Shown here in pieces: positions 1-62,923 of a stretch of DNA of 62,923 nucleotides (its first letter is position 1; every line of letters starts with the position of its first letter). The position numbers and the translations under genes were made by a program. This stretch comes from an uncultured Acetobacteraceae bacterium (GTDB lineage Bacteria; Pseudomonadota; Alphaproteobacteria; Acetobacterales; Acetobacteraceae). The stretch covers positions 1-62,923 of the forward strand of contig CALMVI010000130.1 of assembly GCA_937873095.1 (NCBI GenBank). The letters run 5' to 3'. Below the pieces are notes generated by a model. That model saw nothing but the letters and a program-made list of their open reading frames with translations, made no database searches and was not told where the DNA came from.

Positions 1-47
1 CCCCTCTCTCGCAGGAAAGGGCGGGGACATCATCAGACAAGCAAGGC

Positions 48-103
48 CGGTTCAGGTGGAATCACCTGAACCGACAAACATGCTCGCGCAATGCTCTAAT
101 CGC
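48..103. repeat. Dispersed hairpin repeat, copy A
   Basis: An 11-bp perfect stem (CGGTTCAGGTG at 48-58 and CACCTGAACCG at 63-73) closes a GAAT loop. It is followed by ATGCTCG and ends in GCTCTAATCG. The same layout (stem, 4-nt loop close to GACT, a nearby TGCTCG, then GCTCTAATCG or a close variant) recurs in reverse orientation at 22163-22267 and 44217-44325 with different arm sequences. This copy lies upstream of the tRNA deaminase gene. Membership of one repeat family is inferred from shared architecture. Confidence 0.6.
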
Positions 104-129
104 CGACTGCGGTTCTGGACAGGTACACC

Positions 130-576
130 ATGTCGATGGAGATGGCGCTGGAGGAAGCGCGTCTGGCGGCGGCCCGCGGCGAGGTTCCGGTGGGGGCTGT
201 CGTCACCGGGCCGGATGGCGGGGTCCTCGCAAGGGCAGGCAACCGCGTGGAAGCCGAGCGCGACGCCTCCGCGCATGCCGAGCTGCTGGCCATGCGTGCT
301 GCGGCAACGCGCCTCGGCACGGCGCGGCTGGTGGGCTGCGACCTTTGGGTGAGCCTGGAACCCTGCGCCATGTGTGCGGGCGCGTCCGTCCACTTCCGCC
401 TGCGCCGCATCGTGTTCGGCGCCTACGACCCCAAGGGCGGCGGCGTGGAGCATGGCGCGCGCGTGTTCGGCGCGCCCGGCTGCCTGCACCGGCCGGAACT
501 GGTGGGCGGCGTGCGGGAAAGCGAGTCGGCCGGGTTGCTGCGCGCTTTCTTCGCGGGCCGGCGCGGCGTCGACTGA
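130..576 (+). CDS. tadA: tRNA-specific adenosine-34 deaminase
   Basis: Zinc-dependent cytoplasmic deaminase that converts A34 to inosine in the wobble position of tRNA-Arg(ACG). The 148-residue protein carries the cytidine/deoxycytidylate deaminase signature: H49-A-E51 (zinc ligand and proton-shuttling Glu) and P78-C79-A-M-C82 (the two zinc-binding cysteines). The length matches bacterial TadA. The start gives MSMEMALEEAR, which fits the usual N-terminal helix; the ribosome site before it is weak. The stop codon lies inside a 9-bp inverted repeat. It is unrelated to the Tad-pilus TadA ATPase encoded near 53 kb. Confidence 0.93.
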   Translation: MSMEMALEEARLAAARGEVPVGAVVTGPDGGVLARAGNRVEAERDASAHAELLAMRAAATRLGTARLVGCDLWVSLEPCAMCAGASVHFRLRRIVFGAYDPKGGGVEHGARVFGAPGCLHRPELVGGVRESESAGLLRAFFAGRRGVD

Positions 577-583
577 CGCCGCG
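562..583 (+). terminator. Possible terminator hairpin after the tRNA deaminase gene
   Basis: CGCGGCGTC at 562-570 and GACGCCGCG at 575-583 form a perfect 9-bp stem around GACT, overlapping the stop codon of the deaminase gene. No T-run follows, so intrinsic termination is uncertain. It would separate the deaminase from the GGDEF-EAL gene. Confidence 0.35.
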
Positions 584-663
584 GTTAACCGGTTGGCCAT
601 TCATCGCGGCTAGTGTCCGGACGTGGATCACGTCTCCAAGCTATTCGGCAAAGAAGGGCTGGC

Positions 664-2097
664 ATGCTGACCGACCTGGCCCGCGCGCCAGGCTGGCTGC
701 TCGCGGTGACGGGCATCGTGGCGGCAGGGCTCGCGTGGCTGTACTGGCGCCGGCGGCGCAAGGCGCGCGCGCCGCGGCAGAACGCGGTCGACCTGTTCCG
801 CGGCGCCCGGCTCGACCCGCTGACCGGGCTCGCGAACCGGCAGAGTTTTACCGATACGCTGGCCGCGCGCCTGGCCGGCGGCGGGCCTGCGGCACTTCTG
901 CTCATCGACCTGGACGGTTTCGGGGCGTTGAACACGGCATTCGGCCACCGTGCGGGCGACGAGGTGCTGGTTGCAGCCTCCGACCGCCTGCGCCGCCTGG
1001 CGCCCGGCCCGCTTCGGCTGGGACGCCTCGGGGGCGACGAGTTTGCGATACTGCTGGACGCTCCGGGTGGTCGGGACGGGGCCGAGTCGGCGGCGGTCGG
1101 CGTGCTGCGCGCGATGACGGAGAAGCTGCGCACCGGGCCGCACGATTTTCAGTGCGGCGTCAGCATCGGTCTGGCGATGGCGCCCGATCATGGCGCCGAT
1201 GCCGACACCCTGCTGCAGGCCGCCCAGTCGGCGCTCGGCCAGGTCAAGGAAGGAGGAGGCGGCGGCTGGAAGGTCTTCGACGCAAAGCGCTCCGAGGCAG
1301 GGCGGGTGCGCACGCAGCTGAGGGAGGAGCTTCGGACCGCCATCGGCTGCGGCCAGATCGTCCCGCATTACCAGCCGATCCTGGAGCTGGACAGCGGCAG
1401 GGTCGTCGGGCTGGAGGTGCTTGCCCGCTGGGAGCACCCCGCGCGCGGCATGTTGCTGCCGGATTGCTTCATTCCCATCGCGGAAGACATGCAGCTTGCC
1501 GGCCTCATCAGCCAGACGCTGATGCGGCGGGTGATTGCCGACGCACGCGAATGGCCGCCCGCGCTGTATTTCGCGTTCAACGTGTCGCCCGGGCAGCTGC
1601 GGGAGCTGATCGCGATGATCCGTAACCCGCCTGCCTGGCCGGAAGGTGCGCTGGACCCTCGCAGGCTGGAGATCGAGGTCACCGAAAGCGCGATGATCGA
1701 GGATGTCGACGTCGCGCGAGAGGTAATCGGGCTGCTGCAGGGACAGGGCACCCGCGTGGTGCTCGACGATTTCGGCATCGGCTTCTCCAATTTCTTCCAC
1801 CTGCGCGAATTGCCGTTCGACCGCATCAAGATCGACAAGAGCTTCGTCGTCGACATCGCCAGCGACCCGAGGGCTGAAGCCTGCGTGCGCGCCATGTCTG
1901 CGCTCGGCCACAGCCTGGGCGTGGAGATGGTCGCCGAGGGCATCGAAAGCGCCGAGACCGCGCGCTTCGTGACCGATCTCGGGTGCAGGTTCGGCCAAGG
2001 CTTCCACTATGCCGAGCCGGTTCCTGCCAGGGACGTGCCGGGCCTGCTGCGGCAGCTCTCCGCCAAGCAGACCCCTCGGCTGCTTGCCGTCGGCTGA
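664..2097 (+). CDS. Membrane-anchored GGDEF-EAL cyclic-di-GMP protein
   Basis: Bifunctional-type c-di-GMP turnover protein of 477 residues. One N-terminal transmembrane helix (about residues 11-28) is followed by an RRRRK positive stop. The GGDEF domain retains the motif at 123-127, and the I-D-L-D metal motif near 81-84 looks intact. The EAL domain has E-V-L at 251-253, a downstream DDFGIGFSN (canonical DDFGTGYSN type), IKIDKSF and EMVAEGIE, so phosphodiesterase activity is plausible. No sensory domain is visible apart from the membrane anchor. I prefer the ATG at 664, preceded by AAGAAGGG, over a GTG at 613 that would place polar residues before the helix. Which activity dominates cannot be told from sequence. 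Confidence 0.88.
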   Translation: MLTDLARAPGWLLAVTGIVAAGLAWLYWRRRRKARAPRQNAVDLFRGARLDPLTGLANRQSFTDTLAARLAGGGPAALLLIDLDGFGALNTAFGHRAGDEVLVAASDRLRRLAPGPLRLGRLGGDEFAILLDAPGGRDGAESAAVGVLRAMTEKLRTGPHDFQCGVSIGLAMAPDHGADADTLLQAAQSALGQVKEGGGGGWKVFDAKRSEAGRVRTQLREELRTAIGCGQIVPHYQPILELDSGRVVGLEVLARWEHPARGMLLPDCFIPIAEDMQLAGLISQTLMRRVIADAREWPPALYFAFNVSPGQLRELIAMIRNPPAWPEGALDPRRLEIEVTESAMIEDVDVAREVIGLLQGQGTRVVLDDFGIGFSNFFHLRELPFDRIKIDKSFVVDIASDPRAEACVRAMSALGHSLGVEMVAEGIESAETARFVTDLGCRFGQGFHYAEPVPARDVPGLLRQLSAKQTPRLLAVG

Positions 2098-2237
2098 CCG
2101 CCCTGACGCGGACCGGGCAGGGCGACGGGCAAGAGCGGGTAAGCAAGGACGGACCCGAGGGGACCCGTCGCGTCGGCCCGCCTGGGCCGCCTGACGGCGC
2201 CGCTTGTCTGGCGGGGCGGCGGGTCTAACTACCGCCC

Positions 2238-2801
2238 ATGCATCAGGCACCCGACCTCCGCGACACTGTGGGCTGGCATGGCACGACCATACTCTGTGTC
2301 CGCCACGGCGGACGCGTGACCATGGCCGGCGACGGCCAGGTGACGATGGGTCAGACCGTGGTGAAGGGCAACGCGCGCAAGGTGCGCCGGATCGGCAGCG
2401 ACAACAGCGTGCTTACCGGCTTCGCTGGCGCCACGGCCGACGCGTTCACCTTGCTGGAGCGTCTGGAGGCCAAGCTGGACCGCTTCCCCAACCAGCTCGA
2501 GCGCGCCTGCGTCGAGTTGGCCAAGGACTGGCGCACCGACCGTTACCTGCGCCGGCTGGAGGCCATGCTGGCCGTGGCCGATTCGGCGCACAGCTTCACC
2601 CTGACCGGCAACGGCGACGTCCTGGAGCCTGAGGGCGGCGTGATCGCCATAGGATCGGGCGGCAACTACGCCCTGGCCGCGGCCCGCGCGCTGATCGACG
2701 TGGACGGTCTGACGTCCGAGCAGGTTGCGAGACGGGCCATGGCGATAGCCGCGGAGATATGCGTCTACACCAACACGTCGTTGATCGTCGAAACGCTCTG
2801 A
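2238..2801 (+). CDS. hslV: ATP-dependent protease proteolytic subunit HslV (ClpQ)
   Basis: Proteasome-like threonine peptidase of the HslUV cytoplasmic protease. The 187-residue precursor has a 15-residue propeptide ending in WHG; processing would expose T16 of the T-T-I-L motif as the catalytic N-terminal nucleophile. The GDGQVTMG and KVRRI segments typical of HslV follow. It sits 55 bp upstream of its ATPase partner hslU, so the two are probably one operon. About 140 bp separate it from the GGDEF-EAL gene, with nothing recognisable in between. Confidence 0.95.
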
Positions 2802-2856
2802 CCGCCCGCGCGCACCGACGCCGCCCACACGACACTGCTGAGAGCTGATTGCTGAC

Positions 2857-4170
2857 ATGGCCGATTTCACACCGCGCGAGATCGTTGGCGAGCTGGACCG
2901 CTTCATCGTGGGACAGGGCGACGCCAAGCGCGCCGTCGCGATCGCGCTGCGCAACCGCTGGCGCCGCGCCCAGCTCCCCGACGGGCTGCGCGACGAGGTG
3001 GTGCCCAAGAACATCCTGATGATCGGGCCGACCGGCTGCGGCAAGACCGAGATCGCCCGCCGCCTCGCCCGCCTGGCGCAGGCGCCGTTCCTGAAGGTGG
3101 AGGCCACGAAGTTCACCGAGGTCGGCTATGTCGGGCGCGACGTCGACAGCATCGTGCGCGACCTCGTCGAGATCAGCCTGAACATGGGGCGCGAGACGAG
3201 CCGCCGCGTGGTGGCCGCCCGCGCCGAGCAGGCGGCAGAGGACCGCATCGTGGACGGCCTGGTCGGCGCCACGGCGAGTTCGGACACCAAGGGCAAGTTC
3301 CGCCGGATGCTGCGCGCCGGGGAGATGGAGGACAAGGAGATCGACGTGCAGGTTGCCGACACAGGCAGCGCGGCGATCGGCCAGATCGACCTGCCGGGCG
3401 TGCCGCCAGGCCAGATGATCAACCTTGGCGAGATGATGCGGGGCATGATGGGCGGCCGCACCGTGCAGAAGCGGATGAAGGTTGCCGATGCCCGTCCCGT
3501 GCTGGCGCGCGAGGAAGCCGACCGCCTGGTCGACACCGAACGCCTGACGAAGGAAGCGGTCGAGCACGCCGAGAATGACGGGATCGTCTTCCTCGACGAG
3601 ATCGACAAGGTCTGTGCCCGCAGCAGCGAGGGCGGCTTTCGCGGCGGCGACGTGTCGCGCGAGGGCGTGCAGCGCGACCTGTTGCCGCTGATCGAGGGCA
3701 CCACCGTTTCGACGAAGTACGGGCCGGTCAAGACCGACCACATCCTGTTCATCGCCTCCGGCGCCTTTCACCTGGCCAAGCCCGCCGACCTGCTGCCCGA
3801 ACTGCAGGGTCGGCTGCCGATCCGGGTGGAGCTGGCGCCGCTCAGCCGCGCCGACCTGCGGCGCATCCTGACCGAGCCGGAGCACAACCTGCTGGCCCAA
3901 TACGCGGCGCTGATGCAGACCGAGGGCCTGGCGCTGGAGTTTGCCGAAGACGCCATAGACGCGCTGGCCAACCTTGCGGCCGACATCAACGAACGGGTCG
4001 AGAACATCGGTGCGCGCCGCCTGGCGACCGTGCTGGAAAAACTCCTCGAAGAGCTGAGCTTCTCCGCCTCCGACCGCGCCGGCGACACGGTGCGCGTGGA
4101 CGCGGCCTATGTGAACGAGAAGGTGGCCCCGCTCGCCGCGCGCGGGGACCTCAGCCGGTTCATTCTTTGA
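2857..4170 (+). CDS. hslU: ATP-dependent protease ATPase subunit HslU (ClpY)
   Basis: AAA+ unfoldase that feeds substrates into HslV. The 437-residue protein starts with [20 protein letters not shown] and has Walker [16 protein letters not shown] (Cys where Val is common), Walker B VFLDEIDK, and the conserved C-terminal LSRFIL that docks into HslV. An insertion (I) domain lies between the two Walker motifs. Its TGA stop overlaps the TTG start of rsmA, suggesting translational coupling. Confidence 0.96.
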
Positions 4171-4976
4171 CCCCTGCCCCGCCGCTGCGCGACACCATCG
4201 CACAGTTCCGGCTGGACGCCCGCCGCAAGCTCGGGCAGCATTTCCTGCTCGACGAGAACCTGACCGCCAAGATCGCCCGCCAGGCAGGCGGCCTCGCCGG
4301 ACGCCACGTCGTCGAGGTCGGGCCCGGCCCTGGCGGCCTGACGCGCGCGCTGCTCGGCACGCAGGCGGCCAAGGTCATCGCGGTCGAGGTGGATCCGCGC
4401 GCGGCCGAAGCGATGCGGGCACTCGCGGCCTCCTATCCTGACCGTCTCGACATCGTCGAAGCCGACGCGCTCAGCGCCGACTTGGCGGCGCTGGCGCCCG
4501 CACCAAGGCAGATCGTGGCGAACCTGCCCTACAACATAGCGACCCCGCTGCTGATCGGCTGGCTGCGCCAGGCCGGCGCGTGGGAGCGCATGACGCTGAT
4601 GTTCCAGCTGGAAGTGGCCGAGCGGATCGCCGCCCGTCCGGGCTCGGCCGAGTACGGGCGGCTGTCGGTGCTCGCGCAATGGACCTGCACCGTCTCGCTG
4701 CTGATGCGCATACCGCCGGCTGCGTTCACCCCGCCGCCGAAGGTGTGCTCCGCCGTGGTCGGCTTCGTGCCGCGGCCTGCGCAGCCGGATGCGGAGCTGT
4801 TCGCCGCCATGGAGCGGCTGACGGCCGCGGCGTTTGGCCAGCGACGGAAGATGCTGCGCGGGTCGCTCAGGCCGTTGGGCGGCGAGGTGCTGCTCGATCG
4901 GGCCGGGATCGCGGCCGACCGCCGGGCGGAAACGCTGTCGGTCGCCGAGTTCGAGTCGCTGGCCAGGCTTCTGTGA
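4167..4976 (+). CDS. rsmA: 16S rRNA (A1518/A1519-N6) dimethyltransferase
   Basis: SAM-dependent dimethyltransferase (KsgA) acting late in 30S subunit assembly. The protein has 269 residues. [15 protein letters not shown] marks the N-terminal substrate region, [12 protein letters not shown] is the SAM-binding motif I, and NLPYN is the catalytic motif IV. The start is a TTG overlapping the hslU stop by four bases (TTGA); the next residues [10 protein letters not shown] fit the family and no better start is visible. It converges on the GH15 gene across a 51-bp gap. Confidence 0.93.
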
Positions 4977-5027
4977 ACGGCTGGCCAGCGCAGAGACGAC
5001 GGGCCCCAACGCCTGAGCGGCGGGCCG

Positions 5028-6842
5028 TCACGCGTCGTTGACGGCAACCGTGCACAGCACCATCGCCAGGTGACTGAGCGCCTGGGGCATGTTGCCCAGC
5101 ATGTCCGACCCATCTGGGTCCATCTGCTCGTTGAGCAGGCCCAGATTGCCTCCGGTCGCCGCGAGCAGCGCATCCATTTCGCGGATCGCCACGGTCCGCT
5201 CGCCGAGCAGCGCGCGCGCCTCGACCGCCCAGAACGCACAGGCCAGGAACGTGCCCTCCTCCTCTTCCGCGCCGGAATAGCGATAGACCAGCGGCCCGCG
5301 GCCCAGTTCCCGCACGATCGCTGCCCGGGTCAGGGCCAGCCGCTCTCGCCGGTCGAAGCCGAACGGCAGGGCAAGCAGCACGGAAGCGTCCAGCCGTTCG
5401 GTGCCGGGGTGCATCGTGTAGCTCTGCTTGGCGTCCGACCAGCATCGGCTGTCGATCCACGCGCCGATCCGGTCGCGCTCGCGCCGCCAGCGGTCGGCGT
5501 GGCTGGCGTCGATCTGGCCCTGTTCGGCAAGCTTGGCCGCACGGTTCAGCGCCGACCAGCAGCCGATCTTCGACGTCGTGTAATGCTCCAGGTCAGGCAG
5601 CTCCCAAATGCCTGAGTCGAGCCCGCGCCACAAATCGGCGCAGCGGTCCGTCAGCTCGGCCAGCAGCCTGCGGGTCGCCAGGTCCAGCACGTGGCCCTGC
5701 TCCACGAACAGTGCGGCCACCTCCATCACGTCGCCGAACAGCCCGAGCTGCGTCTGATCGCGCGCCACATTGCCACGGCGCACCGGCCGGCTGCCGCGAT
5801 ATCCGGGCATGTCGAGCGTTTCTTCGGGCGGGGCCGGGGCGCCATCCAGCCGGAACATGACCCGCATCGGGGCGCCGTGGGCGCGTATGGTGTTGATCAG
5901 CCAGGCGAAGGAGGCGCGCGCCTCCTCGATCGCGCCGACCCTGAGAAAAGCTTTGATGGTGTAGGCCACGTCGCGCACCCAGGCGTAGCGGTAGTCGTAG
6001 TTCTTCGCCCCGCCCACGCGCTCCGGCAGCGCCATGGTGGCTGCAGCGGCGATCGCCCCGGTCGGCGAGTACAGCAGCAGCTTGAGCGCCAGCGCGCTGC
6101 GGCGCACCTGGCTCTGATACAGGCCGAGATAGGTCAGGTTGCCGGCCCATTCCCGCCAGGACTGGTCGGACCGGTCGATGCGTGCGTCGATCGACTCCAC
6201 GCTGGGCAGGATGAGCGGCTCGTCGGCCGTGGCGAGCCAGGCGAGCGTGCTGCGCGACCCGGGCCGGGTGGTCAGCACGGCGCGCAACAGCCCGTCCTCC
6301 TCGACGGTGCGGACCACGTCCTCGCTGGCGCGGAAAGCGGCCACCAGGCCGTCGATGTGGAGGATGGAGCAGTGCGAGACGGTCTCGCGCCAGGGGTTGG
6401 CCTGGTCCAGCCGCCGCCCCGGCCGCAACTCGACGAGCAGTTCGACCGAGCCGCTCAGCCCCTCCACCCGGCGGCCGAGCTCGGTCCAGGGCAGGCGGCC
6501 GGAGATGCCGCTGTTGAGGCTGTCGGTCACCCGGGCCTGGCCCGATGCGGTGGTGAACACCTGCTCCAGCACGTTGCTGTCCTGGCGGTAGGCGCGGGTG
6601 ACGGTGAACGGCTGGTCGGGGGTGATGGAGAAGCGGCCGCCCTGGTCGGCAGCGATCAGGCGGTCGAACACCGGCTCGCTGTCCAGGCCAGGCACGCACA
6701 GCCAGTCCACCGACCCGTCGGTGCCGACCAGCGCCACGCTGCGCCCGTCGCCGAGTGCGGCGTACTGGCCGAGCGGCAGCACGTCGCCGGTGCGGACCGG
6801 CTGCAGCCCGGGCCGCGCCTGCTCGGCTGGGGAGGCATCCAT
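5028..6842 (-). CDS. GH15-family glycoside hydrolase (glucoamylase/trehalase type)
   Basis: Cytoplasmic (alpha/alpha)6-barrel glycosidase of 604 residues. The N-terminal beta-sandwich contains YAALGDGRSVALVGTDGSVDWLC, of the GH15 type. The catalytic half shows YRYAWVRDVAYT, SGIWE (proposed general acid) and EEGTFLACAFW (proposed base). It ends with LGNMPQALSHLA, typical of bacterial GH15 proteins whose known activities include glucoamylase and trehalase; substrate cannot be decided here. The start codon overlaps the stop of the upstream SDR gene (ATGA), so the two are translationally coupled. The frame stays open further upstream through the SDR gene, but that part is a shadow. Confidence 0.88.
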   Translation of the reverse strand: MDASPAEQARPGLQPVRTGDVLPLGQYAALGDGRSVALVGTDGSVDWLCVPGLDSEPVFDRLIAADQGGRFSITPDQPFTVTRAYRQDSNVLEQVFTTASGQARVTDSLNSGISGRLPWTELGRRVEGLSGSVELLVELRPGRRLDQANPWRETVSHCSILHIDGLVAAFRASEDVVRTVEEDGLLRAVLTTRPGSRSTLAWLATADEPLILPSVESIDARIDRSDQSWREWAGNLTYLGLYQSQVRRSALALKLLLYSPTGAIAAAATMALPERVGGAKNYDYRYAWVRDVAYTIKAFLRVGAIEEARASFAWLINTIRAHGAPMRVMFRLDGAPAPPEETLDMPGYRGSRPVRRGNVARDQTQLGLFGDVMEVAALFVEQGHVLDLATRRLLAELTDRCADLWRGLDSGIWELPDLEHYTTSKIGCWSALNRAAKLAEQGQIDASHADRWRRERDRIGAWIDSRCWSDAKQSYTMHPGTERLDASVLLALPFGFDRRERLALTRAAIVRELGRGPLVYRYSGAEEEEGTFLACAFWAVEARALLGERTVAIREMDALLAATGGNLGLLNEQMDPDGSDMLGNMPQALSHLAMVLCTVAVNDA

Positions 6843-7747
6843 CAAGGCAGGTGGTTGCCTCCAGTGACGCCGTAGATCTCGCCGGTGACGAAGCTGCTCT
6901 CCTGGCTGGCGAGCAGCACGTAGATCGGCGCCAGTTCCGCCGGCTGGCCGGGCCGGCCGAGCGGAACCGACGAGCCGAGATCCGGTATCTTGCTCTGCGG
7001 CTGGCCGCCCGAAGTCTGCAGCGGCGTCCAGACAGGACCGGGTGCCACCGCGTTCACCCTGATGCCCTTGGCCGCCACCTGCTTGGCCAGCGCGTGGGTG
7101 AAGGCGACGATGGCGGCCTTGGTGCCGGCGTAGTCGAGCAGCATGGGCGCCGGCTGGTAGGCCTGGATGGAGGTGGTGTTGATGATGGTGGCGCCGGGCT
7201 GCATCAGCGGTATGGCGGCGCGGCACAGCCACATCATGGCGTAGACGTTGGTGCGATACGTCGCCTCGATCTGCTCGGTCGTCAGGTCGGCGATGTCCTC
7301 CACCGCGGTCTGCTTGCCCGCCACGTTGACCAGGATGTCCAGTCCGCCCATGCGCGCCTGGGCGTGACTGACGAGGCGCTGGCAGAACGCCTCGTCGCCG
7401 ATGTCGCCGGGCATCGGGAAGGCGCGTCGCCCGGCCTTCTCGACGAGCGCCACGACCTCGTCGGCGTCCTTCTGCTCGGAGTCCAGGTAGCTCAGCACCA
7501 CGTCGGCACCTTCGCGGGCGAAGGCGATGGCCGCGGCGCGGCCGATGCCGCTATCGGCGCCGGTGATGATCGCGCGGCGTCCGGCAAGCCTGCCGAAGCC
7601 GCGATAGCTCGTCTCGCCATGGTCCGGTTTGGGGTCCATCTCCTGGGCCAGGCCGGGTGCCGATTGCGGCTGCTTGTCGAATTTCGGCTGCGGATACTGC
7701 TTGGTCGGGTCCTGCATCGCATACTGGTTCGGTGTCTGGTCGGGCAT
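6842..7747 (-). CDS. SDR-family oxidoreductase, general-stress type
   Basis: NAD(P)-dependent short-chain dehydrogenase of 301 residues. A hydrophilic N-terminal extension of about 45 residues (QDPTKQYPQPKFDKQPQ) precedes the Rossmann fold. This layout resembles the YhdF/YdaD/YghA group of stress-associated SDRs. The cofactor motif is TGADSGIG; the catalytic set is the Ser of INTTSIQAY with Y-x-x-x-K in LLDYAGTK. It is the first gene of a two-gene operon with the GH15 hydrolase. The pairing suggests a role in osmotic or desiccation stress with trehalose or glucan turnover, which is inference. The substrate is unknown. Confidence 0.88.
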   Translation of the reverse strand: MPDQTPNQYAMQDPTKQYPQPKFDKQPQSAPGLAQEMDPKPDHGETSYRGFGRLAGRRAIITGADSGIGRAAAIAFAREGADVVLSYLDSEQKDADEVVALVEKAGRRAFPMPGDIGDEAFCQRLVSHAQARMGGLDILVNVAGKQTAVEDIADLTTEQIEATYRTNVYAMMWLCRAAIPLMQPGATIINTTSIQAYQPAPMLLDYAGTKAAIVAFTHALAKQVAAKGIRVNAVAPGPVWTPLQTSGGQPQSKIPDLGSSVPLGRPGQPAELAPIYVLLASQESSFVTGEIYGVTGGNHLP

Positions 7748-7830
7748 CGTCCCTCTCCCTGGCTGGTGTCGTGGAACGTGACGGCCGGACGCGGGTTTGG
7801 GTTGCGCACGGGATCAGGCGAGAGGGTGAC

Positions 7831-8322
7831 ATGACGCAGGGGTCGGCCGCATCGGTCAGGTTCACGGTGGAGGAGCGCGAGGACGTGCCGGTGCTGGGCC
7901 TGGTGATGGGCGGCTCGGCAATGGTCCCGTTCCCCCTGCTGACGCTCGCTGCCTGGCTGGCGCGGGGAGCGTGGTCGGGCCTGGCGATGACGTGGCTGGT
8001 CTGCTGGGGTGCCGCGATCCTGGCGTTCCTCGCTGGCGTCAGGCGCGGGCTCAGCTTCCGCACCCCTGGCGGCGAGCGCCCGGCGCAGATCGTGACCGTG
8101 GTCTGGCTGTACCTGCTGGCGGCGGGCGCGCTGCTTCTGCCCTGGATCCTCGGGCAGTTGGGCCTGCTTGCGGCCGGCTATCTCAGCCTGGCCGTGATGG
8201 ACCCGGCAGCAGCCAGGCGGCAGGAGGCGCCGCTGTTCTTCGCCCGGCTGCGGCCGTTGCAGATGACGGTGCCGCTGGCCTGCCTGGCGGCCGCGGGGTG
8301 GCTTGCCTGGCGGCGCGGCTGA
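7831..8322 (+). CDS. DUF3429-like integral membrane protein
   Basis: A 163-residue protein with about four predicted membrane helices after a short acidic N terminus. The segment AAILAFLAGVRRGLSF matches the characteristic motif of DUF3429 proteins (loop Gly-Gly-x-x-Trp/Arg-Gly). The function of this family is not known. The start at 7831 is supported by GAGAGGG a few bases upstream. The frame is open further 5', but that part runs antisense to the SDR gene. It is transcribed divergently from the SDR/GH15 pair, 83 bp away. Confidence 0.75.
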   Translation: MTQGSAASVRFTVEEREDVPVLGLVMGGSAMVPFPLLTLAAWLARGAWSGLAMTWLVCWGAAILAFLAGVRRGLSFRTPGGERPAQIVTVVWLYLLAAGALLLPWILGQLGLLAAGYLSLAVMDPAAARRQEAPLFFARLRPLQMTVPLACLAAAGWLAWRRG

Positions 8323-8380
8323 AACCAAGCAGCCGGCGCGGCGTAACCCTGCCCGACCGCGAGGCCGAGGAGTCCCATCC

Positions 8381-8656
8381 ATGCCGATCTTCCACATGAA
8401 ACCGATACCGGCCCGGATGGACGACCCGGCATGGAGCAGCAGCAGGCTGCGCGGCGAATGCTGGGTGAACGGCGCTGACGAAGCCGAGGCGCGCGAACTG
8501 GCCAGCGGGCATTGCCAGGACGCGGCAGGGACCGTGCCAGGCGAGCCGAGCCCGCACAGCGCCTGGCGCGATCCGGACCTGGTGCAAGCAACATTGCTGG
8601 AGCCCGGCGCCATGAGCATTCCGAACGGCGTCGTCGTGGTCACCAACCAGGCCTGA
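8381..8656 (+). CDS. Small conserved hypothetical protein
   Basis: A 91-residue soluble protein beginning MPIFHMKPIPARMDDPAW, preceded by GAGGCCGAGGAG. It reads RGECWVNGADEAEARELA, followed by a C-terminal IPNGVVVV strand. I have the impression that small proteins of this pattern occur in other Alphaproteobacteria, but cannot name a domain. There is no signal peptide, membrane helix or cysteine pair. It lies 58 bp after the DUF3429 gene on the same strand and may be co-transcribed. Confidence 0.6.
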   Translation: MPIFHMKPIPARMDDPAWSSSRLRGECWVNGADEAEARELASGHCQDAAGTVPGEPSPHSAWRDPDLVQATLLEPGAMSIPNGVVVVTNQA

Positions 8657-8864
8657 TTGCTCTCGGGCCGACAACCGGGCGGCGCCACTGCGCTGGGACA
8701 CCCGACGGCAGGTTGCGCACTTGGATTGCACGCGCATGCAGCCGCGATCGGAACGCAGGGAGAATTGACAAGTCACGAGCCTGTGAAGGATCATCTACTT
8801 TCCTGAGGTTTGTTCGTGAGGTTAGTGTCGATTCGATGAACAGTCCCGCGAACGGATTCCGGTA
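8657..8864 (+). promoter_or_regulatory. Leader and probable promoter region of the glycan locus
   Basis: This 208-bp gap precedes the seven-gene glycan operon. TTGACA at 8765-8770 is a perfect -35 hexamer. Seventeen bases downstream lies GGATCA, a poor match to a -10 box. The candidate is therefore weak, but no better one is visible. No convincing ribosome site lies just before the ATG at 8865. I see no coding sequence here. Confidence 0.35.
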
Positions 8865-9968
8865 ATGCCAGAGACCATTCTGATCACCGGCGGCGCAGGC
8901 TTCATCGGAACCTACGTCGCCCATGCGTTGCTGGCAGCAGGCCATCGCGTGCGTGTGCTCGACAGCCTGATCGAACAGGTGCATCCGCCGGGTGCGCGCA
9001 ACCCGGTGCTGAACGAGGTCGAATTCATCCGGGGCGACGTTCGGGACCCCGGAATCGTCGAACGCGCGCTGACCAGGGTGGACAAGCTGGTGCACCTTGC
9101 GGCCGAGGTCGGCGTCGGTCAGAGCATGTATGCGATCGACCGCTACGTTTCGGTCAACGATCATGGCACCGCGGTTCTGCTGCAGGCGCTGATCAAGCAC
9201 CGCGTGGGCCGCGTGGTGGTCGCGTCCTCGATGAGCATCTACGGCGAAGGGCGCTACGTCACGCCGTCCGGAACGATCGTCGACGACGCGATGCGCCGCC
9301 CGGGCGACAGCAACTGGAACCCTGTGGGCCCGGACGGGGACGTTCTGGTTCCGGTGCCGACGCCCGAGGCCAAGCCTGCAAGTCTCGCCTCGGTTTACGC
9401 GATATCGAAGTTCGTCCAGGAACGCCTGACGCTGACCGTTGCGCCGGCCTACGGCATGCAATCCGTGGCGTTGCGGCTGTTCAACGTCTATGGTGCGGGC
9501 CAGGCGCTGTCCAACCCCTATACCGGCGTGCTGGCGATCTTCGCTTCGCGGCTGCTGAACGGGCAACGCCCTATGGTGTTCGAGGACGGCGCACAACGGC
9601 GCGACTTCGTGCATGTGGAGGACGTGGCGCGCGCGTTCCTGCTGGCGCTGGACGAGCCGGCCGCCGATGGCGGCGTGTTCAACATCGGCAGCGGCCAGAG
9701 CGTGAGCGTGTCCGAGGTGGCCTGCAGTTTCGCCGCCGCCATGGGCCGCCCCGATCTTACGCCGGAGATCACCGGCAAGGCGCGCACCGGCGACATACGC
9801 AACTGCTTCGCCGACATCACGCTGGCGCGCGAGAAACTCGACTTCCATCCGCGCAGGAGTTTCGAGGACAGTTTCGACGAGTTGGCGGAGTGGGTTTCGC
9901 GGCAGACCGCAGTGGACCGCGTGGCGGAGGCACGGCGAGAGCTAGAGACGCACGGCCTGGTCGCATGA
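8865..9968 (+). CDS. NAD-dependent sugar epimerase, dTDP-L-rhamnose 4-epimerase-like
   Basis: Extended-SDR nucleotide-sugar epimerase of 367 residues and first gene of the glycan operon. The Rossmann motif is TGGAGFIG; VVASSMSIYGEGRY supplies the catalytic Ser region and SVYAISK the Y-x-x-x-K pair. The SSMSIYGEG stretch and overall length resemble dTDP-L-rhamnose 4-epimerases (WbiB/Tll type), which make dTDP-6-deoxy-L-talose. UDP-glucose 4-epimerase is the main alternative. Its stop overlaps the next start (ATGA). Its product is presumably the donor for one of the four downstream glycosyltransferases. Confidence 0.8.
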   Translation: MPETILITGGAGFIGTYVAHALLAAGHRVRVLDSLIEQVHPPGARNPVLNEVEFIRGDVRDPGIVERALTRVDKLVHLAAEVGVGQSMYAIDRYVSVNDHGTAVLLQALIKHRVGRVVVASSMSIYGEGRYVTPSGTIVDDAMRRPGDSNWNPVGPDGDVLVPVPTPEAKPASLASVYAISKFVQERLTLTVAPAYGMQSVALRLFNVYGAGQALSNPYTGVLAIFASRLLNGQRPMVFEDGAQRRDFVHVEDVARAFLLALDEPAADGGVFNIGSGQSVSVSEVACSFAAAMGRPDLTPEITGKARTGDIRNCFADITLAREKLDFHPRRSFEDSFDELAEWVSRQTAVDRVAEARRELETHGLVA

Positions 9969-11857
9969 TCGAGCCGCATCACGCGGAGCGGCTAGGGTTT
10001 TGCGCGAGTTTCGCCGTGGGCGATCACGCAGCGGTCGAGCGGGCGCAGACGCGGCTGCACGGGCTTGGCGCGCGCCACCTGCGCGTTGCGCTGCGCACGG
10101 CCGAGCTTGCCGAAGATGCCTGGCTCGGCTGGATGCTGGCTCGCCTGAGCGAAGGGTTGGAGCTGTTGCCGAGCCTCGACGCGGCGTCGGCAGAGCCTGG
10201 CCTCCCGCGATTTCTCGATGCGCACGACCGTCACTTCCGCGTTTTCGAATGGACGGATTCGCGGAACGATGCCGACGCGGCAAGCGCCTTGACGGCCGCC
10301 ACACGGGCTGCGGCCGGGCGAGGCAAGCAGGTCGTGTTCGGGCTGGACGCGAACGGGTGTGAGGAGCGCCTGCATGCGCTCGGAGGGCGCGCGCTCGACG
10401 CAGTGGCGGCGGTCGGCCTGCACGTGGAGGCCGGCGGGGCCGCGCAGATCGACGGCCCTGCGCTCGATGGCCCGACGCTGGACGAGCGTCTCGGTGCTGC
10501 GGAGCGTGCCGTGCGCGATGCCAACCCGCGCGCGCGGCTGTGGATCACGCAGGCAGGGCGCTCCACCTGGCGGCACGAGATCGCCCTGCAGGCCGAGGCG
10601 TTTCTTGGCGCGCTGTCGTGTTCGGCGGAGCGCGTGTACTGGCGCGACCTGACGGACGACAGCCGGGCCGACCCGCGCGATGCGGACGCGCATTTCGGCA
10701 TCGACGACCGGGCTGGCGAGCCGAAATGCCTGGGCCGCCTGCTCGCCCGCGGGGTGGCCGGGGTGGAAGACCTCGTCGCCCTCACCCGCGGCCGCAACAC
10801 GGGTTTTGCCGGCAATGTCAGGCCGGTGCTGGTGACAGGCGGCGCAGGGTTCATCGGCGCCAACCTGGCCGATCGGCTGGCATCGGCCGGACACCACGTC
10901 GTGCTGTACGACGCGCTGGCGCGCGCCGGCGTGGAACGCAACGTGCGCTGGCTTGCGCGCCGCCACCCGACCCGCATCGCCCTGGTCCTGGCCGATCTGC
11001 GCGACGAAGCGGCGTTGAGCGAAGCCGCAAGCCAGGCCTGCGCCGTCTTCCACCTCGCGGGCCAGGTCGCCGTTACCACCAGCATGGCAAGCCCGCTCGC
11101 GGATTTCGAGGTGAACGCGCGCGGCACGGTTACCTTGCTGGAGGCGCTGCGGCGGCGCAATCCGCAGGCGCCGCTGATCTTTGCAAGCACCAACAAGGTC
11201 TATGGCGATCTCGCCGACATCGATCTGGTGCGCGAGGACGATGCCTACCTGCCGCGAAACGCAGAGCTGCGGTCGCGCGGCATCGGCGAGGCGCGGCCGC
11301 TCTGCTTCCACACCCCTTACGGTTGCAGCAAGGGCAGCGCGGACCAGTACGTGCTCGACTATGCCCATAGTTTCGGGCTGCGCACGGCGGTCCTGCGGAT
11401 GAGCTGCATCTACGGCGAGCGGCAGCTCGGAACCGAGGACCAGGGCTGGGTTGCGCATTTCCTGCTGCGCGCGATCGCGGGCGAGCCGCTGACGATCTAC
11501 GGCGACGGCCGGCAGGTGCGCGACGTGCTGCATGTGGGCGACGCGGTGGATGCCTACATGGCTGCCTGGGCGAACATCGACGCGATTGCCGGCCGCGCCT
11601 ACAATCTTGGCGGCGGGCCGGGCAACGCGATCAGCCTGCTGCATCTGGTCGAACATCTCGAAGCGCTGCTGGGCAGGCGCATCGACGTGGATTTCTCGGC
11701 CTGGCGGCCAGGCGACCAGCGATATTTCGTGGCCGACACGGCGGCGATCCGCCGCGACCTCTCGCTGCCTGCGCCGCTGCATTGGCGGGACGGCCTGACC
11801 CGGCTCGCCGGGCATTTCGGTGCGGTCAGCGCACCGGTGACGGAGGCGGCGCTGTGA
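9965..11857 (+). CDS. Hybrid: glycoside-hydrolase-like domain fused to CDP-paratose-2-epimerase-like SDR
   Basis: A 630-residue two-domain protein. Residues about 1-280 resemble a TIM-barrel glycoside hydrolase; the pattern LWITQAGRSTWR, then AERVYWRDLTDD, FGIDD and PKCLG follows the C-terminal half of such barrels. The position where retaining hydrolases have a catalytic Glu (W-I-T-E) is Gln196, so the domain may bind rather than cleave sugar. Residues about 285-630 form an extended SDR with TGGAGFIG, Y452-x-x-x-K456 (in HTPYGCSKGSADQYV) and DQGWVAHF, best matching CDP-paratose 2-epimerases (RfbE). The start overlaps the previous stop and its stop overlaps the next start (GTGA). The epimerase part is clear; the hydrolase assignment is tentative. 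Confidence 0.75.
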   Translation: MIEPHHAERLGFCASFAVGDHAAVERAQTRLHGLGARHLRVALRTAELAEDAWLGWMLARLSEGLELLPSLDAASAEPGLPRFLDAHDRHFRVFEWTDSRNDADAASALTAATRAAAGRGKQVVFGLDANGCEERLHALGGRALDAVAAVGLHVEAGGAAQIDGPALDGPTLDERLGAAERAVRDANPRARLWITQAGRSTWRHEIALQAEAFLGALSCSAERVYWRDLTDDSRADPRDADAHFGIDDRAGEPKCLGRLLARGVAGVEDLVALTRGRNTGFAGNVRPVLVTGGAGFIGANLADRLASAGHHVVLYDALARAGVERNVRWLARRHPTRIALVLADLRDEAALSEAASQACAVFHLAGQVAVTTSMASPLADFEVNARGTVTLLEALRRRNPQAPLIFASTNKVYGDLADIDLVREDDAYLPRNAELRSRGIGEARPLCFHTPYGCSKGSADQYVLDYAHSFGLRTAVLRMSCIYGERQLGTEDQGWVAHFLLRAIAGEPLTIYGDGRQVRDVLHVGDAVDAYMAAWANIDAIAGRAYNLGGGPGNAISLLHLVEHLEALLGRRIDVDFSAWRPGDQRYFVADTAAIRRDLSLPAPLHWRDGLTRLAGHFGAVSAPVTEAAL

Positions 11858-13146
11858 GGGTGGCACTCGTCAACCCGCCCTGGCATTTCGAGAACAGCAT
11901 CTATTTCGGCTGCCGAGAGCCGCATCTGCCGATCGAGCTCGGCGCATGCAAGGTGCTTCTGGAGCGTTCAGGCCACGATGTGCTCATGCTGGACGGGCAC
12001 ATCAACGCAACCTCCGCCCAGGATCTCGCCCAGGCGGTTGCCGATTTCGCGCCGCAGATCACCGTGGTTCCGACCGCGCCGAGCTACCTGTTCTGGCGCT
12101 GCGCGCCGCCGGAACTGCGTGTGCCGCGCGAGATGGTGGCGGCACTCGACGGGCGTGGCGGAACAATCGTCGCCGTGGGGCCGCACGGATCGTCCACGCC
12201 GCGCGCGACACTTCGTAAACTCGGCGTCGACGTGGTGGTTCGCGGCGAGTGCGAGGAGGCGGTGCTGGCGCTTGCCGATGCCTGGCCGCGCACCGACGTG
12301 CCCGGTGCGGCCACACTGGTGCACGGCGAGCTGCGCCTGACGGGCGGCGTGCAGGCCACGCGTTTCACCGATCTGCCCGCCCTGCGCTGGCCGGACGGCT
12401 GGGTGGCGCGCCACCACCACCACCATCACCGCTTCGACACGACGCCCGCCGGTCCCGGCGCCGAAGTGGAAGCGTCCCGCGGGTGCCCTTACCACTGCAC
12501 GTTTTGCGCGAAGATCGATTTCCGCGACGGCTATCGTCGGCGAGACCTGCCCGTCCTGCTGGACGAGATCGATGCGCTGCGGGCACAGGGCGCCGGCTAC
12601 CTCTATTTCATCGACGAGATATTCCTGCCGCAACCGGCCTTGCTCGAAGCGCTGGTCGGGCGGAACATCACGTTTGGCATGCAGACGCGTATCGATCTGT
12701 GGAAGCCGGCGATGCTGGAACTGCTTGGCCGCGCCGGCTGCGTGTCGATCGAGGCGGGCGTGGAAAGCCTGACCGAAGACGGCCGCGCAGCGCTCGACAA
12801 GCTGTGCCGGATGAGCACGGACGACCTGACCGACCGGCTGATCACGGCGCGCCGGCATGTTCCCTTCGTCCAGGCCAATCTGATCGAGATGCCCGGCGAT
12901 GATTCCGGCCAGATCGACGCGTGGCGCGCCCGTATGCAGGCGGGCGGCGTGTGGGCCAACGATCCGGTGCCGATGTTTCCCTACCCCGGCAGCCCCGATT
13001 ACCGCCAACGCTGGGGCGCGCCCGACGACGACGCGTGGGAACGCGCGCTCGACCACTACCTCGGCCAGTTCGCGCAATTTTCCGACATCCAGGAGTCGGC
13101 GCCGCTCAGCCTGTCCGCACTGGAAGCCGACTGCCTGGCGGCATGA
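11854..13146 (+). CDS. B12-binding-type radical SAM protein
   Basis: A 430-residue protein with an N-terminal cobalamin-binding-like Rossmann domain (RVALVNPPW, IELGACKVLLERSGHDVLMLDGH) and a radical SAM domain with the [4Fe-4S] cysteines C211, C215 and C218 (CPYHCTFC). Further on are YFIDEIF and the strand SIEAGVES. Residues 187-192 are six consecutive histidines just before the cluster. The reaction is unknown; proteins of this class perform methylations, rearrangements or ring contractions, and its operon suggests a sugar or glycolipid substrate. The GTG start is preceded by GGAGG at good spacing and overlaps the upstream stop. Confidence 0.85.
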   Translation: MRVALVNPPWHFENSIYFGCREPHLPIELGACKVLLERSGHDVLMLDGHINATSAQDLAQAVADFAPQITVVPTAPSYLFWRCAPPELRVPREMVAALDGRGGTIVAVGPHGSSTPRATLRKLGVDVVVRGECEEAVLALADAWPRTDVPGAATLVHGELRLTGGVQATRFTDLPALRWPDGWVARHHHHHHRFDTTPAGPGAEVEASRGCPYHCTFCAKIDFRDGYRRRDLPVLLDEIDALRAQGAGYLYFIDEIFLPQPALLEALVGRNITFGMQTRIDLWKPAMLELLGRAGCVSIEAGVESLTEDGRAALDKLCRMSTDDLTDRLITARRHVPFVQANLIEMPGDDSGQIDAWRARMQAGGVWANDPVPMFPYPGSPDYRQRWGAPDDDAWERALDHYLGQFAQFSDIQESAPLSLSALEADCLAA

Positions 13147-14240
13147 ACACGGTGGCGGACCCGATATTCGTCACCACCGATGCGGTCGGAGGCGTGTGGA
13201 GCTACAGCGTGGCGCTGGCGCGCGGCCTGGCCGAGGCGGGTCTGTCCAGCGTGCTCGCCGTGATGGGACCGCGCGCGCAGCCGGCGCAGCGGGACGCCGC
13301 GGCCGGCATCGCAGGCTGCCGCCTGCTGGACACCGGTCTGCCGCTGGACTGGACCGCAGCCAGCCGCGGCGAACTGGACACGGCCGTGCTGGCGTTGCTG
13401 GAACAGGCGCGCGCCGCGGGGTGTCGCGCCGCCCATCTGCATGCCCCGTGCCTCGCATCCCGGCCATGGCCCATGGCGACTGTCGCGGTTGCGCATTCCT
13501 GCATGGCGACGTGGTGGGACGCCGTTCGCGGCGGCGCGCGCCCGCCCGACATCGCCTGGCACCACGCGGCCACGGCCGAGGGTCTTGCGCTGGCCGATGC
13601 GGTGATCGCGCCCAGCGGCGCATTCGCGGCCGCGCTCGCCCGGGTGTACGGGCCTGAACGGCCGGCGACCGTCGTGCATAACGGCCTGAACCAGCCGCCC
13701 CTGCATCGTTCGCAACGCCGGCGCGCGGTGCTGACAGCCGGGCGCCTGTGGGACACAGGGAAGAACGTGGCCGTGCTCGACGCGGCTGCGGCGTTGCTGG
13801 ACGTGCCGGTGCTGGCGGCGGGTCCGGCCAGCGCGCCGGATAGCTCGGGGCAGGAGTTTGCGCATTTGCGCGGCATCGGCAACCTGCCGCCAGCGGTGCT
13901 GCACCGGCTTATGGCGGAGACCGCGATGTTTGCAGCACCCTCGCTGTACGAGCCGTTCGGGCTCGCGGTCCTCGAGGCGGCGCAGCAGGCGGCAAGCTTG
14001 ATCCTGTCCGACATCCCCACGTTTCGGGAGTTGTGGTCCGGGGCTGCCATTTTCGTGCCGGCCAGCGATCCGGTGGCCTGGGCAAGCGCGATCGCCGCCC
14101 TTGCCGACGACGACGGACGCGCGGCCGAACTGGGTGCTGCCGCGTTGCAGCGGTCGCGCCGCTACACTTTGGACGCGACCGTGTCTGCAACGCTGGAGGT
14201 TCATCGCAGGGTCGGCCAGCGCGCGCTGCACGCCGCCTGA
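13143..14240 (+). CDS. GT4-family glycosyltransferase
   Basis: GT-B-fold retaining glycosyltransferase of 365 residues. The N terminus FVTTDAVGGVWSYSVALARGLAEAG is a typical acceptor-side start. The donor half contains AVLTAGRLWDTGKN and the E-x7-E signature in EPFGLAVLEA, followed by a Pro/Thr-rich DIPTFRELW. No membrane segment is visible, so it acts on the cytoplasmic face. The start ATG overlaps the radical SAM stop (ATGA). The donor sugar is unknown. It differs clearly from the three CgeB-like transferases that follow. Confidence 0.85.
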   Translation: MNTVADPIFVTTDAVGGVWSYSVALARGLAEAGLSSVLAVMGPRAQPAQRDAAAGIAGCRLLDTGLPLDWTAASRGELDTAVLALLEQARAAGCRAAHLHAPCLASRPWPMATVAVAHSCMATWWDAVRGGARPPDIAWHHAATAEGLALADAVIAPSGAFAAALARVYGPERPATVVHNGLNQPPLHRSQRRRAVLTAGRLWDTGKNVAVLDAAAALLDVPVLAAGPASAPDSSGQEFAHLRGIGNLPPAVLHRLMAETAMFAAPSLYEPFGLAVLEAAQQAASLILSDIPTFRELWSGAAIFVPASDPVAWASAIAALADDDGRAAELGAAALQRSRRYTLDATVSATLEVHRRVGQRALHAA

Positions 14241-14248
14241 CGCCGGGC

Positions 14249-15349
14249 ATGCGCTTCGTCTATTTCACCCACTCGCTCGTCTCCTGCTGGAACAACGGCA
14301 ACGCGCATTTCCAGCGCGGCGTGCTGCGCTCGCTGCGCAAGCTGGGCCATGACGTCGCGGCCTGCGAGCCGGCCCACGGCTGGAGCCTGGCCAACCTCGT
14401 CGCCGATCAAGGCCGTGCGCCGGTGGAGGCCTTCGGCCGCATGTTTGCCGGGCTGCCGTCCCTGACATACTCCTGCGTTGACGAGTTGGCGCGGGCGGTC
14501 GACGGCGCCGACGTGGTGATCGTGCACGAATGGAACGACCCTGCAATCGTCAGCGAGATCGGCAGGCTGCGCCGCCAGATGCGGTTTACCCTGTTGTTCC
14601 ACGACACGCATCACCGCGCCGTCAGCGAGCCGGACGCGATCCGGCATTTCGACCTGTCCGGCTACGACGCGATCCTGGCGTTCGGCGCCGCACTCGCCCG
14701 CATCTACGAGCGCTGGGGTTGGACGGGACGATCATTCGTCTGGCACGAGGCAGCCGACACCGCGCTGTTTACGCCCCCCGCCGAGGAGCGGCACCGCCAC
14801 GGCGCGGTGTGGATCGGCAATTGGGGCGAGGGCGAACGCACCGCCGAGATCGAGAATTTCCTGCTGGACCCGGCACAACGGGCCGGCGTGACACTGGATG
14901 TGCACGGCGTGCGCTATCCGCAGGAGGCGCGCGCCATGCTGGACCGCTACGGCGCGCGTTACCACGGGTGGATCGCCAATGCGGCGGTGCCCGACACCTT
15001 CGCCGGGCATGCGATGACCGTTCACGTGCCGCGACGCTATTACAGCCGGGTGCTTCCCGGGATACCGACGATACGCGTCTTCGAGGCGCTGGCCTGCGGC
15101 ATACCGCTGATCAGCGCACCGTGGCAGGACAGCGAGGGCCTGTTCCGCACCGGCACGGACTACCTTTTGGCGAGGACGGGCGAGGAGATGACGACGCATA
15201 TGCGCATGCTGGGCCACGAACCCGGTCTGGCCCGCACGCTGGCGCAAGCAGGCTTGTCGCGCATCCGGTCCCGTCACAGTTGCGACGTGCGCGCGGCCGA
15301 ACTGCTCGGCATCGTTGCCGGACTGCGTAGCACACCGGCCGCCGCCTGA
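14249..15349 (+). CDS. CgeB-like glycosyltransferase, paralogue 1
   Basis: A 366-residue GT-B-type protein of the CgeB/Glyco_trans_1_2 group. It begins MRFVYFTHSLVSCWNNGNAH, sharing the S-x-W-x-N-G pattern and the following LGHDV with the next two genes. The C-terminal third has IRVFEALACGIPLISAPW, the donor-site element of this group, followed by a small Arg-rich tail. It starts 8 bp after the GT4 stop; the frame is open further upstream inside the GT4 gene but without homology. One of three tandem paralogues, presumably adding successive or alternative sugars. Confidence 0.82.
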   Translation: MRFVYFTHSLVSCWNNGNAHFQRGVLRSLRKLGHDVAACEPAHGWSLANLVADQGRAPVEAFGRMFAGLPSLTYSCVDELARAVDGADVVIVHEWNDPAIVSEIGRLRRQMRFTLLFHDTHHRAVSEPDAIRHFDLSGYDAILAFGAALARIYERWGWTGRSFVWHEAADTALFTPPAEERHRHGAVWIGNWGEGERTAEIENFLLDPAQRAGVTLDVHGVRYPQEARAMLDRYGARYHGWIANAAVPDTFAGHAMTVHVPRRYYSRVLPGIPTIRVFEALACGIPLISAPWQDSEGLFRTGTDYLLARTGEEMTTHMRMLGHEPGLARTLAQAGLSRIRSRHSCDVRAAELLGIVAGLRSTPAAA

Positions 15350-16443
15350 TGCGCATCGCCTTCTACGGGTCCAGCCTGCTTTCGTCGTACTGGAACGGTG
15401 CGGCCACCTATTACCGCGGCCTGCTGCAAGCCCTGGCGGCGCATGGTCACGACATCACCTTCTACGAGCCGGATGCGTTCGACCGGCAGGCGCATCGCGA
15501 CATCGATCCGCCCGATTGGGCGAGGGTCGTGGTCTATCCCGCAACGGCCGCAGGCGTGCAGCACGTGCTGTCGAAGGCGTCGCTCGCCGACGTGGCTGTC
15601 AAGGCCAGCGGCGTCGGCGTGTACGACGACGAGCTGCTGGCCGGCATCGTGCGTCACGCACGCCCCGACGCGCTGCGCCTGTTCTGGGACGTGGACGCGC
15701 CGGCGACGCTGGCGACGCTGCGCACCGCGCCCGACCACGTCCTGCACCGCGTGCTGCCGGAGCTCGACATGGTGCTGACCTATGGCGGCGGCCCGCCCGT
15801 CGTGCGGGCCTACACCGAGTTCGGCGCACGCGCCTGCGTTCCGATCTATAACGGGCTCGACCCCGCCCTGCACTTCCCCGTCGCACCCGATCCGGCCTTT
15901 GCGGCGGATCTGGGCTTTCTGGCCAACCGCCTGCCCGACCGCGAAGCACGCGTCGAGGATTTCTTCCTGCGCCCGGCTGGCCTGTTGCCGGACAGGCGCT
16001 TTCTGCTCGGCGGCTCCGGGTGGGCCGACAAGCCAATGCCGGCCAACGTCCGTCGCCTGGGGCACGTGCCGACGTCGCAGCACAACGCGCTGAACTGTTC
16101 GGCGCTCGCGGTGCTCAACGTCGCGCGCGACAGCATGGCGGCAACCGGCTTCTCCCCGGCAACGCGCGTGTTCGAAGCGGCGGGCGCTGCTGCCTGCGTG
16201 ATCACCGACGCGTGGGAGGGAGTCGAACTCTTCTTCGAGCCTGGCCGAGAAATCCTTGTGGCGCGCGACGGGGCGGACGTGGCCGAGATCCTGCGCACGC
16301 TCACGCCGCAACGCGGCCAGGCGATCGGGCAGGCGGCGCGGTCCCGCTGTGTGTCGCAGCACAGCTACGCCCGGCGCGCCGGCGAGGTGGACGTCCTGCT
16401 GCGCGACATGCAGGCCCGCCGCCGGTCGAGTGCCGCGGCGTGA
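15349..16443 (+). CDS. CgeB-like glycosyltransferase, paralogue 2
   Basis: A 364-residue relative of its two neighbours, starting MRIAFYGSSLLSSYWNGAATYYRG with GHDITFYEPDAFDRQ shortly after. The middle region has LRLFWDVDAPATL and MVLTYGGGPPV; the C-terminal donor region has TRVFEAAGAAACVITDAWEG. Start and stop of adjacent genes overlap by one base (TGATG) on its 5' side and by four (GTGA) on its 3' side. Family-level function (glycosyl transfer) is well supported; the sugars are unknown. Confidence 0.82.
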   Translation: MRIAFYGSSLLSSYWNGAATYYRGLLQALAAHGHDITFYEPDAFDRQAHRDIDPPDWARVVVYPATAAGVQHVLSKASLADVAVKASGVGVYDDELLAGIVRHARPDALRLFWDVDAPATLATLRTAPDHVLHRVLPELDMVLTYGGGPPVVRAYTEFGARACVPIYNGLDPALHFPVAPDPAFAADLGFLANRLPDREARVEDFFLRPAGLLPDRRFLLGGSGWADKPMPANVRRLGHVPTSQHNALNCSALAVLNVARDSMAATGFSPATRVFEAAGAAACVITDAWEGVELFFEPGREILVARDGADVAEILRTLTPQRGQAIGQAARSRCVSQHSYARRAGEVDVLLRDMQARRRSSAAA

Positions 16444-17525
16444 GCGTCGCGCCGCGGCGCATCGTCGTCATCGGCCTGTCCCTCAGCTCGTCCTGGGGCA
16501 ACGGACACGCCACCACGTATCGCGCGCTGCTCGGAGCGCTGGCGGCGCGCGGCCACGACATCCTCTTCCTTGAATGCGACCGCCCCTGGTACGCGCAGCA
16601 ACGCGACCTGCCCGATCCGGATTTCTGCAGGCTGGCGCTGTACGACACGGTGGACGACCTGGACGCGTTCCGGGGTGACATCGAAGCGGCCGACCTCGTC
16701 GTCATCGGCTCATACGTCGTGGACGGCATCGCCGTCGCCGAGCGCGTGCGTCCCTGGGCGGGTTTTCTGGCGTTCTATGACATCGACACGCCGGTGACGC
16801 TCGCGATGCTGGCGCGCGGGCAGGCAAGCTACATCTCGGCCGCCACGATCCCGCGCTACGACCTCTACCTGTCGTTCACCGGCGGCCCGACCCTGAATTT
16901 GCTGGAGAAGCGTTACGGCGCGCACAGGGCGCACGCGCTGTTCTGCGCAGTCGACCCGGCGTTGTACCGGCCCGCCCCGCTTCGGCCGTTCCGATGGCAA
17001 CTGGGCTATCTCGGAACCTACAGCGCAGACCGGCAACCGATGCTGGAGCGCCTGCTGCTGCAGCCCGCGCGACGCTCGCCCGACCTCCGCTTCGTTGTTG
17101 CCGGGCCGCAATACCCCGGCAACGTCGACTGGCCGGCCAACGTCGAACGGATCGAGCATCTGTCGCCGTGCGACCATGCGGAATTCTACAACAGCCAGGC
17201 CTGGACGCTGAACGTGACGCGCGCCGACATGGTGGCCGCCGGCTACAGCCCGAGCGTGCGGCTTTTCGAAGCATCCGCCTGCGCAACCCCCATCATCTCG
17301 GACGGCTGGGCGGGGCTGGGCGACTTTCTGACCGCCGGGCGGGAGATCGTGGTGGCGGACACAGCCGCGCAGGTGACGGCATGTCTCGCATGGCCGGAGC
17401 AGCGGCGGGCGGCCATCGGCCAAGCGGCGCGCGCGCGCGTGCTGGCCTCTCACACCGCGGCCCACCGCGCCCGCGAACTGGAAAGCCTTGTGGCCGCATC
17501 AGCGCCCGCGGCGCTGACCACGTAA
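16440..17525 (+). CDS. CgeB-like glycosyltransferase, paralogue 3
   Basis: A 361-residue protein and last gene of the glycan operon. It begins VSVAPRRIVVIGLSLSSSWG and continues NGHATTYRALLGALAARGHD, the same start pattern as paralogues 1 and 2. It is closest to paralogue 2, sharing FYDIDTPVTL, the LSFTGGPTL stretch and VRLFEASACATPIISDGWAG. The GTG start overlaps the previous stop. The frame is open several hundred bases upstream, but that part is a shadow of paralogue 2. The operon ends here, with a convergent tRNA-Lys gene 44 bp on. Confidence 0.82.
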   Translation: MSVAPRRIVVIGLSLSSSWGNGHATTYRALLGALAARGHDILFLECDRPWYAQQRDLPDPDFCRLALYDTVDDLDAFRGDIEAADLVVIGSYVVDGIAVAERVRPWAGFLAFYDIDTPVTLAMLARGQASYISAATIPRYDLYLSFTGGPTLNLLEKRYGAHRAHALFCAVDPALYRPAPLRPFRWQLGYLGTYSADRQPMLERLLLQPARRSPDLRFVVAGPQYPGNVDWPANVERIEHLSPCDHAEFYNSQAWTLNVTRADMVAAGYSPSVRLFEASACATPIISDGWAGLGDFLTAGREIVVADTAAQVTACLAWPEQRRAAIGQAARARVLASHTAAHRARELESLVAASAPAALTT

Positions 17526-17568
17526 AAGCGTTTGGCCGGTCCAGACCGACGGCCGGTGCGCGCGGGTT

Positions 17569-17644
17569 TGGTGAGCCCGGTGGGAATCGAACCCACGACC
17601 CCAAGATTAAAAGTCTCGTGCTCTACCGACTGAGCTACAGGCTC
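17569..17644 (-). tRNA. tRNA-Lys (anticodon UUU)
   Basis: A complete 76-nt cloverleaf including an encoded CCA. The acceptor stem GAGCCTG pairs with CGGGCTC (one G-U), with discriminator A. The D arm contains TAGCTCAGTCGGTAGAGC, and the anticodon loop CTTTTAA is closed by CGAGA/TCTTG. The T arm is GTGGG-TTCGATT-CCCAC. The anticodon TTT identifies lysine. It lies downstream of the cyclophilin genes on the same strand. Confidence 0.97.
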
Positions 17645-17711
17645 TCCCGCGCTGTGTAGAAGGGCATGGACCGCCCCAGGTCAACCCTTGCGTGCCGGCG
17701 TACGCTCCCGG

Positions 17712-18203
17712 TCAGGACGCGCCTGCGTCCGCCCCCAGCCTCGCTTTCACGATCCTGTCGGGGTCGGCCACCGACCCGCTGCCGCCGCTGCCGCGCTTGA
17801 TCTTGTCGATATGCTCCATGCCGTCCGTCACCTGCCCCCAGACGGTGTACTGCCCGTCCAGGTGCGGCGCCGGCGCGAACATGATGTAGAACTGGCTGTT
17901 GGCGCTGTTCGGGTCTCCCGTGCGCGCGGCGCCGACGGTGCCGCGCACGAACTTCGCCGTGCGGCTGAACTCGGCGGGAAGGTTGCCGTATTTGCTGCCG
18001 CTGGTGCCGGTGCCGGTAGGGTCGCCGCCTTGCGCCATGAACCCTTCGATGACGCGGTGGAACGGCGTTCCGTCGTAGAAACCTTCCCGTGCCAGCATCT
18101 TCACGCGTTCGACATGCTTGGGCGCCAAGTCGGGCCGCAGCTGGATGGTGACGCGGCCCGATTTGAGGTCGAGATACAGCGTGTTTTCCGGATCGTCAGA
18201 CAT
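17712..18203 (-). CDS. Cytoplasmic cyclophilin-type peptidyl-prolyl isomerase
   Basis: Small bacterial cyclophilin of 163 residues that accelerates prolyl isomerisation. FHRVIEGFMAQGGDPTGTG contains the catalytic Arg and the Q-G-G-D motif; NSQFYIMFAPAPHLDGQYTVWG completes the active-site wall. No signal peptide. I choose the ATG giving MSDDPENTLY because AAAGGAG lies seven bases upstream; a start seven codons earlier has no such support. It is a close paralogue of the secreted protein encoded 27 bp upstream, indicating a tandem duplication into cytoplasmic and exported forms. Confidence 0.92.
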   Translation of the reverse strand: MSDDPENTLYLDLKSGRVTIQLRPDLAPKHVERVKMLAREGFYDGTPFHRVIEGFMAQGGDPTGTGTSGSKYGNLPAEFSRTAKFVRGTVGAARTGDPNSANSQFYIMFAPAPHLDGQYTVWGQVTDGMEHIDKIKRGSGGSGSVADPDRIVKARLGADAGAS

Positions 18204-18230
18204 TGCTACTCCTTTGGCCGGCAAGGGCCG

Positions 18231-18800
18231 TTACTTCACGTCCGCCGCGACGCGCATGTGAATGATGCGGTCGGGCGCATCGACCTTTCCGTTGTCGTCC
18301 GCACTGCCGCGCTTGATCTTGTCCACGTTGTCCATGCCGGACACCACGTTGCCCCAGATCGTGTAGTTTCCGTCCAGGCTCGGCGCGGGGGCGAACATGA
18401 TGAAGAACTGGCTGTTGGCGCTGTTCGGGTCCTGGCTGCGCGCCGCGCCCACCGTGCCGCGCAGGAAATGCGCGGTGTCGCTGAACTCCGCAGGAAGGTT
18501 CGGATACTTGCTGCCGCCCTCTCCTGTTCCCGTCGGATCGCCGCCCTGCGCCATGAACCCCTCGATCACCCGATGGAACGGGGTTCCGTCGTAGAAGCCG
18601 TCGCGGCAGAGCTGCTTGACCCGTGCCACGTGCTTGGGCGCCAGATCGGGGCGAAGACGAATGACAACCCTGCCGGACGGCAGGTCCAGATACACCGTGT
18701 TCTGCGGGTCGAGCGCCGGTGCGGCCATCGGCACAGCATCCTGGGCGTGCGCCGCGCCGAGTGCGGCCACGCAGGCCGCCAGCAAAGCCCGTCTAAACAT
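18231..18800 (-). CDS. Exported cyclophilin-type peptidyl-prolyl isomerase
   Basis: A 189-residue periplasmic cyclophilin. A signal peptide [19 protein letters not shown] is followed by the mature domain with FHRVIEGFMAQGGDPTGTG and NSQFFIMFAPAPSLDGNYTIWG. The catalytic residues match those of its cytoplasmic neighbour. It probably assists folding of secreted or outer-membrane proteins. Its start overlaps the 3' end of coaD by 8 bp, so it belongs to the gyrA-coaD-cyclophilin transcription unit. Confidence 0.92.
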   Translation of the reverse strand: MFRRALLAACVAALGAAHAQDAVPMAAPALDPQNTVYLDLPSGRVVIRLRPDLAPKHVARVKQLCRDGFYDGTPFHRVIEGFMAQGGDPTGTGEGGSKYPNLPAEFSDTAHFLRGTVGAARSQDPNSANSQFFIMFAPAPSLDGNYTIWGNVVSGMDNVDKIKRGSADDNGKVDAPDRIIHMRVAADVK

Positions 18801-19314
18801 CGTTGTCTCCCTTACCGTTACGCACGCGTGCGATGGTGCGCTCCAGCGTCAGCTTCGGCACGAAACTCGAAACGTCCCCGCCCAGCCGCGCGATTTCCTT
18901 GACGAAGCGGGACGAGATGAACTGGTGCCGCTCGCTCGCCATCAGGAACACCGTTTCGATGTCGTGGTCCAGCCGATAGTTCATGCCCGCCATCTGGAAC
19001 TCGTAGTCGAAATCCGATACCGCGCGCAGCCCGCGGATCAGCATGCCCGCGCCGACCGAGCGCGCAAACCCGATCAGCAGCGTGGAAAAGCTCACGACAT
19101 CAATGCGCGTGCCGGTGCGCGCAGCGATGCCGTCGCACTCCTCACGCACGAGTTCCACGCGTTCCTCCAGGCCGAAGAGCGGGGCCTTGCCGATGTTCTC
19201 GGCCACGCCCACCACCAGCCGGTCCACCAGTCGCGCGGCGCGGCCGATGATGTCGAGATGCCCGTTCGTCACCGGGTCGAACGTTCCGGGGTAAACGCCG
19301 CAGCGTTCAGGCAT
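18793..19314 (-). CDS. coaD: Phosphopantetheine adenylyltransferase
   Basis: Penultimate enzyme of coenzyme A synthesis, converting 4'-phosphopantetheine and ATP to dephospho-CoA. The 173-residue protein starts [24 protein letters not shown]-x-x-H (TNGH) is the nucleotidyltransferase signature, and [10 protein letters not shown] with the RGLR motif complete the ATP site. An in-frame ATG five codons earlier exists, but the chosen start aligns with the family. The gene overlaps the end of gyrA by eight bases. Confidence 0.94.
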
Positions 19315-22093
19315 CGGCGGGCTCGACATCCGGGTCGCCCGCGCTGTCGTCCCCGGAAGCGGCCACCATTTCGAGCACCGGGAAGATGCTCGTCACCTGC
19401 TCGCCCTCGCTCAGCCGGAACAGTGTCACGCCCATCGTCTGCCGCGCGGTGATGCGCACCTGGTCGGCGGGAACGCGGATCAGCCGTCCGGCGTCGGTCA
19501 CCAGCATGATGTCGTCGCCGCGCCGCACCGGCAGCGTCGCCACCACTGCGGTGCCGTTGCGCGGCGCCAGCATCATGTTGGTGATCCCCTGTCCGCCGCG
19601 CCCGGTCACCCGGTAGTCGTAGGCCGAGGAGCGCTTGCCGAACCCGCCATTCGTCACCGTCAGCAGGATCTCCTCGGCCGCCTCGAGCTCGGCGATGCGG
19701 TCCGGCGGCAGCACGAGCTCGGCCGACTGGTCCTCGTCCTCCTGGCCGTTCTCGTTGGCGGACGGCTCTGCCGCCACCTCGGCCGCCTCCTCCTCGTAAC
19801 CCGCGTTGCGCCGGCGGGCCGCGATGGTGCGCAGGAAGGCCGCACGCTCGCCATTGCTCGCATCGACGTGGCGCAAAACCGCAAGACTGTTCACCTCGTC
19901 ATGCACCGAGAGCTTTATGCCACGCACGCCCGAACTGTCGCGGCCGGCGAACACGCGCAGCGTGTCGTCGGTGATCTGGAAGCGTATGCAGCGGCCGAGA
20001 CGGGTTGCCAGGAACACGTCGTCGCCATCGCGGCAGGTGGCGACGCCCACCAGGTGGTCGCCCTCGTCAAGCTTCATCGCGATCAGGCCGTTGGTGCGGA
20101 TGCGCCCGAAATCCGACAGGCGGTTGCGCCGCACCGTGCCGCTCGACGTCGCGAACACCAGGTGCAGGCTTTCCCACAGGCTCTCGTCCTGCGGCAGAGG
20201 CAGCACGGTGGTGATCTTGTCCGCGCCGAGCTCGGGCAGCAGGTTCACCAGCGCGCGCCCCTTGGCGGTCGGGCTCGCCTCGGGCAGGCGCCACACCTTT
20301 TCGCGGAACGCCTTGCCGCCGCTGGAGAAGAACAGCACCCATTGATGCGTGTGCGCGTTGAAGCTGCGCGCCACGATGTCGTCGCCGCGCGTGCCGGAGG
20401 CGATGCGCCCGCGCCCGCCGCGGTTCTGTGCGCGGTACGTTTCGAGCGGCGTGCGCTTGATGAAGCCGTCGCGCGTGATCGTCACCACCATCTGGCCCGG
20501 CTCGATCAGGCTCTCGTCGTCCTGATCGGCTGCGTAATCCACGATGGCCGACAGGCGCGGCGTCGCGATCTCGGCCCGCACGCGCAGCAGCTCGTCGCGC
20601 ATCACCTCCATGCGGCGCGGGCGGCTGGCGATGATGTCGAGCAGCTCGGTGATGCGGGCGGCCACTTCGCCCAGCTCGTCCTGAATCTTTGCCTGCTCCA
20701 GACCGGTCAGGCGCTGCAGGCGCAAATCCAGGATACCGCGCGCCTGCGTCTCGGTCAGGCGCACTAGGTCGTTCACGATCAGGTTGCCGCTATCGTCGAT
20801 CAATGCCAGCAGCGCCGCCACGTCGCCCGCCGGCCAGTCGACGGCCATCAACGCCGCCCGCGCCGCATTGGCGTCCGGGCTGGCGCGGATCAGGCGGATG
20901 ACCTCGTCGATGTTGGCGACCGCGATCGACAGGCCGACCAGCAGGTGCGCGCGCTCCCGCGCCTTGGCCAGGTCGAACCGGCTGCGGCGGAGGATCACCT
21001 CCTCGCGGAAGTCGATGAAGCACATCAGCAGGTCGCGCAGGCCCATCGTGCGCGGCCGGCCGCGGTCCAGCGCCAGCATGTTGCAGCCGAAGCTGATCTG
21101 CATGTTGGTGAACCGGAACAGCTGGTTCAGCACCACCTCGGGCGTCGCGTCCCGCCGCAGCTCGATCACCACGCGCATGCCGCTGCGGTCGCTCTCGTCG
21201 CGGATGTCGCCGATGCCTTCGATCTGCTTGGCGCGCACCAGCTCGGCGATGCGCTCCTGCAGCGTCGCCTTGTTCACCTGATACGGCAGTTCAGTGATGA
21301 TGATGGCGGTGCGGTCTTTCCGAATTTCCTCGAATTCGCAGCGTGCGCGTAATGTCAACGACCCGCGCCCGGTTTCGAAAGCGCTGCGTATGCCGCTGCG
21401 GCCGATGATCAGGCCGCCGGTCGGAAAATCGGGCGCCGGCACGATCTTCATCAGCTCGTCCAGCGAGGTCGCCGGGTCGGCGATCAGCGCCAGGCACGCG
21501 TCGATGATCTCGCCTGGGTTGTGCGGCGGTATCCGGGTCGCCATGCCGACGGCGATCCCCTCGGCCCCGTTGATCAGCAGGTTCGGGTAGGCGGCCGGAA
21601 GTACGACCGGCTCCTGCTCGCTCTCGTCGTAATTGGGGATGAAGTCGACCGTGTCGCGGTCGATGTCGGCCAGCAGGTAGGTGGCCGAGCGCGCCAGGCG
21701 CATTTCGGTGTAGCGCATTGCCGCCGGGCTGTCGCCGTCGACCGAGCCGAAATTGCCCTGGCCGTCGATCAGCGGCACGCGGATCGAGAACGGCTGCGCC
21801 ATGCGCACCGCCGCGTCGTAGATGCTGGCGTCGCCGTGGGGATGGTACTTGCCCATTACGTCGCCGACGATGCGGGCGGATTTGCGGTACGGCTTGTCCG
21901 GGGTGTAGCCGCTCTCCTGCATGCCGAACAGGATGCGCCGGTGCACAGGCTTCAGGCCGTCGCGCGCGTCCGGCAAAGCGCGGCTGACGATGACGGACAT
22001 GGCATAGGCGAGGTAGGAGCGCTGCATCTCCTCCTCGAGCGTCACGGGTTGCGTGTCGCCGCTGTCGTCCGGTCCTTCGGTGTGGTCGCTCAA
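19307..22093 (-). CDS. gyrA: DNA gyrase subunit A
   Basis: Type IIA topoisomerase breakage-reunion subunit of 928 residues. The catalytic tyrosine is Y128 in [10 protein letters not shown]. The quinolone-determining region reads [10 protein letters not shown], with Ala89 at the E. coli Ser83 position and Asp93 at the Asp87 position. The C-terminal DNA-wrapping domain has a GyrA-box-like NRGGRGR and an acidic insert near residues 750-790. The start must be the TTG at 22093, because a stop lies in frame five codons upstream and no ATG precedes the conserved [16 protein letters not shown]. Lies between the lipase-like gene and coaD. Confidence 0.95.
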
Positions 22094-22162
22094 CTGTGCT
22101 TGTGCCTAAGGTCGCTGCTGGTCGGGCCTTCTACATGGGCAGCGCGCCGGTGCCAAACCAGT

Positions 22163-22267
22163 CGATTAGAGCGGGTTCATGCTGACCATGCCAGCCCGAC
22201 CCGCTCCACCTTGGCTTGTCGAGCAGCTCGATCATCCAGACTGAGTCCAGTCTGGATGGTGCTGCTC
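22163..22267. repeat. Dispersed hairpin repeat, copy B
   Basis: CATCCAGACTG at 22233-22243 and CAGTCTGGATG at 22248-22258 form an 11-bp perfect stem around AGTC. Outer arms GAGCAGC (22221-22227) and GCTGCTC (22261-22267) extend the structure. The left end reads CGATTAGAGC, the reverse complement of the end of copy A. It fills most of the 186-bp gap between the lipase-like gene and gyrA, so it lies in the gyrA leader. Confidence 0.65.
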
Positions 22268-22279
22268 AAGGCGGCGCCG

Positions 22280-23452
22280 TCAGCCGCCATGGTGGGGGTG
22301 TCGAGCGCGGTGGCGCGGCCTGGGCGGAGGGGGTGCGGCCGCGGCGAAGGACGCGTTCAGGCGCATGGCGGCGAACTCTTCGGCCTCCCTGGCCTGCAGC
22401 ACCGTGGTTCCCATGCCGAAGAACTCGTGCGTGACCCCAGGATAGGTGCGCTGCTCCACCGGCACGCCCAGGCCCTGCAGCCTCTGCGCCAGCGCCTCGC
22501 CCTCCGAGCGCAGCGGGTCGATCTGCGCCGACACGATGGTGGTCGGCGGCAGGCCATGCAGGTCCGCCGCCCCCACCACGTTCAGCCGCGGATCGCGCAG
22601 GTCTGCGGCACTCCTGGTCGCGTGGGCGAGGTACCACTCGGCGGCGGCCCGGTTCAGTGGCACAGCACTCGCCAGCTCGTTGTAGGAGGGCGTGGTCAGG
22701 TCGGTGCCGACGGCCGGGTAGATCAGCAGCTGGTGCACCGGCGCGGGCAGGTTGTGGTCGCGCGCGTCGATCGCGGTGTCGATGGCCAGGGTGCCGCCTG
22801 CGCCCTCGCCGGCCAGCGCGATGCGCCTGGGGTCCGCGCCAAGGCTGGCCGCGTTGTCCAGCAGCCAGCGGTAGGACGCGCGCGCGTCATCCTGCGCGGC
22901 CGGGAACCTGGCTTCCGGCGCCAGGCGATAGGCGACCGACACCACGATCGCACCGGTGGCTTCCGCGACCGCGCGGTCCGAGGCGTCGCTGGAATCGAGC
23001 GTGCCGGTCACCCAGCCGCCGCCATGGAAGTACAGGACGGCCGGCGCCGGGCCGCGCAGCGTCTTCGGGTTGTACACCCTGGCCGCCAGCGGGCCCGCGG
23101 CACCCTGGATCGCCACGTCGGTCACATCGGCCACGGCCATCTTGGCGGGCACCCCGATCTGCCCGGCGACCAAGACGGCAGCATCAGGCAGCGTGGGCTG
23201 CGCGCGGGCCTGGCTGACGGTCAGGTTCGGCACCGGCCTGGCGCCCGATGCGTGGAAGGCCGTCAACACGCGCAGCATGTCCGCGCTGGCCAGGCCGGTG
23301 GGGTCCGAGGTGGCGGGCGGCGGCACCGTGGCGCAGGACGATGCCGTCAGCAGCGCACCCGCCGCCATCATGCGCCGCCGCACGGTCCGGGCGCCCAGGG
23401 CACCGCGCGGCCGCCTCCGCCGGGCCGGGGCGTCGACCTCGCTGGCTGACAT
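22280..23452 (-). CDS. Hormone-sensitive-lipase-family alpha/beta hydrolase lacking the Ser nucleophile
   Basis: A 390-residue alpha/beta-hydrolase-3 protein. The oxyanion motif H143-G-G-G-W is intact, as are the later Asp (SAQIDPLRSEG) and His (VTHEFFGMG). The nucleophile elbow, normally G-D/E-S-A-G-G, reads G215-E-G-A-G-G220, so the catalytic Ser is Gly217. The N terminus has an Arg-rich stretch VRRRMMAAGALLTASSC that could be a Tat-type or lipoprotein signal. The tail is Pro/Arg/His-rich. It lies 20 bp downstream of ssb. It may be non-catalytic, or the change may be recent; the reading frame is intact. Confidence 0.82.
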   Translation of the reverse strand: MSASEVDAPARRRRPRGALGARTVRRRMMAAGALLTASSCATVPPPATSDPTGLASADMLRVLTAFHASGARPVPNLTVSQARAQPTLPDAAVLVAGQIGVPAKMAVADVTDVAIQGAAGPLAARVYNPKTLRGPAPAVLYFHGGGWVTGTLDSSDASDRAVAEATGAIVVSVAYRLAPEARFPAAQDDARASYRWLLDNAASLGADPRRIALAGEGAGGTLAIDTAIDARDHNLPAPVHQLLIYPAVGTDLTTPSYNELASAVPLNRAAAEWYLAHATRSAADLRDPRLNVVGAADLHGLPPTTIVSAQIDPLRSEGEALAQRLQGLGVPVEQRTYPGVTHEFFGMGTTVLQAREAEEFAAMRLNASFAAAAPPPPRPRHRARHPHHGG

Positions 23453-23472
23453 GCCGCGCCCTGGCCGGCTTC

Positions 23473-23979
23473 CTAGAACGGTATCTCGTCGTCCAGGTCG
23501 CCGGTCGCCGGCTCCCAGGAAGGGGCGCCCCCACCCCCCGCCCGGCCGACGGCCGCGGGCCGGGCGGCCGGCGTGCGTTCGCGCGGCGTGTAGCCCCCTG
23601 CATCGCCGCTGAAGCTGCTGCCCTCGCCCCTGCCTCCGAGCAGCGTCAGCTCGCCGCGGAAGCGGGCCAGGACGATCTCGGTCACCTCCCGCTCCTGGCC
23701 GTCCTTGTCGGTGTATTTGCGGCTTTCCACGGCGCCCTCCAGGTACACCGTGGACCCTTTCTTGAGGTATTTCTCGGCGATCTCGCCCAGCTTCTCGTTG
23801 AAGATGGCGACGCGGTGCCACTGCGTCTTCTCCCGCCGCTCGCCGCTGCTCTTGTCGTTCCACGACTCGCTGGTGGCGACGGAGAACGAGACGACCTTGC
23901 CGCCGTTCTGCATGGTCCGCGACTCGGGGTCACGGCCGAGATTGCCGACCAGGATGCACTTGTTGACCGATCCAGCCAT
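23473..23979 (-). CDS. ssb: Single-stranded DNA-binding protein
   Basis: Homotetrameric OB-fold ssDNA-binding protein of 168 residues. It starts MAGSVNKCILVGNLGRDPE, has the OB core with TQWHRVAIFNEKLGEIAEKYLKKG, a Gly/Pro/Arg-rich linker, and the acidic C-terminal tip DDEIPF that recruits replication and repair partners. The ATG at 23979 is chosen over the longer open frame because MAGSVNKCI aligns with the family. It is first in the ssb - lipase-like - gyrA - coaD - cyclophilin series and divergent from kdp. Confidence 0.95.
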   Translation of the reverse strand: MAGSVNKCILVGNLGRDPESRTMQNGGKVVSFSVATSESWNDKSSGERREKTQWHRVAIFNEKLGEIAEKYLKKGSTVYLEGAVESRKYTDKDGQEREVTEIVLARFRGELTLLGGRGEGSSFSGDAGGYTPRERTPAARPAAVGRAGGGGAPSWEPATGDLDDEIPF

Positions 23980-24177
23980 GTCCGAAGATCCCCTTTTCGC
24001 GCCCGTCGGCCCGCCGACGATACAGGCGCGTGCACCGGCCGGCCACTCCCCATTTGCGCGCCCTGCGGCACCCCGGCCGGGCACCCGCGCCGCCGGCCGC
24101 CGCAGTCGTATTTCACATGGCATTTTTATGCCTGGCCATCCTACTCACCAACCGTGGTGCAAAGGGGGCGCCGCGCT

Positions 24178-24261
24178 ATGGCTGATGTCCTGGTGATCGC
24201 TTTGGGCGCGGGGGCCATCCTGGTGATGGCGGCCTACGCCGAACTGTGCGAGCGCATCTGA
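24178..24261 (+). CDS. 27-residue membrane peptide upstream of kdpF
   Basis: A very short ORF encoding a single hydrophobic helix, MADVLVIALGAGAILVMAAY followed by AELCERI. AAAGGGGGCG lies about 10 bases upstream as a ribosome site. Its TGA overlaps the kdpF ATG by one base (TGATG), so it would be translationally coupled to the pump operon. I do not recognise a named family. Size and position suggest a second KdpF-like accessory peptide or a leader peptide. Confidence 0.55.
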   Translation: MADVLVIALGAGAILVMAAYAELCERI

Positions 24262-24347
24262 TGCTCGACCTGGTGATGGGCGGGACCGTTTCGGCGCTGC
24301 TGCTGGTCTATCTCGTATGGGCCCTCGTCCGCCCCGAAGACTTCTGA
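24261..24347 (+). CDS. kdpF: Potassium-transporting ATPase subunit KdpF
   Basis: A 28-residue single-span peptide, MLDLVMGGTVSALLLVYLVW followed by ALVRPEDF. The L-V-Y-L-V-x-A-L-x-R-P-E-x-F ending is diagnostic of KdpF, which stabilises the KdpABC complex in the inner membrane. It overlaps the preceding 27-residue ORF by one base. A 141-bp structured spacer separates it from kdpA. Confidence 0.88.
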   Translation: MLDLVMGGTVSALLLVYLVWALVRPEDF

Positions 24348-24351
24348 GGAT

Positions 24352-24449
24352 GTGACGCTGATCGGCGCGTCACACCGGCTCGCGTGACCGCTTCGCTCAC
24401 AACCCCGATACCGATCGGCCTCGCGCCTGTCATGCGGACATGCCGCATG
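24352..24449 (+). promoter_or_regulatory. Structured kdpF-kdpA spacer with three inverted repeats
   Basis: Within the 141 bp between kdpF and kdpA lie a perfect 7-bp stem (GTGACGC 24352-24358 / GCGTCAC 24367-24373) and a second imperfect stem (GTGACCG/CGCTCAC, 24399-24415 region). A third perfect 7-bp stem is CATGCGG 24431-24437 / CCGCATG 24443-24449. No T-run follows any of them. The region could be an attenuator, a protein-binding site or an RNA-processing site for kdpABC expression. No known riboswitch class is recognised. Confidence 0.4.
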
Positions 24450-24488
24450 GAACCGGTGCGAGCCGGAAGAGTTTAGGATCGACCTGAG

Positions 24489-26198
24489 ATGACATTGATC
24501 GGCTGGGCACAGATCGCGCTCGTCTTGGCGCTCGTCCTGGCATCCGCCTTCCCGCTCGCACGATACATGGCCGTCCTGTTCAGCGGCGGCCGCACCCTCC
24601 TCACCCCTGTCCTGGGGCCGGTCGAGCGCGGGTTCTACGCCGTCGCGGGCGTCGACCCGCGGCGCGGCATGACGTGGCGCGAATACGCCTTCGCCCTGAT
24701 CATGCTGAACGCGCTGCACTTCGTCGTGCTCTACGCCATCCTGCGGCTGCAGGACGTGCTGCCGTTCAACCCGCAGCACGTGCCCGCGATGTCGCCCCGG
24801 CTTGCGTTCAACACGGCGGCAAGTTTCGTGACCAACACGAACTGGCAGGCCTACGTGCCGGAAAGCCAGATCTCCTACGGTGCCCAGATGTTCGGCCTGA
24901 CCGTGCATAACTTCCTCAGCGCCGCCACAGGCATCGCGGCCGCGGTGGCCGTGATCCGCGCCTTCACCGGCAGCGCGCTGGAGACGCTCGGCAATTTCTA
25001 CGTCGACCTGACGCGGGTCACGCTCTACCTGCTCCTGCCGGTCTGCGTGGTTGCGGGCGCGATCCTGCTGGCCGCCGGCGTGCCGGAAACCCTGTCAGCC
25101 TACGCGACCGCAACGCCGCTCGACGGCGGCAGCCAGACGATCGCCCTGGGGCCGGTGGCGTTCCAGGAGGCGATCAAGGAGTTCGGCACCAACGGCGGCG
25201 GCTTCTTCAACGCCAACAGCGCCCATCCCTTCGAGAACCCGTCTGCGCTGACCAACGTGCTCGAGAACTGGCTGCTGCTGGCCATACCGTTCGCGCTGCC
25301 GCTGATGCTGGGCCACCTGGTGGGCGAAAAGAAGCAGGGCCGGTCGCTGTACTATGCCATGGCGATCCTGCTGACGCTCGCCATCGCCGGCACCTATGCC
25401 GCAGAGGCTGGCGGCAACCCGCTGATGACCCATGCCGGCGTCAGCGCGTCCATGGGCAACATGGAGGGCAAGGACGTGCGCTTCGGCGTGGCCCTGTCCT
25501 CGGCGTTCAACACCAGCGCCACCGGCACGTCGACGGGTGCGGTCAACAGCTTCACCGACAGCTACACGCCGCTCGGCGGGCTGATCCCGATGTTCCTGAT
25601 GCAGCTGGGCGAAGTGACGCCGGGCGGCGTCGGCTCGGGCCTCTACACCATCGTCGTGTTCGCGCTGCTCTCGGTGTTCGTGGCGGGGCTGATGGTCGGG
25701 CGCACGCCCGAGTATCTCGGCAAGAAGGTGCAGGCGAGGGAGATCAAGCTGTCGATGCTCGCCGTGCTGATCCTGACCCTGTTCATCCTGGGAGGAGCAG
25801 GCGCGAGCCTCGTTCTGCCAAACGGCGTGTCGTCGCTGAGCAACGCCGGCCCGCACGGCTTGTCGGAAATGCTCTACGCCTGGTCGTCGGCGACCGAGAA
25901 CAACGGCAGCGCCATGGCCGGCCTGACGGCGGACACGCCGCTGCTCGATTTCGGGCTTGGCCTGGCGATGATCTTCGGCCGGTTCGCCTTCCTGGTGCCC
26001 GTGCTCGCCATCGCCGGCTCGCTCGCCGCCAAGCCGAAGCTGCCGCCCAGCGCAGGCACGTTCCCGACGACGGGTCCGCTGTTCGTGGGCCTGCTGGTCG
26101 GCGTGATCATCATCCTGGGCGGGCTGCAGTTCATGCCGGCCGATGCGCTTGGGCCGATGGCGGAGCACTTTTCGATGCGGGCTGGGAAGGTGTTCTAG
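24489..26198 (+). CDS. kdpA: Potassium-transporting ATPase subunit KdpA
   Basis: Inner-membrane K+ channel-like subunit of the KdpFABC pump, 569 residues with about ten membrane helices. Selectivity-filter loops include TNTNWQ, KEFGTNGGGFFNANSAHPFENP, NTSATGTSTGAVNS and ATENNGSAMAGL, all typical KdpA signatures. The start ATG gives MTLIGWAQIALVLALV. It is followed by a 128-bp AT-rich spacer before kdpB, unusual because kdp genes are normally closely packed. Confidence 0.96.
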   Translation: MTLIGWAQIALVLALVLASAFPLARYMAVLFSGGRTLLTPVLGPVERGFYAVAGVDPRRGMTWREYAFALIMLNALHFVVLYAILRLQDVLPFNPQHVPAMSPRLAFNTAASFVTNTNWQAYVPESQISYGAQMFGLTVHNFLSAATGIAAAVAVIRAFTGSALETLGNFYVDLTRVTLYLLLPVCVVAGAILLAAGVPETLSAYATATPLDGGSQTIALGPVAFQEAIKEFGTNGGGFFNANSAHPFENPSALTNVLENWLLLAIPFALPLMLGHLVGEKKQGRSLYYAMAILLTLAIAGTYAAEAGGNPLMTHAGVSASMGNMEGKDVRFGVALSSAFNTSATGTSTGAVNSFTDSYTPLGGLIPMFLMQLGEVTPGGVGSGLYTIVVFALLSVFVAGLMVGRTPEYLGKKVQAREIKLSMLAVLILTLFILGGAGASLVLPNGVSSLSNAGPHGLSEMLYAWSSATENNGSAMAGLTADTPLLDFGLGLAMIFGRFAFLVPVLAIAGSLAAKPKLPPSAGTFPTTGPLFVGLLVGVIIILGGLQFMPADALGPMAEHFSMRAGKVF

Positions 26199-26208
26199 GT
26201 AGGGAAGC

Positions 26209-26304
26209 AGTCCTTTTTTGCAAAAAGGGACCAAAAAACTCTTAGTTCGTTAGATCGGCGACAGCGATCAAAAGTTTTTTGCTTCTTTTTTTCAAAAAAG
26301 AAGG
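26209..26304. repeat. AT-rich double-hairpin element between kdpA and kdpB
   Basis: GTCCTTTTTTGC...AAAAAGGGAC (26210-26231) and CTTCTTTTTT/AAAAAAGAAG (26282-26303) form two strong poly-T/poly-A hairpins, with GATCG/CGATC between them. The composition differs sharply from the surrounding high-GC genes. It looks like an inserted intergenic repeat or a terminator-like element usable in both orientations. I have the impression that similar T-rich/A-rich units recur in Acetobacteraceae genomes, but cannot check. Confidence 0.55.
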
Positions 26305-26326
26305 CCTGTCCTGAAGGATCACCCAA

Positions 26327-28366
26327 ATGGCCACCGCCAAAGCCGACACCATCGCCCTGTTCGACCGCACGATCATCCTGCGCGCCATGGGCGACAGCTT
26401 CGCCAAGCTCAACCCGCTGTCGCTGATGCGCAACCCGGTGATCTTCGTGACCGAGGTGGTGGCAGCGCTCACCACCGTCATCGGCATCGAGGCGCTGATC
26501 AACCACACGCCGGCCGCCTTCGCCATCGCCGTCGCGATATGGCTGTGGCTGACCGTGCTGTTCGCCACCTTTGCCGAGGCGGTCGCCGAAGGCCGCGGCA
26601 GGGCGCGCGCCGAAAGCCTGCGCGCCGCCCGCAGCGACACGATGGCCAAGGTGCTGGCCAACCCGAAGGACCGTGCGTCCGTCAAGCAGGTTCCCGCCCC
26701 GGACCTGCGCGCGGGCGACCTGGTCCTGGTCGAGACCAACGACCTGATCCCGTCGGATGGCGAGATCGTCGACGGCGTGGCCAGCGTCAACGAAAGTGCA
26801 ATCACCGGCGAATCCGCACCGGTGATCCGCGAGACGGGCGGCGATCGCTCCGCCGTCACCGGCGGCACGCAGGTGGTGTCCGACTGGCTCGTCATCCGCA
26901 TCACCGCCGACCCCGGCAACACGTTCATCGATCGCATGATCAAGCTGGTGGAAGGCGCCGAACGCCGCAAGACACCCAACGAGATCGCGCTGGACATCCT
27001 GCTGGCCGGCCTGACGATCATCTTCCTCATCGCCGTCGTGACACTGGTCGGCTTCGCCAAATACAGCGCCACCCCGCTCGCCATCCCGGTGCTGGCCGCC
27101 CTTCTGGTGACGCTGATCCCGACCACGATCGGCGGGCTGCTCTCTGCCATCGGCATCGCCGGGATGGACCGGCTGATCCGCTTCAACGTGGTCGCGACCA
27201 GCGGCCGCGCGGTGGAGGCGGCCGGCGACGTGGACGCGCTGCTGCTGGACAAGACCGGCACCATCACCTTCGGCAACCGCATGGCGGCAGGGCTGTACCC
27301 GGTGCCGGGCGTGAGCGAGCGCGAACTGGCCGAGGCCGCAGCCTATGCCAGCCTGGGCGACGAGACGCCCGAGGGCCGGTCCATACTGACCTTCGTGCGC
27401 GACCGGCACGGCGTCGCGCCGAGCGCCCCCGACGACGCGCAGATCATCCCGTTCACCGCCAACACGCGCGTGTCCGGCGTGGACTCGGGCGGCCGGTCCT
27501 GGCGCAAGGGTGCGGTGGACAACATCCTCAAGCAGGCAACCGGCGCGCCGCCGGCGGCGCTGACCCAGGCGGTGGACCGCGTCTCGCGCGCCGGCAGCAC
27601 GCCGCTGGCCGTCATGGCCGATGGCAGGCTGATGGGCGTGCTGGAGCTGAAGGACATCGTCAAGCCGGGCATACGCGACCGCTTCGCCGAGCTTCGCCGC
27701 ATGGGCATCCGCACCGTCATGGTCACGGGCGACAACAAGGTGACTGCCGCCGCCATCGCCACAGAAGCGGGGGTGGACGACTTCCTGGCCGAGGCGACGC
27801 CGCAGGACAAGCTCGACTACATCCGCCGCACCCAGGCGGAGGGGCGCCTGGTTGCGATGTGCGGCGACGGCACCAACGACGCGCCTGCGCTCGCCCAGGC
27901 CGATGTGGGGGTGGCCATGCAGACCGGCACGCAGGCGGCGCGCGAGGCCGGCAACATGGTGGACCTGGACAGCGATCCCACCAAGCTGATCGAGATCGTG
28001 GAGATCGGCAAGCAGCTGCTGATCACCCGCGGTTCGCTGACCACGTTCAGCATCGCCAACGACATCTCCAAATACTTCGCCATCCTGCCGGCGATCTTCG
28101 TGGCAACGTATCCGGAGCTGGGCGCGCTGAACATCATGCGCCTGTCCACCCCGCAGAGCGCCATCATGTCGGCGGTGATATTCAACGCGCTGATCATCGT
28201 GGCGCTGGTGCCGCTTGCCCTGCGGGGGGTTAAGTTCCGCGCTGTCGGTGCCGCCGCCCTGCTGCAGCGCAACCTGCTGATCTACGGCCTGGGCGGCATC
28301 GTCGCACCCTTCGTCGGCATCAAGGCGATCGACATGGTGCTCACCGCCTTCCACTTCTTCGCCTGA
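26327..28366 (+). CDS. kdpB: Potassium-transporting P-type ATPase subunit KdpB
   Basis: P-type ATPase catalytic subunit of 679 residues. The phosphorylation motif DKTGTIT has Asp308, matching E. coli D307; the actuator-domain TGES equivalent is [11 protein letters not shown]; the hinge is [21 protein letters not shown]. Membrane helices flank these domains in the KdpB pattern. GAAGGA lies just before the start. It hydrolyses ATP to drive K+ uptake by KdpA. Confidence 0.97.
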
Positions 28367-28379
28367 GGACGTGCCAGAA

Positions 28380-29024
28380 ATGATCTCGCAACTGCGTCCG
28401 GCGATCGTGATGATCGCCCTGTTCACCATCCTGACCGGGCTTGTGTTCCCGCTCGGGTTCGTGGGCGTCGGGCAACTGGTGTTTCCGCGCCAGGCCGGCG
28501 GCAGCCTGATCGAGCGCGGTGGCCACGTCGTGGGCTCCGAGCTGATCGGCCAGAGTTTTACCAGCGACCGCTATTTCCAGGGCCGTCCGTCGGCCCTGAT
28601 GGGCGCCGACCCCAAGGACTCTTCCAAGCAGGTTTCTACCCCCTACGACGCAGGCGAGTCGGGCGCGTCCAATCTCGGGCCCACCAGCAAGGCGCTGATC
28701 GACCGCGTGACGGGGGATGTCGCGAAAGCGGGCGATGCCGCGAAGGCGGGCGGCGGGCCGGTGCCGGGCGACATGGTGACCACGTCGGCCTCAGGCCTCG
28801 ACCCCGACATGTCGCCGGAAAACGCTGCCCGCCAGGTGGCGCGGGTGGCGCGGGCGCGCGCGATGAGCCAGCAGGCGGTGCAGGCGCTGGTCCGCGCGCA
28901 CACGGCGGCACCCGCGCTGGGGTTCATCGGCGCTGCCCACGTGAACGTCCTGCTGCTCAACCTGGCTCTGGACGCGGCCTCGCCCGCCGGGGGCGGCCAT
29001 GTCAGCCCCCCGGCGGCACAGTGA
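28380..29024 (+). CDS. kdpC: Potassium-transporting ATPase subunit KdpC
   Basis: Single-span accessory subunit of 214 residues, needed for ATP-dependent K+ binding. The N-terminal helix MISQLRPAIVMIALFTILTG is followed by VFPLGFVGVGQLVFPRQAGG, the periplasmic signature LIGQSFTSDRYFQGRPSA, and SGLDPDMSPENAARQVARVA. The ATG at 28380 sits ten bases after GAGG; a GTG three codons earlier is too close to it. The 3' end overlaps the convergent lytic transglycosylase gene by 23 bp. No kdpD or kdpE follows. Confidence 0.94.
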   Translation: MISQLRPAIVMIALFTILTGLVFPLGFVGVGQLVFPRQAGGSLIERGGHVVGSELIGQSFTSDRYFQGRPSALMGADPKDSSKQVSTPYDAGESGASNLGPTSKALIDRVTGDVAKAGDAAKAGGGPVPGDMVTTSASGLDPDMSPENAARQVARVARARAMSQQAVQALVRAHTAAPALGFIGAAHVNVLLLNLALDAASPAGGGHVSPPAAQ

Positions 29025-30402
29025 GGCAGGGCTGGGACTGGGCGGTCAGCGCGCTGCAGGCGGCAGAGGCGCTGCGGGCGGACAGGCCCGTCAGCCTGGC
29101 GCGGTAGAGCACCTGCCCGCCGAACGGGGCGGTCTGGCCGAGCGAGGCCTGCGCGCCGCCCAGTTCGCGCGGCGCCAGCGAACGCACGCTTTCGGCCATC
29201 CGGCGCGCCTGGCCGGCGCTGGGATAGGCGCCGATCTGTATGCTCCACCGCCCCGTGGACAGGGCAGGCCGCACGGTCGCCGCCGCGGCGATCGGGCTGA
29301 CATAGGTGGCGGCGTAACGCGCGGCCGACGCCTGCCTGGACGCGGGAGACACGGCCAGCAGGCGCTGCCAGTCCGGCGCCGTCCGCAGCGCCGCGGTTTG
29401 GGCGGGCGGAGCGGCAGCGACCTGGATCGGTGGCGCGGCCTGGACCGGTGACGCGGCCTGGACCGGTGGCGCGGCTGCCACCTGCGTGGGCGGCGCGGGC
29501 ACGAGTTGGGCGGGCGGCGGAGCGGACGGGCGCGGACGGCACGGCGCGTCGGGATCATAGGCCGCGTCCGGGTCGTGCCAGCACTGGGCCGATGACGGCG
29601 CCGGCCGCGCGCCGGGCTGCCCGTTGCCCCAGCCGGACGCGGGTACGGGTTGGGCTGCGGGCAGGGCGGACGCCACGCGGACCGGCGGCGCGCTGCGGCA
29701 CGGGGCGTCCGGGTCGTACGCCGCGTCGGGGTCCTGCCAGCATTGGGCGGAGGGCGCGCGGGCATAGGCGCGCGGCACGAGATCCTCCGAACGCGGGATC
29801 GGCCCGGAATCGGCATAGACCGCAAGCGGCCCGGTCAGCGGCCGGTCCCGCGACAGAGACGGCGCGATCGAGGCCACGTAGTTCACCGTCTCGTTGGGCA
29901 GCTCTCCCTGCCCGGCCAGATAGGCGTCCAGCCGGTGCGGCCCGGCATTGTACGCGGCCAGGAAGTTCGGCGAGCCGTAGCGGTCGTAGAGGTCCTTGAT
30001 GTAGCCGGTGCCGGCGATGATGTTGTCGTGCGGCTCGTAGGGGTCGGGGCCCAGATTGAAGCGGGCGGCCAGCTCGGCATAGGTTGCCGGCATCACCTGC
30101 ATCAGTCCGGTGGCGCCGGCATCCGACGTGATCGGTTGGCCCCGCATGTATTCGTGCCCGCCCGACTCCTGGTGCATGACCGCGCGTATCCAGCCCTGGG
30201 GCACGTTGAAGCGCCGCGAGGCTTCGGTGATGTAGGGCCCCCAAGGGTCGGATGGCGGCCCAGGGGGCGCGTAGGACGGCGCGCTGTAGCTAGACACGGG
30301 CGGGCGCGAGCCGCCGCTGCAGGCGGATAATATGCCGAGCGGCAACAGGCACATCAGGCCGCGCAGCGTGCTCGGCAAGACTGGAGTCGAAGGGTCGCGC
30401 AT
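29002..30402 (-). CDS. Lytic transglycosylase lipoprotein with SPOR domain
   Basis: A 466-residue lipoprotein. The signal peptide ends in LSAC (Cys28). The SLT-type lysozyme domain spans about residues 50-190 with catalytic Glu79 (MHQESGG), GLMQVMPATY and YIKDLYDRYGSPNFLAAYNAG. A long Pro/Ala/Gln-rich linker contains two near-identical units, SAQCWQDPDAAYDPDAPCR and SAQCWHDPDAAYDPDAPCR, plus short P-V-Q-A repeats. The C terminus is a SPOR domain (WSIQIGAYPSAGQARRMAES) that binds denuded septal glycan. A role in septal peptidoglycan remodelling (RlpA/MltE-like) is inferred. Confidence 0.88.
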   Translation of the reverse strand: MRDPSTPVLPSTLRGLMCLLPLGILSACSGGSRPPVSSYSAPSYAPPGPPSDPWGPYITEASRRFNVPQGWIRAVMHQESGGHEYMRGQPITSDAGATGLMQVMPATYAELAARFNLGPDPYEPHDNIIAGTGYIKDLYDRYGSPNFLAAYNAGPHRLDAYLAGQGELPNETVNYVASIAPSLSRDRPLTGPLAVYADSGPIPRSEDLVPRAYARAPSAQCWQDPDAAYDPDAPCRSAPPVRVASALPAAQPVPASGWGNGQPGARPAPSSAQCWHDPDAAYDPDAPCRPRPSAPPPAQLVPAPPTQVAAAPPVQAASPVQAAPPIQVAAAPPAQTAALRTAPDWQRLLAVSPASRQASAARYAATYVSPIAAAATVRPALSTGRWSIQIGAYPSAGQARRMAESVRSLAPRELGGAQASLGQTAPFGGQVLYRARLTGLSARSASAACSALTAQSQPCLTVPPGG

Positions 30403-30511
30403 CGGGGCTCGCTCGCGGGCGCAATTGCTGCACGATGCACAACTGCCGGCTGGGGATCAACAACGGCGTGCGGGTTTGCCTAGGCGTGGATGGCTGGCTC
30501 GTCGGGTCGGC

Positions 30512-31069
30512 CTACTGCGCCGGACATTTCACTTCGGCAAGTTGCCCCGTCCGATCCTGCCAATCGAAGCAGTGCGGGACGAGAGCCGAAACAGGCGTCT
30601 GGTAAACGATCAGGACGGTTCGGTCCGGGTGCACGACCCAGCCCACGGCGGCGCCGAGCATCTCCGCCATGCGGACCGGGTGCGATGCCGCATCCAGGCC
30701 ATAGAGATCGACCTGTTGGGCAGCCGCGCCGAACTGCATGGTCAGCGCCAGGACAGGGCGTCCCGCATGGGTCCAGCTGGTAGCCTGGACGAGCGGATTG
30801 TAAGCGTCCGGCCATCCGGTGGACCAGAGCGGACGAGCCGGCGCATGGGTGGCGTCGTAGAATGTCAGGCGGACGGATTGGGATGGGGGCGCACCAAGTT
30901 GCCAAGCCGCCCAGCGCAACGTGCCGTCGTCATTGGCCGAAATCACCGACACTCCTCCCAATGGCGGGGTCGCAGCAAGCGCGATGGTATCCTCGGAAGG
31001 GCCCGAACCCGCTGCCCATGAGGAGACGGTGAGGCAGCAGGCCGCGATGAGCGCGATTGCCGGCTTCAC
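30512..31069 (-). CDS. Secreted hypothetical protein
   Basis: A 185-residue protein with a signal peptide (MKPAIALIAACCLTVSSWAA). The mature part has beta-rich segments such as LRWAAWQLGAPPSQSVRLTF and VGWVVHPDRTVLIVYQTP. Two cysteines lie near the C terminus (HCFDWQ, VKCPAQ). I do not recognise the family. It is translationally coupled to the upstream RlpA-like gene (ATGA overlap), suggesting a shared role at the cell envelope. Confidence 0.7.
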   Translation of the reverse strand: MKPAIALIAACCLTVSSWAAGSGPSEDTIALAATPPLGGVSVISANDDGTLRWAAWQLGAPPSQSVRLTFYDATHAPARPLWSTGWPDAYNPLVQATSWTHAGRPVLALTMQFGAAAQQVDLYGLDAASHPVRMAEMLGAAVGWVVHPDRTVLIVYQTPVSALVPHCFDWQDRTGQLAEVKCPAQ

Positions 31070-31464
31070 GTGGTCGAAACCGGCCCCAAAGGCGTGCCAG
31101 CCGGCGTGGTCTCGATGTCGTCGAGCGTGAGCAGGCCAGCAGAGCGATCGGAGACCGTGCTGACGGGCACTCCGGCAAGATGGGCGTAGGCGGCATGGCT
31201 GAGGTCGAGCACACGGGCCATCGTGCCGTTTCCGCCGCCCCGGTCGTTAAGCTTGACGACGACACAACGACCATTGCTTTTCAGACGAAGCAGCGTCCCC
31301 ATCGGCACAACATACCATCGAGCGTGCGGCATGATGGCGGCGGTGAACCCGAGATGCGAGTAGTGCTCTCCAGTCGCTGTTCGCAAGCCCGGTTTGCTCG
31401 GGTCGGGTTGGAAGCTGTCGCTGTAGGTTGATGCAATGCCCGTCCTTGGCAGGTCATCGGCCAT
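31066..31464 (-). CDS. RlpA-like double-psi beta-barrel protein
   Basis: A 132-residue protein whose core matches the RlpA-type double-psi beta-barrel: ASTYSDSF, RTATGEHYSHLGFTAAIMPH, VPMGTLLRLK and VVVKLNDRGGG (the conserved N-D-R-G with catalytic-type Asp). It has neither a signal peptide nor a SPOR domain, unlike canonical RlpA lytic transglycosylases. Another in-frame start with a signal is not apparent. Secretion route and activity are unknown. It heads a two-gene unit with the secreted hypothetical gene. Confidence 0.72.
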   Translation of the reverse strand: MADDLPRTGIASTYSDSFQPDPSKPGLRTATGEHYSHLGFTAAIMPHARWYVVPMGTLLRLKSNGRCVVVKLNDRGGGNGTMARVLDLSHAAYAHLAGVPVSTVSDRSAGLLTLDDIETTPAGTPLGPVSTT

Positions 31465-31509
31465 AATCTTAGGCTCTCTCCGCGGCGCTGTTTCGCACAG
31501 TTGGCGGCA

Positions 31510-32745
31510 CTATTTGAGCCGTATCAATCGGTGAGTCTTCTTCCCGGCCGACAGCTTGGCGTAGCCGCGGAGCAGATCGGCCTCGGTCAGCATACGGGTC
31601 TCGTCATCGATCGGCAGATCGTTAAGACGCCCGCCGCCGCTGCGGATGAGCCGGCGAGCCTCGCCGTTGCTGGCGGTCAGACCACTCTCGGTGAACAGCC
31701 TGTAGAGCTGGCCGTGGATGGCGAGCTGGGCAGAATCGACTTCGTACACGGGCAGCCCCTCGTCGGCGCCCTGCTCGAACACGCGCTCCGCCGTGTCCGC
31801 CGCCTGCCGCGCGGCCTCCGCGCCGTGCAGGAGCGTGGTCGCTTCGGTGGCGAGCGTCTTCTTCGCCTCGTTGATCTCGGCGCCGCCCAGCGCCTCCAGG
31901 CGCGCGATCTCGGCCAGGCCAAGATCGGTGAACAGGCGCAGGAAGCGGCCGACATTGGCGTCGTCGGTGTTGCGCCAGAACTGCCAGTAATCGTAGGGCG
32001 ACAGCCGCTCGGCGCTGAGCCAGACCGCACCGGATGCCGTCTTGCCCATCTTGGCGCCGGACGCAGTGGTCAGCAGCGGCACCGTCAGCCCGAACACCTG
32101 CGCGCCATCGGTGCGCCGCACCAGATCGACGCCGCTGACGATGTTGCCCCACTGGTCCGATCCGCCCATCTGCAGCACCACGCCGTGGCGGCGGTGCAGC
32201 TCGCGAAAATCGTAGCTCTGCAGGACCATGTAGTTGAATTCGAGGAACGTCAGCGGCTGCTCGCGGTCCAGACGCAGCCTTACGCTGTCCATGGTCAGCA
32301 TGCGGTTGACGGTGAAATGGACGCCCACCTCGCGCAGCAGCGGAATGTAGCCGAGGCCGTCGAGCCAGTCGGCGTTGTCGACGACGAAGGCCTCGCCCTC
32401 GCCGAAGCGCAGGAACGGCGCGAAATTGCGCGCGATCCCCGCCATGTTGGCGCCGATGGCCTCTGCCGTGAGCATCTTTCGCGACTCGTCCTTGCCGGAC
32501 GGGTCGCCGATCTTGGTGGTGCCGCCGCCCAGCAGGGGCACGGGCTGGTGGCCGTGGCGCTGCAGCAGCCGCATCAGCATGATCGACACCAGGCTGCCGA
32601 CATGCAGGCTGTCGGCAGTGCAGTCGTAGCCGACATAGGCGGCAACGCGGCCGGCGTTCAGCGCGTCGGCCAAGCCGTCCTGGTCGGTGCATTGGTGGAC
32701 GAAGCCGCGGGCCTGGGCTTCCTCCAGGAACGGGTTGGTGCTCAT
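31510..32745 (-). CDS. tyrS: Tyrosyl-tRNA synthetase
   Basis: Class I aminoacyl-tRNA synthetase of 411 residues, TyrRS long form. The HIGH motif appears as LHVGS in [17 protein letters not shown]; the KMSKS loop is [23 protein letters not shown] is the TyrRS tyrosine-binding region. The C-terminal S4-type RNA-binding domain carries [17 protein letters not shown]. The start [10 protein letters not shown] at 32745 is chosen over an upstream extension that overlaps anmK. It is divergent from anmK across 40 bp, implying back-to-back promoters. Confidence 0.95.
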
Positions 32746-32785
32746 AGTTCCGCTCCGTAACGTGACTGCGGCGGGAGCGGAAGCC

Positions 32786-33907
32786 ATGCGTGTCGTGGGA
32801 TTGATGAGCGGCACGTCCCTGGACGGCGTGGACGCGGCCCTGATCGAGACGGACGGGGAGCGGGTCACCGGCTTCGGACGCTCGCTCACCCTGCCCTACT
32901 CCGACACGCTGAGGTCGGACCTGACCGCGCTCATCGGCGAAATCGGATCCTCGGCCGACGAGCCCTCGGCGGGCGCCGGGCGGCTGCACGGCAGCGCCCT
33001 CGTGCTGACCGAACGCCACGTCGACGCCGTGAGGATGCTGGGCGAGCCGTGCGAGCTGATCGGGTTTCACGGTCAGACCGTCCTGCACGCGCCGGAGCGG
33101 CGCAGGACGGTGCAGATCGGCGACCCAGCCCTGCTGGCGCGGTCGCTGGGGGTGCCGGTGGCCTGCGACTTCCGTCTCGCAGACATGGCGGGCGGCGGCC
33201 AGGGCGCGCCTTTGGTGCCGGTGTTCCACGCGGCGCTGGCGGCCGGGCTGGACCGGCCGTTGCTGGTGGTCAACATCGGCGGGGTCGCCAACCTGACCTG
33301 GGTCGGCGCAGGTGCCCCCGCCGAGCAGGCAGAGCTGCTGGCCTGCGATACGGGGCCGGGGAACGCCCTGCTGGACGATTTCGTGCGTGCGCGCACCGGG
33401 CGGGCGATGGACGCAGACGGCGCATTGGCGCTCGCTGGCCGCCCGCACGAGGCGACCCTCCGCACGCTGCTGGCCGACCCGTTCTTCGCCAGGCCGGCGC
33501 CGAAATCCCTCGACCGGCAGCATTTCGCGGCCGCGCTGGACGTGGTGGCAAAGCTCTCGACGGAGGACGGCGCGGCCACGCTGGCGGCGTTCACCGCGCG
33601 CGCGATCGCGGGAACCAGGCTGCCCGGCGTGCCGAAGCGGGTTCTGGTGTGCGGCGGCGGGCGGCACAACCCGGCGATCATGCAGGCGTTGCGCGCCTGG
33701 ATGCCGGTCGCAGTCGACCCTGTCGAATCGGTCGGCTGGGACGGTGACGCGCTGGAAGCCCAGTGCTTCGCGTTCCTGGCAGCCAGGGTCGCGCGCGGGC
33801 TGCCTTTGAGTTTTCCGGGCACGACGGGGGTGCCCTATCCCATGCCTGGGGGCCGGATCGTTCCGCCTACGGTTTCGGGAAGCGAGCGCATGTTCGGCTC
33901 AAGTTGA
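32786..33907 (+). CDS. anmK: Anhydro-N-acetylmuramic acid kinase
   Basis: ATP-dependent kinase of 373 residues that converts recycled 1,6-anhydro-MurNAc to MurNAc-6-phosphate in peptidoglycan recycling. The N terminus [20 protein letters not shown] is the family signature. Further motifs are [36 protein letters not shown] and [18 protein letters not shown] lies before the ATG. The adjacent tyrS-anmK arrangement is common in Proteobacteria. Confidence 0.94.
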
Positions 33908-33916
33908 ACCGAACAT
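33890..33916 (+). terminator. Possible terminator hairpin after anmK
   Basis: ATGTTCGG at 33890-33897 pairs perfectly with CCGAACAT at 33909-33916 around an 11-nt loop that contains the anmK stop. The following bases are pyrimidine-rich (CCTCTACTCTTT) rather than a clean T-run. It lies between the convergent anmK and MerR genes and could serve both. Confidence 0.35.
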
Positions 33917-33955
33917 CCTCTACTCTTTGCAAACGGCGAGCATGCCGCAAACCCG

Positions 33956-34492
33956 CTACACCCCAAAGGACGCCCGTATCGACTCCAGTTCTCCCAGCGC
34001 GTGCACCAGCGCCGCCCGCAGGCGCTCGGCCTCGGTCTGCCGCCTGGGCTCGCGCACCGGCGCCTCGGGCATCGTCAGCCGCATCTGCCCGGCATCGGCA
34101 ACCGCGCGTTCGGCCTCTGCCGCCAGGCGCTCGGCCTCGTTGGGCGGCGGAATGTTGTCGGCCAGCCGGCCGCCGCCTTCGCGCAGCAGGCGCTGCACGC
34201 CCTTGATCGTGTAGCCCTGGGTGTAGAGGAGGTCCGAGACGCGGCGCAGCAGCACGATGTCGTCCGGCCGGTAGTAGCGCCGGCCGCCGCCGCGCTTGAG
34301 CGGCTTGACCTGAGGGAACTTGGTTTCCCAGAAGCGCAGCACGTGCTGCGGAATGTGCAGCTCGTCGGCCACCTCGCTGATGGTGCGGAACGCGCCGGCC
34401 GCCTTGCGCAGCCGCACGCGGCCCTGCTCCCCGGCAAACTCGGGCATCTTCAGCCCCCCGGCCCCGGCGGTGTCGTCCGTGCCGCCGCTCAC
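33956..34492 (-). CDS. MerR-family transcriptional regulator
   Basis: A 178-residue MerR regulator. The DNA-binding domain reads [20 protein letters not shown], with [25 protein letters not shown] after it; then [13 protein letters not shown] and a coiled coil without metal-binding cysteines. This is the type found directly after ihfA across Alphaproteobacteria. I chose the GTG start that overlaps the ihfA stop, with GGAGGG nine bases upstream; an ATG 15 codons later (MPEFAGE) is the alternative. It is probably co-transcribed with ihfA. Its effector is unknown. Confidence 0.85.
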
Positions 34493-34800
34493 TCGTCGTC
34501 GCCCTCCGGCACGGCCAGACCGTTGATCTGCGCCTTCAGCACCTGGCTCGGACGGAACACCAGCACGCGCCGCGGCAGGATCGGCACCTCCACGCCCGTC
34601 TTCGGGTTGCGGCCGATGCGCCGACCCTTCTGCCGCACGGAAAACGTGCCGAACCCGCTGATCTTGACGGACTCGCCTTCCTCGAGCGCGCGGCTCACCC
34701 GGCCCAGCACGCTTTCCAGCAGATCGGCGGACTCGTTGCGCGACAATCCGACCTGGGCATAGATACGCTCGGCGAGATGGGCGCGGGTGACGGCATTCAT
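34489..34800 (-). CDS. ihfA: Integration host factor subunit alpha
   Basis: DNA-bending nucleoid protein of 103 residues. It begins [20 protein letters not shown] and contains [30 protein letters not shown], the beta-arm region with the DNA-intercalating Pro of IHF/HU. Length and sequence fit the alpha subunit. The stop overlaps the MerR gene. It partners with an IhfB encoded elsewhere. Confidence 0.93.
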
Positions 34801-34945
34801 GCCGAGAAGTTAACGACACCCGCCTCGGCCGTCAACAAACGGAGCAGTTAGAGCAGCTTACAGCCCCGCGCGGCGGCCGGCCGCCAGGCCGGCGGAACTC
34901 TTGCGGCCGAAAGGATGTTGCACGCCAGGCTGGAGGAACGCCCGC

Positions 34946-35452
34946 ATGAAACTGTTCGCCCACACCCTGCTCGCCGCCGCGGCGCTCGCTGCCTGCCTTC
35001 CGGCACGCGCCGCCGACCCGGCATCGCCGGCCGACCGCGCCTTCGTCGCCATGGTCAGCCAGGGCGGGCTGTTCGAGGCCCGTGCCGGCGCGATTGCGGC
35101 CAGCCAGGGCAACACCGAGGACATCAAGGACCAGGGCACCACCGAGGAACACGACCACGAGCTCGTGAACGGCAAGCTGAAGGCCATCGCCGACAAGGCC
35201 GGCATCCCGATTCAGCCGAAACTGAACCAGCAATTCGAACGCCAGTACGACGAACTCAAGAGCCTGTCCGGCCCGGCCTTCGACGCGGCCTACCTGCGCG
35301 ACATGGAGGACATCCATGCCAAGGACGGCGCCGCCTTCGCCAAGGAGGCCGATACGGGCAGCAATCCTGCGCTCAAATCCTTCGCCGCCCAGACCCACCG
35401 CATCGTGCTGCGCCATATCGGCGAGCTGAAGGCGCTCGGCCCGGCTTCATAG
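34946..35452 (+). CDS. DUF4142 periplasmic protein
   Basis: A 168-residue protein with signal peptide MKLFAHTLLAAAALAACLPA (cleavage near ARAAD). The mature helical domain FVAMVSQGGLFEARAGAIAA followed by QGNTEDIKDQG, and later KSFAAQTHRIVLRHIGELKAL, matches DUF4142, a ferritin-like helical-bundle family of unknown function. GGAGGAACG precedes the ATG. It converges on secA. Confidence 0.85.
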   Translation: MKLFAHTLLAAAALAACLPARAADPASPADRAFVAMVSQGGLFEARAGAIAASQGNTEDIKDQGTTEEHDHELVNGKLKAIADKAGIPIQPKLNQQFERQYDELKSLSGPAFDAAYLRDMEDIHAKDGAAFAKEADTGSNPALKSFAAQTHRIVLRHIGELKALGPAS

Positions 35453-35489
35453 GCCGGGACCCAGCGCAAAGACCCCGGTCAGGCGCTGC

Positions 35490-38207
<2,718 letters not shown>

Positions 38208-38347
38208 GGCAAGCAGATAGGCGGCGGCCAGAGGTGGGTCAACACGACGTGCGCCCAGGCACCCCATGGCCTAAGTTTCACCCGGCCGCCGGTTGAAGCC
38301 CCGCCGCGTTTCGCGCATAAGGCCGCCGCTTCCACATCGAGGTTTCC

Positions 38348-39274
38348 ATGCGCCTAGCCCTGTCCACCGCCTTGACTGCGGCCCTGCTGTCCACCGCAGC
38401 CCTGGCGCCCGCTGCCCTGGCTCAGGCGCCGAAGCCCGCCGCGTCCGCCCAGGCGACCCCGCCGGCGCAGCAGAACCCGCTGATCGCCACCGTCAACAAC
38501 GACCCCATCCGCCTGTCCGACATCACCGCCTGGATCGAAACCCACGTTCCGGCCGAGCAGCGCCAGCAGGTGGGCCAGGAGAAGCTGTTCGCCGCCGCCC
38601 TGGACAACCTGGTATCCGGCCGCGCCCTGCAGGTCATGGCCCGCAAGCAGGGACTGGACCGCGACCCGGCCGTCGCACGCCAGATGCAGTCCGCCGCCGA
38701 CGAGGTCCTGCAGCGCGCCATCCTGGTCAAGACAGTGCTGCCCCAGGTCAGCGAGGAGGCGATCAAGGCGCAGTACGACAAGCAGTTTGCCAGCCAGCCC
38801 GGCGAGCCGGAGATCCATGCCCGTCACATCCTGGTCGACAGCGAGGCCAAGGCGCGCGACGTGATCAAGCAGCTCCAGGCAGGAGCGAAGTTCGAGGACC
38901 TGGCCAAGAAATACGGCGACCCGAAGGACCCCGCCTCGGCCGCCGGCGGCGATCTCGGCACCTTCAAGAAGGCCGACATGCTTCCCGAGTTCTCCGACGC
39001 CGCCTTCAAGCTGAAGAAGGGCGAGTTCACGCAGACTCCCGTCCACACCCGCTACGGCTGGCATGTGATCCAGGTGCTCGACACGAGCATCTCGCAACCG
39101 CCGAAATACGATGCCGTGCACGACCAGATCCGACAGGAGCTGCTTCGTCAGGACGCGCAGGCGCTGGCCGCGCAGGCCCGTTCCCAGGTGAAGATCGTCC
39201 AGTACGGCCCGGACGGAAAGCCGCTCAAGCCCACCCCCGTCGCCGCAACGGCGCCCGTACCCGCGAAGAAGTAG
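38348..39274 (+). CDS. Parvulin-type periplasmic peptidyl-prolyl isomerase
   Basis: A 308-residue exported foldase of the PpiC/SurA/PrsA type. The signal peptide is MRLALSTALTAALLSTAALA with cleavage near ALAQA. An N-terminal helical chaperone region is followed by the rotamase domain at about residues 155-255: IHARHILVDSEAKA, FEDLAKKYGDP, GGDLGTF, MLPEFSDAAF and YGWHVIQVLD. It starts an operon with argJ (4-bp gap) and faces secA, matching its likely role in folding Sec-exported proteins. Confidence 0.92.
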   Translation: MRLALSTALTAALLSTAALAPAALAQAPKPAASAQATPPAQQNPLIATVNNDPIRLSDITAWIETHVPAEQRQQVGQEKLFAAALDNLVSGRALQVMARKQGLDRDPAVARQMQSAADEVLQRAILVKTVLPQVSEEAIKAQYDKQFASQPGEPEIHARHILVDSEAKARDVIKQLQAGAKFEDLAKKYGDPKDPASAAGGDLGTFKKADMLPEFSDAAFKLKKGEFTQTPVHTRYGWHVIQVLDTSISQPPKYDAVHDQIRQELLRQDAQALAAQARSQVKIVQYGPDGKPLKPTPVAATAPVPAKK

Positions 39275-39278
39275 CTCC

Positions 39279-40496
39279 ATGGCGGCCCCGCCCGCCATCT
39301 CTCCCCTCGCCCTTCCTCTGCCCGAGCTGGCGCCTGTGTCAGGGCTGCGCCTGGCCTCGAGTGCTGCCGGCATACGCTACCAGAACCGCACCGACCTGTT
39401 CCTGGCGGAGTTCGTGGCCGGCACCACGGTCGCCGGCGTGTTCACCCGCAACAAATGCCCCGGCGCGCCGGTGGACTGGTGCCGCGCCGCCCTGCCCCAG
39501 GGCTTCGCCCGCGCCCTGGTCGTCAACGCCGGCAACGCCAACGTCTTCACCGGCCAGGCCGGACGCGACGCGACCGGCGCCACCGCGGCCGCGGCAGCAC
39601 GACTGGTCGGCTGCACGCCTGGGGAGGTGTTCCTCGCCTCCACCGGCGTCATCGGCCAGACCCTGCCGCACGACCGCATCACGGCCGCGCTGCCAGCCCT
39701 CCACGCCTCTGCCTCAGAACACGGGCTGGCCGACGCCGCGCGCGGCATGATGACCACCGATACCTTCCCGAAGGCCGCCACCCGCATCGCCGAGATCGGC
39801 GGGACGACGACGCGCATCACCGGCATCGCCAAGGGCAGCGGCATGATCGCGCCCGACATGGCGACCATGCTCTGCTTCGTCTTCACCGACGCGGCCCTGC
39901 CCGCCTCGGCCCTGCAGCCCATGCTCACCGCCTCGGTCGCCGCCACCTTCAACCGCACCACCGTCGATGCCGACACCTCCACCAGCGACACCGTCCTGCT
40001 GTTCGCGACCGGCCGGGCGGCCAACCCGCCAGGACCTCTGGAGAGTTTTGCGAGCGCGTTGCACGACGTCCTGCTGGACCTGGCGCTGATGGTGGTTCGC
40101 GACGGCGAGGGCGCGCAGAAGCTGATACGGATCGAGGTCGCCGGCGCGGCCGACGACGCATCGGCCAACCGCGTCGCCCTGGCGGTCGCCAACTCCCCCC
40201 TGGTCAAGACCGCGATCGCGGGCGAGGACGCGAACTGGGGCCGCATCGTCATGGCCGTGGGCCGTGCCGGAGAACCCGCCGACCGGGACCGCCTCAGCAT
40301 CGGCATCGGCGGCACCTGGATGGCCCGCAACGGCGCCGTCATCCCCGGCTACGACGAAACCCCCGTCGTCGCGCACATGCGGGGGCGCGAGATCGACATC
40401 GCCATCGACCTGGGCCTCGGTCAGGGCTCGGGCGTCGCCTGGACCTGCGACCTCACCCACGGCTACATCGACATCAATGGCAGCTATCGCAGCTAA
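39279..40496 (+). CDS. argJ: Bifunctional ornithine acetyltransferase / N-acetylglutamate synthase
   Basis: Arginine-biosynthesis enzyme of 405 residues that recycles the acetyl group from N-acetylornithine to glutamate. Self-cleavage should occur before the Thr of GSGMIAPDMATMLCF, giving alpha and beta chains. ALVVNAGNANVFTG and TSTSDTVLLFATG are further family motifs, and the C terminus DLTHGYIDINGSYRS is characteristic. It follows ppiC by 4 bp and overlaps the GNAT-NUDIX gene by 20 bp. Confidence 0.95.
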   Translation: MAAPPAISPLALPLPELAPVSGLRLASSAAGIRYQNRTDLFLAEFVAGTTVAGVFTRNKCPGAPVDWCRAALPQGFARALVVNAGNANVFTGQAGRDATGATAAAAARLVGCTPGEVFLASTGVIGQTLPHDRITAALPALHASASEHGLADAARGMMTTDTFPKAATRIAEIGGTTTRITGIAKGSGMIAPDMATMLCFVFTDAALPASALQPMLTASVAATFNRTTVDADTSTSDTVLLFATGRAANPPGPLESFASALHDVLLDLALMVVRDGEGAQKLIRIEVAGAADDASANRVALAVANSPLVKTAIAGEDANWGRIVMAVGRAGEPADRDRLSIGIGGTWMARNGAVIPGYDETPVVAHMRGREIDIAIDLGLGQGSGVAWTCDLTHGYIDINGSYRS

Positions 40497-41478
40497 CCCC
40501 GCGCCACCGCCTTTCGAGCCGCTGGTCACCGAGCGGCTCCGCCTCCGCCCACCCGAACCCGCCGACGCCGAAGCCATCCACCGCCTGGTCAATTCCTGGC
40601 CGGTGGTCCGCATGCTGGCCCCCCTGCCCTACCCCTACCCGCGCGCCCTGACCGACGAGTGGATCGCCTCCATACCAGGCCAGCGCGCCCGCATGGAGGC
40701 CATACACCTGGCCATCACCGGGCAGGATGACGGCCACGAGATGATCATCGGCTGCGTCGGCCTCCGCCTCGAACAGCGCACCGGCCATATCGGCTACTGG
40801 GTCGGCGAGCGTTTCTGGGGCCACGGCGTGGCGCGCGAGGCCGCCGCCCGCGTCGCCTCCTGGGCGCTGGCCAACCTGCCGCTGGACCGGCTGACCGCCC
40901 ACGTGGCACTCGACAACCCGGCTTCGGCGAGTGTCCTGCGGCGCCTGAACTTCCGGGAGGTCGGCCAGTCGCGCCAGCACTTCCTGGCCCGCGGCAGCGA
41001 GGAGCCGGTGGCCGTCTTCGAAGCCACGCGGGAGGACATCTTCGGGTCGGTCGAAACCAGCGGCTCCGAGGCTGGGGACAAGCCGCTCCTGCTCGTGGCC
41101 GCCTGCGCGCTCGTCGATACCGACAACCGGGTGCTCCTCGCGCGCCGTCCGGAGGGCAAGAAGATGGCGGGTCTGTGGGAGTTTCCGGGCGGCAAGCTCC
41201 ACCCCGGCGAAACCCCGGAAACCGCCCTGATCCGCGAGTTGCGCGAGGAGCTCGGCATCGACGTGACCAAGGCCTGCCTGGCCCCGTTCGCCTTCGCCAG
41301 CCACGCCTATGACCGCTTTCACCTGCTGATGCCGTTGTATCTGTGCCGCCGCTGGCAGGGCTTCGTGCAGCCCCTGGAACACCAGGCCCTGGCGTGGGTC
41401 CGCCCGTCCAGGCTCACCGAATACGACATGCCGGCCGCCGACAAACCCCTGGTTCCGCTGCTGCGCGACTTTCTCTGA
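40477..41478 (+). CDS. GNAT acetyltransferase fused to NUDIX hydrolase (MutT type)
   Basis: A 333-residue two-domain protein. Residues about 10-185 form a RimJ/RimL-like GNAT domain (TERLRLRPPEPADAEAIHRL, GERFWGHGVAREAAARVASW, LDNPASASVLRRLNF). Residues about 200-333 form a NUDIX domain with an intact box GGKLHPGETPETALIRELRE followed by ELGI, of the MutT / 8-oxo-dGTP pyrophosphatase type. The start lies within the last codons of argJ. The acetyl acceptor is unknown; nucleotide sanitation is the likely role of the C-terminal half. Confidence 0.88.
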   Translation: MAAIAANPAPPPFEPLVTERLRLRPPEPADAEAIHRLVNSWPVVRMLAPLPYPYPRALTDEWIASIPGQRARMEAIHLAITGQDDGHEMIIGCVGLRLEQRTGHIGYWVGERFWGHGVAREAAARVASWALANLPLDRLTAHVALDNPASASVLRRLNFREVGQSRQHFLARGSEEPVAVFEATREDIFGSVETSGSEAGDKPLLLVAACALVDTDNRVLLARRPEGKKMAGLWEFPGGKLHPGETPETALIRELREELGIDVTKACLAPFAFASHAYDRFHLLMPLYLCRRWQGFVQPLEHQALAWVRPSRLTEYDMPAADKPLVPLLRDFL

Positions 41479-41590
41479 ACACGCCTTGCCGGACGCGGCG
41501 GATGGCGCGGGCGGCGTCGCAGGATTGTCACGTGAGGCAGCCGGCAAGCCATCCTAGCTTCGGTCCGACGAGTCCTGCCGAGAGTAGCTT

Positions 41591-42394
41591 ATGCCCTGGC
41601 CGCCAATCCTCCAGCACGCCCGGTCAGCCCGATCGTGGCCGCTTCTGTGCATGATCGCCTGCCTGTCCGCCGGCAGCCGGGCGGAGGCCGCCGACCCGCA
41701 AAGCCTGAGCAGCTACGTGCCCGTCCAGGTGGAGGACGCGCTGCCGGTGCGCCTCGGCACTGTCGAGCTGCAGACCGATGACCGGTTCACGCAGGACACC
41801 ACCAATGCGAAAGGCAGCGGGTTGTTCAACGTGGAGCCGGTCATCAAACTTGGCGCGCTTCCGGGATTGCAGCTCGACGTGAGCACGCCCTACGCGTTCG
41901 GCGACCAGAGCGGCCACAACCTCGGCAGCGCTGGCGCCGATGCCCTGTATCAGTTCAACCAGAACGAACTCTACATCCCGTCCTTCGCCGTGCACGCCTA
42001 CTACGCCTCGCCCTTCGGCGCCGGCCACAAGACGGCCGAGTACACGCTGCGCGGCATCGCGACCAAATATCTCGGCGGACAGGCAGCGCCGCGCATCGAC
42101 GTGCAGTTCAGCTGGTACCACTACACGCAGCCCAGCGACACGGCGCGCAGGGACCAGCTGGAGTTCGGCATCGCCACCTCGATGCTGGTGTCCCGGGACG
42201 CAGCCCTCGTGATCGATTTCGTCCGCGGCGCGAAGACGGACAAGGGCGCCGACCAAAACCTCGTCGATGCAGGGATCAAGTTCCAGCTCGACGACACGCT
42301 GGCCGTCACCTTCGGCGGCGGCGTCGGCATCGCCGAGAAATCGCCTGAGTTCAGGGTCCTGGTGGGCCTGCAGAAAGACATCAAGGTCTTCTGA
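41591..42394 (+). CDS. Outer-membrane beta-barrel-like secreted protein
   Basis: A 267-residue protein with a signal peptide ending near AEAADP. The mature chain shows alternating polar/apolar strands (VRLGTVELQTDDRFTQD, LQLDVSTPYAFGD, RIDVQFSWYHYTQ, QLEFGIATSMLVSRDAALVI) and ends in Phe (DIKVF), as outer-membrane barrels do. I see no specific family; it resembles uncharacterised phenol-MetA-pathway-type or transporter-like barrels. No obvious operon partner. Confidence 0.65.
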   Translation: MPWPPILQHARSARSWPLLCMIACLSAGSRAEAADPQSLSSYVPVQVEDALPVRLGTVELQTDDRFTQDTTNAKGSGLFNVEPVIKLGALPGLQLDVSTPYAFGDQSGHNLGSAGADALYQFNQNELYIPSFAVHAYYASPFGAGHKTAEYTLRGIATKYLGGQAAPRIDVQFSWYHYTQPSDTARRDQLEFGIATSMLVSRDAALVIDFVRGAKTDKGADQNLVDAGIKFQLDDTLAVTFGGGVGIAEKSPEFRVLVGLQKDIKVF

Positions 42395-42478
42395 TCCGGC
42401 TGTCCGGGCCGGGCCGGCCAACGCGCGCCATATCGGCCCGTCCTTCCCAACGCGGACGCCCAACCCTACTCTTGGCCG

Positions 42479-43225
42479 ATGAACCCGACCGCCTGCATCA
42501 TCGTCATCGGCAACGAGGTCCTGTCCGGCAGGACCCAGGATGCCAACACCGTCTATCTCGCCCGGCGCCTGGGCGAGCTCGGCATACCCTTGCGGGAAGT
42601 GCGCATCATCCCCGACGTCGCCGACACCATCGTGGCGACGGTGAACGAGCTGCGCGCCCGCTACGACCACGTGTTCACCACCGGCGGCATCGGCCCGACG
42701 CACGACGACATCACCAGCGAATGCATCGCCTCCGCCTTCGGCGTCCCTTGGGAAAAGCAGCCCGAAGTCTGGGCCCGCATGGAGGCGCATTACGCGCCGG
42801 GCACCTTCAACAGCGCCCGCCAGCGCATGGCCACCATGCCCCGCGGCGCGGTCCTGATCGACAACGGCCACATCGCCCCCGGCTTCTCCATCGGCAACGT
42901 GCACGTCATGGCCGGCGTGCCCAGCATCATGCGCCTGATGTTCGAGGCGCTGGCGCCCACCCTGCACGGCGGCCAGCCGGTCGTCAGCCGCAGCGTCCAC
43001 GCGACCGGCATCCGCGAGGGCGACATCGCCGCCGGGCTGACCGACATCCAGGCCCGCCACGCCGATCTGGACCTGGGCAGCTACCCGTATTTCCGCGACG
43101 GCAGCTCTGGCGTCGCCATCGTGGCCAAAGGCACCGACGCCTTGGACGCCGAACGGGCCATCGACGAGGTGACTGCCCTGTTCCGGTCGTTGGGGGGCGA
43201 TCCGAAGCCGGGCGAGCCGGCCTAG
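42479..43225 (+). CDS. MoCF/CinA-type molybdopterin-binding-domain protein
   Basis: A 248-residue stand-alone MoCF domain like the N-terminal half of CinA: IIVIGNEVLSGRTQDANTVY, VFTTGGIGPTHDDITSECIA and VHVMAGVPSIMRLMFEAL. The C-terminal nicotinamide-nucleotide deamidase (PncC) domain of full CinA is absent. In related proteins this domain has ADP-ribose pyrophosphatase activity, which is a plausible role. It converges on accA with the two stop codons directly adjacent at 43223-43228. Confidence 0.88.
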   Translation: MNPTACIIVIGNEVLSGRTQDANTVYLARRLGELGIPLREVRIIPDVADTIVATVNELRARYDHVFTTGGIGPTHDDITSECIASAFGVPWEKQPEVWARMEAHYAPGTFNSARQRMATMPRGAVLIDNGHIAPGFSIGNVHVMAGVPSIMRLMFEALAPTLHGGQPVVSRSVHATGIREGDIAAGLTDIQARHADLDLGSYPYFRDGSSGVAIVAKGTDALDAERAIDEVTALFRSLGGDPKPGEPA

Positions 43226-44182
43226 CTAGACTAGGCCTTCCCGGCCCATCGCCAGGAACTTCTCTCGCCTTTGCCCGCGCAACATGGCCGGCGACAGGTT
43301 CAGCAGGGGCTGCAGCGCCTGTGCGATCGCCAGCCCCACCGCCGACATCGCCTCGGCCGGTTCGCGATGCGCCCCGCCCAGGGGTTCGGCCACGACCGTG
43401 TCGATCAGGTGCAGCGCTTTCAGGTCCGCGGCCGTCAGCCGCAGCGCTTCGGCCGCCGTGGCCGCCTGCCCCGCATCGCGCCACAGGATGCTGGCGCATC
43501 CCTCGGGCGAGATCACCGAATAGACCGCATGCTCCAGCATCAGCACGCGGTCCCCTGTCGCCAGCGCGATCGCGCCGCCCGACCCGCCCTCGCCGATGAT
43601 CGTCGCCACGATGGGGATGGGGGCCGCCAGGCACGCCTCGATGGACCGGGCGATCGCCTCGGCCTGGCCACGCGCCTCGGCATCGATCCCTGGGAACGCG
43701 CCTGACGTATCGACGAAGGTCAGCACCGGCAGGCCGAACCGCCCGGCCAGCTCGATCAGCCGGCGCGCCTTTCTGTAGCCCTCCGGCTTGGCGCTGCCGA
43801 AATTATGCCGCACCCTGGATTCGGTCTCCGATCCCTTCTCGGTGCCCAGCACCATCACCGGCCGGCCCTCGAAGCGGCCCAGGCCGCCGACGATGGCCGC
43901 GTCCTCGGCAAACGCCCGGTCGCCGGCGAGCGGCGAGAACTCGGTGATCAGCGCCCCGATATAGTCCAGCGCCTTGGGCCTGTCCTCGTGCCGCGCCACC
44001 TGCGTCTTCTGCCATGGCGTCAGCTTTGCGTACGTCGCGCGCAACTGCCGGTCGGCCTTTTCGGTCAGCTTGGCCACTTCGTCGGTGATGTTGATGCTGC
44101 CGGGCTCCAGCATCTGCCGAAGCTCCTCGATCTTGGCTTCCAGATCGGCGATCGGTTTCTCGAAATCCAGGAATTGCCGCAT
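43226..44182 (-). CDS. accA: Acetyl-CoA carboxylase carboxyltransferase subunit alpha
   Basis: Alpha subunit of the carboxyltransferase that forms malonyl-CoA for fatty-acid synthesis, 318 residues. It begins MRQFLDFEKPIADLEAKIEE. Family motifs include TPWQKTQVARHEDRPKALDY, NFGSAKPEGYRKA, TFVDTSGAFPGIDAEARGQA, GEGGSGGAIA and VISPEGCASILWRD. AccD is not in this window. It stands alone, with a repeat element in its upstream gap. Confidence 0.96.
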   Translation of the reverse strand: MRQFLDFEKPIADLEAKIEELRQMLEPGSINITDEVAKLTEKADRQLRATYAKLTPWQKTQVARHEDRPKALDYIGALITEFSPLAGDRAFAEDAAIVGGLGRFEGRPVMVLGTEKGSETESRVRHNFGSAKPEGYRKARRLIELAGRFGLPVLTFVDTSGAFPGIDAEARGQAEAIARSIEACLAAPIPIVATIIGEGGSGGAIALATGDRVLMLEHAVYSVISPEGCASILWRDAGQAATAAEALRLTAADLKALHLIDTVVAEPLGGAHREPAEAMSAVGLAIAQALQPLLNLSPAMLRGQRREKFLAMGREGLV

Positions 44183-44216
44183 GATCGGCGCGCTTCAACC
44201 ACAGCGCCGCCGCTTT

Positions 44217-44325
44217 AGCCAGAGCATGTTCCGTTCACTTGCGTTCACTCCACAAGCTCTAGCTCGTTGTTTTGCGAGCATCTTCACCCGATCAGACGAG
44301 TCCGTCTGATCGGGATCTGCTCTAG
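44217..44325. repeat. Dispersed hairpin repeat, copy C
   Basis: CCCGATCAGACG at 44287-44298 pairs over 12 bp with CGTCTGATCGGG at 44303-44314 around AGTC. GCGAGCATC lies just before and ATCTGCTCTAG just after, matching the outer arms of copy B. The left end has AGAGCATGTTC. It fills much of the 199-bp gap between accA and the first GT87 gene. Confidence 0.65.
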
Positions 44326-44381
44326 CGTGCCCGTCGACGGGGCTTCCGCGACCTGCGTTTTGCATATAGAACGCAGTCGTA

Positions 44382-45563
44382 ATGAACCTGCGTTCAACCC
44401 TCGCCCATCCCGTTTGGCTCAGCCCGGAGCGGGCACGCGCCTATAACGCTGCCTTGGCCGGGCTGGGCCTGGCATTCCTGCTGGTGGTCGGCGTGCTCAG
44501 CATCGCCCATTGGAGCCGCAAGCCGGTCGCGCTGGATTTCTCCGCGTTCTGGGCCGCCTCCCGGCTGGCGGCCGCCGGACAGGCCGTCGCCGCGTACGAC
44601 CATACGGTCATCGAGCCGACCGAGCGCGCGGCCAACGAGATGGCGCCCGGCTACCTCGCCTTCTACTATCCGCCGAGCTTCCTGCTTCTGATCCTGCCGC
44701 TGGGCCTGGCCGGCTACAGCGTGGCCCTGGCCGCCTTCCTGGCGGCGGAGATGGCGCTGGTGCTGGCGGCCCTGCGCCGCATCCTGCCCGAAGGCTGGGC
44801 CGTGCTGCCGATCGTCAGCTTCCCCGGCTTCCTGATGAACGGGCTCTCCGGCCAGAACGGCGCGCTGTCGGCCGCGTGCTTTGCCGGCGCGGCCCTGTGG
44901 CTCGAGCGCTCCCCTCTGCTCGCCGGCGCCTGCCTGGGCGCGCTGGCCTGCAAGCCGCAGCTGTTCCCGTGCGTGCCGGTGGCGCTGCTGTCCGCCCGAC
45001 GCTGGCGGGCGTTGGCAGGCTGCGCGTGCAGCGCCTGCGGGCTGAGCGCCGCATCGCTCCTGGCGTTCGGCGGCGCGGCCTGGCGCGCTTTCCTGGCCAA
45101 CGCCCCGCTCGCCCGCGCCGACATCGAAACGATAGCCATCAAGTGGCCGAAGATGCAGAGCGTCTACGGCGCCGTCCGCCTGGCAGGCGGAACCAGCAGC
45201 ACCGGCTATGCGGCCCAGGCGGTGGCCACACTGTCCGTCCTGGCGCTGCTGGCCATCGTCTGCGCCCAACGGCCCGGCCGGCTGCTCGAGGCCGCTTCGC
45301 TTGCTACGGCAGCCACGCTGTTCACGCCGTTCCTCTACGATTACGACCTGGCCATCCTGTCGGTCCCCCTTGCCTGCCTCGCGGCGTCGGCCCTGCGGAC
45401 GGGCTGGCTCGGCTGGGAAAAACTCGTGGGCTCCCTGGTCTTCCTGCTGCCGCTGGCGGCGCGCGCGGCCGGCCTCGTGCTCCACGTCACGCTTGCCCCG
45501 CCGCTGGTCATCGCCCTGATGCTGGTGCTCGGCAAGCGCGCCGGCGTCGCCGGGCGCGCATGA
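44382..45563 (+). CDS. GT87/DUF2029 membrane glycosyltransferase, paralogue 1
   Basis: A 393-residue polytopic protein with about ten membrane helices. Family features are DFSAFWAASRLAAAGQAVAAYD (the conserved Asp after the first helix), YYPPSFLLLILPLG, GQNGALSA, and the Lys-rich K-W-P-K-M-Q-S motif. GT87 enzymes use polyprenyl-phosphate sugars on the periplasmic side. It is the first of three tandem paralogues, linked to the next by an ATGA overlap. No close membrane-external domain is present. Confidence 0.85.
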   Translation: MNLRSTLAHPVWLSPERARAYNAALAGLGLAFLLVVGVLSIAHWSRKPVALDFSAFWAASRLAAAGQAVAAYDHTVIEPTERAANEMAPGYLAFYYPPSFLLLILPLGLAGYSVALAAFLAAEMALVLAALRRILPEGWAVLPIVSFPGFLMNGLSGQNGALSAACFAGAALWLERSPLLAGACLGALACKPQLFPCVPVALLSARRWRALAGCACSACGLSAASLLAFGGAAWRAFLANAPLARADIETIAIKWPKMQSVYGAVRLAGGTSSTGYAAQAVATLSVLALLAIVCAQRPGRLLEAASLATAATLFTPFLYDYDLAILSVPLACLAASALRTGWLGWEKLVGSLVFLLPLAARAAGLVLHVTLAPPLVIALMLVLGKRAGVAGRA

Positions 45564-46840
45564 GCAGGGCCGCGATCGTTCTGGCGGCGCTGCGCCGGGG
45601 GGACTGGCTGACCCCGGACCGCGCCAGGGCGTATTGCTGGATGACCGCCGCGGTAACGACGATCCAGGCGACCCACCTGGTGGCGCTGACGCTGTGGGCG
45701 GTTGCCGCGGACCCGCATGGGCGCGCGCCCGTCAGCGACTTCGATGCGTTCTGGTCGGCCGCGGTGCTGGCGGTGCAGGGCCACCCCGCTTCCGCCTACG
45801 ACCCTGCGGTGCTGAGCGCGGCCGAGGCGGTCGGCGCCCAGGCCGTGGACGGCCAGTTTCTCCCCTACATGAACCCGCCGGTGTTCCTGCTCCTGTGCCT
45901 CCCGCTCGGCCTGCTGCCTTACCTGACGGCGATGGGCGCCTTTATCGCCGCCACCTATGGCGGACTGGCGGTGTGCCTCAGGCGCATGTTGCCGCCCGCC
46001 TGGCCTTTGCTGCCCGCCGCAGCCTTTCCGGCCATGATGGTCAACGGCTGCGAAGGCCAGAACGGCGCAATCAGCGCCATGGCCTTTGCCGGCGGCCTGC
46101 TTTGCATGGAGCGGCGGCCGGTCGTGGCCGGCCTCTGCCTCGGCGTGCTTTCGTTCAAGCCGCATCTGGCGCTGGGCGTGCCAATCGCGTTGTGCGCGGC
46201 ACGGCGTTGGCGCGTGCTCGCCGGTTTGGCCGGCTCGGTGCTGCTGCTGGCCGGCTCGTCCCTCGCACTGCTCGGGCCGGCCACCTGGGCCCGCTTCTTC
46301 GGCGCGGCCCCGGTGATGCGGCACGTGCTGGAGCACGGCGATTCGTGGCCGAAGATGCAGAGCCCGTTCGCCGCCGTGCGCGTCCTGCACGGAGGCCTCC
46401 CGCTGGCCTATGCGGTCCAGGCTGTCGCGGCCCTGCTGGCGCTGACGGCTCTCGCGCGGCTGGCCCGGCGGCGCGCCGGAGCGGGCGCCGAAACCGCGGC
46501 GATGGTGGCCGCCAGCCTGCTCTGCACCCCCTACCTGTTCGAGTACGACCTCGCCTGCCTCGCCATACCGATGGCGTGGCTGGCGGCGCGCGGCAGCCTC
46601 GGCGGGTGGCGGCCCTGGGAGAAGTCGCTGCTCGCCATCCTGTATTTCTACCCCATCGAGGCCAGGAACATGAGCCTGCACGTGGGCTTGCCGGCCACGC
46701 CGTTCCTGATCGCCGCCCTGCTCGCGGTCATCCTCGCCCGATCTCGATCCGACCTGGCCCGAGGCGCGCGCGCGCCTGCCCTGTCCTCTGACTGCCTCAA
46801 CCTGTCGTGCAGCGTCTCGACGCTCGCCGCCTCGGGATGA
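45560..46840 (+). CDS. GT87/DUF2029 membrane glycosyltransferase, paralogue 2
   Basis: A 426-residue paralogue of the preceding protein. Shared elements are VSDFDAFWSAAVLAVQGHPA, MNPPVFLLLCLPLG, GQNGAISAMAFAGG, LSFKPHLALGVP and SWPKMQSPFAAVR. The C-terminal tail after the last helix is longer (RSRSDLARGARAPALSSDCL). The start ATG overlaps the previous stop, and its own stop overlaps the next ATG. Polyprenyl-phosphate-dependent sugar transfer is inferred from family. Confidence 0.85.
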   Translation: MSRAAIVLAALRRGDWLTPDRARAYCWMTAAVTTIQATHLVALTLWAVAADPHGRAPVSDFDAFWSAAVLAVQGHPASAYDPAVLSAAEAVGAQAVDGQFLPYMNPPVFLLLCLPLGLLPYLTAMGAFIAATYGGLAVCLRRMLPPAWPLLPAAAFPAMMVNGCEGQNGAISAMAFAGGLLCMERRPVVAGLCLGVLSFKPHLALGVPIALCAARRWRVLAGLAGSVLLLAGSSLALLGPATWARFFGAAPVMRHVLEHGDSWPKMQSPFAAVRVLHGGLPLAYAVQAVAALLALTALARLARRRAGAGAETAAMVAASLLCTPYLFEYDLACLAIPMAWLAARGSLGGWRPWEKSLLAILYFYPIEARNMSLHVGLPATPFLIAALLAVILARSRSDLARGARAPALSSDCLNLSCSVSTLAASG

Positions 46841-48069
46841 CGACCTGGCGCGGCTGGCGGCCGAGCTGGACCTGGCGCGCGGCCGCTCGGCTTCTTCTGG
46901 TCGGCCAGGCGGCGGGCTTCGCGTTCATGGTGGCCGGGACGCACGGCGCGTTCGGGCCGCAACCGGTTCCGCCGACCACGACCGATTTCGCCAGCTTCTA
47001 CGCGGCAGGCGTTCTGGCGAACCGCGCCACGCCGGACCTCGCCTACGATCAGGCCGCGCACGGCGCCGTCGAGAGCCAGGTGGTCGCACCGGGCGTCGAG
47101 GAAAAGCCGTTCGTCAACCCTCCTGTGTTCCTGCTCCTCTGCGCTCCCCTGGCCCGGCTGCCCTACCTTGTGGCCTTCCTTGCCTTCGAAGGTGTGACGT
47201 TCGCCGCCTGGCTCGTTCTCGGCACGCGCATTGCCGGCGGGGGCGCGCTGGCTGCGATCGCGCTCGCCGCCTGCCCGCCGGCATGGTGGGCGCTCGGGTG
47301 GGGCCAGAACTCGTTCCTCTCGGCCAGCCTTCTCGCCGCCGGAACGCTGTTGCTTCCACGGCGCCCCCTGCTCGCCGGCGCCGCCTTCGGCGCGCTCTGC
47401 TTCAAGCCGCATTTGGCGATGCTCGTTCCCGTCGCCCTGGTCGCGGGCGGGTTCGGGCGCGCCACCCTGGCCGCCGCAGCCTCCGCGGCAGCGCTGGTGG
47501 CTGTGTCTGCGCTCTGCTTCGGATTGTCGACCTGGCAGGCCTTTCTGTCGGTTGCCATGCACACCCACCCTGCCCGGGGCGGCCACGCGCTCGCGGCCCA
47601 TGTCGATTTCTACAGCGCGGCGACGCTGCTTGGCGCGTCGTCCGGCACGGCCACGGCGGTCCAGGCCGCAGCAACCGGCCTGTCGGCCCTGTCGGTGGCC
47701 TGGCTGTGGCGGCGCGCCCGCGGCGGCAAGGCCGATGGGGACCGCGCACTCGCCAATGCCGGCCTGATCGCCGGAACACTGGTCGCCGCGCCGTTCCTGC
47801 TGTTCTACGACCTGGCGATAGCGGGTCTGGCCGCTTGCTGGATCGCGCGCCACGCGCGCCGGCAGGGTTGGACGCGGGCCGAGCTGTTCGCCTTGGCGGC
47901 GTCCACCGGGTTCGGCCTCGTCGCCTACCCGTCGGCGATCCTGATGCACGCGGCACTGGGAAGCCTGGTTCCCTTGGCCTTGCTGTCGGTCGTCCTCCGC
48001 CGCGCCACGTCGCACCCGCTGCGCCGGAGTGATCGCCAGGTCGGCGTTCTAGTCACGAGCATCGATTGA
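46837..48069 (+). CDS. GT87/DUF2029 membrane glycosyltransferase, paralogue 3
   Basis: A 410-residue third paralogue with TTTDFASFYAAGVLANRATP, VNPPVFLLLCAPLARLPY, GWGQNSFLSASLLAAG and LCFKPHLAMLVP. It lacks the W-P-K-M-Q motif of the other two and has HTHPARGGHALAAHVDFYSA in that region, so it may use a different acceptor. The start giving MTTWRGWR overlaps the previous stop; ten codons further upstream are open but inside paralogue 2. It is followed by a 272-bp gap before the pilin gene. Confidence 0.85.
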   Translation: MTTWRGWRPSWTWRAAARLLLVGQAAGFAFMVAGTHGAFGPQPVPPTTTDFASFYAAGVLANRATPDLAYDQAAHGAVESQVVAPGVEEKPFVNPPVFLLLCAPLARLPYLVAFLAFEGVTFAAWLVLGTRIAGGGALAAIALAACPPAWWALGWGQNSFLSASLLAAGTLLLPRRPLLAGAAFGALCFKPHLAMLVPVALVAGGFGRATLAAAASAAALVAVSALCFGLSTWQAFLSVAMHTHPARGGHALAAHVDFYSAATLLGASSGTATAVQAAATGLSALSVAWLWRRARGGKADGDRALANAGLIAGTLVAAPFLLFYDLAIAGLAACWIARHARRQGWTRAELFALAASTGFGLVAYPSAILMHAALGSLVPLALLSVVLRRATSHPLRRSDRQVGVLVTSID

Positions 48070-48341
48070 CGGTCGCAGTATGCCGGTCAGGCGCGAACCG
48101 GTGTCAGCCAAGCCCGCGTTCGTTGCTAAGTCGGTTCGTTTGCAAGCTTGCCACGGCATTCCGCGATAATCGTCGAAACGGCGCCCACTTAACGATTTTG
48201 CAACCAGTTCCGTGCGATACACAGCTTCGACGGACCGAAACGGTAACGTTACGCTTATCTACGGGTAAGGATGCCAACCCGTAGCTACTGATTGAAACTG
48301 TCACGCGAGCGCCCACCAGCCCGCATATTTGGAGGTGTCAA
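48070..48341 (+). promoter_or_regulatory. Upstream region of the Tad pilus operon
   Basis: A 272-bp gap, more AT-rich than the flanking genes, with no recognisable ORF. TTGCAA near 48138 is followed 19 bases later by GATAAT, a poorly spaced promoter candidate. A clear ribosome site GGAGGTGTCAA lies before the flp ATG. This is the expected location of the pilin promoter. Confidence 0.4.
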
Positions 48342-48512
48342 ATGGACAAACTCATCGTTCACGCTCTTGCATTGAAGGCCGACCGCAAAGCCGTCACCGC
48401 CCTCGAATACGGCATCATTGCCAGCATTCTCGGCCTAGTTCTCGTCACGATCTTCAGGAACTTCGGCACGACGCTCACCAACCTGTTCACGACCGTTGGC
48501 GGATCCATCTAG
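48342..48512 (+). CDS. flp: Flp-type pilin
   Basis: Type IVb pilin of 56 residues, main subunit of the Tad pilus. The prepilin recognition region is DRKAVTALEYG: the +5 Glu and +6 Tyr are conserved, but the -1 residue is Ala rather than the usual Gly. The hydrophobic polymerisation helix is IIASILGLVLVTIF. A strong GGAGGT site precedes the ATG. A 12-bp hairpin follows the stop codon. It is too short for standard gene callers but unmistakable from the E-Y motif and its neighbour tadV. Confidence 0.9.
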   Translation: MDKLIVHALALKADRKAVTALEYGIIASILGLVLVTIFRNFGTTLTNLFTTVGGSI

Positions 48513-48520
48513 GCCGCCTC

Positions 48521-48555
48521 CTGGGTTTGGAGGGCGCAAGCCGCTCCAAACCCAG
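48521..48555 (+). terminator. Hairpin after the pilin gene
   Basis: CTGGGTTTGGAG at 48521-48532 pairs perfectly over 12 bp with CTCCAAACCCAG at 48544-48555 around an 11-nt loop, nine bases after the flp stop. No T-run follows. Partial termination or 3'-end protection here would make pilin mRNA more abundant than the assembly genes downstream. Confidence 0.6.
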
Positions 48556-48607
48556 CAGATGTCGTTCAAGGGAACGTGCTCCGCACATTCGTCGCCAAGG
48601 AGTTCTC

Positions 48608-49114
48608 GTGTCGGACTTGAGTACTGTGCCCCTCCTGCTGGCAGGTTCACTCCTTCTGGCCTTCGCCGCCCTGCACGATATCAGCTTTCGGACAGTCCCC
48701 AATCGCGTCCCGGCTCTCATCCTTGTCTTCGGATTGCTGCTCAGGGCTGAACATGGCGAGCTGCCTGCGGGTCTGGCGTGCGGCGCAATCATGTTCGCCG
48801 TCACCTACGCTTTCTGGCGCTTCGGCTGGATCGGTGGCGCCGACGCCAAGCTGCTGAGCGCGTGCGCGGTGTTCGTGCCGCCCGCCATCGTTCCAACCAT
48901 GGTGGCCAGCACAGCGATCGCCGGCGGCGTGTTGGCCGTCATCTACCTCGTCGCGGGCTCGCTCGCACCCCGCGGCATCATCCGCGCGGCGCCGCGCGCG
49001 AACATCCTCGTCCGCATCAGGCAGTGCGAACTCCGCCGCCTCCGCAGACGCGGTCCTCTCCCTTATGCCGCCGCGATTGCGACCGGCAGTTGGCTCGCCA
49101 TCGCGGGCTCGTAG
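48608..49114 (+). CDS. tadV: Prepilin peptidase TadV/CpaA
   Basis: Inner-membrane aspartyl peptidase of 168 residues that processes Flp prepilin. The first catalytic Asp is in LHDISFRTVPNRVP, the second in the G-x-x-D motif IGGADAKLL. Four to five hydrophobic segments follow the A24 peptidase pattern. The GTG start is preceded by AAGGAG; the frame is open upstream through the flp region but without meaning. Confidence 0.9.
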   Translation: MSDLSTVPLLLAGSLLLAFAALHDISFRTVPNRVPALILVFGLLLRAEHGELPAGLACGAIMFAVTYAFWRFGWIGGADAKLLSACAVFVPPAIVPTMVASTAIAGGVLAVIYLVAGSLAPRGIIRAAPRANILVRIRQCELRRLRRRGPLPYAAAIATGSWLAIAGS

Positions 49115-49156
49115 CACGTTTCCATTCCATCGAGACAGCTTGCCGAGGTTAGACCG

Positions 49157-49990
49157 ATGCTCAGAACTCTGCTCTTTCTGCTGATGGCCGCGGGGCTGCT
49201 CGGCTTTTCTGCGACGGCCTGGGTCTACATGCATCCTGCCGCACCTGTTGCCGTCGAAATACAGAAAGTGAACGTTCTCGCCGCAGCCGGCACGCTTCGG
49301 GCAGGCACCCTGCTGAAGCCGGACGACCTTGAAACGAAAGAGGTGCCGGAGGGCGAGGTACCCGCAGGAGCACGCAGAGACTCGCCTCAGGCACGGTCCG
49401 AACTGTTCGGCGCAATGGTGCGTCAGACGTTGCTGGCCCACCAGATGATCCTCCCGGCAGACGTCATGCGTCCTGGCGATCACGGATTTCTGGCAGCCGT
49501 TCTGACGCCGGGCAAACGGGCGACCTCGGTCGGGGTGGACGCCGTGTCCGGAACCGCTGGCTTGATCTGGCCGGGCGATCACGTCGATCTCATCCTGACG
49601 CAGCAGATCGATGATCCGGCTGTGCCGATCGGGCGGCGGTTTGCAGGCGAAACCGTGCTGAAGGACGTGCGGGTGATCGCCATCGATCAGCAGCTCGTTC
49701 AGGGCGGAACCTCGACCAGCGCCGACACGTCGCAGCAATCTCGGACCGTAACCCTCGAAGTGTCCCCAGAAGACGCGGAAAAGGTTGCCGTCGCCGTCAG
49801 GCTCGGCAGGCTGGGCCTGGCTGTCCGCCCGGTGGACTCCGGCAAAGCCGCAGGGCTGCAGGACCACGCGGTCACCTACAGCCAGGACGTGTCCAGCGCG
49901 ATCGGCAACATGCATCGCCCGTCCGAGACGGTGGCAGCGCCGTCGATGCATGTCTTTTCCGGCGTCAACGACAGGGAATATAAGTTTTGA
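49157..49990 (+). CDS. cpaB: Flp pilus assembly protein CpaB/RcpC
   Basis: A 277-residue periplasmic protein anchored by an N-terminal helix (MLRTLLFLLMAAGLLGFSAT). The SAF-type domain has LRAGTLLKPDDLETKEVPEG and the later RATSVGVDAVSGTAGLIWPGDHVDLILTQ typical of CpaB. It works with the CpaC secretin at the outer membrane. Its TGA overlaps the cpaC ATG by one base. Confidence 0.9.
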   Translation: MLRTLLFLLMAAGLLGFSATAWVYMHPAAPVAVEIQKVNVLAAAGTLRAGTLLKPDDLETKEVPEGEVPAGARRDSPQARSELFGAMVRQTLLAHQMILPADVMRPGDHGFLAAVLTPGKRATSVGVDAVSGTAGLIWPGDHVDLILTQQIDDPAVPIGRRFAGETVLKDVRVIAIDQQLVQGGTSTSADTSQQSRTVTLEVSPEDAEKVAVAVRLGRLGLAVRPVDSGKAAGLQDHAVTYSQDVSSAIGNMHRPSETVAAPSMHVFSGVNDREYKF

Positions 49991-51441
49991 TGCGCAACCG
50001 CAACTGCACCGCCAGGGTAATCGGGCTCGTTACCGTACTGGCGGCAGCAAGCGCTCCCGCGTTGGCGCAATCCGATGCCGGTCAGTTTGGCGGCGCCCCG
50101 AGCGCGGCTGCTCCTTCGGGAAACTCGCCATCGACGCGTTCCGGAATAACGCTGTCAGCGGGAAGCGGCCAGATCGTTCGCCTCCGTGCGCCGGCTGCCA
50201 ACGTCTTCACAGCCGATCCCAAAGTTGCCGAAGTCCGGCCGGCCAGTGCAAACAGCCTTTTCGTCTTCGGAGTGGCGCCCGGAAACACCACGGTTGCCGC
50301 CTTGAGCGCGAACGGCGACGCCATCGGACAATATCAGGTGTCGGTCGTGCCGTCCGGCTACGACGCCGCCATGGCCCGTGGCGCCATCAGGCGCAATGGA
50401 CAGGAGAACGTGCTCACCCGTCCGACCGAGACCGGCGTGTCCCTCTCGGGTCAGGTCCCTACCCCTGCCGACGCCGAGCGCACCGTTTCTGCCGCCAAAG
50501 GCGCTCTGCCGCCAGACGGCAAGGTCGAGAACCGTCTGACGGTGGACGAGCCGATACAGGTGGGACTGCACGTGCGAATCGCCGAAATGACCCGCAGCCT
50601 GACGCGCGAACTCGGCGTGAACTGGTCGGCGGTCGCGCAGCTTGGTCGGGATGCGCAGTACGGAGTGTCCGGCAGCACCCAGAACGCCTTGCAGCAGGCG
50701 ACCGGAGTAGCGGCGAGTGCAGCCTCGTTCAACATCGGCAACCTCGTCAAGAAAGGCTTCGACCTGACCGCCGCCATCGATGCGCTGTCCCAGGATCAAC
50801 TCGTTCACGTGCTCGCCGAGCCCAACCTGGTCACGATGAGCGGCCAGCCGGCAAGCTTCCTGGTCGGTGGCGAGTTTCCGATCCCTGTCGCCAGCAACAC
50901 CGGCAACAACGCAACGTTCTCCGTCGAGTTCAAGCAATACGGCATCAGTCTGGCATTCGTCCCGACAGTCCTGGGACACGATCGGATAAGCCTCCACGTC
51001 AGACCCGAAGTAAGCCAGCTCGACAAAGCGAACGGCGTCACGTCCTATCTCAATTCGTCGGTGTCGATCTCCATACCGGCGCTTACGGTGCGGCGGGCCG
51101 ATACCACCGTTGAGCTTGGCTCTGGCCAAAGCTTCGCCATCGCCGGGCTGCTGTCCGACCAGACGACACAGATCGGCCAGGCAACCCCCGGGCTTGGCGA
51201 TGTTCCGATCCTGGGCGCCCTCTTCCGGTCCGACAGCTTTCTGCGGCAGCAGACCGAGCTGGTGATTGTTGTGACACCCTACATCGTGCGTCCCATCAGC
51301 GACCCCACTTCGTTGCGCTCGCCTACGGACGGCTTCCATGTGCCCAACGACTTCGAGCGCATCCTGCAGGCAAGGCAGCTGGGCCGCGGCCTTGCCGAGC
51401 GCGGCCACATGCCTGCCGGCTCCGGCTTCATCGTCGAGTAG
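49990..51441 (+). CDS. cpaC: Tad secretin CpaC/RcpA
   Basis: Outer-membrane secretin of 483 residues. The signal peptide ends in PALAQS. The N-terminal BON-like/pilus-accessory domain has SAGSGQIVRLRAPAANVFTA and KVAEVRPAS. The secretin core includes LVHVLAEPNLVTMSGQPASF, FLVGGEFPIPV, ISLHVRPEVSQLD and ELVIVVTPYIVRPI. This forms the pilus exit channel. Confidence 0.93.
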   Translation: MRNRNCTARVIGLVTVLAAASAPALAQSDAGQFGGAPSAAAPSGNSPSTRSGITLSAGSGQIVRLRAPAANVFTADPKVAEVRPASANSLFVFGVAPGNTTVAALSANGDAIGQYQVSVVPSGYDAAMARGAIRRNGQENVLTRPTETGVSLSGQVPTPADAERTVSAAKGALPPDGKVENRLTVDEPIQVGLHVRIAEMTRSLTRELGVNWSAVAQLGRDAQYGVSGSTQNALQQATGVAASAASFNIGNLVKKGFDLTAAIDALSQDQLVHVLAEPNLVTMSGQPASFLVGGEFPIPVASNTGNNATFSVEFKQYGISLAFVPTVLGHDRISLHVRPEVSQLDKANGVTSYLNSSVSISIPALTVRRADTTVELGSGQSFAIAGLLSDQTTQIGQATPGLGDVPILGALFRSDSFLRQQTELVIVVTPYIVRPISDPTSLRSPTDGFHVPNDFERILQARQLGRGLAERGHMPAGSGFIVE

Positions 51442-51451
51442 AGGACCGATC

Positions 51452-51778
51452 ATGCCCCGTCTACGTCATACCTGGTGTTCGGTGCCATTCGCGCTTGGAT
51501 GCCTCGGCACTCTTACTGCCTGCGGTCCAGATCCCCTCTACCGGGAGGGGTCCTGGAACCCGAGCCACGTCAACGGAGCGAACTTGACCCTGATGGTGGC
51601 CAACCCCGCCGATCTCCGTAGAGGAAGCGGCACCACCCTCTCGGACGGCCAGATTGCCACAGCGGCAATCGAGCGCCTTCGCACGGATAAGGTGAAGAAA
51701 CTCCCCGCCTCAGACGTCGCCACCATCGCGACCGGGAACTCGGGGGACAATAACGGCACTCAATCCGGGACACAGTGA
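51452..51778 (+). CDS. CpaD-like small lipoprotein
   Basis: A 108-residue lipoprotein with lipobox LTAC (Cys24). The mature part has VANPADLRRGSGTTLSDGQI, matching the C-terminal part of CpaD (N-P-x-D-L-x-x-G), a pilotin-like Tad component. It is about half the length of Caulobacter CpaD, so it is a shortened version. It overlaps the next start (GTGA). Confidence 0.75.
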   Translation: MPRLRHTWCSVPFALGCLGTLTACGPDPLYREGSWNPSHVNGANLTLMVANPADLRRGSGTTLSDGQIATAAIERLRTDKVKKLPASDVATIATGNSGDNNGTQSGTQ

Positions 51779-53037
51779 CTTTGGCACAGAATACAGCACC
51801 GTCACCGGCCGAGGCGCCCCAGAAGGCGGTCGACCGTTCCAGCGTCATGGGCTTTGTCACTGATGCTGAAAGCGAGACCGCGCTGCGCGAGGGCATGGCC
51901 GACCTCGTTCCGTCGATACAAATCAGGCGGCAATCCATCCGGCAAGCGACCGCCCTGTTGCGCAAGATGCCCAGCCCAGAGGTTCTCGTCGTCGACATCA
52001 CCGGAGAGGATGCGCCACTCGCCGCGCTGCACGATCTGTCGGAAGTCGTCGAGCCGAATACGCGTGTGTTGGTGATCGGTGATCGGGCCGACATGAATTT
52101 CTATCGCTCGTTGACCCGTGACCTGGGCGTGGCCGAGTACCTCTACAAGCCACTTGCAAAGGAGATGGTGGCCCGCATGTTCGGGCCGGCCTGCGCGCAA
52201 CGACCCATGTCGAGCGGCGCTTTGCAAGGCGGGCGGGTTGTCGCCGTCACCGGCGCCTGCGGGGGTGTCGGCACCACGACCATTGCCGCAAACCTCTCCT
52301 GGTACCTGGGTGAGGAACTCAAGCGCCATACTCGCCTCTTCGACCCCGACATCTACACCGGAAACGCAGCGATGATGCTGGGCGGACGAACCGGGACAGG
52401 ACTCCGTCTGGCGCTGGAGGCACCATCGCGTATCGATGAACTCTTTGTCGAGCGCGCGGCACAACCCCTGACCGAGCGTCTGTCGGTTCTCGCAGGCGAC
52501 GAAAAGGTGACGGATGCCGCCGAAGTGGCCGAGGGAGCAGGCCGCGCTCTCCTGACGGCACTGCGCCGCCGATACAACTTCGTCGTCACCGACGTGCCGT
52601 CGGCACCGGTTCCCGTGTATCGCGAACTGCTTATGCTGGCCCATCAGCGCGTCCTTGTTCTGGATCCGACTCTTGCCTCTTTAAGAAACGCCTTGCGCTT
52701 GCTCGCAATACCGACAGGACCCGACCAGGTTCGCCGCGCCGTCATCGTGCTGAACCGCCTGGGTCAGCCAGGCGGCTTGACACGCACCCAAGTCGAAGAA
52801 GCGTTGGAAATGCAAATCGACGTGGTCATACAGTATCAGCCAAGACAAGTTGGCCAGGCAGCGACTTTGGGAACACCGGCCTGTGAGGCAAAAAGCGGTT
52901 TCCGGAGCGGTATACTCGCACTAGCCCGAGAAGTCGCATTCGTGGCCGACGGCGTTTCAGCCGGGCGCACGTCCGGCGCCGCACGCAGCTTCGGTCTAGG
53001 ACGCTTGCTCTCGAAAATGTCCGGCCGAGCAGCATGA
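51775..53037 (+). CDS. cpaE: Tad localisation ATPase CpaE/TadZ
   Basis: A 420-residue protein: an N-terminal receiver-like domain (residues about 20-140, with VLVVDITGEDAPLAAL) and a MinD/ParA-type ATPase domain with the atypical Walker A GGVGTTTIAANLSWYLG. The conserved second Lys of canonical deviant Walker A is Thr, as commonly seen in TadZ proteins. It positions the pilus machinery at the pole. The GTG start overlaps the previous stop, and its end overlaps cpaF. Confidence 0.88.
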   Translation: MTLAQNTAPSPAEAPQKAVDRSSVMGFVTDAESETALREGMADLVPSIQIRRQSIRQATALLRKMPSPEVLVVDITGEDAPLAALHDLSEVVEPNTRVLVIGDRADMNFYRSLTRDLGVAEYLYKPLAKEMVARMFGPACAQRPMSSGALQGGRVVAVTGACGGVGTTTIAANLSWYLGEELKRHTRLFDPDIYTGNAAMMLGGRTGTGLRLALEAPSRIDELFVERAAQPLTERLSVLAGDEKVTDAAEVAEGAGRALLTALRRRYNFVVTDVPSAPVPVYRELLMLAHQRVLVLDPTLASLRNALRLLAIPTGPDQVRRAVIVLNRLGQPGGLTRTQVEEALEMQIDVVIQYQPRQVGQAATLGTPACEAKSGFRSGILALAREVAFVADGVSAGRTSGAARSFGLGRLLSKMSGRAA

Positions 53038-54404
53038 GCGCAGCACCGCTTTTCGGTCGTAGGAGGACTGAAGCCGAGTCGGTGGCACCTCCCGCCATTC
53101 CAAGACCGACCCCGCCCACCTCTGTTCAAAGCCAGTCAACCTCGGATCAACTCGCAGACCTTCGCACCCTGGCACTCTCGCAGCTTGATCCTGCCGCGGC
53201 TGCAGCACTGCCCCAAGACCGCTTGACCCCCGAAATCGAAAAGCTGGTTGGCGACATAGCAACCGAACGTCGCATCCAACTCAACGCGCGCGAGCAGAGG
53301 CAACTCGCCGCTGAGCTCGTCAACGACATGTTGGGCCTAGGCCCACTCCAGCCCTTGCTCGACGACGACACGATCGCAGACATCATGGTCAACGGTCCGG
53401 ACCGCGTGTTCATCGAAAAGTCAGGACGTGTCACTTTATCCAATGTTCGCTTTCGAGATGCTGGCCACGTCGCAAACATCTGCCAGCGTATAGCGGCAGG
53501 GATCGGACGTCGGATCGACGAGAGCTCTCCGATGGTCGATGCGCGACTCATGGACGGTAGCCGCGTAAACATCGTATTCCCCCCCCTCGCGCTTGACGGC
53601 CCATACGTCTCCATCCGTAAGTTCACCAAGCGCAAGATGGACTTTGCTCGCCTGGTCTCGCACGGCAGTTGTTCACACCAGGTTGCGCGAATCCTGGAAA
53701 TCGCCGGACGCTCAAGGCTGAATGTCATCATCTCTGGCGGCACCGGGTCGGGCAAGACGACCTTGATGAACGCCATGTCTCGCATGATCGACCCGGCGGA
53801 ACGGGTAATCACCATCGAAGACGCGGCCGAGTTACAACTTCAACAGCCACACATCGTCCGAATGGAGACAAGGCCAGCGAGCCTGGAAGGACGCGGGGAA
53901 ATCACTCAGCGCGACCTGGTACGAAACGCTCTGCGTATGCGACCGGATCGGGTCATTATCGGTGAGGTTCGCTCGAGCGAGGCGTTCGACATGCTTCAGG
54001 CAATGAACACGGGCCATGACGGCTCTATGTCGACCATCCATGCAAACAACACTCGCGACGCCCTGACTCGCATAGAGAACATGGTTCAGATGGGCAACAT
54101 GGGCCTTCCCAGCAAAGCCATAAAAACTCAAATAGTGGGCGCCGTGGATCTCATAGTTCAGGTCGAACGCCACCGTGACGGCGGCCGCCGGATCACTCAG
54201 GTCACCGATATTGTCGGTCTCGAAGGCGACGTTGTCGTGTTAAACGACGTATTTCAATTCGAGTTTACAGGCGAGACGCCGGACGGAAGCAAACTTGTCG
54301 GAGCATACAAGGTCGGACGTGGTCGCCCAAGTTTCTGGGAACGACTGGTCTACTTCCAAATGGATCGTGCTTGGGTGGCGGCCATGGAAGAAGTGAGCCA
54401 GTGA
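53034..54404 (+). CDS. cpaF: Tad pilus secretion ATPase CpaF/TadA
   Basis: Hexameric traffic ATPase of 456 residues driving pilus assembly. Walker A is SGGTGSGKTTLMNAM; the Asp box is ITIEDAAELQLQQPHIVRME; Walker B lies in RMRPDRVIIGEVRSSEAFDM; the His box is TGHDGSMSTIHANN. The N-terminal region LGPLQPLLDDDTIADIMVNG is typical of CpaF. Third-position GC is lower than in the housekeeping genes. It is coupled to tadB (GTGA). Confidence 0.95.
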   Translation: MSAAPLFGRRRTEAESVAPPAIPRPTPPTSVQSQSTSDQLADLRTLALSQLDPAAAAALPQDRLTPEIEKLVGDIATERRIQLNAREQRQLAAELVNDMLGLGPLQPLLDDDTIADIMVNGPDRVFIEKSGRVTLSNVRFRDAGHVANICQRIAAGIGRRIDESSPMVDARLMDGSRVNIVFPPLALDGPYVSIRKFTKRKMDFARLVSHGSCSHQVARILEIAGRSRLNVIISGGTGSGKTTLMNAMSRMIDPAERVITIEDAAELQLQQPHIVRMETRPASLEGRGEITQRDLVRNALRMRPDRVIIGEVRSSEAFDMLQAMNTGHDGSMSTIHANNTRDALTRIENMVQMGNMGLPSKAIKTQIVGAVDLIVQVERHRDGGRRITQVTDIVGLEGDVVVLNDVFQFEFTGETPDGSKLVGAYKVGRGRPSFWERLVYFQMDRAWVAAMEEVSQ

Positions 54405-55366
54405 ACACCCACCTTCCGGTCTTATTAGCCGGTGGTCTTTTTTGCCTGTTCGGGCTAACCATCACCGGTCTTTGGTTGCTGGCGGAGCAGAAACGATCGT
54501 TACGATGGATTGCTCGCCGGGATGCCACGATAGGTGGTTACCTTAAACCGAGGCTGGGTTCTGGCCCGGCACTGATGTTGGCAGCCCGGCAACGTGAGCC
54601 GGCCAACCTCCTGGCCAGCATACACTCCGTGTTCGGTTGGAGGGAGGACAGGCGCAGTCAGTATCCGATGAGCTGGTGGGGTGTCGCAATCGCGGCCTTG
54701 GGCCCGTCGATCATCGGATCCCTTCTCGCCACTCGGATCCTGGGTGTCCTAGGCTGGTGCGTCCTGCCACTTATAGACATTGTTCTCACCCGAACCTTCC
54801 TTAACTGGCGAGTTGGGAAGGTCTCGCGCGATCTACTCAGCCAGTTTCCCGATGCTCTGTCTATGGTATCGCGTTCGGTTCGTGTGGGGGTTCCCCTTGG
54901 CGAGGCCATCAAGGTGGTCGCACGTGAGGGCTTATCACCGACCAAGGAGGAGTTTGGGCGTGCGTCAGACGCAGTGGCGATTGGCGTCGACCTGGAAACC
55001 GCTCTTGTGGAAATGGCGCAACGGAACGACCTGGCGGAATACCGCTTCTTCGCCACTGCATTGGCGCTCCAAAGCCAAACTGGCGGCGGCCTTACAGAAA
55101 CTCTGGACACGCTAGCTGACACAATACGCAAACGCGATGCGGCGCGTAAGCGAGGAGCCGCTCTCGCCTCCGAAGCAAAAACCAGCATTTACGTTCTGAC
55201 GGCACTGCCGATGATAAGTGGACTGATGCTGTGGTTTTCAAATCCTGACTACATCAACATCCTTTTCATCACGGAAGGCGGTCAGAAGCTGCTGGCGATC
55301 GCAGTGTTCATGCTATGTCTTGGCCTGTTTTCTATGCAGCAGATCATCAAACGGAGTTTGTCGTGA
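54401..55366 (+). CDS. tadB: Tad inner-membrane platform protein TadB
   Basis: GspF-like inner-membrane protein of 321 residues. An N-terminal helix is followed by a further helix pair and the cytoplasmic T2SF domain with FPDALSMVSRSVRVGVPLGEAIKVVAREG in pieces typical of TadB (F-x-x-A-L-x-x-x). The C-terminal helices follow KRGAALASEAKTSIYVLTALP. The GTG start overlaps the cpaF stop. Partner of TadC. Confidence 0.9.
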   Translation: MNTHLPVLLAGGLFCLFGLTITGLWLLAEQKRSLRWIARRDATIGGYLKPRLGSGPALMLAARQREPANLLASIHSVFGWREDRRSQYPMSWWGVAIAALGPSIIGSLLATRILGVLGWCVLPLIDIVLTRTFLNWRVGKVSRDLLSQFPDALSMVSRSVRVGVPLGEAIKVVAREGLSPTKEEFGRASDAVAIGVDLETALVEMAQRNDLAEYRFFATALALQSQTGGGLTETLDTLADTIRKRDAARKRGAALASEAKTSIYVLTALPMISGLMLWFSNPDYINILFITEGGQKLLAIAVFMLCLGLFSMQQIIKRSLS

Positions 55367-56301
55367 GTCCCGCGCATCTCGTACCACTGCCGCTCATAGC
55401 GTGCGCTGCAATACTATTCGTCGGCGGGGTGTTCCTGTTATTACAAGCGGTCGAGCGTCGAGAAAAGCTCCGTCTAAGGATAAACAACGCGCTCACTTCA
55501 GGACCGGAGGGCACCGTTGAGCCACACCAAAGTAAGGCACATCTGCTTGACCTTCTCGCAAAATTCGGTGCTTCGCTGGCGAGAAGTGGCATCCTATCAG
55601 ACACCACACGGTCACAACTTCAGCAGACCGTCAACCAAGCTGGTCTTCGAGGAAGTCGCGTCTTCGGTATCTTCGTTGGCAGCAAGGTATTGCTCATGCT
55701 CGGGTTGCCGGCTGCGACATACGTGTTCCTCAATGGGCAAAACTACAGCACCTCGACATTTTATCTAATTTTGGGGGCAGCGTTTGCAGCGGGCATGCTG
55801 TTTCCCGACTTCTTCATCAAGCAACTGAGAGGTAAACACCTTAAGTCGTTAGAACGGGGCTTGCCGGACGCGCTGGATATGATGGTCATATGCGCTCAAG
55901 CTGGTCTTGGCTTAGAGAACGCGATCGAACGCGTTGCTCAAGAGTTTGCCTTCGCAAACCGGGCAGTATCGCTGGAACTATCAATTTGTTCAAGCGAGAT
56001 GCGTATCGGTACTGACCGACGCACCGCTCTGATGGCGTTGGGCGACCGCACAGGATTAGAGCAGATGCGGCGTTTGGCTGGAACAATGATTCAAACGATG
56101 CAGTTTGGGACTCCCCTCAGCCAAGCACTTCGCGTGCTTGCGGCCGAGATGCGGCAAGACAACTTAACAAAGTTTGAGGAGAAAGCAGCCAGACTGCCTG
56201 TATTTCTTACCATTCCGATGATTTGCTTCATCTTACCCTGTGTCTTCATAGTGGTTGGCGGTCCGGCCGGTCTGCAGATAGTGAAAACACTTGGTCATTG
56301 A
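55363..56301 (+). CDS. tadC: Tad inner-membrane platform protein TadC
   Basis: A 312-residue GspF-type protein and heteromeric partner of TadB. LPDALDMMVICAQAGLGLEN is the T2SF signature, followed by AIERVAQEFA, LMALGDRTGLEQMRRLAGTM and IQTMQFGTPLSQALRVLA. Four membrane helices are visible. The GTG start overlaps the tadB stop. The base composition is distinctly more AT-rich here. Confidence 0.9.
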   Translation: MSPAHLVPLPLIACAAILFVGGVFLLLQAVERREKLRLRINNALTSGPEGTVEPHQSKAHLLDLLAKFGASLARSGILSDTTRSQLQQTVNQAGLRGSRVFGIFVGSKVLLMLGLPAATYVFLNGQNYSTSTFYLILGAAFAAGMLFPDFFIKQLRGKHLKSLERGLPDALDMMVICAQAGLGLENAIERVAQEFAFANRAVSLELSICSSEMRIGTDRRTALMALGDRTGLEQMRRLAGTMIQTMQFGTPLSQALRVLAAEMRQDNLTKFEEKAARLPVFLTIPMICFILPCVFIVVGGPAGLQIVKTLGH

Positions 56302-56309
56302 GGGATAAC

Positions 56310-57056
56310 ATGCAACATCTTAAGGTGCTTTTGTTGATTTCTGGTATGCTAAGCATTACAGCATGTGGCCACTCCGCGGTTCGAGACGCAGGCGATGGTG
56401 CGAGCCTCGAGGCGGCAAGGGAAGCATTGACAGAGGGGTCAGCCGGTACGGCTTTGGCTATCGCTCGCGGAGTGTTGGCATCTCAGCCCAGCAATGTTTC
56501 CGCGATGGTACAGGCCGGCGATGCTGAAGCGGCGTTGGGCGACCGTCTGGCAGCTACGGTCAGCTATAAGCAAGCACTGGAAATCGAGCCAAGGAACGTG
56601 CACGCCCGACTAGGGCAGGGAAAGTTGCTGCTCAGGGATAATTTACGTGAGGCAGAAACGACGTTTCGTTCTGTTTTTTTGGATGCATCGCGAGATCCTA
56701 TAGTTCTAAACGACTTGGGTTATGTACTTGACCTTCAAGGTCGGCATAAGGAGGCGCAGGTCTACTACGAGAAGGCTCTTGTCATAGAGCCCGACCGTGT
56801 CTCGACGCGTGTCAACTGGGCCCTCTCGTTGGCGCTCGATGGTCAAGGCGAACGTGCTGAACAAATCTTGGGTGACGTAGCGGCCAGCGGTTCTGCCTCA
56901 CGTAAAATCAGGCTGGATTTCGCGGTCGCACAGGTCATGGCCGGGCACGACGAGGAGGCCAAGCAGACACTAAGAACCGACTTGCCGGCCGAAGAAGCAA
57001 TGTCCGCCTTTGAGGGAGTGAGCCAGCTGAAGCTTTCAAACCAGACGCTAAATTGA
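56310..57056 (+). CDS. tadD: Tad TPR lipoprotein TadD
   Basis: A 248-residue lipoprotein with signal peptide and lipobox ITAC (MQHLKVLLLISGMLSITAC). At least three TPR units follow, e.g. AALGDRLAATVSYKQALEIE and LDLQGRHKEAQVYYEKALVI. TadD helps secretin assembly. It is the last gene of the operon in this window; TadE, TadF and TadG, which usually follow, are absent. Confidence 0.88.
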   Translation: MQHLKVLLLISGMLSITACGHSAVRDAGDGASLEAAREALTEGSAGTALAIARGVLASQPSNVSAMVQAGDAEAALGDRLAATVSYKQALEIEPRNVHARLGQGKLLLRDNLREAETTFRSVFLDASRDPIVLNDLGYVLDLQGRHKEAQVYYEKALVIEPDRVSTRVNWALSLALDGQGERAEQILGDVAASGSASRKIRLDFAVAQVMAGHDEEAKQTLRTDLPAEEAMSAFEGVSQLKLSNQTLN

Positions 57057-57279
57057 CGCTTGTGTGTGGAAGCCTGCGATACTCGAGGCCGCTATAAGTC
57101 GGACCATTAAAAAGCAAGATTAGCAGTCGTCCATGACAATATCTCGCCTGCCTGAATGTGGGCGCGCCAATACCTGTTCGACGTAAGGTGAGGATGGCTT
57201 CATCGTCTATCGGCCGTTCCAGCAACATCGGCGCCGCGGGCATCAATGCTTACTTCGCGACGAAGGTGATCGTCATTCG
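57057..57279. other. Gap between the Tad operon and the IS cluster
   Basis: This 223-bp stretch has no convincing ORF. Composition is lower in GC than the core genes. I see no terminator hairpin after tadD. It is probably the junction between the pilus operon and inserted mobile DNA. Confidence 0.4.
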
Positions 57280-59018
57280 GTGACCATGCGGGACAGTGGC
57301 GTGTCAATCAGCGTCGGAAAGTTACCAGGCAACAGCGTCCAAAAGTTTCCACTATCTCGTCCGGTGTTCAGCTGTTTCTCGCGCTGCTTGAGGCGGAACG
57401 AGTCGTTGCCGGTCTGCATGATGTCGCAGCGGTGGGTGACGCGGTCTAGCAGGGCGGTCGTCATTTCTGGGTCGCCGAAGACTCCGACCCATTCGGCAAA
57501 GGTGAGATTGGTGGTTAAGATCAGTGACGTTTGCCGTAGACTTGGCTTATCAGGTGGAGCAGCAGGGCGTCGCCGGAGGTTGGGAACGGCAGGTAGCCGA
57601 GCTCGTCGATAATCACGGCGTCGGTCTCAATCAGCAGGTCGCCTATAACATGCTGTTCCGCTGATTCATTGGCCTGTCCGTGGACGCAGCCGTCTGGGAC
57701 CTGACGGTGTTCACCAAGAACCGTGACGCTTGCTGGACGGCGACGTGGCCCATCGCTTCCTGGCCACCCTGCTGGCCGACCCGCACGTCGTGCCGCTGCT
57801 CTCGTCGGAGCACCTCTCCGTCGATGGCACGTTGAGCTAAGCCTGGGCCAGCATGAAGAGCTTCCGCCCGCGCGACGGCAGCGGCGAGCCGCCCGGTTCT
57901 GGCCGCAACGGCGAACGCGACTCCCACGGCGAGAAGCGCAGCAACGCGACGCACGCGTCCACCACCGACCCCGATGCGCGGCTGTTCCGCAAGTCGGCGG
58001 GCTAGCCGCACAACTCTGTCACATGGGCCACTTGGTGATGGAGAACCGCAGCGGCCTGGTGGTCGACACGCGGTTGGCGCACTTGACCGGCACCGCCGAG
58101 CGTGAAGCGGCGGCCGACATGCTGGGCGAGCTGCCGGCTGGCGGCCGCGTCACGGTGGGGCCCGACAAGCTGTTCGACACGCAGGACTTCGTGGCTGAGA
58201 TGCGCCGGCTGGGTGTCACCCCGCACGTGGCCCAGCACACGAACGGTCGCCGCTCGGCCGTTGATGGCCGCACGACGCGCCATGCCGGCTACGCCGTCAG
58301 CCTGCGCAGCCTGCGCACCCGCAAGCGCATCGAGGAAGGGTTTGGCTGGATGAAGACGGTGGGCGGTTTGCGCAAGACACGCCATCGCGGCACCGCCCGG
58401 GTCGGCTGGCAACCAGCCCCCACTCGGGCGGCAGAAGAGGGTCAAACCAAGACACCATCAGCAAAGTGCCGCCTTGTTCCGCAGCCTGCTAGAATGCCGG
58501 CGCGTCCCAGCTGTTTCTCCCCGCTCCAACTGGTTGACCAGATCGACGGCGTTGTAGAAGCGAACGCGCTTGCCCTGGTAGAGGCGGCTACGCCGAAGGC
58601 TATCGCGACGCGGGTTCCCGGTGCCGGTGCCGCCAACCAGGATCAGATTTGTGCGCGGTCATGAAGGCGGCAGTCGCCAGTTGCTCAATTTGCGCCTGCG
58701 GCAACGGGGGTCTCAGCCCCCTCGATGCCGGTCAGATCGCGATTTACAGGGAAGCGCGCGGCCTTGATCTGATAGCGCAGGCTGCGGACCTGGCGATCGG
58801 CCAGTTCGGCTTCGATCAGCCGGTCCAGCCAGGCTTCGGGCTGCATCGGCCGGCGTGGGCCCTCGGCCAGCAGTTCACTCCACGCCGTGGCCATGCCGTA
58901 GAGATGCAGCGCACTGAGTTGGGCCAGACGGTCCTTGCCAAGCGTTGCGATACCGGAAGCAGCCAAGGCAGAGGCTTAGTCTAATATGATATATGACAGC
59001 AAGATCAGTGGATGACAT
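57280..59018 (-). pseudogene. istB: istB, IS21-family ATPase, frameshifted and interrupted by an IS5-type insertion
   Basis: Helper ATPase of IS21 transposition, in pieces. The ATG at 59018 overlaps the istA end. The N-terminal part (58685-58966) reads IATLGKDRLAQLSALHLYGM. After a frameshift come LILVGGTGTG (Walker A, followed by N-P instead of K-T) and FYNAVDLVNQLE, near 58540-58640. An IS5-type element then intervenes (about 57655-58445). The C-terminal part follows: [17 protein letters not shown], a one-base lesion, [12 protein letters not shown] and [20 protein letters not shown]. At least three frameshifts; not functional. Confidence 0.8.
57655..58445 (+). mobile_element. Decayed IS5-family transposase remnant inside istB
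   Basis: On the + strand, pieces of an IS5-type transposase appear in several frames: IGLSVDAAVWDLTVFTKNRD, LLDGDVAHRFLATLLADPHV, HLSVDGTLS then a stop, then AWASMKSFRPRDGSGEPPG. Further on are GHLVMENRSGLVVDTRL, DFVAEMRRLGVTPHVAQHTN, and RIEEGFGWMKTVGGLRKTRH, the DDE-domain end with the catalytic Glu. Stops and frameshifts near 57727, 57838 and 58003 kill it. Its ends are inferred from where istB homology breaks off. Confidence 0.75.
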
Positions 59019-59965
59019 GGCTCACCTCGCGCAGGTGGTCGTAGCGGCCGCCACCGGCGCGCGGCTCGGTCTAAAGCTTCAGCATGTCGGCACATTCAGC
59101 ATCGCCGGCGTGCTAGGTGCCACGAGCCGGCGCATCTCGCTCATCACCACGGCGGCAGTGATGACGTTGCTGTTCAGCACCAGTTCGCAGGCGACCTGCA
59201 GCGGCCCCAGGCCGAACTCACGCGCCATCATCAGCAACTCGACAAAGGCACGATCGCCTTTCAGCTGTTTGAGAACGCGGTCGCACACCAGCCGGATGGG
59301 CGTGGGCCGATCCCATTGCTGGAACGGCACGCCGTTGCGAAGCGCGCCGCGTTTCCGCTCGAGGATCGGCAAATAACGCCACGATTCGCAGAACAGCTGA
59401 TCGCGCCCATACCGGCGGGCATGAACGGCCACGATTGCACCATCCGCCACTATGCTTACGCCTGCAGCTGTGGTGCGCACCGAGACGGCGCGGCCGGCAA
59501 AGGCGGCTGGCACGCTGTATCGGTTGCGATCCACGGCAACCAGGCAGGTGCTCGACACGCGCAGCATATGCTCGACATAGCCATCGAATGTCGCGGTGAT
59601 CTGCCTGAGCGAAGGCTGCTTCTTGGCGAAGCACGCGGCAATCAAGCGCTCCGGCATCACCAGGTGTTTGCGCTTCGCAAGCTCCCTGCAGCGCGTGGCC
59701 AGCCATTCATTGAGGGCCTCGAAGCTGGCGAAGTGCGCGAGCGGCGTGAACAGCCGTTCGCCGATGTTGCCGACCTGGTTATCGACCTGCCCCTTCTCCC
59801 ATCCAGAGGCCGGCGTGCATGCGACTGGCTCGAACAGATGATGATTGGCCAGCACCATGAAGCGCCGGTTGAACTGCCGCTCCTTGCCGGTGAAGACCGT
59901 CTCCACGACCGCTTTTAGTTTGTCGTAGACCATGCGCTGAGGCACCCCGCGGAAAGGAGAAGGCG
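59005..59965 (-). pseudogene. istA: istA, IS21-family transposase, 5'-truncated
   Basis: C-terminal two-thirds of an IS21 transposase: GVPQRMVYDKLKAVVETVFT, RFMVLANHHLFEPVACTPAS, GWEKGQVDNQVGNIGERLFT and DRAFVELLMMAREFGLGPLQ. The N-terminal HTH and the first catalytic Asp residues are missing. A frameshift near 59950 separates AFSFP from FRGVPQ, and another near 59080 separates the last residues (GGRYDHLREVSHVIH, stop at 59005). It is followed by istB on the same strand. Confidence 0.82.
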
Positions 59966-60077
59966 CGATTACGGGCGTTGAAGACCATCTTCTCGCGTCC
60001 AGCCCCGCCAAGCTGCGGCTGTTGTTGCCAAGGTCAATCCCTGGAACCGCGATCGGCAGGTTGTGCTCCTTTCCCAC
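59965..60077 (-). pseudogene. Possible IS110-family transposase N-terminal scrap
   Basis: About 30 residues (VPGIDLGNNSRSLAGLDA) resemble the N-terminal RuvC-like start of IS110/IS1111 transposases (V-G-I-D-L-G-K-N-x-C-S). It joins directly to the truncated istA, which would make this a recombination junction. The segment is too short for certainty. Confidence 0.3.
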
Positions 60078-60134
60078 CGGATGCCCCGGTCAGCTTATGC
60101 TGCCGGTGAGTGTGAGGGCGAGCCATCCCATAAA

Positions 60135-60615
60135 CTTTTCCGATCTTGTGGCCGCAGCCATTCCCGGACACGCGCGTGGCAAGCCGATCGAGCTCTGGTG
60201 GCAGGACGAAGCTCGTGTCGGGCAGCAAGGTACGCCGACCTACACTTGGGCTGACAAGGAGAGCCGGTCACTGACGTCGCGCTATTGTCGCTACAACTGG
60301 GCCTACATTTTTGGTGCGGTCTGTCCGGCGCGGCACGGGTGCGGCCCTCGTGATACCGTATGTGATGGTGAACGGCGCTGGATGGCACAGGCCTGGTGGA
60401 CGGCTCAAGCTGCCTTTCTAGATTAGCACACTCGTGCTGCCGCCGTACAGCCCCGAGCTGAATCCAAGAAACATCTGCCAGTATCTTCGCCAGAACTACC
60501 TCGCAAACCAAGTCTTCGAAACCTACACAGCAGTCGTCGACGCCTGATGCAACGCCTGAAACGCACTCGTCCAGCAACCGAAAACACCTCGATCACCACT
60601 CGAGAGTGGCGAACT
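60135..60615 (+). pseudogene. IS630-family transposase fragment with internal deletion
   Basis: C-terminal part of an IS630 transposase: KPIELWWQDEARVGQQGTPT (with a catalytic Asp region), YCRYNWAYIFGAVCPAR, then after a frameshift GAALVIPYV joined to NGAGWH. This skips roughly 25-30 residues expected between them. Next is LPPYSPELNP, then QYLRQNYLANQVFETYTAVV with stops, ending near ITTREW. The 5' half is missing. Not functional. Confidence 0.75.
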
Positions 60616-61370
60616 GGGGCACTAGCTAGTGCCGTTGGTATGAGTCACGCTTTTTCCTTTCTTGTGTGAAATGGCGCCTTTAGGAATGGCCAGTCGGAAC
60701 CGGTTTCGGCAAGCAATACCGTTCTCACAGCTTGGGAGTCTGTCTCACTCGGAACGCGCAATGACGTCGCAGAGAGCGTCTCGAACCCACGCTCGCCATT
60801 CCGCGTCTGCGCGCCGGCGTTCAGCTGGTCAGCCATGAGTACTCGGTCGTCGCCGTCGAGACCAGGCTCATCCAACTTTATAATGTCTCTCTTTGGATTT
60901 GCCGCCTACGCTTTGGATGCTAGTGTAGTTTGCTGAGCACAGACGGACTACAGCTCGGACCGATCCCGCATTCTGTGCCTCCGCTCTCAACTTGGCACTG
61001 TATGGTCATTGCGCGATTGAGTAGCGTGCAAGTGCAGGATGGCGCGTGTGAGACCGGAGAAGCGCACACCAGGCCACAGGACCGCATTACGGACGTGGAT
61101 ATTGAGGTGAGCTGCTAAGCAGCCATTACGGCTGGGGCACGCAACCCATATTCCCAGTTGGCGTACTCTCTCGCGCGCTGCTTCGCGCTAGGGCCGCTGT
61201 GTTGCGCAATCTTAATTGCGCCTTAACTCCCGCCGCCAATAGTTTCAACGGACCATGTGGCCGGCACCGTCGTGCGAAGAGTCCGTTTGGAAACGCTCAG
61301 AGAGCAGTGAGGCAAAGCTCACGATGTCCGTGCCAATCATGACTGCCGAGGAATTATGCCAACCCCGCTA
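60616..61370. other. Non-coding stretch between IS remnants
   Basis: About 750 bp of mixed composition. Short open frames (for example 60645-60875 minus, 60930-61118 plus) have no recognisable domains, poor start context and no codon bias like the neighbours. I see no rRNA, tRNA or CRISPR structure. It is probably decayed insertion-derived DNA. Confidence 0.5.
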
Positions 61371-62431
61371 GAGGATGACACATGCCCATTCGCGTGTGCC
61401 GATTGATGTGATGCGTGCTGGGTTGGCGATGAGCCAGTTCCAGGCGGCTTTGCAGGCTTCCACGATTGCATCGTAGCTTTCCCAAGCTAGGGCGCAGAGT
61501 TTGTTCTGGCGCAGGTAATCCCAGACGTTCTCCATTGGGTTCAGTTCGGGGCTAGAGCGGCAGATGCAACAGGACGATGTTGTCGGAAACCACCAGCGCG
61601 CCACCTTGCTGGTGCCAGCCAGCGCCGTCGCAGGTCAGCACGGCGATCGCGCCGGCTGCGACCTGCGTGCTGATTTCTGCCAGATGCAGGTTCATCATTT
61701 CGGTGTTGGCGGTCGGCGAGATCATTACGGCACCGACGCCACGTGCCGGCAGATAGCCCCGAACAGATAAGCGTTGTCGTGCCGGTTATCACGCACCATC
61801 AATGGCCTAGAGCCGATCGGTGCCCAGATATACGCGTGGGTGCCTTTCTGGCCGACCCTGGCTTCGTCCTGGAACCAGATTTCTACCGGCGTGTTTGCCG
61901 CGGCATCTGCGAGCTTGGTGCGCACAAGGCTGGCGAAGTTTTTAAAAGCCGCCTCGGCCGCCGCATCCTTCTTCGGATGCACGGGCCGCGGCTGGAGTCG
62001 CGCCAAACCAAGCTCGCCAAGCCAAACGCCTATCGTGTTCTCGTGCACCTCTACCGACCACAGGCGGGCCACTTCTGCGCGAAGGTCGGCGCATCGCCAG
62101 CGCACCACGTGGTGGATTTCGGGATCAGGCCCCCGCACCACCAGCGCGCGCAGCTCGGCCTTTTGCACCTCGGTCAGGGAAGGCTGACGGCCCGGGCTTT
62201 CGCGTGATTTCAGGCCGGCAATGCCTCCGCGTTGTAGCGGTGCACCCAGTCGCTCAAGGTCTGACGATCCATGCCGTTCAGCGCAGCCGCCTCGCTGCGA
62301 GACCAGCCTTCCAATACCAACGCCAGAGCCAGAATACGGCGAACCTGCGCGCCGTCGGTGCATCTGGCTGACGACAAACGAAGCTCCGACGCCGTATACT
62401 CATTCCGGGTAATTCTGACTGCCCTGCCCAT
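61368..62431 (-). pseudogene. IS630-family transposase, frameshifted
   Basis: A nearly full-length IS630 transposase in pieces. The N-terminal HTH part starts MGRAVRITRNEYTASELRLS and contains GWSRSEAAALNGMDRQTLSD. The reading frame breaks at about 62210 (LPA stop versus AGLKSRESPGRQPS), again near 61730 (CRHVASVP stop versus PARGVGAVMIS), and near 61560 (before SPELNPMENVWDYLRQNK). DDE-region motifs are EIWFQDEARVGQKG, CDGAGWHQQGG and the ENVWDYLRQN end. The first break could be a natural ORFA/ORFB shift; the other two are lesions. Confidence 0.8.
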
Positions 62432-62563
62432 ACCATGCTCCCCACTACGAATCGCAACACCGCGATATCGAGTCAGAGTTCGAAGCGGATGGGAATCCCC
62501 CTCGGAGAGTCAGCGTCAGCCGGGGTTGGTATTAGACGATCACACTTGCCTGGCCGCCTGTTG

Positions 62564-62870
62564 ATCTGAGATTGGCGAAGAATGCCTTGTAAGCGACGAG
62601 CCGACTCACGACACTCGTGAGCCCATCGACAAACCATTGATCTTTGACATCGTGATGGACGCTGTGCCGCCATCTTGTGTCGCGATAGGTGCCCGGTAGG
62701 AGTGTTCCCTTCGGAGTATTCCTGGGGTCCCCAACGCCATGTTCAATGCACGGCTGCAATCCGAGCGCGGCTGTTATTCTGTTGGGTTAAGGGTTGGATG
62801 GATAATGAACAGTTCCACGTCGAACCGTCGCTGCGAGCCTGCTTTGACATCCAGTATTCTTTGGTCCGCC
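62564..62870 (-). pseudogene. DUF4279-like gene, frameshifted
   Basis: On the minus strand one frame gives RRFDVELFIIHPTLNPTE then a stop at about 62786; shifting by one base continues ITAALGLQPCIEHGVGDPRN, TPKGTLLPGTYRDTRW and FFANLRSTGGQASVIV. The joined protein matches my memory of DUF4279 (strand, I-T-x-x-L-G-x-x-P, G-D-P-R-x-T-P-K-G). One missing A in GAATAA explains the break. DUF4279 function is not well defined; some are thought to be immunity proteins. The 3' end also seems degraded. Confidence 0.5.
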
Positions 62871-62923
62871 GTATGCGTCCGGCCAGCCCCGCCTTGCTGA
62901 ATTAGGCTTCTCTCGATCTGCTT

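What the first reader, a model, noticed from the sequence alone, without database searches (positions are those of the whole stretch)
8865..17525. Seven-gene coupled locus: two epimerases, B12 radical SAM protein, GT4 and three CgeB-like transferases
Almost every junction is a 1-4 bp start/stop overlap, so the genes are translated as one unit. Two nucleotide-sugar epimerases (dTDP-rhamnose-4- and CDP-paratose-2-epimerase-like) could supply rare deoxysugars, and four transferases could assemble them. A cobalamin-type radical SAM enzyme in the middle suggests an unusual C-C or methyl modification of the glycan. No flippase, polymerase or export gene is present, so the product may be a short cytoplasmically made oligosaccharide or glycolipid. 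Role and product are inference.
Basis: partly seen in the sequence, partly recalled or inferred. Interest (0 to 1): 0.65.

Follow-up and report, generated by a model that had tools for sequence, protein, structure and literature searches.

The report
Conserved uncharacterised bacterial oligosaccharide gene cassette
The seven genes are one half of a conserved sugar-assembly cassette found in many Alphaproteobacteria, most likely building an inositol-containing short sugar chain that a vitamin-B12 radical enzyme decorates only in some species; the product is unknown.

Summary
Seven genes (8865-17525) lie head to tail, overlapping by 1-4 bp at five of six junctions. The radical SAM protein is a full-length TIGR04295 member (702.8 bits, cut-off 400). 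The order recurs: of the 80 best relatives (286 found), 63 of 70 with enough flank carry all seven in order.

The locus is half of a system. In relatives a second block lies beside it: inositol-3-phosphate synthase, phosphatase, TIGR04290 methyltransferase, glycosidase, and in some a nucleotidyltransferase and a fourth CgeB-like transferase. Here it is on other contigs. In two overlapping genome samples every TIGR04295 genome also had TIGR04290 (10 of 10; 14 of 14).

The radical SAM gene is optional: four genomes keep the rest of the cassette with gene 2 abutting gene 4, and a tree needs at least three changes. It is best read as tailoring.

The N-terminal domain of gene 2 is a decayed glycosidase lacking both catalytic glutamates.

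Best reading: a soluble, inositol-linked hetero-oligosaccharide, perhaps under general-stress control. Enzyme kinds are known; product, inositol linkage and the radical SAM reaction are inference.

The parts
8865..9968 (+). G1: extended-SDR nucleotide-sugar epimerase (UDP-glucose 4-epimerase-like; substrate unknown)
   Evidence: PF01370 180 bits; best NCBIfam GalE 152.5 bits, below cut-off 262.3; best solved structure 4zrm UDP-glucose 4-epimerase 134.6 bits
9965..10804 (+). G2 N-terminal domain: decayed TIM-barrel glycosidase-like domain fused to the epimerase; both catalytic glutamate positions changed (D and Q)
   Evidence: 28.9-33.5% identity to fused domains of L094, L095, L119, L122, L125 (E 1e-15 to 1e-28 in a 7-row set); L094, L095, L119, L122 keep E at both positions; no Pfam hit in this part
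10805..11857 (+). G2 C-terminal half: CDP-tyvelose/paratose 2-epimerase-like SDR
   Evidence: 9rl0 260 bits and 1orr 253 bits, next 119 bits
11854..13146 (+). G3: B12-binding radical SAM protein, TIGR04295
   Evidence: 702.8 bits over 1-422/422, cut-off 400; C211, C215, C218 invariant in 40 rows; AlphaFold2 pLDDT 87.8; near full-length match to cobalamin radical SAM structures, Z 25-27 for the top entries
13143..14240 (+). G4: GT4 glycosyltransferase
   Evidence: PF13439/PF13692; best solved structures are phosphatidylinositol mannosyltransferase PimA (42 bits), then maltose-1-phosphate synthase (33) and 3c4q/3c48 (32; recalled as MshA), all in the C-terminal donor half
14249..15349 (+). G5: CgeB-like GT-B glycosyltransferase
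   Evidence: PF13524 115 bits
15349..16443 (+). G6: CgeB-like GT-B glycosyltransferase
   Evidence: PF13524 133 bits; no solved relative at E 0.01
16440..17525 (+). G7: CgeB-like GT-B glycosyltransferase
   Evidence: PF13524 131 bits
17569..17644 (-). tRNA-Lys(TTT) bordering the cassette
   Evidence: ARAGORN; same border in a same-genus genome

Best explanation
The locus is the glycan-building half of a conserved Alphaproteobacterial cassette that makes a short, soluble hetero-oligosaccharide in the cytoplasm. The other half, on other contigs of this genome, makes inositol phosphate (Ino1-type synthase), removes phosphate (histidine phosphatase), activates a sugar (nucleotidyltransferase), methylates (TIGR04290), and adds a fourth CgeB-like transferase, a glycosidase and, in this genome, a PIG-L-type deacetylase, a further GT4 and a GNAT acyltransferase. 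Proposed working order (inferred): epimerases G1 and G2 supply nucleotide sugars; G4 and/or the second GT4 start the chain on inositol or its phosphate; G5-G7 and the fourth CgeB-like transferase add residues; the TIGR04290 methyltransferase and, where present, the B12 radical SAM enzyme G3 decorate the chain or a building block. G3 is an optional tailoring enzyme, most likely a C-methylase, less likely an AprD4-like dehydratase or another radical rearrangement. Shown: gene content, order, co-inheritance, dispensability of G3, decay of the G2 glycosidase domain. Inferred: inositol linkage, order of steps, G3's reaction, soluble product, stress role.
For: Order conserved in 63 of 70 loci with enough flank; 10 truncated loci are all consistent. 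TIGR04295 genomes that also carry TIGR04290: 10 of 10 among 398 genomes and 14 of 14 among 385; the samples overlap and both include the own genome (Fisher p 4e-17 and 8e-24, not corrected for relatedness). The link holds on separate contigs (own genome, G527, G578) and about 450 kb apart in the single-contig genome G709. MIPS, MT or XYL lie within 10 kb in 57 of 65 long loci. The own genome holds CG4-NTP-MT-XYL-PIG-L-GT4-GNAT on C137, MIPS-HISP on C128 and a UDP-xylose-synthase-like SDR on C155; G527 has the same C137-type block. G3 is absent with G2C abutting G4 (gap -4 to +17 bp by aligned start) in four genomes that keep G1, G2C, G4-G7 and UXS; at least three changes on the tree. G3 fold: OxsB, TsrM, MgmA, AprD4 at Z 25-27. 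G4's best solved relative is PimA, which acts on phosphatidylinositol. EcfG-type motif upstream of G1 in 17 of 81 and of MIPS in 24 of 61 loci.
Against: No product, substrate or expression data. The G4 match to PimA is weak and limited to the donor half, and maltose-1-phosphate synthase scores as well as 3c4q/3c48. The Ino1 homologue is below the mycothiol-Ino1 cut-off (533 vs 638), and MIPS may only supply free inositol. Within 10 kb of the 80 loci the second-half genes are not universal: MIPS 56, MT 43, XYL 42, UXS 55, CG4 31, NTP 19, PIG-L 6, GNAT 2-3 (many loci are cut by contig ends). The stress motif is absent upstream of G1 in the window; 12 of the 24 MIPS hits are Mesorhizobium, and one control position (upstream of G5) also scored 9 of 84. 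Seven of 70 loci miss a gene or exceed my spacing limit. The cassette is patchy: TIGR04295 in 14 of 385 class genomes.
Confidence: 0.5

Rival explanations
1. The cassette makes a membrane-anchored glycolipid (for example a glycosylated phosphatidylinositol) on the inner leaflet rather than a soluble oligosaccharide.
For: No flippase or polymerase is named in the annotated cassettes; G4's best solved relative is the phosphatidylinositol mannosyltransferase PimA; PIG-L-type deacetylase on C137.
Against: No lipid-biosynthesis gene is named within the cassette in the five annotated relatives (incomplete tables); the histidine phosphatase and inositol-phosphate synthase fit a soluble acceptor at least as well.
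Confidence: 0.25
2. An ordinary secreted or surface polysaccharide cluster, with export and polymerisation genes encoded elsewhere.
For: Several glycosyltransferases plus epimerases are typical of surface-glycan loci (recalled); the two halves of this system can lie apart.
Against: In five annotated relatives no flippase, polymerase or exporter is named in the cassette; the recurring inositol synthase, phosphatase and glycosidase are unusual for such loci (recalled).
Confidence: 0.12
3. A narrower form of the best explanation (not exclusive with it): an aminoglycoside-like or mycothiol-like specialised metabolite, an inositol pseudo-oligosaccharide that is deacetylated, re-acylated and C-methylated by G3.
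For: Ino1-type synthase of the mycothiol family (533 bits), PIG-L and GNAT in the own genome, G3 fold close to AprD4, which was solved with the pseudodisaccharide paromamine.
Against: PIG-L and GNAT are found beside few cassettes (6 and 2-3 of 80); no MshC-type ligase or aminotransferase was looked for; G3 is no closer to AprD4 than to TsrM or OxsB.
Confidence: 0.2

Closest known systems
NCBIfam TIGR04295 (B12_rSAM_oligo) and TIGR04290 (meth_Rta_06860) hypothetical equivalogs
   Same: G3 and the C137 methyltransferase score above the curated cut-offs; the two families co-occur.
   Different: The names give no function. A wider description as a 'rhizo-twelve' system is recalled and came from no call. 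No paper in the held library contains TIGR04295, TIGR04290, Rta_06860 or rhizo-twelve.
Cobalamin radical SAM enzymes (TsrM, OxsB, MgmA, CysS, TokK) and the related AprD4
   Same: Same two-domain fold over most of the length; best entry of each at Z 19-27; CX3CX2C motif.
   Different: 14-20% identity; substrate and reaction unknown; conserved histidine stretch before the cluster motif.
CDP-tyvelose 2-epimerase (1orr, 9rl0)
   Same: G2 C-terminal half, 253-260 bits.
   Different: No gene named for the CDP-paratose pathway beside it in annotated relatives; fused here to a decayed glycosidase domain.
Mycothiol / GlcN-inositol pathway (Ino1, MshA, MshB)
   Same: Ino1-type synthase, PIG-L deacetylase and GNAT in this genome, GT4 transferases distantly related to 3c48 (recalled as MshA).
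   Different: Many more transferases, a radical SAM enzyme, methyltransferases; Ino1 homologue below the mycothiol cut-off.
PslG (GH39 by recall)
   Same: The profile of the standalone glycosidase matches PslG from the acid/base motif on (E 2e-6, positions 3-166).
   Different: The standalone protein is circularly permuted; the fused domain in the window lacks the catalytic glutamates.

Membership tests
TIGR04295 (B12_rSAM_oligo) | Score above curated cut-off over the full model | tested here: met
   702.8 bits vs 400, 1-422 of 422
TIGR04295 (B12_rSAM_oligo) | Same multi-gene surroundings as other members | tested here: met
   63 of 70 loci with enough flank in the same order
Cobalamin-dependent radical SAM enzyme | B12-binding domain plus radical SAM domain with CX3CX2C | tested here: met
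   PF02310 36.5 (cut-off 32.1), PF04055 44.8 (29.5); C211/C215/C218 invariant in 40 rows
Cobalamin-dependent radical SAM enzyme | Binds cobalamin and transfers methyl | not testable with these tools
   Top fold matches mix methylases, OxsB and AprD4; AprD4 working without B12 is recalled
CDP-tyvelose 2-epimerase | Closest solved relatives are 2-epimerases | tested here: met
   260 and 253 bits, next 119 bits
CDP-tyvelose 2-epimerase | Acts on a CDP-sugar | not testable with these tools
   Needs an assay
UDP-glucose 4-epimerase GalE (G1) | Score above curated GalE cut-off | tested here: not met
   152.5 bits vs 262.3; filed only as epimerase-like
CgeB-like glycosyltransferases (PF13524) | PF13524 above gathering score | tested here: met
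   115, 133 and 131 bits vs 25
Retaining clan-A glycosidase (G2 N-terminal domain) | Two catalytic glutamates | tested here: not met
   Window D and Q; E and E in L094, L095, L119, L122
Mycothiol pathway | Ino1 above the mycothiol_INO1 cut-off | tested here: not met
   533.2 vs 638
Mycothiol pathway | MshC cysteine ligase | not tested
   Not searched

The most novel reading that the evidence does not exclude
A previously undescribed class of stress metabolite in plant-, lichen- and soil-surface Alphaproteobacteria: an inositol-primed, methylated pseudo-oligosaccharide built by up to six GT-B transferases under the general stress response, with an optional B12-radical C-methyl mark that separates lineages.
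Probability: 0.2. Interest if true: 0.75.

Novelty: new variant of a known kind. Interest (0 to 1): 0.5.

Why it matters
The cassette recurs, patchily but with strongly conserved order, in Alphaproteobacteria whose record titles point to leaves, root nodules, lichens and soil crusts, yet the nine paper searches run here showed no paper on it. Its enzymes point to an unknown glycan, and the natural absence of the radical SAM gene from some cassettes gives a ready comparison for assigning the reaction of an orphan B12 radical SAM family. Knockout and metabolomics in tractable Methylobacterium strains could test it directly.

Tried and rejected
Considered and set aside: a deoxysugar pathway (no gene named as 4,6-dehydratase in the annotated cassettes; SDR names there are generic, so this is weak); a chance gene cluster (rejected); a radical SAM protein from an unrelated pathway (rejected).

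Led nowhere: six paper searches for family names or the gene combination returned no paper, two stress-regulon searches likewise, and one on CgeB/radical SAM returned 48 papers, of which I saw ten titles with the starts of their abstracts, none on this cassette. No paper was opened. G6 has no solved relative at E 0.01. Fold searches with the permuted glycosidase gave only generic TIM barrels (best Foldseek E 2e-4; Z up to 13.8), so they neither confirm the permutation nor name a GH family; the permutation rests on sequence. GC content shows no island signature.

Results against my reading: no EcfG-type match upstream of G1 in the window; control upstream of G5 9 of 84 (11 of 84 with the wider spacer), the nine all at one aligned coding site; 12 of 24 MIPS-upstream hits are Mesorhizobium. 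Swapping the glycosidase pieces did not raise the scores of the two decayed domains (L003 unchanged, window lower). G518 (L124) has TIGR04290 without TIGR04295 but its contig starts inside G5, so it was not counted as a clean absence. Of the five family members fetched for the tRNA-Lys site besides the same-genus one, L152 showed no tRNA-Lys in 12 kb.

Dropped rows: only the best 80 of 286 relatives were available; 10 of the 80 were too short for the order count; the tree used 67 of 89 rows after dropping near-copies; upstream regions under 200 bp were left out; one search's list of long N-terminal extensions includes mere open frames, of which I kept six by similarity, and L125 was added. The output was cut.

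Full report
What is there. Seven + strand genes occupy 8865-17525 as described: G1 8865-9968, G2 9965-11857, G3 11854-13146, G4 13143-14240, G5 14249-15349, G6 15349-16443, G7 16440-17525. Five of six junctions overlap by 1-4 bp; G4/G5 has an 8-bp gap. Profile searches give SDR epimerases (G1, G2 C-terminal half), B12-binding plus radical SAM (G3), GT4 (G4) and PF13524 transferases (G5-G7). G3 is a full-length TIGR04295 member (702.8 bits, cut-off 400). The flanks are ordinary: a GH15 enzyme and an SDR upstream; tRNA-Lys, two cyclophilins, a CoaD-like protein and gyrase A downstream (CoaD is my reading, Pfam gives CTP_transf_like).

It is a conserved unit. A scan of genome contigs found 286 relatives of G3, of which the best 80 were returned. 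Of these, 70 had enough flank: 63 carry G1-G2C-G3-G4-G5-G6-G7 in order; the seven others lack one or two genes or exceed my spacing limit (L005, L009, L034, L037, L043, L064, L073; L073 does have G1). The ten truncated loci are all consistent. Record titles include Methylobacterium, Mesorhizobium, Azospirillum, Belnapia, Roseomonas, Inquilinus and Lichenifustis. The distribution is patchy: 14 of 385 class genomes.

It is only half of a system. Five annotated plasmid relatives (their gene tables are incomplete) show more genes alongside: inositol-3-phosphate synthase and histidine phosphatase (3 of 5), TIGR04290 methyltransferase (5 of 5), standalone 'beta-xylosidase' (3 of 5), a UDP-glucuronate-decarboxylase-like SDR (3 of 5; two named so, one by similarity), and in Bradyrhizobium also a fourth CgeB-like transferase, a nucleotidyltransferase and a phosphopentomutase. 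One of the five (L096) lacks G2. Over the 80 loci, within 10 kb and partly cut by contig ends, MIPS is found in 56, histidine phosphatase in 53, MT in 43, XYL in 42, UXS in 55, the fourth CgeB-like gene in 31, NTP in 19 and PIG-L in 6; 57 of 65 long loci have MIPS, MT or XYL. In the window's own genome the second half is on other contigs: fourth CgeB-like transferase, nucleotidyltransferase, TIGR04290 methyltransferase and glycosidase, followed by PIG-L, GT4 and GNAT genes, on C137; MIPS and histidine phosphatase on C128; a UDP-xylose-synthase-like SDR on C155. Genome G527 has the same C137-type block.

Co-inheritance across genomes. In the phylum sample (398 genomes) TIGR04295 occurs in 10 and TIGR04290 in 14, all 10 shared. 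In the class sample (385) the numbers are 14, 16 and 14. Both samples include the own genome and share at least G131 and G315. Fisher p is 4e-17 and 8e-24, without correction for relatedness. The two genes are on separate contigs in the own genome, G527 and G578, and about 450 kb apart in G709, a single-contig genome.

The radical SAM gene is optional. The four TIGR04290-only genomes of the phylum sample (G382, G265, G131, G283; L118-L121) keep G1, G2C, G4, G5, G6, G7 and UXS in order, and G2C abuts G4 (gap -4 to +17 bp by aligned start). No TIGR04295 match at E 1e-60 was reported in those genomes. A fifth, G518 of the class sample, is uninformative because its contig begins inside G5. On a quick tree of six concatenated core proteins (67 rows, thinned from 89) the four rSAM-less rows sit in three places among rSAM-bearing relatives; at least three changes are needed, also by starred branches alone. 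The count cannot give direction, but rSAM-bearing rows are spread over the whole tree, so repeated loss is the simplest reading. A tailoring role follows by inference.

What G3 may do. An AlphaFold2 model from 40 rows (pLDDT 87.8, pTM 0.90) matches cobalamin radical SAM structures over most of its length: OxsB Z 27.0, TsrM 26.2, MgmA 25.5, AprD4 25.4, CysS 23.8. These do not separate ring contraction, C-methylation and dehydration. C-methylation is favoured because it is the commonest reaction among the fold's relatives (recalled). H187, H190, H191, H192 and R193, just before the cluster motif, are invariant in the 40 rows; their role is unknown.

G2's extra domain is a decayed glycosidase. 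Residues 1-280 of G2 match N-terminal domains fused to the same epimerase in L003, L094, L095, L119, L122 and L125 (E 1e-15 to 1e-38 in a 7-row set). L094, L095, L119 and L122 keep both catalytic glutamates; the window has D and Q, L003 E and G with the surrounding motif lost, L125 A and G. Genome-wide, G265 (L119) and G315 (L122) have only the fused, intact copy, while the own genome and G709 (L125) have a strong standalone copy (549 and 611 bits) besides a decayed fused one; the standalone copies keep WNEPN and WVSEVG. For L094 and L095 only the plasmid was searched, and L003's genome was not. So the fused domain seems to lose its active site where a standalone enzyme exists; the sample is small.

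A side finding: the standalone glycosidase is a circular permutant. It starts at the WNEPN motif and ends with the strands that come first in the fused form. Swapping the pieces raises median scores from 86-93 to 114-130 bits for the four intact fused domains, though not for the two decayed ones, and in four fused copies profile positions 193-296 lie 5' of positions 4-186.

Regulation and setting. An EcfG-type motif (recalled: GGAAC-N16/17-[CGT]GTT) lies within 250 bp upstream of G1 in 17 of 81 loci and of MIPS in 24 of 61 (12 of these 24 are Mesorhizobium). The background rate over the loci predicts about 1.5 and 1.1 (0.018 per 250 bp). Controls: G2C 1 of 89, G4 0 of 91, G6 1 of 83, G7 1 of 80, G3 0 of 94 and XYL 0 of 46 with a slightly wider spacer, but G5 9 of 84, all at one aligned coding site. 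Rows are related, so these are not independent. The window has no match upstream of G1. The own C137 block has one starting 79 bp before the fourth CgeB-like gene, overlapping the end of the gene before it, and the G527 block has one near the same gene. General-stress control is therefore suggested for the family, not shown here. The cassette borders tRNA-Lys in the window and in a same-genus genome. Of five other family members fetched, four have gyrA-coaD-cyclophilin-tRNA-Lys and show no cassette in the roughly 9 kb beyond; the fifth showed no tRNA-Lys in the stretch. This fits arrival at this site in the genus; no integrase was looked for.

Mechanism. Shown: content, order, co-inheritance, optional G3, decayed G2 domain. 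Inferred from family knowledge: epimerases feed nucleotide sugars; a GT4 with weak, donor-half resemblance to PimA starts on inositol; CgeB-like transferases extend; the methyltransferase and G3 decorate; the product stays in the cytoplasm because no export gene is named in the five annotated cassettes. Alternatives are a glycolipid, a surface glycan, or more narrowly an aminoglycoside- or mycothiol-like metabolite.

Novelty. The two marker families already bear NCBI names, so this is not a new kind of system; the searches run here showed no paper on it. The split layout, optional radical SAM gene and decayed fused glycosidase make the window copy a new variant.

Noticed in passing
L040:4108-5019 (-) and relatives; own genome L104:3382-4326 (-): The cassette's standalone 'beta-xylosidase' is a natural circular permutant of a PslG-like barrel: it begins at the WNEPN motif and carries the first strands at its C-terminus.
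   Followed up: partly
window 12412-12432 (G3 residues 187-193): A conserved histidine stretch (six in a row in the window) precedes the radical SAM cluster motif in TIGR04295 proteins; the longest His run is 4 in 67, 6 in 28 and 3 in 2 of 97 homologue rows, some of them duplicates.
   Followed up: partly
window 17569-17644 and L151-L156: The cassette sits next to tRNA-Lys in this genus; four other family members with the same gyrA-to-tRNA-Lys order show no cassette there.
   Followed up: partly
window 17712-18800 (-): Two tandem cyclophilin genes (74% identity over residues 27-188), also tandem in the same-genus genome G791.
   Followed up: no
window 5028-7747 (-): GH15 enzyme with a trehalase-like N-terminus beside an SDR, conserved next to the cassette in L003.
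   Followed up: no
L122 (G315) 3992-13949: A rearranged cassette: G1-G5-G7-UXS, then fused glycosidase-G2C, G3, G4, G6.
   Followed up: no
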